From: a virus
Direction: 5' to 3' (one strand)
DNA: 25,266 nucleotides
IMG/VR virus record: IMGVR_UViG_3300035212_000704
Span: 1 to 25,266 of that record
In this document: one piece after another, positions 1-25,266 of the stretch
How the letters are laid out: each line of letters opens with the position of its first letter
Numbering within the stretch: the first letter of the stretch is position 1
Program-made: the position numbers and the translations under genes
The notes under the pieces: generated by a model
The model's input: only the letters and a program-made list of their open reading frames with translations
What the model was told of the DNA's origin: nothing
The model's database searches: none

Positions 1-1422
1 GCGGAAGAGTTCAAAGAACTGCGAAACGTCTGCGTGTTCAAAGAGCATACGGTCCCCGCTCAGAAGTTGGGTAACGGCACGACTCGCAAGGGCGTGACAT
101 ACGACAAGTATGCACTAGCGTCTATCTGCAAGAACATGAACGACCAACTGACGGAAGTCGGCAAGTGCTGCCCGTTGACATTGGGGCACACGTCCGAGAA
201 CCCAAAAGATCCACAGCCGGAAGTGTTGGGATTCACTGGATCGTACCGACTTGGCATGGTCGGCAACAAGAAACCAAAGTGGGCTATCTTTACGGATGAA
301 TTCCACCGCAAAGACCGCTCAGAACTTATGAAATACAGCGTCGGGCGTAGCGTTGAGATTCTTCCGCTGCCGGACGTTCACTCGCGAACATTTTACCCGA
401 TTGCGGTACTTCAGACTGAAGAGCCTCGATTGGACCTGCCACCAGCCCGTTACAGCAAATTCGTTTCATCGACGAAGTATTGCAATCGTCTGGATGAGCA
501 TGGAAACACCATTGAAGTGGAGCGTTACGAAATGGCTTTACCCGGTGGCAATAGTGTTGTTCTGCCGAAGCATGTCGGATCAGACGACAAGGACCGTTAC
601 GGCGAAGACTCCGAGATGAACAACATGCCACAGAGTGCCGTTGAGCAGATCTGTCAGGCGATCTTCCAGACGGCACCGTTCCAGTATCTCATCGCTAAGA
701 TGGAAGAAGACGGCAAAGCTGGCTCGGTAAATCCAATGGTACATCAGCCGCCTCAAATGGCTGACATGCCAATGGAAGACCCGGATACACAACCGGGAGG
801 AATGCCGGGAATGGACCCCGCCGCAATGCAGGGACAACCCCAGCCCGGAGGCATGACGCCGCCTGATGCTGGTTCAGATATGGGTGCAGGAGCACCGACA
901 CAGATGCCACCTAAGCAGTTCGCCGGAGGCACGCCGAATAAACCGCCATTTGATAAAGGAAACCCAATGGCTGACGACAACGAAAAGTATTCCAAGTCTG
1001 CTGGACTTCAGGGACTGGAAGCACGCATGGAAGCAATGGAAGCCGAGAACAAGTCTCTGAAAGCCAAGCTGGTCGGTTCAGAGCGTTACAGCAAGCTATC
1101 CGGTCTCAAGGCTGAAGGCTTTGAACTGAATCTGGACAAGGAACTGGCACGAGCCACGACCGCATCTGATGAGCAGTTCGATTCTCAGGTCGAAACGATC
1201 CGAGAACACTACCGCAAGTCTCCGACTGCCGTAGCGGACTTCTCCACGATTGCAGGCGTCGGCAAGATGGCTGAACTTCCAGAAGGTTCAGGCATCGACG
1301 AACTAACAGCAGGAGATGCTCAGGAAGTGGCCAAATACGCCCTTCGTGAAGGTCTTGGCTACGGGGCAGCCCGTGACCGCTATATGTCAGACAAGAAAAC
1401 CGGCAAGAACGTAGCTGGCTAA
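1..1422 (+). CDS. Phage capsid protease/scaffold-type protein, 5' truncated
   Basis: The reading frame is open from the first base, so the gene begins upstream of the window. A GTG at 34 has no convincing ribosome binding site and is probably internal. The N-terminal part (about nt 1-480) resembles head-assembly proteins encoded just before the capsid gene: a conserved LTLGHTSE stretch, then KYSVGRSVEI. I cannot point to catalytic residues, so a protease role is inferred from family and position only. The middle (about nt 730-950) is a Met/Gly/Pro/Gln-rich linker. The last third (from about nt 1006) is heptad-like and charged (LEARMEAMEAENKSLKAKL), as expected of a scaffold coiled coil. A decoration-like gene and the major capsid gene follow. 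The layout matches lambda C/Nu3 or Mu I/Z, where protease and scaffold share a C-terminus. Alternative: a pure scaffold protein. Confidence 0.7.
   Translation, partial: AEEFKELRNVCVFKEHTVPAQKLGNGTTRKGVTYDKYALASICKNMNDQLTEVGKCCPLTLGHTSENPKDPQPEVLGFTGSYRLGMVGNKKPKWAIFTDEFHRKDRSELMKYSVGRSVEILPLPDVHSRTFYPIAVLQTEEPRLDLPPARYSKFVSSTKYCNRLDEHGNTIEVERYEMALPGGNSVVLPKHVGSDDKDRYGEDSEMNNMPQSAVEQICQAIFQTAPFQYLIAKMEEDGKAGSVNPMVHQPPQMADMPMEDPDTQPGGMPGMDPAAMQGQPQPGGMTPPDAGSDMGAGAPTQMPPKQFAGGTPNKPPFDKGNPMADDNEKYSKSAGLQGLEARMEAMEAENKSLKAKLVGSERYSKLSGLKAEGFELNLDKELARATTASDEQFDSQVETIREHYRKSPTAVADFSTIAGVGKMAELPEGSGIDELTAGDAQEVAKYALREGLGYGAARDRYMSDKKTGKNVAG
967..1422 (+). CDS. Nested in-frame scaffold protein (internal start)
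   Basis: Inside the preceding gene, in the same frame, an ATG at 967 follows AAAGGA at 955-960 with 6 nt spacing, one of the better ribosome binding sites in the window. It lies between the low-complexity linker and the coiled-coil part. The product would be 151 residues, starting MADDNEKYSK and containing the whole predicted scaffold coiled coil. Lambda Nu3 and Mu Z are made this way from inside their protease genes. GCCATT (945-950) can pair with AATGGC (966-971), placing the Shine-Dalgarno in a 15-nt loop. Use of this start is inferred. Confidence 0.5.
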   Translation: MADDNEKYSKSAGLQGLEARMEAMEAENKSLKAKLVGSERYSKLSGLKAEGFELNLDKELARATTASDEQFDSQVETIREHYRKSPTAVADFSTIAGVGKMAELPEGSGIDELTAGDAQEVAKYALREGLGYGAARDRYMSDKKTGKNVAG

Positions 1423-1427
1423 TTCCC

Positions 1428-1447
1428 CGGCGCTGAAATCAGCGCCG
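1428..1447 (+). terminator. Intergenic hairpin, terminator-like or RNA-processing element
   Basis: CGGCGCTGA (1428-1436) and TCAGCGCCG (1439-1447) form a perfect 9-bp GC-rich stem with AA at the tip, six bases after the scaffold stop codon. No T-run follows, so intrinsic termination is not certain. It may instead stabilise or process the mRNA before the highly expressed capsid genes. The same 22-nt palindromic core (from 1426) recurs at 17449-17470 inside the portal gene. Confidence 0.5.
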
Positions 1448-1470
1448 AGATTCATACATCGAAAACACAC

Positions 1471-1486
1471 TGTGAAAGGATTCACA
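1471..1486 (+). promoter_or_regulatory. Hairpin presenting the Shine-Dalgarno in its loop (decoration gene)
   Basis: TGTGAA (1471-1476) pairs perfectly with TTCACA (1481-1486), leaving AGGA (1477-1480) as the tetraloop. The ATG lies 7 nt after AGGA. The element and its start codon are repeated exactly before the capsid gene at 1932. Confidence 0.6.
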
Positions 1487-1487
1487 A

Positions 1488-1883
1488 ATGTACAAGGCAT
1501 CAGCCGACATCCGGGTTAGCCGGTTTGTAAAGGCATCTGGAACGAACACCGTCGCGGAATGCGATGCTGGCGAACGACCTATCGGGATTTCTGCCGAATA
1601 TTCTGAGTCAGCACCACTGCCGGGCTATACGGAATTGTCTGCCACAAGCGGCAATCCGGCCAGCTTGTACCTGGCTGGAGACGGCCAGCAGGAAGACCGC
1701 CCGATCCTGCTAATTCTTGGCACAGGTGGTGCAACTTTTGGGGCACTCCTGAAAGCCGACACAGACGGAGCAGGCGTTGCTGTAGCAAGCGACAAGGACT
1801 GCTACGGAGCCTTTGCGTTGGCAGCCGGTTCAGCCGGTGAAACCATCCCTGTCCGCCTCATGGTCGGCTATTACGCGGTATAA
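1488..1883 (+). CDS. Head decoration-like protein (131 aa)
   Basis: A 131-residue protein rich in Gly, Ala, Thr and short beta-like stretches, with no signal peptide or membrane segment. Its place between the scaffold and major capsid genes, its size and its composition match small capsid-decorating or stabilising proteins (the DUF2190-like class, or functional equivalents of lambda D). The stretch AECDAGERPIGISAEY, near residue 25, resembles the repeated small barrels of that class, but I recognise the family only loosely. The start at 1488 is supported by AAAGGA inside a perfect hairpin. A very similar leader precedes the capsid gene, suggesting matched high-level translation of both proteins. 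Alternative: a head-fibre base or other capsid accessory. Confidence 0.6.
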   Translation: MYKASADIRVSRFVKASGTNTVAECDAGERPIGISAEYSESAPLPGYTELSATSGNPASLYLAGDGQQEDRPILLILGTGGATFGALLKADTDGAGVAVASDKDCYGAFALAAGSAGETIPVRLMVGYYAV

Positions 1884-1914
1884 TTTACCCAGCCAGCTAG
1901 GCACTTGAAACAAC

Positions 1915-1930
1915 TGTGAAAGGATTCACA
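1915..1930 (+). promoter_or_regulatory. Hairpin presenting the Shine-Dalgarno in its loop (capsid gene)
   Basis: TGTGAA (1915-1920), loop AGGA (1921-1924) and TTCACA (1925-1930) form a perfect 6-bp stem, with the ATG 7 nt after AGGA. Twenty-two consecutive bases, including the start codon, are identical to the leader of the decoration gene. Confidence 0.6.
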
Positions 1931-1931
1931 A

Positions 1932-2978
1932 ATGGTCGCTGTTCTTCCAGGTGGTAATAACACCTTCGTCCCAAGCCACGAGGCTTCGGGTAAAATGGTT
2001 GTTGACTATTCACGCAACCCTAAAAAGTTTGCCGTGAATCAGTACACAAAAATTCAGACGGCCCCAAACCGTACTGGCTACTACATGGCTAGCAACTTCG
2101 ATGAAGCTGGCCGAGTCATCAGCGATGATGCACTTGAATACTTGTGGAACGACGGGGAGAACGCTCCCGGTGGCCGCGACAATACTCGCGAACACGAATA
2201 CAAGTCCTTCCTGACCGCACGCCGAGTCTATCCGTTCACGCTGGGTGACATGGCTGTTCAGCAGGCGACTTGGGATATCGTGGCACAGCACGCGGCTACG
2301 ATGGCACAGAAGGCAATGACTGTCCGCACGATGTTGGCACTCAAGGCTGTACTGACCAGCGGCAACCACATCAGTTCTCACGTTCTGGACATCTCAGCAC
2401 TGTCCGGAAATACCGGCACATGGGCTGCGTCAACCAGCAATCGTCAGGACATCAAGCGTTCCCTGAACATTGCCCGTGACCAGATTCTGGACACGACTCT
2501 GGCTGCCGTCGAAATCGACGACCTGTACTTGGTGATCAACTCCACACTGGCTCGACAGTTGGCTGAGTGTCAGGAGATCGTCGAATACATCAAGGGTTCC
2601 CCTGATGCACTGGCACAGGTACGCGGCGAACTGAAGACCAGCAACCAGAACGTCAACTTCGGTTTGCCAAGCAAGCTGTACGGTTTGAATCTGGTTGTGG
2701 AAACGACCCGACGCCGGACGAACCGCAAACGAGCGACCCGAGCCACAAGCTCAGTGTTGCCAACCGCTACGCCGTTCATCGTTGCACGTCCGGGTTCACT
2801 CGAAGGTACTTATGGTGCCCCGAACTTCAGTGCTATCACTGGTTTCATGTTCGAGGAAATGAGCACGGAAACCAAGAAGGACAAGGACAACCGCCGCACA
2901 TCTGGCCGCATCGTGGAGGACTACAACTACACGCTGACAGGCCCAGAAGGTGCGATCCTGTTCCAGAACGCTGTCTAA
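1932..2978 (+). CDS. Major capsid protein (HK97-fold type)
   Basis: A 348-residue soluble protein of the usual size for an HK97-fold capsid subunit without a fused scaffold. The N-terminus contains YSRNPKKFAVNQYTKI. The central part has a long helix-rich stretch around WDIVAQHAATMAQKAMTVRT (about residues 114-133), followed by the Gly/Ser-rich segment SGNHISSHVLDISALSGNTG. Near the C-terminus a beta segment includes GRIVEDYNYTLTGPEGAILF. Position is the main evidence: it follows scaffold and decoration genes and precedes a connector. The SD-in-loop hairpin upstream and the strong hairpin at 3004-3039 downstream fit a highly expressed, transcriptionally insulated gene. The assignment rests on context and general resemblance, since no single diagnostic motif exists for this fold. 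Confidence 0.8.
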   Translation: MVAVLPGGNNTFVPSHEASGKMVVDYSRNPKKFAVNQYTKIQTAPNRTGYYMASNFDEAGRVISDDALEYLWNDGENAPGGRDNTREHEYKSFLTARRVYPFTLGDMAVQQATWDIVAQHAATMAQKAMTVRTMLALKAVLTSGNHISSHVLDISALSGNTGTWAASTSNRQDIKRSLNIARDQILDTTLAAVEIDDLYLVINSTLARQLAECQEIVEYIKGSPDALAQVRGELKTSNQNVNFGLPSKLYGLNLVVETTRRRTNRKRATRATSSVLPTATPFIVARPGSLEGTYGAPNFSAITGFMFEEMSTETKKDKDNRRTSGRIVEDYNYTLTGPEGAILFQNAV

Positions 2979-3003
2979 ATCATCATGGCTTATGCCATGT
3001 TCA

Positions 3004-3039
3004 CAGTGGTCAGTCGGAAGCCTCCCCGGCTGACCACTG
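3004..3039 (+). terminator. Strong hairpin after the major capsid gene
   Basis: CAGTGGTCAG (3004-3013) pairs with CTGACCACTG (3030-3039). TCGG (3014-3017) continues the stem with CCGG (3026-3029) through one G.T pair, giving 14 bp with an 8-nt loop. The sequence after it (CTTTCT) is only weakly T-rich, so it may be a partial terminator or an mRNA-stabilising end. It sits in the 162-nt gap between capsid and connector genes, where phages often step down transcription. Confidence 0.6.
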
Positions 3040-3140
3040 CTTTCTAGACACATGACTCTTTTGAACCCAGAAGGGCGGTGATCCTTGTCTCATGAGCCTA
3101 TGAACAAGCCATCTCATGCACTCGATCTGGAATCCTCCTA

Positions 3141-3638
3141 ATGCCCACATACGCAGCAGCAGACGACCTAATCAAACGGTTTGACGAACGCGACATCCAA
3201 CAGCTTGTCGTGGATGACAACAGTGACAGTACAACTGTTGACGTGTCATCGAATGCCCGTGTTGAAACGGCTCTGGACGATGCTGAAGGTGAAGTCATTG
3301 CAGCACTCAGGAAGGGCGGCAGATACGAAGCCGCTCAACTGGCTGCACTGACAGGCACCGACCTCGAATACCTCAAACGAATCATCTGTGAAATCGCGAT
3401 GGTCCACCTGTTCCGCAGGCGAGCCACGACAAACCCGGATGTTCTTAAATTCTACGAAGACATACGCAAGGGCCACATCAAGGACTTGCAGGACGGGAAT
3501 TCCGTCATCACTGGAGACGAGCCAGCAGCCGCAGGAGCCGGAGCCGTCAACAACGAAGGCCCATCCATCGCAGAGTGGAACGAACGTAACCTCTGGCGTG
3601 ACCGGGCGAAATACTTCCCAAGCCGAAAATATCCATAA
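3141..3638 (+). CDS. Head-tail connector, Mu gp36-like (DUF1320 type)
   Basis: A 165-residue acidic, mostly helical protein. Its N-terminal pattern YAAADDLIKRFDERDIQQLV is typical of the DUF1320/Mu gp36 family of neck proteins. It is followed by a helix VETALDDAEGEVIAALRKGG and then LEYLKRIICEIAMVHLFRRR, the usual helical bundle of these head-completion proteins. About 35 Pro/Ala/Glu-rich residues (from about residue 128) are a family-atypical tail. It follows the capsid gene and precedes the tail tube gene by 12 nt, as expected for a connector placed between the head shell and tail. The ribosome binding site is weak (GGA about 8 nt upstream of ATG). Confidence 0.75.
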   Translation: MPTYAAADDLIKRFDERDIQQLVVDDNSDSTTVDVSSNARVETALDDAEGEVIAALRKGGRYEAAQLAALTGTDLEYLKRIICEIAMVHLFRRRATTNPDVLKFYEDIRKGHIKDLQDGNSVITGDEPAAAGAGAVNNEGPSIAEWNERNLWRDRAKYFPSRKYP

Positions 3639-3650
3639 GGAATTGCCGCT

Positions 3651-4289
3651 ATGACTGGTCAATTTTGCCCCTACGTGTCCGGCCCAGTGCTGGTCAAAAT
3701 CAATCTTCGAGACAGTAACGGATTCGTCAACCTTGGTTACACCACGGAAGGCGTGCAGATGGAGGAGACATTCTTCACCAATCCGATTCACTCGGATCAG
3801 TACGGCGGGACAGCAGGCCCGCCTGTTGATAAGCAGTTCATGGGCAAGACGGCACGCATCAGCCTGTCACTTGCTGAATACAGCATGGCTGTCGTGAAGA
3901 GAATGCGAGAAGGGCAGTCGTCTGTCAACTGGACGACCGGAGCCGCTGGAACGCTACAGAACATCGGCGGGCTGTTGTCCTGCGGTAAGCGAGCATTTCA
4001 GATCTTGCTGATCGGTGCTGCTGATACTGCTGCAACGGCAGCAGACGCAGGTGCCTCAACAATTGCCACGAACCTGAATTATCCCAACTGCTGGTACTCA
4101 GGCCCGGTACGGTTCCCGGTCGGTTCCAAGAATACCGTATGGGATTTCGATATCGAAGCCACACCGTTCACGACTGATACGACTCAGTCCGGCGACGGAA
4201 AGACGTACCTGTTCCTTGAGAACAATCACCTTGTTACGAATCTGGCCACCTACGCTGCCACAACTCAGACTGCTGAAACTGCCCCATGA
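3651..4289 (+). CDS. Major tail tube protein
   Basis: A 212-residue beta-rich soluble protein just upstream of the frameshifting chaperone gene, the canonical place of the siphophage tail tube gene. The N-terminal part reads GPVLVKINLRDSNGFVNLGYT, then VQMEETFFTNPIHSDQYGGT, a pattern like tube proteins that stack into hexameric rings (beta strands plus a long loop). The C-terminal half alternates Thr/Ala-rich stretches with strands (NTVWDFDIEATPF). AAGGA lies about 10 nt before the ATG. Its TGA overlaps the next gene's start (ATGA). No Ig-like extension is visible. Role assigned from context and fold-like pattern. Confidence 0.7.
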   Translation: MTGQFCPYVSGPVLVKINLRDSNGFVNLGYTTEGVQMEETFFTNPIHSDQYGGTAGPPVDKQFMGKTARISLSLAEYSMAVVKRMREGQSSVNWTTGAAGTLQNIGGLLSCGKRAFQILLIGAADTAATAADAGASTIATNLNYPNCWYSGPVRFPVGSKNTVWDFDIEATPFTTDTTQSGDGKTYLFLENNHLVTNLATYAATTQTAETAP

Positions 4290-4696
4290 TGAATTTCTTT
4301 CGACGCTGGCTGTTTAACCGCAGCCGGTTTGTCTTTCGATACTGGAATGGCCATCGGATCACGTTAGCTGATCCGATGGTACTCTGGCGTTCTCTCCAGC
4401 AGAACGAGGACTTCCGCGAGGAAGACTTCAAACTGATGAAGGTTGACGCATTGCGTGACAATCTCATTGGTAAGGTTGCGGGAATCGTGCGTCAGGTGTT
4501 CAGTCTGAAGACTCCGGAAGACGCAGGGCTAACCGAATTGGAATGCCTTGATCTGCTGAAAGCGTTCATGGCATATTCCGGGTTTCAAAAAAAAAGTGGC
4601 GATCTGACGCAGACCTTGCATCCACTTACGGAAGCGACTGCATTGGAAGACTCGATGCCAGAACCGAGCACGAACGACGATTCGGAATCTATCTAA
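4286..4696 (+). CDS. Tail assembly chaperone, short form (gpG-like)
   Basis: A 136-residue cytoplasmic protein starting at the ATG that overlaps the tail tube stop codon. Its helical body contains DPMVLWRSLQQNEDFREEDF and a C-terminal region LTELECLDLLKAFMAYSGFQKK. It lies between tail tube and tape measure genes, where lambda G and its analogues sit. These proteins bind the tape measure during tail assembly and are not part of the finished tail. After the slippery run, the in-frame tail is a poorly structured acidic stretch ending at 4696. That makes it the short product of a frameshift pair. Confidence 0.75.
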   Translation: MMNFFRRWLFNRSRFVFRYWNGHRITLADPMVLWRSLQQNEDFREEDFKLMKVDALRDNLIGKVAGIVRQVFSLKTPEDAGLTELECLDLLKAFMAYSGFQKKSGDLTQTLHPLTEATALEDSMPEPSTNDDSESI

Positions 4697-4857
4697 ACCT
4701 TGAGCGTGTGCAGGCATGGCAAGCGATGGCCATAGCTCAGGGGATCGGGATAGCACTGGGCGGGAATATCAGCAAAGAGTACTTCGAGCAACTGTACGAA
4801 AACGAGGCAACAGTGAATCGAGCAGTCTCAGCCAGCAAGAAAAAGAAGGGGAAGTAA
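4286..4857 (+). CDS. Tail assembly chaperone, -1 frameshift long form (gpGT-like)
   Basis: Reading in frame to 4594 and then re-reading from 4594 in the -1 frame gives an uninterrupted 190-residue product ending with TAA at 4855-4857, directly against the tape measure ATG. The new C-terminal 87 residues begin KWRSDADLASTYGSD and include LNLERVQAWQAMAIAQGIGIALGG and a Lys-rich end, SASKKKKGK. The -1 frame is closed upstream (TGA at 4549-4551) and has no good start of its own. The +1 frame stops almost at once. This is the lambda G/GT architecture: the T part recruits tail tube subunits while the G part coats the tape measure. The frameshift is inferred from sequence. Transcriptional slippage on A9 could produce the same protein. 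Confidence 0.75.
4588..4594 (+). other. Programmed -1 frameshift slippery site (A AAA AAA in an A9 run)
   Basis: Nine consecutive A residues occupy 4587-4595. In the gpG-like frame the heptamer is phased A-AAA-AAA (4588-4594), so both tRNAs can re-pair after a -1 slip. The slip opens an 87-residue extension. AGTGG (4595-4599) can pair with CCACT (4622-4626), a modest possible downstream stimulator. Confidence 0.75.
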
Positions 4858-6885
4858 ATGGCACGCCGCCCATTGAGAGACCCTATCTCCGACCTGATCA
4901 GCGATATGAGCCGAGCCATCATCGGTACGGCATCGAACTTTCAGGATAACGTCGGTGATGTAACTGAGGGGCTGACTCAGCAGATCGCGTCTGCCGTTGC
5001 TGCTGAATCCATACCAACGCTGACTTCCGAGATCCGCAGAACACTGTCGGGTTCTCGCACGAGGCCATCTGCCGGAACTGGACCGCTTCCACTAAATGGA
5101 ACTGCATCTCCTCAGCCTAACCAGCCTGACTCAGTCCTAAAATCGTTCAGTGATTTAAGTGAACTGCCACCAATAGCCGAAAACCACGTCCGGCTGGTTC
5201 ACCATGGAAACATTGACGACTCAGTCCTTTCCAAAGGATTCGAGTACACGGGCGACATACTGCACAACACCGTTGCTTATTCATCCAATGATCAAATCAA
5301 ATGGCCAACTGACTCTCGCTTTAGTGAGTCTCCGGCGATCATCATGGACGTTCCGCAGGACGTTCATCGGCAACACGCTCGACTTTCTACCGCACCGGGA
5401 TCACTGGACGGCAGATATGTCGTTGGACGTGTAGCTGTTCCCGGTTCTTCTAGCACACAGCCTGAAACACTAGACGAAGGGGCACGCCGCAGGGCCGCAG
5501 AGGCTGCCGAAATCGTTAATTCAATTCCGGGGTTTGGCGGTGGCGGCAATAGGATTCCTCCCGTCGATCCACCCGACGAGCCACAGTCAGGCGTCAACTT
5601 CACGATGCCTGAACGTGAACAGGAATCGCTAGACGAAGGGGCACGCCGAAGGGCCGCAGAGACTGCCGCAATCGTCGAGTCAATTCCGGGCTTTGGTGGT
5701 GGCGGCAACCGCATTCCTCCCGTCGATCCACCGGGACCACCTGATCCACCCGATGACGACCCGCCCGACGAGAATGATTTCTTCCGCAGGTTCACAGAGT
5801 GGCTACAGAGATTCACGGGAGTCATGCCAGATCCTCGGGAATTCGACACGCTGCTGAATAACGTAACCGATGTTCTTGGCGGACAACCTGCACAGCCGGA
5901 CGACCCAACACGACCGTCTCCGCTGGCTGGTTTCATGACGGCGTTCTCGGATTACTTCAACACGCCGCAGTTAAGCCCAGAGGCTCAGATTCGAGCGGAG
6001 CAGGACTTAACGGAAGCCGTCGAAGAACTGACGCAAGCTGTCACGGGAAACACTCGCACAAGATCCGGAACAACTCCACGGGCTAACCGGACTGCGAACT
6101 GGATTCGACGCAGAGCACAGAGGGCAGTTGTCGGCACCGCAAAAGTCATGGCAAGAATGGCACGCCCATTTGCTCGCAGTTTCAACAATCTTATTCCGCA
6201 GAATATGCGTGCTCAGATGACGCAATGGGGAGCACAGGTTGTCGGGCAACAGGCTCGGAATCTAGGCGTACCAGTAGGCACAGCAGTGAGATTCGGGGCA
6301 TCCCTTGGGCCTGCTGCTGCACTCGTTGGAGGGGCAATGATTGCAGCGCCAATAGTCGGTGCAATTGTTACACAACTTAACAAATGGTCCGCAGAGGCTC
6401 TCGTAAGAATCAACCGTGTTGCTCAGTACAACGGGGATCTGTTCTCTGGTCAAAAGACGCTGGAAATGGGACGGCTTCAGCGTGATATCGCCGCAGCTAA
6501 TATTTCCGGATCTTCCGGCAGAGCCAGATTCAAAGCCGAGAACGACGCCGAGCAATCATGGGCACCGTGGGAAAACTTCAAGACAGGTTCCGGTAATCTA
6601 TGGGGAACCGGCATGGCAAGTGCTTCCGGCCTCATGGGGGACGTTGTCAATGAGTCAATGGCAGCACTGCCAAGGGTTGTGGAGCTTCTCGGCTATCTCT
6701 CAAATCTGGAATCCATTCAACGGTTCGGACAAAAAGCTATCGATTTTTGGTTGGGTGGCAATAACGGTAACGCTGACGTGTACCGCGCCAGTGCTATGGG
6801 TGCGTGGGTATCTGAAGAAGCCAACGGACAAGCCGCACAAGATCAACGCAGACGGGCACGAAGGCCGCTAGGACCACAACCATGA
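4858..6885 (+). CDS. Tail tape measure-like protein
   Basis: A 675-residue protein starting right after the frameshifted chaperone stop, with AGGGGA 6 nt before its ATG. The N-terminal part is amphipathic and helical. The middle (about residues 205-300) contains a tandem 53-residue repeat (LDEGARRRAAE...PGFGGGGNRIPPVDPP) and a Pro/Asp-rich linker. The C-terminal half has a hydrophobic stretch (about residues 479-507, PAAALVGGAMIAAPIVGAIV) typical of tape measures, which help DNA cross the membrane. Position after G/GT is the strongest evidence. Tape measure length sets tail length, and 675 residues with long linkers would imply a short tail by siphophage standards. Its TGA overlaps the next gene's ATG. 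Alternative: a tail-associated membrane protein with a separate tape measure elsewhere. Confidence 0.7.
   Translation: MARRPLRDPISDLISDMSRAIIGTASNFQDNVGDVTEGLTQQIASAVAAESIPTLTSEIRRTLSGSRTRPSAGTGPLPLNGTASPQPNQPDSVLKSFSDLSELPPIAENHVRLVHHGNIDDSVLSKGFEYTGDILHNTVAYSSNDQIKWPTDSRFSESPAIIMDVPQDVHRQHARLSTAPGSLDGRYVVGRVAVPGSSSTQPETLDEGARRRAAEAAEIVNSIPGFGGGGNRIPPVDPPDEPQSGVNFTMPEREQESLDEGARRRAAETAAIVESIPGFGGGGNRIPPVDPPGPPDPPDDDPPDENDFFRRFTEWLQRFTGVMPDPREFDTLLNNVTDVLGGQPAQPDDPTRPSPLAGFMTAFSDYFNTPQLSPEAQIRAEQDLTEAVEELTQAVTGNTRTRSGTTPRANRTANWIRRRAQRAVVGTAKVMARMARPFARSFNNLIPQNMRAQMTQWGAQVVGQQARNLGVPVGTAVRFGASLGPAAALVGGAMIAAPIVGAIVTQLNKWSAEALVRINRVAQYNGDLFSGQKTLEMGRLQRDIAAANISGSSGRARFKAENDAEQSWAPWENFKTGSGNLWGTGMASASGLMGDVVNESMAALPRVVELLGYLSNLESIQRFGQKAIDFWLGGNNGNADVYRASAMGAWVSEEANGQAAQDQRRRARRPLGPQP
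5470..5573 (+). repeat. Direct repeat, copy 1, within the tape measure gene
   Basis: A 104-nt unit beginning CTAGACGAAGGGGCACGCCG is repeated 159 nt (53 codons) downstream with a limited number of substitutions, several synonymous. It encodes LDEGARRRAAE...SIPGFGGGGNRIPPVDPP. Confidence 0.85.
5629..5732 (+). repeat. Direct repeat, copy 2, within the tape measure gene
   Basis: Second copy of the 104-nt unit in the same frame. The 55-nt spacer between the copies (GVNFTMPEREQES in protein) is not repeated after copy 2, where a Pro/Asp-rich run follows instead. Confidence 0.85.
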
Positions 6886-9032
6886 CGGAAACATGCCTCA
6901 GTTATAACGGAGTCATTCTGCGTAACGTCCAGACACTGGCACTGGAAGAAACGCCAGTCCACGATGAGTCCGGACAGCAGCACATCTACAACCGTGTCAG
7001 GCTGAAGGTCCGTGGATACTTCACGAAGGATAACCCACGAGCCAACAGCGGACGCGGCACACAGACGGGCATATGGCCAAACCTTGCAGGCCAGTACGCG
7101 GGCAATGGGGAAAACACTCCGCTCGGGGCAGATCGGCAGTTTCACTTTCTGTCGTACTACCTGAACGAGCCACGCCGAACATTGCGTTATTCCGTCAACT
7201 TCAATCACGCCACTGCACCGCTTCTGTACTACGTTAAACCGGCCAGCGATGCACTGGCTGAGGAAGTGATTCCACCACCGCCAGTGATGCCAGAAGGATG
7301 GGTAGGGCCACAACAAGAACAGGCTGCCGAGATCCTGCTGAACAACATGAACGGATGGTTCGACATGCACGGCGGACCATTCCCAAAGAATGTGTCTATC
7401 ACGCAGATTGCGAACAATACGGCATGGTGTGTTGAGTTTGAGGTTGAGTTTGCGCTGGCTCCGTGGTGTTTCGGCTCGGGTGGGTATGGTGGCCCGGAGG
7501 ACGTGCGATACGGGGAAAGCATCCATCCGGACAAAGACATTGAGGATCAGATTAACCCTGATCGCAGTATCCGCAACTTCGAGGGCGTACATCGCAAACT
7601 TGGCGTGATCAGTAATCGATGGTCCTGTGTTGACCGATTGGATGAAAGCAGTTTCCTTGTCAGGACGTACACAGGAACTGTCCGGCTATCCAATCCACAC
7701 TGGAACCCGCACGATTACCGCGTTCTGACACTGCCCCCGCTAGTGACTGGGATGCGACGTGAGTCCATTGAATACCGGGCATCCGAGGATGGGCTGAAGC
7801 TCCAGTACACGATCACAGACAAGGAAGTCACAATCACGCCACCCGAAGGCTGTTCCGATATCCGGATCAGGCATTCAGAGGCCGCTGTCAGCCTTGGGGC
7901 AATTGTTGAGTTCAATCTTGTCGTGTCAATGAAATCAGAGAAAGATGGTTCTTTATTCGACCTGCACAGGATCGCGGCAGCCATTATTGAAAGCCGTCTA
8001 GGTTTAAGGTTTGGGCAAGAAATCAACTTCTCCACTCAGGTGACCCGCTACGATGTGACATCAGAGCAGGGATCAAACTCTGATTTCAGCCTGGTCGTTA
8101 CGATTCAGGGTTTCCGTCAGAAGTTGAACCCCAACCAGAATAATCCTGACGCCGGAATCAATCAGCAACTCAACGCCATGAGTAACGGGGTATTCAAGCG
8201 GCAGGCGGCTGTTCCCGGATCAGTGTTGCATGACTACTACAACCAGCTTGCCAAGGGTAATCGAGAGAATGAACAGCCGGATTTTGAAGGCGTGATTCCG
8301 GCATTGTCGGCACTTCATGCGGAACTAGCCACACGATGCACGACCAATCTTGGCATCGATTCCAGTATCAAAACGGCTGAAGATAACGGATACCGGACGG
8401 ATCGTGTCGTAGAGCTACAGTCACTGAGTGACAACTACGACGCCGTGACACTTTTCCCGACACTTCTGATTGAGATTCTGGACAGCCTGCCAGATGCTCC
8501 CGATCCTTCCTACAGCCTTTCGGCATCTGCGGGCGTCTACACGGACTACCGAATTTCCAGCCGGTACGGTTCTGCCGGGTTAATTGCCCAGCTTCCGGTA
8601 GCAAAAACAACAACAACTGACGGAAACTCCAGCAACACGACTAACTTTCCGACTTCCGTATTTGTTACAATTGGCCCAGTGCAGCAGACACGCAGGGTGA
8701 TCGTGGAGGCCGAAAGGACTGGTTCACAGCCAAGACTGCCGAATCCCATCCAAGAGTTCACGGTGAATAACTCCAGTGATGAGACTAAACACAAACTCCT
8801 CAGCCTGTCAGTTCATCATGAAAACCCTGTCCCTGCTGCTGCTGGTCCGCAAATGGTGTTTACGTCTCGGGCTGAATACACGTATGGAATCGACAAAGTC
8901 CCAGCAAGTCACAGCCTTGGAATTCCAGACTACATGAAGGCTTCGGAAACCGAGGCAGTGACCCTATCAAAAGCTGCATACTCAAAAACATTGGCAGATA
9001 TCTTTTCTGCTGAATGGACGCTCAATACTTAG
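6882..9032 (+). CDS. Large tail/baseplate structural protein, unassigned (716 aa)
   Basis: A 716-residue soluble, beta-rich protein that overlaps the tape measure stop by 4 nt (ATGA), so it is probably translationally coupled. No enzyme motif is visible. The N-terminus (LSYNGVILRNVQTLALEETPVHDESG) reads like the start of a tail-tip protein. A Pro-rich linker VIPPPPVMPEGWVGP lies near residue 130. The region around NPHWNPHDYRVLTLPPLVTG and the C-terminal third alternate strands and turns. Position directly after the tape measure is where distal tail, hub or tail-associated lysin proteins are found. I do not recognise the family, so distal-tail or hub function is a guess. The gene ends in the stem of a hairpin that carries the next gene's ribosome binding site. 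Confidence 0.5.
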   Translation: MTETCLSYNGVILRNVQTLALEETPVHDESGQQHIYNRVRLKVRGYFTKDNPRANSGRGTQTGIWPNLAGQYAGNGENTPLGADRQFHFLSYYLNEPRRTLRYSVNFNHATAPLLYYVKPASDALAEEVIPPPPVMPEGWVGPQQEQAAEILLNNMNGWFDMHGGPFPKNVSITQIANNTAWCVEFEVEFALAPWCFGSGGYGGPEDVRYGESIHPDKDIEDQINPDRSIRNFEGVHRKLGVISNRWSCVDRLDESSFLVRTYTGTVRLSNPHWNPHDYRVLTLPPLVTGMRRESIEYRASEDGLKLQYTITDKEVTITPPEGCSDIRIRHSEAAVSLGAIVEFNLVVSMKSEKDGSLFDLHRIAAAIIESRLGLRFGQEINFSTQVTRYDVTSEQGSNSDFSLVVTIQGFRQKLNPNQNNPDAGINQQLNAMSNGVFKRQAAVPGSVLHDYYNQLAKGNRENEQPDFEGVIPALSALHAELATRCTTNLGIDSSIKTAEDNGYRTDRVVELQSLSDNYDAVTLFPTLLIEILDSLPDAPDPSYSLSASAGVYTDYRISSRYGSAGLIAQLPVAKTTTTDGNSSNTTNFPTSVFVTIGPVQQTRRVIVEAERTGSQPRLPNPIQEFTVNNSSDETKHKLLSLSVHHENPVPAAAGPQMVFTSRAEYTYGIDKVPASHSLGIPDYMKASETEAVTLSKAAYSKTLADIFSAEWTLNT

Positions 9033-9044
9033 GAAAGGATTCCT
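9031..9044 (+). promoter_or_regulatory. Hairpin presenting the Shine-Dalgarno in its loop
   Basis: AGGAA (9031-9035), loop AGGA (9036-9039) and TTCCT (9040-9044) form a perfect 5-bp stem. The ATG at 9047 is 7 nt after the loop AGGA. The stem overlaps the TAG stop of the preceding gene and differs in sequence from the elements before 1488 and 1932 while keeping the same loop. Confidence 0.55.
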
Positions 9045-9046
9045 CA

Positions 9047-9583
9047 ATGGCTGACATGACCCCGACAACGGCATTTGCCCACGCTCCAGCAACCGCCGCC
9101 AAGACGACCCTTCGTACAGCATTCGACACGCTGCTGACCGCAATCGACACCTGCTACACGACCGCCAGCACCGGCACGACTCAGGTAGACACTGCCACGA
9201 TCAGCGGCACGCCAACAGGCGGCACGTACACTCTGACATTCACTGGAACTGATCTTGGTGCCCAGACGTTGAGCCTGGCTTACAACGCAGCAGCAGCCAC
9301 CGTACAGACGGCCCTGCGTCTCCTGACGGGATTCAGTCAGGCAACCGTGACAGCATCCGGAACGACGCCAAACTTCGTGCATACCATCACACTGAAGGGA
9401 ATGCCTGAAGCAATCACACTGAGCCGATCAATAGCGGGCATGACTGGCGGAGTACCAGCCTTGGCACTGGCTAACACGTCAGCCTATGCAGCTTTGCCAA
9501 AGATGTCGATTCGTACTCGTGATATGGTCAAACAGGCCATCGTTGACGATTGCGAATCACTCGCGTCTGACATGAGAGTCTAA
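9047..9583 (+). CDS. Tail-module protein with a beta-domain insert (178 aa)
   Basis: The start at 9047 is chosen because the AGGA in the hairpin loop is 7 nt upstream. An in-frame ATG at 9014 has no such site. The protein looks like a helical host (TTLRTAFDTLLTAIDTCYTT at the N-terminus and IRTRDMVKQAIVDDCESLAS at the C-terminus) split by a Gly/Thr-rich beta domain (about residues 48-135). That insert has the pattern TPTGGTYTLTFTGTDLGAQT, then LAYNAAAATVQTALRLLTG, a module I know as a recurring unit in phage and bacterial surface-type proteins. The function is unknown. It is most likely a virion protein, given its place between tail genes and its capsid-gene-like translation signal. It ends in TAATG with the next gene. 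Confidence 0.55.
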   Translation: MADMTPTTAFAHAPATAAKTTLRTAFDTLLTAIDTCYTTASTGTTQVDTATISGTPTGGTYTLTFTGTDLGAQTLSLAYNAAAATVQTALRLLTGFSQATVTASGTTPNFVHTITLKGMPEAITLSRSIAGMTGGVPALALANTSAYAALPKMSIRTRDMVKQAIVDDCESLASDMRV

Positions 9584-10119
9584 TGGGTGCCATTCGTCAC
9601 ACGACCAAAAAGGAAGTACTCCAGCGAGCCGTGAGTTTGCTGGAGTCTTCCAATACACGGTACAAGACTCGTGTCTTCGTCATGAGCGGTAGTGATCTGC
9701 CGCCCAACGTGAAAGACCACGACGTTTTGACCGTGTCTATTTCTGGTGGGACGTTTGCGTATTTGGAACAGTCTGGAGCCGGTCAGTTCGTTGTTCCGTA
9801 TCAGGGCACACTGGCTGTTAGTCTCTGGCACACATGCAGAACCGATCGGCAGGGCACAGACAAGAACGCTTTGCTGGAAGACGACAACGGGTTATTCACG
9901 TTGCAGCGTGACATTCTTGTGTCCTTGCTGGGATCGTTGTTTCCCGGAACTGTCACCTATGACCCGATTTTGACGCAATGCTGTTACGCCATAAGTGATA
10001 CGGAGGCATCACGTTCCGCTGATGGCGTATTCGGCAAGACCCCATCCGGCGACATGGCTCAGGCTGTGATGACGCTGAACTTCGGGGTGGACTTTCACTG
10101 GGATATTGCAGCGGAGTAA
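9583..10119 (+). CDS. Tail-module protein of unknown function (178 aa)
   Basis: A 178-residue soluble protein whose ATG overlaps the previous stop (TAATG), implying coupled translation. The N-terminus is helical (TTKKEVLQRAVSLLESSNTR). The centre is beta-rich (HDVLTVSISGGTFAYLEQSG and VPYQGTLAVSLWHT). A helix FTLQRDILVSLLGSLFPG leads to a C-terminal strand MTLNFGVDFHWDIA. Helix, strands, helix and a final strand at about this length are compatible with a tail terminator/completion (gpU-like) fold, but I see no decisive motif and its location after the tape measure is unusual for that role. Treat the function as unassigned. Confidence 0.5.
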   Translation: MGAIRHTTKKEVLQRAVSLLESSNTRYKTRVFVMSGSDLPPNVKDHDVLTVSISGGTFAYLEQSGAGQFVVPYQGTLAVSLWHTCRTDRQGTDKNALLEDDNGLFTLQRDILVSLLGSLFPGTVTYDPILTQCCYAISDTEASRSADGVFGKTPSGDMAQAVMTLNFGVDFHWDIAAE

Positions 10120-10125
10120 TTACGG

Positions 10126-11886
10126 ATGACGATCGCGTTAGCTAGTCTCCCACGAGCAACGAACGAGACAGTAATCAACATGCTCATGCAAGACCCGGAG
10201 GGCCGGGTAGATGACATGATTGATCGGTATCACACGCAATCACTGTCACGCATTACCTGCCAGAACGCTGCCGTCGTTGTGAATCGCGGTAACGGCACGA
10301 TCATCCATAATTATGAACCGTTGCCGACTCCCAAGATCAATCAGTTAGTGGTTCCGACCGGCTCGACACGTTGGTCCTACTGCTTACTGCTGGCTGATGA
10401 CGAGATCAAAAAGAAAGTCTACGAGGCTTCCGATAACGGAGCCAGAGGGCTGAATCTGATCTACGGCACACCGATCACAGGACGTGAAGAGAAGCAGCAT
10501 TCCATTACGCTGACTGTCTACACGCTGCCACCTCGCAGAGTTTCCCACGGAGACGGCAAAGACGTAGTTCCGGACGCCAATCAAGACGCAGTGGATGACG
10601 AAGAAGCAGTCAATAAGCTGTGGATTATCCCAGTCGTTGACGCCCGCTACTGGTGGCAGTTCCTGCATACAGGGACATTGGCGGCTGATATCGTAGACGC
10701 CAACTTCCTGCCGGAAGATGAAGTTAAGCCGCCCGACGCACTGATTGATCTAGCGTTTCAGGTGACAGGTAATGACCTGCTGAATGTCAAAGTCAACACA
10801 GCACACACGCTGCTTCCATCGTGCTCATCCCTGAACGACTACGAAAACTTCCCGATCGTCTTTGACAGCATTCTCGCCAACTACGGCCAGAGGCTTGTTG
10901 TGGACATCGGAAGCTATGACACAGTCACGGGCAAATACAACGAAGTTACGGCTACTCTTCCGCCACAGGGGAAAACACGGTTTGCGTGCATTGACGGGAA
11001 GAATTCCCGAGACGTATTCGACAACGCACTACTTGGCAAACTAGGGCTGAGAGAGTGCGTGTGGGGCGGCGGCGGAACATCGCTTGCAACATCAGCGTCC
11101 GCAGCCGATTACATCATCGGAAAGCCATTCATCGTTGCTGGTGGGATGCAATCCACACAGGGCACAGACTACACGAAGTACGCCCTATGTCCGGCCAGCG
11201 TAGATTTCCAGACGACTACTGGAGTCTACGTCAACAAGACGCCCGGATCTGAGTACAAGACTAGCCCTGGCACTGCCATATGGCGGACGCAGTTTGAGAC
11301 TGATCCTCCCACGGGGATGAAAGACCAGATTGGCCGGGATTACTTCTATCAATTCTTCCGTCAGTACGATTACACATTCGCTGGTGTCCAGCCGTGGCAG
11401 CAGTCACATTTTGATGACTACATGGTTCTGCGTCAGACATGGAACCCGAAACTGAACTGCTACGACGCATACACTCGCGTTTGTAGCCGTCAGCCGAATC
11501 TGACTGGAGAGTGGGTCAAACCGTCCACATCTTCAACAACGACAGTCGCGACGGGTTGCCCGTGTGTTTGTGTCGCTAATGGCGACATTGTCGTTAACGG
11601 CATTGAAACAGTCTCTCAATGGACGATTACCATGAATGGCGAGGTCTTTAATCAAGACTTCGGATCGATTCGCTTTCCAGCGGGAGACTACGTGATCGTT
11701 TATGTCGAGGCGTCAAACACTTGGGTACTCGATATTGGGGAATTTTTAACAGCATCGTATCTATCCACTGACGACGCAACCGCTAGCACCACAATGGACG
11801 GCACTCTTACCATGTCATTCGACAGTTATGGAGTTCCGACAATTACCCTATGTGTTGACGGCACAGTCCCTGACCAAGACGCTTAA
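10126..11886 (+). CDS. Large tail/baseplate protein, unassigned (586 aa)
   Basis: A 586-residue soluble protein. GGAG is about 9 nt before the ATG. The first two thirds mix strands and helices, with conserved-looking segments WSYCLLLADDEIKKKVYEA and LWIIPVVDARYWWQFLHTG. The last about 110 residues follow a Ser/Thr linker and a CPCVCV cluster and form a Thr/Asp-rich beta region (GDIVVNGIETVSQWTITMNG, then FPAGDYVIVYVEASNTWVLD). That tail resembles a separate beta-sandwich such as an adsorption domain. It is the last gene of the tail block before the accessory region, where host-range or baseplate wedge proteins often lie. I do not recognise the family, so a receptor-binding role is inference. 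Confidence 0.45.
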   Translation: MTIALASLPRATNETVINMLMQDPEGRVDDMIDRYHTQSLSRITCQNAAVVVNRGNGTIIHNYEPLPTPKINQLVVPTGSTRWSYCLLLADDEIKKKVYEASDNGARGLNLIYGTPITGREEKQHSITLTVYTLPPRRVSHGDGKDVVPDANQDAVDDEEAVNKLWIIPVVDARYWWQFLHTGTLAADIVDANFLPEDEVKPPDALIDLAFQVTGNDLLNVKVNTAHTLLPSCSSLNDYENFPIVFDSILANYGQRLVVDIGSYDTVTGKYNEVTATLPPQGKTRFACIDGKNSRDVFDNALLGKLGLRECVWGGGGTSLATSASAADYIIGKPFIVAGGMQSTQGTDYTKYALCPASVDFQTTTGVYVNKTPGSEYKTSPGTAIWRTQFETDPPTGMKDQIGRDYFYQFFRQYDYTFAGVQPWQQSHFDDYMVLRQTWNPKLNCYDAYTRVCSRQPNLTGEWVKPSTSSTTTVATGCPCVCVANGDIVVNGIETVSQWTITMNGEVFNQDFGSIRFPAGDYVIVYVEASNTWVLDIGEFLTASYLSTDDATASTTMDGTLTMSFDSYGVPTITLCVDGTVPDQDA

Positions 11887-11906
11887 CTCACTGAATGGAA
11901 CTCATT

Positions 11907-12047
11907 ATGTCATGCAGAGTGTGGTCACTACCTGCGGGTGAATATTTCACTGGATTATGTTCGATGAAACTACTGCCCGAGACCGCAAACCCGAGTGTGT
12001 GGTGTGTTCTTTGCGCGTCACCAGTTCAGCCGACACCCCCAGCTTAA
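11907..12047 (+). CDS. Cys4 mini-protein, tandem copy 1 (46 aa)
   Basis: A short frame, MSCRVWSLPAGEYF...GLCSM...CVLCASPVQPTPPA, below usual gene-calling size. It aligns with the two following genes through M-x-C-[KR]-x-W, then L-C-[ST], then C-x2-C-x2-P-V-x-P. The four conserved cysteines, two of them in CxxC, suggest a metal-binding knuckle. GGA lies about 10 nt upstream, in the loop of a weak 4-bp stem (AATG/CATT). The three copies lie in two different frames with matching spacing, which argues that they are genuine. The function is unknown. Confidence 0.6.
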   Translation: MSCRVWSLPAGEYFTGLCSMKLLPETANPSVWCVLCASPVQPTPPA

Positions 12048-12060
12048 AGGCCAATGAATT

Positions 12061-12198
12061 ATGCAGTGCAAGACATGGTTGATTTTGACGAAATATTTTA
12101 ACCCATTATGCAGTATGCAGTTTATGCCGTTTAGCGGAACTGCTTCATGCCCAGTTTGCGTACAGCCAGTGACACCAATAATTCCTGTGCCGGAATAG
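12061..12198 (+). CDS. Cys4 mini-protein, tandem copy 2 (45 aa)
   Basis: MQCKTWLILTKYF...PLCSM...CPVCVQPVTPIIPVPE shares MxCKTW, LCS and CxxCxxPVxP with its neighbours. Its start follows copy 1's stop by 13 nt, with AAAGG about 11 nt upstream. It is hydrophobic after the KTW motif but has no clear membrane segment. Hand-counted GC of the row 12061-12120 is 22/60, well below most of the window, in line with an acquired accessory segment. Confidence 0.6.
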   Translation: MQCKTWLILTKYFNPLCSMQFMPFSGTASCPVCVQPVTPIIPVPE

Positions 12199-12203
12199 CA
12201 GTA

Positions 12204-12890
12204 ATGGAATGCAAGACATGGAGTCAGCAGGACGCAAGCCACTGGCGTGGACTATGCACCAATTCGTTTTACTCCGAAGGAATAACCGGTGCAAAGCAGT
12301 GTGTGGTGTGCGTCATTCCTGTAGATCCACCAGATCCATGTATCGTATGTGACCCCCCAGCACCAAAGATTTATCGGGTTACGATCTCCGGGTACGCGCA
12401 TCCCGAGCTTGATGCGTCAGCCTACTACCGAGAGTTTCTGGTATACAATACTTCTGCGTGTCGATGGGAGTCAAAGGAACAGGAACTTTTAATGCGACGT
12501 GTGCCAGGCGTGTTTCCTGCCGTGTATGAGGTTACTGATCCATCCACTGTGGCGACATCCTACGGGGAGACCTACAGTAAGCAGTATCCGCGTGTTGCGT
12601 TGACGATTGATAATTTACTAGGAACAGTGCGTTGGGGCGTTGAATTAAAGTGGCTGACAATTTACTTCACGACACCCGGCTTGGCATTTATTGTCAACAC
12701 AGGTACGGCATCTGGAACTTCGAGTTCACTTAGTTGTTTGAAGCCAGGTTCTGGAACCAAGAACGGGTGGATATCGAGCGTAGATCAGACCTTTTTTACT
12801 TCTGGGCAAAGGTCTAATCAGTTCGACATGAGCCTTGCGAGTTATGCGGCGAGAGGCATCACATGGACATTTTCAGTGCGTCCATTTTAG
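12204..12890 (+). CDS. Cys4 domain fused to a beta-rich domain, tandem copy 3 (228 aa)
   Basis: The start at 12204 (MECKTW) is preferred over an upstream in-frame ATG at 12147, because it restores the same N-terminus as the two preceding mini-proteins and avoids overlap with copy 2. Residues 1-48 repeat the pattern MxCKTW...GLCT...CVVCVIPVDPP, then a second CIVC. About 165 residues follow. They begin PKIYRVTISGYAHPE, continue through FLVYNTSACRWESKEQE, and end in a Ser/Thr/Gly-rich beta region (FIVNTGTASGTSSSLSCLKP...ITWTFSVRPF). The larger part looks like a beta-sandwich virion domain of the kind found on tail fibres or adhesins. I infer that the Cys4 unit is an N-terminal attachment or capping module. 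The function is not known. Confidence 0.55.
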   Translation: MECKTWSQQDASHWRGLCTNSFYSEGITGAKQCVVCVIPVDPPDPCIVCDPPAPKIYRVTISGYAHPELDASAYYREFLVYNTSACRWESKEQELLMRRVPGVFPAVYEVTDPSTVATSYGETYSKQYPRVALTIDNLLGTVRWGVELKWLTIYFTTPGLAFIVNTGTASGTSSSLSCLKPGSGTKNGWISSVDQTFFTSGQRSNQFDMSLASYAARGITWTFSVRPF

Positions 12891-12903
12891 TGAGAGTTTT
12901 AAT

Positions 12904-14283
12904 ATGACACCGCTTGGCAAAACAACCCCACAACTAGCAGACGAATTCGTAGCTGCAAATGTTGGCACCATTCTTGGAAGCATGTGCCATGATGGGCAAA
13001 GGCGAGTTTTATCAGTTGCCACCGGGAAAGTACTTAATACGCATCAAGCCAGTTTTTCAAAGGTTGCTGGGGCGACGGCGGCGACAATGAGTGACGGTGT
13101 CAACGCTAGGCATCGTGTCTTACCCCTGCCATGTGCTCATCGTGGGTCACAGCGAAATACGTGTTGCGGTTCTCCTGATTTGTGGATCTGTCGAGAGTTG
13201 AAGACGGATTGCGTAGCTGATGAGTCAGCAGCAGCGAAGCTCAGGGGCATGGTTGATACTGTAGAAGCAGCGTCTATTAAAGTGTGCTCGACGTGTCCGC
13301 ACAGGAAACCGCCTGCGACTCGTGTTGGATTTCTTTCCGCAGCCTACATGCCGATCGGCGGAACAGAGACGTTTCATCGCAGTCTTTTGCCACGATTGAA
13401 ACAGGTCGTCAGCGTTTCAGGATTCGCAGCAACCGCATTCCATGGTGGCGATGGATCACTTTTACAGGTTCCATACTCAACCGGCGTGGAAGCAGCACGG
13501 AAACTTGCGGCACACTGTGACATCATTGTCGTTTGGGGAATCCATGATCTTGCGAAGATCCTACCAGCGAATCGCCCGAAGGTAATTGCCGTCCATCATT
13601 CCGACTGGTCGAGCGATTGGAATAATAATCTGGTGCTGAGTCAGCTTAACCTGATCGACGAAGTGATTTGTGTGAATGAACACACGGCAGCAGAGATCGC
13701 GATGAGAGGGAATACAGTCCACTACATCCCAAATTCGATCGATCCAGAACGAATCACCCCAAGCGGAAATCAGTCTGAACTGAGGGTAAAACACGAAATT
13801 CCAGCAAGCCCAAAGATCGTGTTATTTGGACACAGAATGAGCACCGAAAAACGCCCACAACTTGCTGTAGAAATCGCACGCCAGTTGCCGGAAGACTGGG
13901 TCATGGTGATCGCTGGCGAGGGGCCGCAAGTACCAGCAGTGAGAGCATTAGCATCTAATTGCGACCGTGTGAGGGTTGTTGGCCCCTGCGAATCGCTGGC
14001 TGACTGGCTGTCGATATCCGACTGCTTCCTATCGCTGTCAATTTTTGAGGGCTTTGGCCTCTCTATCGGTGAGGCAATGGCAGCAGGAGTGCCTACCGTG
14101 TCAACACCTGCGGGTATTGCACCGGGGCTTGCAACAACGCTTCCAACAGACTCAACGGCTAAAGAATGGGCTGACGCGATCGTGACCGCAAAAGCCATTG
14201 TCGCTCCTGCCGAGATCCTTAATCGTTTCAGCGTTCAGCGAATGGTGGATTCATGGGCCAGTGTCATAAAGGGGCTGCAATGA
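12904..14283 (+). CDS. GT4-family glycosyltransferase with N-terminal Cys-rich domain
   Basis: The start at 12904 gives 459 residues. A longer frame from 12835 would run 56 nt into the preceding gene. Residues about 75-135 hold a Cys-rich domain: CAHRGSQRNTCC, WICRELKTDC and CSTCP (C77, C87, C88, C96, C103, C128, C131). From about residue 138 a GT-B fold begins (TRVGFLSAAYMPIGGTETFH). It continues through HYIPNSIDPERI and IVLFGHRMSTEKRPQLAVEI to the E-x7-E motif EGFGLSIGE (E382, E390), which contacts the nucleotide-sugar donor in GT4 enzymes. It is predicted to transfer a sugar from a nucleotide donor to an unknown acceptor. A role in decorating virion proteins or host surface polymers is possible. 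The Cys-rich domain recurs alone at 14521. The donor and acceptor are not predictable from sequence. Confidence 0.85.
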   Translation: MTPLGKTTPQLADEFVAANVGTILGSMCHDGQRRVLSVATGKVLNTHQASFSKVAGATAATMSDGVNARHRVLPLPCAHRGSQRNTCCGSPDLWICRELKTDCVADESAAAKLRGMVDTVEAASIKVCSTCPHRKPPATRVGFLSAAYMPIGGTETFHRSLLPRLKQVVSVSGFAATAFHGGDGSLLQVPYSTGVEAARKLAAHCDIIVVWGIHDLAKILPANRPKVIAVHHSDWSSDWNNNLVLSQLNLIDEVICVNEHTAAEIAMRGNTVHYIPNSIDPERITPSGNQSELRVKHEIPASPKIVLFGHRMSTEKRPQLAVEIARQLPEDWVMVIAGEGPQVPAVRALASNCDRVRVVGPCESLADWLSISDCFLSLSIFEGFGLSIGEAMAAGVPTVSTPAGIAPGLATTLPTDSTAKEWADAIVTAKAIVAPAEILNRFSVQRMVDSWASVIKGLQ

Positions 14284-14326
14284 TTCGGAGTAACGATACA
14301 GGACCGGAAGTAGTGTAGAGATGGTT

Positions 14327-14351
14327 CGATTCCGGAAACTCGAAGGAATCG
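14327..14351 (+). promoter_or_regulatory. Hairpin overlapping the ribosome binding site of the small membrane gene
   Basis: CGATTCC (14327-14333) pairs with GGAATCG (14345-14351) around an 11-nt loop. Here the GAAGGA Shine-Dalgarno of the gene at 14354 is partly inside the stem, so it could be masked, the opposite of the SD-in-loop elements. The rest of the interval 14284-14353 shows nothing else. Confidence 0.35.
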
Positions 14352-14353
14352 GC

Positions 14354-14524
14354 ATGGGTGAGATTATTGCGGTTTTCCTAGTCGCGTTTATCGCTTTTGT
14401 TATGGTCTGCACTGCACAAACAGTTGGATCTGGCTATGCAAGCACCCTGAAAGCGGAAGCCGATAAAGTCTACTCCTCCGATGAGATCGAACTGAAGCGA
14501 ATGGCAATTGAAGATAACCAATGA
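14354..14524 (+). CDS. Small single-pass membrane protein (56 aa)
   Basis: The ATG at 14354 is preferred to 14321 because GAAGGA lies 6 nt upstream. The product begins MGEIIAVFLVAFIAFVMVCT, a clear hydrophobic helix from about residue 3 to 20. A charged 35-residue tail with helical character (TLKAEADKVYSSDEIELKRM) follows. It could be a small holin-like or regulatory membrane peptide, but no lysis gene is recognised next to it, so the function is open. Its stop overlaps the next start by 4 nt (ATGA at 14521-14524). Confidence 0.55.
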   Translation: MGEIIAVFLVAFIAFVMVCTAQTVGSGYASTLKAEADKVYSSDEIELKRMAIEDNQ

Positions 14525-14763
14525 CGCTACCACCCTGTGAGCATCGTGGCAGTCAACGGCGTACAGGCTGCTGCGGAGGCAAGCGGATCAGTATGTGGAT
14601 CTGCCGTGAACTGAAGCAGGAGGACGGTGTCACGCCCATGAACTGCGTCCCGAAACAGACCGATAACGAGGCAATTAAAGACGCAAGTCCTTCAGCCATG
14701 CACCCAACATGGGACAAATGCGTCCAAGTTTGTGAGATTTGCCCAGCCTACAAGGCAAAATAA
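14521..14763 (+). CDS. Free-standing Cys-rich domain protein, paralogous to the GT N-terminus (80 aa)
   Basis: An 80-residue protein, PCEHRGSQRRTGCCGG...WICRELK...NCVP...CEICPAYKAK. Cysteines at 6, 17, 18, 28, 42, 71 and 74 align one-for-one with C77, C87, C88, C96, C103, C128 and C131 of the glycosyltransferase two genes upstream, and the words HRGSQR and WICRELK are shared. Seven conserved cysteines suggest a zinc- or disulfide-stabilised fold. Coupled start (ATGA) with the membrane protein. Such domains accompany planctomycete glycosyltransferases in my memory. The function is unknown, perhaps a partner or decoy of the fused domain. Confidence 0.7.
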   Translation: MTLPPCEHRGSQRRTGCCGGKRISMWICRELKQEDGVTPMNCVPKQTDNEAIKDASPSAMHPTWDKCVQVCEICPAYKAK

Positions 14764-14851
14764 CCGCCTGCCGTCTGGTATCCCGGAACGGAATTCGGGA
14801 CAATATCGCCCGCGATACGATAGCATCACTACACTCATGGATGAGTAAAAG
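14764..14851 (+). promoter_or_regulatory. Palindrome-rich leader of the portal operon
   Basis: This 88-nt gap holds three short inverted repeats in a row: TCCCGGAA/ATTCGGGA with a bulged G (14781-14800), TATCG-CCCG-CGATA (14804-14817), and ACTCAT-GG-ATGAGT (14833-14846), the last ending 5 nt before the portal ATG. No T-run and no confident promoter boxes are visible. It could be a terminator plus operator for the downstream block. Confidence 0.35.
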
Positions 14852-17800
14852 ATGGTCTCTGCTAATCCCAACGACTTCCACGTCATGGTTAATCCCCGCA
14901 GCCAAAGTGCGGAATCCGTGGCTAAGTGGATTGGCGACAAGATGGCCAATAACACCGATCCGGCGTCACGCACGCCCGGTGCCCCGCCAATGTATGGCGA
15001 AGATGCTGTCCCGCACCTGATGACGTTTCAGAGCATCGTTGGCAGCTTTTCTCGTGCGTATATCAATCCCGACGAGGCTATGCGGGATTCCATCGACAAC
15101 GCCCATTTGATGGAAAAGGACGTAGGTCTGCTGGAAAGCGTGGAATGCCGTCAACGCCTGACAGCTTTGCTAGACTGGGAGATCGTCCCGGAAGACGAGA
15201 AGTGTCAGTATCAGGTGTCACTGGCTCAGGAACTCCAGAAGATCATCGGACGTATCCGGAACTTCACCAAGTACCGCATGTGGCTCATGAAGGCCATTTG
15301 GTCCGGTCGATCGGGTATTCAGCACAAGTACGGTTACACTCGCGTCAATGGCTCAATGCGAATGATGCCTACGCCGCTCCACCGTGACCATAACGGCTGG
15401 ATGCCAATCAACGGTGACAAACTGATCTTCCGTTACGAAGATGGATTGCACACAAGCGACGCGGGAGCCTACCCGCATCAGATGGGGATTAAGGTCGGCG
15501 TCAATCCCGGAGGCGGCAAGCTACGCATTCACCGCGACTACAAGACGGAGCCGGTAGCCGATGGCATGGCCGTGTTCCTGAAGCCATACGAGCGGGACAC
15601 GTTCTGCGTTCATAAGCACATGATCGAGGACGCGGACTTTCATCATTCGTATTTTGCTGGTTCGATTCACGGTGTGGGTATCCGGTCGAAAATCTACTGG
15701 GAATGGTTCTTGAAGCAGGAAGCGTTCGCGTTCCTGATGCAGTATCTGGAACGATCCGCAGGCGGCATCGAAGTCTGGACGTATCCGATGGGCGACCCGA
15801 AAGCCCTCGAAGCGACCAAGAAGGCCGCAATGGAGAAGATGGCCAACGGAAGGAATATCGTATTCTTCCCGAAGCCGATGGGAGACGACTCAGACGCTTA
15901 CAAGTTCGAGGTGATCGAGCCGGGAGCGATGGGCCTTGATATCATGCAGGGCATCATCGAGAACTACTTCGGCGGACGGCTGAAGCGGTACATTCTCGGT
16001 CAGGAACTCAGTACCGAAGCCAAGGCTACCGGCATGGGTTCCGGCGTGGCTGAAGCCCACATGGACACACTCAGCCAGATCGTGAACTTTGACGCACGAA
16101 ATCTGGAAGAGACGTTGACGCACGAACTGGTGCGGTACATCCAGCAACTGAACTTCCCGGAGACACTGGGATGGCACATGCGAATGTCCCTCAAGACTGA
16201 GGACGACAAGACGCAGGAACGTATGGAAGCCCTGAACTCTGCCTATCAGATGGGGGCACGGATTGCAGAGTCTGAAGTGTTCAAGACGCTTGGGCTGTCA
16301 GCACCGACCAGCGGCGAAAAGATCCTGTCGATGCAGTCTCAGCAGCCTGGCGGTATTCCGGGAATGCCCGGTATGGACGGCATGGACCCAATGGGAGGTA
16401 TGCCACCCGGCGCCGACCCGTCTGCCGATCCAGAAAGCGGTGTTTTTCCGGATCAGGAAACTGACTCAGAAGAGGAAATGTCAGGCGACCCGATGGAGCT
16501 TATCCGCAGTCTGATGGATCAGTACATGCGGGAGCGTGACGTTGATCGGTACGCATCACAGCTTGCGTTCAACTTCGATGAGAAGCTGCACCCGAGAGAA
16601 TCCGTCGAGCATGGCGGACATAAGCCCGGCCAGTTTGCACCAAAGAACACGGGCGGAATGGCCAAGCCGAAGCAGCAGAGTCTGTTCGGCGGTTCTGCCA
16701 TGCCCGTTGCGAGGCGTTCTGCTGGCGGTGCAAAGAAGCCCGGCAGCGGCAAGGCAGCCAGTAGGTTCGCTACTCTGTTTGCCGAGCACATGCACAAACA
16801 GCATCAGCAGAAGACAATCAACTTCGACGAGCCAATCAATACGCCTGCTGAACATCCATCCCCGACACAGGCACAGCAACCAGCACAAACCCCTGTCTCA
16901 ATTGAGACAGAGAAGCCACCACTGGAGGAAATGTCACGCATCGCTGCTGGGTATCAACTGCATGGAATGCGGGCAGAACCAGAGGACGACCGACTGGCAC
17001 GGCAGCACCAGAAGCACATGACAAAATCAGCCTTGGATAACTGGCTGATGAAGAAATTCGATATCGACGCATTTACGGCCCGTGGCGTCAGTAACGCTGC
17101 TGGTGAGATGAACCCGTACACAGTTGATGGGTCTGGAACAGTTGGCGGCACTAACGTCCGATGGACACACAAATCCAAGGAGCCATCCATTGAGGAACTT
17201 GGTGACGTACCTTGGACGCAACAAGCACCAACACCACAACCGCAGCCCGTTACGCAAAGTCAGCAGACGCCACCAACTGCCGACGTTCCGTCACAGCCAG
17301 AGGCAAGCCCTAACGCTGATATGCCGACCAAGCCAGCACGCCGCCGCATGATGGGTGCGAGTGCTGACAGCATGAAGGCAGTAGCACAGCCCACAGCAGC
17401 ACCTATCACGCCTAAGCCACAGCAACCGGCTCCATCCGTACAGTCAATCCCGGCGCTGAAATCAGCGCCGGGACAATACCTGTCGAAAACACAGGAGAAA
17501 ATCGACACGTCACAGAAACCTGTCGATTCCGGCAACACTAGCCAACGTGATCAGCTTGTGACGGATCACTTCCATTTGGTCCCGAAAGTCGTCCGGATGA
17601 TGCAGAAAAAAGGATGGTCTGTCCGTGATGATGACGCCGCAGAATCTGCCGCTATGGACGGTCTAATGAAAGCTGCCGAGAAATGGGACGGATCAACCGA
17701 CTTTGCAACGTATGCCAAGAACGGAATGGCTCAGGCAATCAAGAATCTAAACCGCCGCAAGTTAGACAAGATGACCAGCAGCGGAATGAGCGACGACGAG

Positions 17801-18637
17801 TCTGATCCGATGGCAAACGTCCAGTCCCGCGACTCTGGATCAGTCTACGACGATGAAGCTAAGAGCCACCTGAATGACGCAATGAGTAAGCTAGGCAAGG
17901 ATTCTGACCAGTGGCTGGTTCGTGCGTGGTTCACAAAAGAAGACGAGAACGGCAACGCACTAACTCAGGATCAGGCGGCGGAAGAGTACAACAACCGATT
18001 CGGGACATCATTAACACGTCAAGCAATTGCAGCACGAGCCGTGAAACTGGCCGCGAAGTTGCGTGACAGTCTTGGCGATCCTAACCAGTACGCTGCTGTT
18101 CGCAACATGATCATCCGGTACTACCGGGACGAGATCCTGACCATGCAGAAGGAACGCTACGAACGGCGTCAGGACCGCATGATCCGCGAGGCGGCTGAAT
18201 ACACGGAATCCGACCCAACAGACGCTCAGATCAAGGCTGGCAACTACAAGAAGGGCAGGTTCACATGGAACGGTATGCCGATCGTGATCGAGAACCCAAG
18301 AGGCTCGACAAGACGTGGCGTGTCTTCCAGTGGCGAAATCTGGCGTCAAGAGATGACAGCACACTACGGCTATATCTCCGGGACAGAAGGCTCAGACGGC
18401 GATCAGGTTGATGTCTTCATGGGCAAGTATCCAGATTCAGAACTGGTATTTGTCGTCAGTCAAATTGACCAGTCAACAGGGCAATTTGACGAACTGAAAG
18501 TCATCCTCGGAGAAACCAATCTGAAGAAGGCTAAAGCCCTGTATCTGTCCAACTACTCCAAAGGCTGGAAGTGCGGAGAGATCGAGCCAATGACCATTTC
18601 CCAGTTTAAGGCCATGCTAGAGTCAGGAGACTGCTAA
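14852..18637 (+). CDS. Portal (Mu gp29/DUF935-like) fused to sigma70-like and inorganic-pyrophosphatase-like domains
   Basis: A 1261-residue protein. Residues 1 to about 480 are a DUF935-type portal, including YFGGRLKRYILGQELSTEAK (from 372) and AEAHMDTLSQIVNFDARNLE, and form the dodecameric DNA gate. A Met/Gly/Pro linker follows, then an HPR...GQF module (573-600) and a QQSLF motif (608-612). Next come a long Pro/Gln linker and a palindrome-encoded stretch (866-873). Residues 902-972 resemble sigma70 region 2 (AAEKWDGSTDFATYAKNG...QAIKNLNRRK), but the usual WW pair is N957-G958. Residues 1015-1072 resemble region 4 (LTQDQAAEEYNNRFGTSLTRQAIAARAVKLAAKLRD). Residues 1137-1261 match the phage polyvalent-protein pyrophosphatase-like domain, with D1182, D1184 and D1187 in DGDQVDVF. 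Most portals have 400-550 residues. The ribosome binding site is weak. The stop overlaps the next start (TAATG). Confidence 0.85.
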   Translation: MVSANPNDFHVMVNPRSQSAESVAKWIGDKMANNTDPASRTPGAPPMYGEDAVPHLMTFQSIVGSFSRAYINPDEAMRDSIDNAHLMEKDVGLLESVECRQRLTALLDWEIVPEDEKCQYQVSLAQELQKIIGRIRNFTKYRMWLMKAIWSGRSGIQHKYGYTRVNGSMRMMPTPLHRDHNGWMPINGDKLIFRYEDGLHTSDAGAYPHQMGIKVGVNPGGGKLRIHRDYKTEPVADGMAVFLKPYERDTFCVHKHMIEDADFHHSYFAGSIHGVGIRSKIYWEWFLKQEAFAFLMQYLERSAGGIEVWTYPMGDPKALEATKKAAMEKMANGRNIVFFPKPMGDDSDAYKFEVIEPGAMGLDIMQGIIENYFGGRLKRYILGQELSTEAKATGMGSGVAEAHMDTLSQIVNFDARNLEETLTHELVRYIQQLNFPETLGWHMRMSLKTEDDKTQERMEALNSAYQMGARIAESEVFKTLGLSAPTSGEKILSMQSQQPGGIPGMPGMDGMDPMGGMPPGADPSADPESGVFPDQETDSEEEMSGDPMELIRSLMDQYMRERDVDRYASQLAFNFDEKLHPRESVEHGGHKPGQFAPKNTGGMAKPKQQSLFGGSAMPVARRSAGGAKKPGSGKAASRFATLFAEHMHKQHQQKTINFDEPINTPAEHPSPTQAQQPAQTPVSIETEKPPLEEMSRIAAGYQLHGMRAEPEDDRLARQHQKHMTKSALDNWLMKKFDIDAFTARGVSNAAGEMNPYTVDGSGTVGGTNVRWTHKSKEPSIEELGDVPWTQQAPTPQPQPVTQSQQTPPTADVPSQPEASPNADMPTKPARRRMMGASADSMKAVAQPTAAPITPKPQQPAPSVQSIPALKSAPGQYLSKTQEKIDTSQKPVDSGNTSQRDQLVTDHFHLVPKVVRMMQKKGWSVRDDDAAESAAMDGLMKAAEKWDGSTDFATYAKNGMAQAIKNLNRRKLDKMTSSGMSDDESDPMANVQSRDSGSVYDDEAKSHLNDAMSKLGKDSDQWLVRAWFTKEDENGNALTQDQAAEEYNNRFGTSLTRQAIAARAVKLAAKLRDSLGDPNQYAAVRNMIIRYYRDEILTMQKERYERRQDRMIREAAEYTESDPTDAQIKAGNYKKGRFTWNGMPIVIENPRGSTRRGVSSSGEIWRQEMTAHYGYISGTEGSDGDQVDVFMGKYPDSELVFVVSQIDQSTGQFDELKVILGETNLKKAKALYLSNYSKGWKCGEIEPMTISQFKAMLESGDC
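16568..16651 (+). repeat. HPR...GQF module, copy 1 (portal protein residues 573-600)
   Basis: FNFDEKLHPRES...KPGQFAPKN, with HPR at 580-582 and GQF at 593-595. Its DNA TTCGATGAGAAGCTGCACCC matches copy 5 except for a 3-nt deletion. It separates the portal part from the downstream linker. Confidence 0.7.
17449..17470 (+). repeat. Palindrome inside the portal gene, second copy of the 1426-1447 element
   Basis: The 22 nt from 17449 are identical to 1426-1447. Here flanking bases extend the palindrome to a 12-bp stem (TCCCGGCGCTGA/TCAGCGCCGGGA) with an AA tip. Eleven further bases (TCGAAAACACA) are shared 11-12 nt downstream of both copies. It encodes PALKSAPGQ in the linker just before the sigma-like region. 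Confidence 0.8.
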
Positions 18638-18702
18638 TGTTTCGCGAACAAGATCACCCACGAGACGAAGCAGGAAAATCCACTGGCGGACAGTTCACGT
18701 CC
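18637..18702 (+). repeat. HPR...GQF module, copy 2 (second giant protein residues 1-22)
   Basis: MFREQDHPRDEAGKSTGGQF is the very N-terminus, so this protein begins with the module that sits mid-protein in the portal. This is the form (HPRD..G+..GGQF) most often seen in other phage proteins. Confidence 0.7.
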
Positions 18703-21700
18703 ACAGGTCAGCAGTCCCGCGATGAGTTAATGAAATCCAGAATGCGGGAATCACTCAAGCAGATGGGGGTGCGGTCTCAGCAGTCAGCACCAAAAGAACC
18801 GGAAGTGCAGAACGTCGATATCTCAGAGTTCGACGTGGGGCGGCTCCCAGTGCCCAAGTCTATGCGGATCAACAAGCCCGCGATTGATGAATGGTACGGT
18901 GACCATATCAACTCCATGAAGTCTCAGGGATCATCAGCCGCATCGATCACGGACTCTATCCTGAAGTCCGATGACGCGGTCGGCATCGTTGTCCATGAAA
19001 AAGACCTGAACACTCTCCGCGACAAAGTGGATTCCCATTTCGACAAGCTGAGTGGTAAGCACGCTGGCGACGATGATTATCTGACTATCGACGGTGAAGA
19101 CTGGGAAGACTATGCGTCCCAGTACGTCGATAAGATTGCATCCGTCATGGCACGGGCACCACTGGAAGAATACATCGAGTCCATCGCAGCACAGCCGCAG
19201 GATGAGGAATCTGCCGACCATTATTCCCATCAGAAATCACTGTTCGGTGATGAGCCAGCAACACCACATCCAAAGGGATTCCGGGAAGAACTGCACGCAC
19301 GGGAAAAGGACAACATCCCGAACCCTAACCGGCATCCGGGACAGTTCGCACCAAAGGGCGGAAGTAACCCGCTTCTGAAGGTGGTCGAGCATGAGCACGG
19401 TTGGACAGCAAGTTCTGTACTGAAGGACGGCAAGGAGTTCCGCGTCGAAGGCAGGGACCGCAGAGAGGCTATCGGTAACGCTGTTCGTGCGGGTGAGAAG
19501 ATGGGCGTGATCTTTGACCCACCCAAAGCAGAGCCAGCAATCGGCGGGCTGTTCGGTGGATCGTTCGACGAGAAGGCACATCCACGCCACAAGGCCGGGG
19601 ATTCAGACGGCGGTCAGTTTGCGGCAAAGAATCAGGCGGAAGACGCACCGTTTGCATTGCAGCAGCCGAAGAAGAAACCTGCTGTAATGTCGTTCGATAA
19701 CAACGCCAACACGAAGCAGGCTGCACTGTTCGACTCAGGCAAGAAGAAGGAGCTACCGGGACAGGAATTGCTGTTCAATTCTGACGCTGGAGACCTGCAC
19801 AACCCGAAGACGATGGAGAATCTGGCAAAGGGTTCTGAAAAACCTGAGGAGACTAAACCTGAACTCACAAGCAATCGGTTGGCAGTCTTGAAAGGATCTC
19901 TCGAAAAGAAAGAGAGGAAACTTGACGAGAGATTCAATGCTCATTTTGATGATGTAGCTAGGGCAAATGGTCAACCACTGAACGACAAGCGAAATGGTCA
20001 GGCAACTCTCAGCCGATGGGATAAGCAATCTGATTCTATTCGAAACACGCAGAAGGAAATCGAGAAAACAAAGCAGGCAATTGGGCGAGAAGAAGAAAAA
20101 ATCCTAAACGTATCCTCAGAAAAGATTCCAAGTTTCATCAGCGATATGGTGCAACGTGGAGAACTGAATCAGTGGCGAAAGTATCCCAATACGTTTTTTG
20201 TTCCAGGCGTGGACAAGGGTCGTATTGTTTGGAATGAAGAAAAAGGGTTTTTGGCTCATCGATATTTATCCGAAGTACCAAAGGACCAATACCCGAAATT
20301 CCGAGATGTTTTCAATAAATTGAATGCGAGTTTGAAGGAATCTAAAGTTGCGAGTTCTGAATCAAAGTCGCAACCAGATCCATTGGCAATCGCACGGGAA
20401 GCCCTGTCGAACAATGAAAACATCGGGATCACGATGGGACGGCACGGCGTCACCATCAAAGGACATCCGGATTACCGTACGATTCGGCAGCAGGTTTCTG
20501 AACATCTGGCTGAACTACGAGAGCAGGCAAAGCCACAGCCCTCTCCATCGCGACAAAGGGCGATGGATGCACAGATCCAGAATCGGGTAAACAATCCTGC
20601 CGACAACTATTCGAGTCGTGTCTACCAGCAGTTTGAGCACGAGACAGAACGCTACCTGCGTGACTACACGCTGTACGACGTGGACCGTTACGGCGTCGGC
20701 GGGAACATCATGAAAATGATCCTGTCGATGGTTGCGATGCACGCAATGTCGAGCATGATGGGCAGTGGAACGTCATCGCCCCGTAAACCGGCAGCACAGA
20801 AGCAGGCACCATCCAATCAGGACTTCGAGAAGCTGCACCCACGAGCACAGACACAAGCCGGTAACAGTAAGCCCGGACAGTTCGCAAAGAAGCCGGAAGG
20901 GGCAGCACCGGCACCAGCCCCACGACCAGTGCGACCACTGACAGAACGTCCTGACCTTAAAGCCAGCCCGCGACAAGCACCTCCACAGCAGCAACAGCCT
21001 GCAAAGGCTAATCCGGGCTACATCCAACAAGCACAGGATGCAATAGCACAGCAAGCAGCCAAGCCACGCACTGGAGTCTTTGCCGATAACGCACCAGAGA
21101 CACAAGAAGCACAGGAACCAGAAGTTCCACCAGTCGTGGCGCAACCGTGGCTTGCAGAACCCGGCACGCCTACGCCGGAAAACACGGTATACAACAACGA
21201 TCCGCGTCGTGGCACTCCGGAACAGAAGGCCGCACAACTTCAGCAGCGTATCGCACGAGATCAGGCAGCCAGTCAACCACCAGTGCAGCAGCCCAAGGAC
21301 GCGAACACGGCACGCATTGCTGAGATCTGGGACGTGGACACGACACAGCCGGAAGCACCTCGCAACTACCCTGACAACTTGAACAAGCCGCCAGAGCAGC
21401 AGCAGGACTATTCACCGCCCGCACATTCACTGGAAGGCTTCACGGCACAGGTCATGAAGAACCTGAAGACACCGGCAAACGAACAGGATAACCCAAGAAA
21501 GAAGTTCCTGTTAAACGGCACGCCTAACCCCGGATATGCCCCGCAGGATATCAGTGGACCTGAACGCCCTGCAAAAATACGCAAGAGGACCGTCAAGCCT
21601 GTTGCCGAACCTACTGCCGAACCAGAGCCATCTGCCCCGTCATTGCTCGACATGCCTTCTCAATCTGGTGATGGGGGTATCTTTGAGAACCCTGCCGCCA

Positions 21701-22470
21701 AGGCACGCAAGGAGAAAGCAGAACTCGACCGGATCACGAAGTTTGACACGTCGGATTTTGCAGAGCCGGAACAACCAGAAGCTGCGGGCCGCACCTTAAA
21801 TATCAACGACACGGATGGCGATTACGTTGCACTGGAAGAAGCACGCAAGCAACGATCAAAGAAGGTTGACTCCTTCCGCGACTGGGAAAAGAAGACTCAG
21901 GAAGACCCTGAAGCAAACACGATGGAAGTGGCCGCCGAGTACGAGCTAGATCCTGACAGTTTTAGAAAGCACGCTCAGGAAATGCAGTCGCACGAGGAAG
22001 GCCAATGGGAACGACGTGAAAAAGTCAAAAGAGACATCCGAAAGATATGGCAGGTTAACTCACGAAAGCTAGGCGATCTAGAGAACCGCAAGGGTGGAGA
22101 CTCCAGCAATCTGGCAGGGTCAGACGAACTCAAGGGCAGCCTTGATGACGATCAGGTTTATGAATTCCTTGGATCTGATGAATCCATGTGGGCACAGAAC
22201 GCCTTCGATATGGTCAGGGAAGAAACACCGGCAAGACCTGGTGCCCATGACAAGGACTGGCTACGCGAGCACGCAAAGCACTTTGCCGGTATGTCGAGCC
22301 AATTGCAGCCACAGGAAGACTATCCGGAGCCGGAAGACGGAATGCCATTCAGCCGCAGGGCACTGGTTAAGTCTGTAGACAGGTATTTCCGGGACGCACG
22401 TCAATCTTTCCGCAGCCGGAGGAGCCAAAAAGACTCAGGGTTCTGGACACTGCTGGATGCTTACCTGTAG
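18637..22470 (+). CDS. Giant multi-module virion/polyvalent-type protein (1277 aa)
   Basis: Starts in a TAATG overlap with the portal gene, with AGGAGA upstream. Four HPR...GQF modules (residues 1-22, 215-240, 310-331, 730-752) divide it. Between them lie an acidic helical segment (about 50-190), a small domain SSVLKDGKEFRVEGRDRREA, QxxLF-type motifs (199-203, 361-365, 376-380) and a charged domain (about 405-570, GQPLNDKRNGQATLSRWDKQ then GELNQWRKYPNTFFVPGVDK). A short hydrophobic Met/Ala-rich helix, IMKMILSMVAMHAMSSMMG, is at about 690-708. A long Pro/Gln/Ala-rich linker (about 750-1040) leads to a helical acidic C-terminus. No catalytic motif is recognised. The architecture resembles phage polyvalent proteins carried in the head and released into the host, and its place after the portal is where Mu gpF (MuF) genes lie. 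A MuF domain itself is not visible to me. Confidence 0.6.
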   Translation: MFREQDHPRDEAGKSTGGQFTSTGQQSRDELMKSRMRESLKQMGVRSQQSAPKEPEVQNVDISEFDVGRLPVPKSMRINKPAIDEWYGDHINSMKSQGSSAASITDSILKSDDAVGIVVHEKDLNTLRDKVDSHFDKLSGKHAGDDDYLTIDGEDWEDYASQYVDKIASVMARAPLEEYIESIAAQPQDEESADHYSHQKSLFGDEPATPHPKGFREELHAREKDNIPNPNRHPGQFAPKGGSNPLLKVVEHEHGWTASSVLKDGKEFRVEGRDRREAIGNAVRAGEKMGVIFDPPKAEPAIGGLFGGSFDEKAHPRHKAGDSDGGQFAAKNQAEDAPFALQQPKKKPAVMSFDNNANTKQAALFDSGKKKELPGQELLFNSDAGDLHNPKTMENLAKGSEKPEETKPELTSNRLAVLKGSLEKKERKLDERFNAHFDDVARANGQPLNDKRNGQATLSRWDKQSDSIRNTQKEIEKTKQAIGREEEKILNVSSEKIPSFISDMVQRGELNQWRKYPNTFFVPGVDKGRIVWNEEKGFLAHRYLSEVPKDQYPKFRDVFNKLNASLKESKVASSESKSQPDPLAIAREALSNNENIGITMGRHGVTIKGHPDYRTIRQQVSEHLAELREQAKPQPSPSRQRAMDAQIQNRVNNPADNYSSRVYQQFEHETERYLRDYTLYDVDRYGVGGNIMKMILSMVAMHAMSSMMGSGTSSPRKPAAQKQAPSNQDFEKLHPRAQTQAGNSKPGQFAKKPEGAAPAPAPRPVRPLTERPDLKASPRQAPPQQQQPAKANPGYIQQAQDAIAQQAAKPRTGVFADNAPETQEAQEPEVPPVVAQPWLAEPGTPTPENTVYNNDPRRGTPEQKAAQLQQRIARDQAASQPPVQQPKDANTARIAEIWDVDTTQPEAPRNYPDNLNKPPEQQQDYSPPAHSLEGFTAQVMKNLKTPANEQDNPRKKFLLNGTPNPGYAPQDISGPERPAKIRKRTVKPVAEPTAEPEPSAPSLLDMPSQSGDGGIFENPAAKARKEKAELDRITKFDTSDFAEPEQPEAAGRTLNINDTDGDYVALEEARKQRSKKVDSFRDWEKKTQEDPEANTMEVAAEYELDPDSFRKHAQEMQSHEEGQWERREKVKRDIRKIWQVNSRKLGDLENRKGGDSSNLAGSDELKGSLDDDQVYEFLGSDESMWAQNAFDMVREETPARPGAHDKDWLREHAKHFAGMSSQLQPQEDYPEPEDGMPFSRRALVKSVDRYFRDARQSFRSRRSQKDSGFWTLLDAYL
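19279..19356 (+). repeat. HPR...GQF module, copy 3 (residues 215-240)
   Basis: FREELHARE...NRHPGQFAPK. HPR is degenerate (HAR), but GQFAPK is intact. It follows a QKSLFG motif by about 11 residues. Confidence 0.6.
19564..19629 (+). repeat. HPR...GQF module, copy 4 (residues 310-331)
   Basis: FDEKAHPRHKAGDSDGGQF, then AAK, directly preceded by GGLFGGS. It is followed by two QxxLF motifs within 50 residues. Confidence 0.65.
19830..20370 (+). other. AT-rich insert within the giant gene
   Basis: Hand counts give 97 G+C of 240 (40 %) for 20101-20340, against 74 of 120 (62 %) for the rows 20641-20700 and 21241-21300 of the same gene. The borders are approximate. The segment encodes the charged domain that contains GQPLNDKRNGQATLSRWDKQ and QWRKYPNTFFVPGVDKGRIV. 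The frame is intact throughout, suggesting a domain acquired by recombination from a source with different composition. Confidence 0.6.
20824..20892 (+). repeat. HPR...GQF module, copy 5 (residues 730-752)
   Basis: FEKLHPRAQTQAGNSKPGQF, then AKK. Its DNA is close to copy 1 (TTCGA, then GAAGCTGCACCC). It marks the entry into the long Pro/Gln linker. Confidence 0.7.
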
Positions 22471-22491
22471 AATATCACCCATCTCACTTGG

Positions 22492-22513
22492 CATTTTCAA
22501 AGGACTGAAAATG
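22492..22513 (+). promoter_or_regulatory. Hairpin presenting the Shine-Dalgarno in its loop, start codon in the stem
   Basis: CATTTTC (22492-22498) pairs perfectly with GAAAATG (22507-22513). The 8-nt loop AAAGGACT holds the Shine-Dalgarno 6 nt from the ATG, which is itself the end of the stem. Stem sequence differs from the other members. Confidence 0.55.
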
Positions 22514-22870
22514 AATCAGCATCCCGCCGAGCTTTCGACCTACAGAAACCTCGCACTTGCTAACACCGGCGTTTCCGTGACCACTGGCCCGACAAATGTT
22601 GTGGGGTGGTCGCTAACCAACTCTGCTGGCACTATTCGCTACGTGAAGATCTACAACAAAGCGACCGCCGCAACTGCTGCCGACACGCCAGTCTTCACGG
22701 TCGGAATCCCGACACTTCAGACGGTCAGTTTTTACCCGTCCGGATCAATCCGTCTTCCGCTCGGAATGTCACTGCGATGCACGACCGAGCCTACGGATGC
22801 CGGGACGACCGGTGCAACATCGGGTGATGTTCTTGCTCACATTCTCTTCAAAAACGGCACAGTTGTTTAA
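22511..22870 (+). CDS. Small beta-sandwich virion protein (119 aa)
   Basis: The start at 22511 is set by AAAGGA in the hairpin loop. An in-frame ATG at 22457 lies inside the preceding gene. The 119 residues form a compact beta-rich protein with the order VVGWSLTNSAGTIRYVKIYN, TPVFTVGIPTLQTV, GSIRLPLGMSLRC and a final strand. This pattern (a strand ending in RYVKxYNKAT, then DTPVxTxGIP) is common in small phage structural proteins encoded next to fibre or decoration genes. No membrane segment is seen. A capsid or tail accessory role is inferred from pattern and neighbours. The exact role is unknown. Confidence 0.6.
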   Translation: MNQHPAELSTYRNLALANTGVSVTTGPTNVVGWSLTNSAGTIRYVKIYNKATAATAADTPVFTVGIPTLQTVSFYPSGSIRLPLGMSLRCTTEPTDAGTTGATSGDVLAHILFKNGTVV

Positions 22871-22880
22871 GGGATTAAAC
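22865..22880 (+). promoter_or_regulatory. Hairpin presenting the Shine-Dalgarno in its loop
   Basis: GTTTAA (22865-22870), loop GGGA (22871-22874) and TTAAAC (22875-22880) form a perfect 6-bp stem. T.G, T-A and G.T pairs can extend it into the ATG at 22882. The upstream TAA stop lies in the left arm. Spacing from GGGA to ATG is 7 nt, as in the other members. Confidence 0.55.
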
Positions 22881-22881
22881 G

Positions 22882-23292
22882 ATGGCAAACCTCACCATTA
22901 CAGTAGCAAGCGTGGCTCGCGGGACTGGCAGTCAGGTATCCAGCGGAACGGCGGACGTTGCCATTACTCAGGGACAGTCTGTCTATCTGGACACGACTAC
23001 ACTGACAGTCAAGCTGGCTGATGCTGACTTACTGGCAAGTGCATCCACAAACGTCGGAGTGTCACTGAATGCAGCAGCAGCAGGCCAACCGGTCACATAC
23101 CAGACGACTGGCCCGATCACGATCGGAGCCACTGTAGCGACCGGAGCGGCTTACTACGTGTCGGCTACTGCTGGAAGTATCTGTCTGGAATCAGACCTAA
23201 CCACTGGAGACTTCCCGCTATTACTGGGGTTTGCTACGTCAACCACAGTAATCAACCTTCTACCATTCGCCGCCCGTGTAGCAAAGGCATAA
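22882..23292 (+). CDS. Decoration-like capsid protein (136 aa)
   Basis: A 136-residue Gly/Ala/Thr-rich beta protein with the DUF2190-like signature order GTADVAITQGQSVYLDTTT, ADADLLASASTNVGVSLNAA, GQPVTYQTTGPITIG and GAAYYVSATAG. These small barrels coat capsids or form decoration trimers in other phages. It is far from the other decoration-like gene (1488), so this virus may carry two such proteins. Translation signal is of the SD-in-loop type shared with the capsid genes. Alternative: the base of a head fibre. Confidence 0.6.
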   Translation: MANLTITVASVARGTGSQVSSGTADVAITQGQSVYLDTTTLTVKLADADLLASASTNVGVSLNAAAAGQPVTYQTTGPITIGATVATGAAYYVSATAGSICLESDLTTGDFPLLLGFATSTTVINLLPFAARVAKA

Positions 23293-23295
23293 CCA

Positions 23296-23565
23296 ATGTC
23301 TGTAGACGTAACAACAATGGCGATTATCACGGCGGTTGGTGGCACAGGCGTAACAGTGGGTGGAGCACTTTTGAAGTACGTTCGATCATTGCACACAGCA
23401 ACTGTCGGGCAACTCCAGAAGCAGAATGACAAACTAGAGAAGCGTACCACAGAGTGCGAGGAAGACCGTAGAAATCTTCACGGCAGACTGAATGATCAGT
23501 CGGAGCGTATTAGTGGAATCAGCCAGCAACTAGGCAGGCTGGAAGGCAAGTTGACAAGAGAATAA
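23296..23565 (+). CDS. Membrane-anchored coiled-coil protein (89 aa)
   Basis: An 89-residue protein with an N-terminal hydrophobic segment (about residues 8-28, MAIITAVGGTGVTVGGALL) followed by a highly charged heptad-like coil (LQKQNDKLEKRTTECEEDRR, then RISGISQQLGRLEGKL). One transmembrane helix plus coiled coil fits an inner-membrane spanin, a haemolysin XhlA-like factor or a minor virion protein. No endolysin is recognised beside it, so a lysis role is only possible. AAAGG lies about 9 nt upstream of the ATG. Confidence 0.6.
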   Translation: MSVDVTTMAIITAVGGTGVTVGGALLKYVRSLHTATVGQLQKQNDKLEKRTTECEEDRRNLHGRLNDQSERISGISQQLGRLEGKLTRE

Positions 23566-23613
23566 GTAGCAGCGGTCTTCGATTCCACTGCTTGTGATGG
23601 AAGTTGGAAAACG

Positions 23614-23633
23614 AGCGGATCTGTTGATCCGCT
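23614..23633 (+). terminator. Intergenic hairpin before the fibre gene
   Basis: AGCGGATC (23614-23621), loop TGTT and GATCCGCT (23626-23633) form a perfect 8-bp stem. A second, imperfect stem with one mismatch (AGCAGCGG/CCACTGCT) precedes it in the same 92-nt gap. No T-run follows, so the element may be an attenuator or mRNA-end structure rather than a full terminator. Confidence 0.45.
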
Positions 23634-23657
23634 GTTGGTCGAAAAAGAGGGTAAAAC

Positions 23658-24566
23658 GTGACTGTAGCGACACCAGATAGAGTATTCGTTCCCGGTCCTG
23701 CTGGAGCCACAGGAGCAGCAGGCCCAAACGCGGTTAGTGGATCGACCACAACAGCATTCACTGGCCTGCTGTCAGCGGATGGCAGCGTTGTTGGTTCTGT
23801 GAATGGTGATCTCGTTTACGATCCATCCGAAATTTCAATTACTGGGGCAACAACGGCAACGATCGGGCGGCGACATGTCTGCTCCGGAACGTCCGCAGAC
23901 TACACAGTGACACTGCCGACAGCTTCCGGAAATACAGGCAGGCTCATTGCGTTTCGGATGTCAAACGCACTTACAAAACTGGTGACACTCGACGGAAACA
24001 GCACGGAGACAATCGACGGCCTTACGACTCGGGTCATGTGGGCTGGCGAGTCTGCAATCCTCATCAGTGACGGCTCACAATGGTGCAAAATTGCTGGAAA
24101 GTCGATACCGCTAGAAGCCGTGATTGAATCGCGTTCGGCGACATCGATAGCAAACATTACTCTGGTTCGAATCAACATGACTGACACCATTCGTCAGTCT
24201 GTTGGGACGCTTGTAGACCTGACAAATGATCGTATCACTGTGCCGCGTCCTGGGTGTTTCATTTTAAGCGGTATGGTGAGCTATGAACGCTCAGGATCAA
24301 CGCTGGCAGGAAGTGAAATGTACGCCCAAATCTGCATCAATGGCACGGTAGGTTCAACGCTTCCATCGGCTCTCACTGTTGTGCCATGTGCGTTCGTGGT
24401 TACAGCCGGAAATTATTCGCATTGCGCGCTTTCCGTCACGAGGCAACTCGCTGCAAATGATTTCGTGATCATCGGTGGCTATCAGTCGTCAGGACAAACC
24501 TTTACGACTCGCACCGTTGACGTAGTCCGTCCGTTTCTGTCGTTGCTGGAGGTGCCATCGTGGTAA
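23658..24566 (+). CDS. Tail fibre-type protein: short collagen-like stem and C1q-like head (302 aa)
   Basis: Starts at GTG 23658, with GAGGG about 7 nt upstream. Residues 13-24 are four collagen-type triplets (GPAGATGAAGPN), which in phage fibres form a trimeric stem. A beta region (about 60-148) follows, ending VMWAGESAILISDGSQWCKI, a pattern typical of fibre shafts. Residues about 152-302 look like a C1q/TNF-type jelly roll: ITVPRPGCFILSGMVSYE, then EMYAQICINGT and CALSVTRQLAANDFVIIGGY. Such proteins usually make trimeric receptor-binding or decoration fibres on the virion surface. The end overlaps the next gene, whose product resembles fibre-associated proteins. Host target cannot be predicted. 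Confidence 0.7.
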   Translation: MTVATPDRVFVPGPAGATGAAGPNAVSGSTTTAFTGLLSADGSVVGSVNGDLVYDPSEISITGATTATIGRRHVCSGTSADYTVTLPTASGNTGRLIAFRMSNALTKLVTLDGNSTETIDGLTTRVMWAGESAILISDGSQWCKIAGKSIPLEAVIESRSATSIANITLVRINMTDTIRQSVGTLVDLTNDRITVPRPGCFILSGMVSYERSGSTLAGSEMYAQICINGTVGSTLPSALTVVPCAFVVTAGNYSHCALSVTRQLAANDFVIIGGYQSSGQTFTTRTVDVVRPFLSLLEVPSW

Positions 24567-24964
24567 ATTTAGCTGACGCAATCATGGTGCTATATCCGCA
24601 ATCTAAGCCAATGATTGACTGGGTTGTTACGGACAGTGGAAACGGACCGCAAATCACATCGTGGAAGATGCAGGAGCAGCAGCCGACATCGGAGCAGATT
24701 GCAGCGGTCACTGAGGATCAGGTAGACAGATTGCGAAACCCAGCACTTACAATCAGTCGCAGACAAGGCCGTCTCATGCTACTGCAAATGAGCCTGTTGG
24801 ATCAGGTTGACGCTTTGGTGTCTCAGTCGGGTCAAACTGCTCAGATCAGCTATGAGTCTGACACATGGTATCGGACTGATCCTGTGCTCATGCAGCTTGC
24901 AGGAGTGCTGGGAATGTCAGAATCACAGTTGACTGAGTTGTTTTATCAAGCGAGCAAAATCTGA
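24560..24964 (+). CDS. XkdW-like tail fibre-associated protein (134 aa)
   Basis: Starts at GTG 24560, overlapping the fibre stop codon by 7 nt, with GGAGG about 8 nt upstream. The N-terminus, LADAIMVLYPQSKPMIDWVV, followed by ITSWKMQEQQPTSEQIAAVT, matches the XkdW/fibre-chaperone type (YP...DW....G...I..W....PQPT...L). The C-terminal half (SRRQGRLMLLQMSLLDQVDA, then a YESDTWYRTDPVLMQLAGVL segment) is the usual helical companion in phage tail operons. Probably assists or caps fibre assembly. The exact role is not established. Confidence 0.65.
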   Translation: MVNLADAIMVLYPQSKPMIDWVVTDSGNGPQITSWKMQEQQPTSEQIAAVTEDQVDRLRNPALTISRRQGRLMLLQMSLLDQVDALVSQSGQTAQISYESDTWYRTDPVLMQLAGVLGMSESQLTELFYQASKI

Positions 24965-25266
24965 TGACGACTCAATATGCCATTCTTCTGGGTGTTAGCG
25001 GACAAACCGGCCTTACTGCAAAGCTGTTTGCCAGCGAAGAATCTGACACAGTGCTTTACGCGTCGGATTCGATGCTGGAGCGGACTAACGCACTTGGTCA
25101 GTATCGCTTCACGTTTGGTGAGTTGGCTGTGATTCCAGCCGGGGATTATTTCGCCATATCTACCACCGGGGCCGGTGTCGTTGTTTCGATGGGCTGGAGG
25201 ACGTTTGCGGGCACAGATGGTGAGACTGCGACGACGACTGTACCAACAGCGGTACTGGACTCCGCT
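24964..25266 (+). CDS. Tail-module protein, 3' truncated
   Basis: An ATG at 24964 overlaps the previous stop (ATGA), and the frame stays open to the window end (101 codons). The product starts MTTQYAILLGVSGQTGLTAK and includes YASDSMLERTNALGQYRFTF and IPAGDYFAISTTGAGVVVSM. The order is that of small tail or fibre-adjacent proteins with a beta domain (A+L...G..Y.......G.Y...F....I.AG.Y). It would complete the fibre operon. The function is unknown and the C-terminus is missing. Confidence 0.6.
   Translation, partial: MTTQYAILLGVSGQTGLTAKLFASEESDTVLYASDSMLERTNALGQYRFTFGELAVIPAGDYFAISTTGAGVVVSMGWRTFAGTDGETATTTVPTAVLDSA

What the first reader, a model, noticed from the sequence alone, without database searches (positions are those of the whole stretch)
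14852..18637. Portal protein carrying a sigma70-like region and a pyrophosphatase-like domain in one chain
Seen: one uninterrupted frame encodes a DUF935-type portal (1 to about 480), sigma region 2-like (902-972) and region 4-like (1015-1072) segments, and a C-terminal domain with DGDQVDVF (1182-1189). Known: pyrophosphatase-like domains occur in phage polyvalent proteins, and virion-borne transcription machinery exists (for example the N4 virion RNA polymerase). I know of no described portal with sigma-factor regions. Inference: a virion-delivered factor that redirects or sequesters host RNA polymerase at infection, possibly after proteolytic release from the portal. The region 2.3-like motif FATYAKNGMAQAI has Asn-Gly where group 1 sigmas have Trp-Trp, so promoter melting may be absent and core binding or inhibition may be the activity.
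Basis: partly seen in the sequence, partly recalled or inferred. Interest (0 to 1): 0.88.

Follow-up and report, generated by a model that had tools for sequence, protein, structure and literature searches.

The report
Phage portal fused to sigma-factor module
In a family of uncultured phages, the portal (the ring through which DNA enters the virus head) carries, in the same chain, a module descended from the bacterial subunit that tells RNA polymerase where to start, plus a pyrophosphatase, which suggests that the virus particle may bring its own transcription-redirecting factor into the cell.

Summary
One open frame (14852-18637, 1261 aa) encodes a Mu-type portal (85-482), a long low-complexity linker, a sigma-70-like sigma2-sigma4 module (about 896-1073) and a pyrophosphatase domain (1124-1256). 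The sigma call rests on independent evidence: the NCBIfam sigma-70 profile (E 9e-10, both regions in order); an AlphaFold model whose 50 best PDB matches are all sigma-containing entries; and a relative (G007) whose portal lacks the module but whose next gene begins with an unmistakable sigma factor (E 1e-21), which BLASTP links to another relative's portal fusion (E 5e-9). The full fusion is intact in five more IMG/VR contigs, so it is no assembly artefact. It is under purifying selection, and in one contig the sigma2 segment was exchanged for a different sigma2-like one. Portal-pyrophosphatase fusions are already described; a sigma module in a portal is not, as far as the held literature shows. 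The likeliest role is a capsid-borne effector acting on host RNA polymerase at infection; virion incorporation, release and polymerase binding are inferred.

The parts
14852..18637 (+). Gene for the 1261-aa portal / sigma-like / pyrophosphatase fusion protein
   Evidence: Single open frame; full-length homologues in five other IMG/VR contigs and a cut one reaching past the sigma module
15104..16297 (+). Mu-type portal domain, residues 85-482
   Evidence: Pfam PF06074 E 2.5e-35; 87-89% identical in near relatives, dN/dS 0.04-0.07
16298..17536 (+). Low-complexity, Pro/Gln-rich variable linker, residues 483-895
   Evidence: Read from translation; a module between about 681 and 780 is replaced between L005 and L007
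16589..16639 (+). HPR...GQF motif, residues 580-596
   Evidence: Found only in this gene and the next one in 7 related contigs, 20 copies, none expected by shuffling
17339..17401 (+). Conserved (K/R)RRMMG..DSMKA motif in the linker, residues 830-850; no Shine-Dalgarno-like sequence before its ATG
17537..17773 (+). Sigma-70 region 2-like domain, residues 896-974
   Evidence: TIGR02937 E 9.2e-10; phrog_351; model helices matched to SigE domain 2, Z 12.2, 1.4 A over 73 residues
17852..18070 (+). Sigma-70 region 4-like helix-turn-helix domain, residues 1001-1073
   Evidence: TIGR02937 alignment runs to model position 156/165; model helices 106-178; multi-domain matches to WhiG and FliA
18221..18619 (+). 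Inorganic-pyrophosphatase-like domain of phage polyvalent proteins, residues 1124-1256, with DGDQVD metal-site motif at 1182-1187
   Evidence: Pfam PF18823 E 2.8e-50, invariant Asp residues in relatives
18637..22470 (+). Next gene, 1277-aa protein with four HPR...GQF motifs; in relative G007 the partly homologous gene carries the sigma module at its N-terminus

Best explanation
The protein is a polyvalent portal: its N-terminal part builds the portal ring and its C-terminal extension hangs two effector modules, a sigma-factor-derived sigma2-sigma4 pair and a pyrophosphatase, on a long flexible tether. Shown: the fusion, the homology of the module to sigma factors, its conservation, purifying selection and exchange. 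Inferred: because portal C-termini face the capsid interior (general knowledge), up to 12 copies are packaged in the head; the extension is released (probably by proteolysis in the tether) and enters the cell with the DNA, where the sigma module engages host RNA polymerase to favour phage promoters or displace host sigma, while the pyrophosphatase cleaves a nucleotide product or signal.
For: Sigma homology: TIGR02937 E 9.2e-10 over both regions, genome-level matches at the module in six of seven contigs at E 1e-7 to 1e-23, fold matches, hhalign to the G007 sigma P 7e-10 over 162 columns, direct BLASTP between the G007 sigma and the G008 portal fusion E 5e-9. Functional constraint: dN/dS about 0.1 for sigma2 and 0.2 for sigma4 between window and L005/L007; in L006 the sigma2 segment was replaced while the rest of the gene stayed 80-100% identical, and the replacement still matches TIGR02937 at E 2.9e-5. 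Virion link: the portal is a structural protein; in G007 the same module sits in the next gene of the head cluster behind the same HPR...GQF motif. InPase-portal fusions were proposed to be injected (PMC5512222). Precedents for injected transcription-targeting proteins: N4 virion RNA polymerase (PMC4496689, abstract) and T4 Alt (PMC5512222).
Against: No virion proteomics, no cleavage site or protease identified; a portal ring normally stays in the particle, so release must be assumed. In the window the Asp and Gln usual in the core-binding helix are Ala and Ser, and sigma4 has a longer helix-turn-helix loop, so core and promoter binding could be altered or lost. The score is just below the TIGR02937 curated cut-off (38.4 vs 42.9 bits).
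Confidence: 0.5

Rival explanations
1. The sigma-derived module is a DNA-binding device of the particle: inside the head it holds the packaged genome end or spaces DNA around the portal, and has no role in transcription.
For: It is covalently part of a portal; the helix after region 2.3 keeps invariant Lys/Asn/Arg residues (KNLNR.K) while core-binding residues have changed.
Against: Both sigma2 and sigma4 are kept in sigma order; in G007 a canonical sigma sits in another protein, not the portal.
Confidence: 0.15
2. It is a sigma mimic: it binds host RNA polymerase or an anti-sigma factor without promoting transcription, as the sigma-like domain of PhyR sequesters an anti-sigma factor.
For: Changed region 2.2 residues and altered helix-turn-helix loop; sigma4 is divergent (20-58% identity to relatives). 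PhyR precedent: PMC5830050 (abstract).
Against: The G007 version keeps the canonical residues; purifying selection covers both domains.
Confidence: 0.15
3. The module acts in the producing cell, as a late transcription factor whose amount is tied to portal synthesis; its presence in virions is incidental.
For: Phage-encoded sigma factors are common (phage hits).
Against: A portal-tethered sigma would be an odd late factor; no internal start with a ribosome-binding site was found to make a free form.
Confidence: 0.15
4. Chance resemblance or assembly artefact.
For: Pfam Sigma70_r2 misses the window protein.
Against: Same fusion in contigs of several other metagenomes, TIGR02937 E 9e-10, fold matches, BLASTP of a relative's fusion to a canonical sigma.
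Confidence: 0.02

Closest known systems
Portal-InPase polyvalent proteins (BcepF1.124; portals of Serratia phage MTx and Pseudomonas DL60-like phages; Iyer et al. 2017, PMC5512222)
   Same: Portal or minor head protein followed by a C-terminal PF18823-type pyrophosphatase, predicted to be packaged and injected
   Different: No sigma module is described; the word sigma does not occur in that paper. Here a Mu-type portal and a 400-residue tether with a sigma2-sigma4 pair precede the InPase
Phage-encoded sigma factors (PHROG phrog_351, TIGR02937; e.g. Tenacibaculum phage PTm1 sigma)
   Same: Homologous sigma2 and sigma4 domains and fold
   Different: Those listed here are annotated as sigma factors, none as a portal
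N4 virion RNA polymerase and T4 Alt
   Same: Head-borne proteins injected to control early transcription
   Different: N4 brings a whole polymerase and Alt ADP-ribosylates the host enzyme; here the module is sigma-derived and fused to the portal
PhyR sigma-like domain
   Same: Sigma-derived domain inside a larger protein
   Different: Cellular response regulator that acts as an anti-anti-sigma factor

Membership tests
Mu-type portal (PF06074) | Profile match above the curated cut-off over the full model | tested here: met
   122.8 bits vs 23.9, model 5-336 of 336
Phage polyvalent InPase (PF18823) | Profile match above cut-off and conserved metal-binding Asp residues | tested here: met
   170 bits vs 26.8; D1182, D1184, D1187 invariant in relatives
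Polyvalent phage proteins | Structural domain plus effector domains of different activity in one chain, encoded among virion genes | tested here: met
Polyvalent phage proteins | Packaged in the virion and injected | not testable with these tools
   Needs virion proteomics
Sigma-70 family | Sigma2 followed by sigma4 with the sigma fold | tested here: met
Sigma-70 family | Score above the curated TIGR02937 cut-off | tested here: not met
   38.4 vs 42.9 bits for the window; the G007 relative passes with 76.8 bits. Hence called sigma-derived, not filed as a sigma factor
Sigma-70 family | Usual Asp and Gln of the core-binding helix in region 2.2 | tested here: not met
   Ala and Ser in the window, Glu and Ser in L021, Asp and Gln in G007
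Sigma-70 family | Binds RNA polymerase core and a promoter | not testable with these tools
   Biochemistry needed

The most novel reading that the evidence does not exclude
A sigma factor delivered by the virus particle: the portal itself carries and releases a sigma2-sigma4 effector that reprograms host RNA polymerase before any phage gene is expressed, with its DNA- and polymerase-contacting domains exchanged as cassettes between phages.
Probability: 0.4. Interest if true: 0.88.

Novelty: new variant of a known kind. Interest (0 to 1): 0.76.

Why it matters
Virion-delivered control of host transcription is known from a whole polymerase (N4) and from modifying enzymes (T4 Alt), but not, as far as the held literature shows, from a sigma factor. 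A sigma module in the portal chain would be a very direct way to give the incoming genome its own promoter specificity at time zero, and it extends the set of effector domains known to ride on phage head proteins. The exchange of sigma2 in L006 and the canonical sigma of G007 also give natural variants for testing.

Tried and rejected
Pfam search for sigma domains in the window protein: no hit, overcome with NCBIfam and relatives. PDB sequence profiles: sigma factors among the best hits but weak (E 0.1-1); the top hit of both, a designed repeat protein, arises from summing weak repeats. The region 4 profile alone found nothing relevant in PDB, so sigma4 rests on TIGR02937, the fold and hhalign. 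Internal translation start releasing sigma-InPase: no Shine-Dalgarno-like sequence before the conserved RRMMG Met. Prohead protease S78: none in 13 contigs; the gene before the scaffold gene (window 1-1422 homologues) looked protease-like by eye, but the AlphaFold model failed (pLDDT 38) and no profile matched. Prophage copies in GTDB genomes: none with the pattern-based scans, which can miss distant relatives. Cultured phages: no full fusion; neither terminase nor major capsid has a close cultured relative, so the host is unknown. Exact TTGACA/TATAAT promoter in the window: none. The viral-contig scan with the G007 sigma found only itself.

Full report
Observation. The frame 14852-18637 is open and encodes 1261 residues. 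Pfam finds a Mu-type portal at 85-482 (E 2.5e-35) and the phage InPase domain at 1124-1256 (E 2.8e-50). Between them lie a Pro/Gln-rich tether and a 180-residue helical section. NCBIfam's general sigma-70 model TIGR02937 matches that section at E 9.2e-10, covering model positions 2-156 of 165, so region 2 and region 4 are matched in order in one alignment; with the whole chain as query it is the best NCBIfam family, E 8.2e-8. PHROG phrog_351 (sigma factor) matches at E 8.6e-5.

Not an artefact. IMG/VR contigs from other metagenomes encode the full fusion: L005, L006, L007 and L010 have portals 87-89% identical to the window's; L009 and L008 are cut by contig ends, L009 after the sigma module and L008 before it. 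A more distant contig (L021/G008, portal about 67% identical) has the same order; its module hits Pfam Sigma70_r2 at E 4e-4, and 18 of its 19 NCBIfam matches are sigma families, SigI first. TIGR02937 over whole contigs gives E 1.9e-11, 2.7e-11, 2.1e-11, 3.5e-7 and 8.9e-7 at the module. That model also rings in archaeal control genomes, so values near 1e-3 were ignored.

The key relative. G007 (L020/L045) has a portal-InPase gene of about 715 residues without the sigma module. Its next gene, overlapping and running off the contig, begins with the same HPRES...HKPGQFAPK motif found in the window's portal tether and then a canonical sigma factor: TIGR02937 76.8 bits, above the curated cut-off, E 1.4e-21; phrog_351 E 1.9e-29; SigA chains in the PDB at E 2e-8. 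Profile comparison of this sigma with the fusion modules gives P 7e-10 over 162 columns, and plain BLASTP links it to the G008 portal fusion at E 5e-9. The remainder of that gene is partly homologous to the window's next gene. So one sigma module at the portal locus occurs in two arrangements: inside the portal chain before InPase, or at the start of the following protein.

Structure. AlphaFold with six homologues gives mean pLDDT 76.5: four helices (2-79), a disordered stretch (77-102), four helices (106-178) and one more. All 50 Foldseek PDB rows shown are sigma-containing entries, though E-values are modest (best 4.8e-3) because the relative placement of the two domains differs. VIA-align: sigma2 on SigE domain 2, Z 12.2, 1.4 A over 73 residues; both domains on WhiG, 138 residues, Z 10.3 with a large rmsd for the same reason. 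In the viral library the sigma of Tenacibaculum phage PTm1 is first, E 4.9e-4. pTM is 0.46, so domain packing is not determined.

Selection and exchange. Between window and L005/L007 dN/dS is about 0.04-0.05 for the portal, 0.09-0.10 for sigma2, 0.2 for sigma4 and 0.10 for InPase; dS is near saturation, so values are approximate. L006 and L007 are 80-100% identical in DNA along the gene except at residues about 870-960, sigma2, where identity falls to 0.33-0.63; the foreign segment still reads as sigma (TIGR02937 E 2.9e-5). L005 and L007 differ likewise in a tether module at about 681-780. Replacement of one sigma2 by another argues that the sigma fold itself is what is selected.

Residues. 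Against SigA and the G007 sigma, the region 2.2 helix has lost the usual Asp and Gln (window Ala and Ser; L021 Glu and Ser). That these residues contact core in sigma-70 is general knowledge. The helix after region 2.3 keeps an invariant KNLNR.K pattern in the near relatives.

Mechanism. Shown: fusion, homology, conservation, selection, exchange. From established knowledge: portals are dodecameric and their C-terminal crown faces the capsid lumen. Inferred: up to 12 sigma-InPase arms inside the head, release through the tether, delivery with DNA, action on host RNA polymerase. Iyer et al. proposed injection for portal-InPase fusions (PMC5512222). No release protease was identified. The HPR...GQF motif, confined to this gene and the next in seven contigs (20 copies, 0 expected), may be a head-targeting or processing signal; this is a guess. 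Rivals are a DNA-holding device of the particle, a sigma mimic, and a late factor acting in the producing cell.

Novelty. Portal-InPase is described; sigma is not mentioned in that survey, and the searches of the held open-access library found no portal with sigma regions and no virion-borne sigma factor. Subscription papers and preprints were not searched. Cultured-phage records hold no full fusion; the portal finds only 25-26% matches in three Rhodobacter Mu-like phage records. I class it as a new variant of a known kind (polyvalent portal), with a sigma-derived module as the new element.

Noticed in passing
window 16589-16639 and 18637-22470; relatives in G001, G003, G004, G006, G007, G008: A motif HPR-x(4-18)-GQF[ATSV] occurs 20 times in 7 contigs, only in the portal fusion and the gene after it; none in about 200 other predicted proteins. 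No match in cultured phages by tblastn.
   Followed up: partly
window 17339-17401: A conserved (K/R)RRMMG..DSMKA motif in an otherwise variable tether, present in all full-length relatives (shifted position in L010, weaker in L021); possible processing site.
   Followed up: partly
G004 25606-28347, G006 4314-7115, G008 23220-26855 versus G003 37546-39174: The large terminase gene is 542 aa in G003 but 913, 933 and 1211 aa in relatives, suggesting inserted elements such as inteins.
   Followed up: no
window 12147-14283: Two genes, one a glycosyltransferase (Glycos_transf_1), have no counterpart in the related contigs.
   Followed up: no
window 1-1422 (cut at contig end): Gene before the scaffold protein; N-terminal part with conserved His and Ser followed by a Pro/Gly-rich and coiled-coil-like tail, looks like a protease-scaffold fusion but could not be confirmed.
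   Followed up: partly
L045 1-3219 (-) and L007 10641-11231: Weak NCBIfam matches to MzaA, a large sigma-containing protein of an anti-phage defence system.
   Followed up: no
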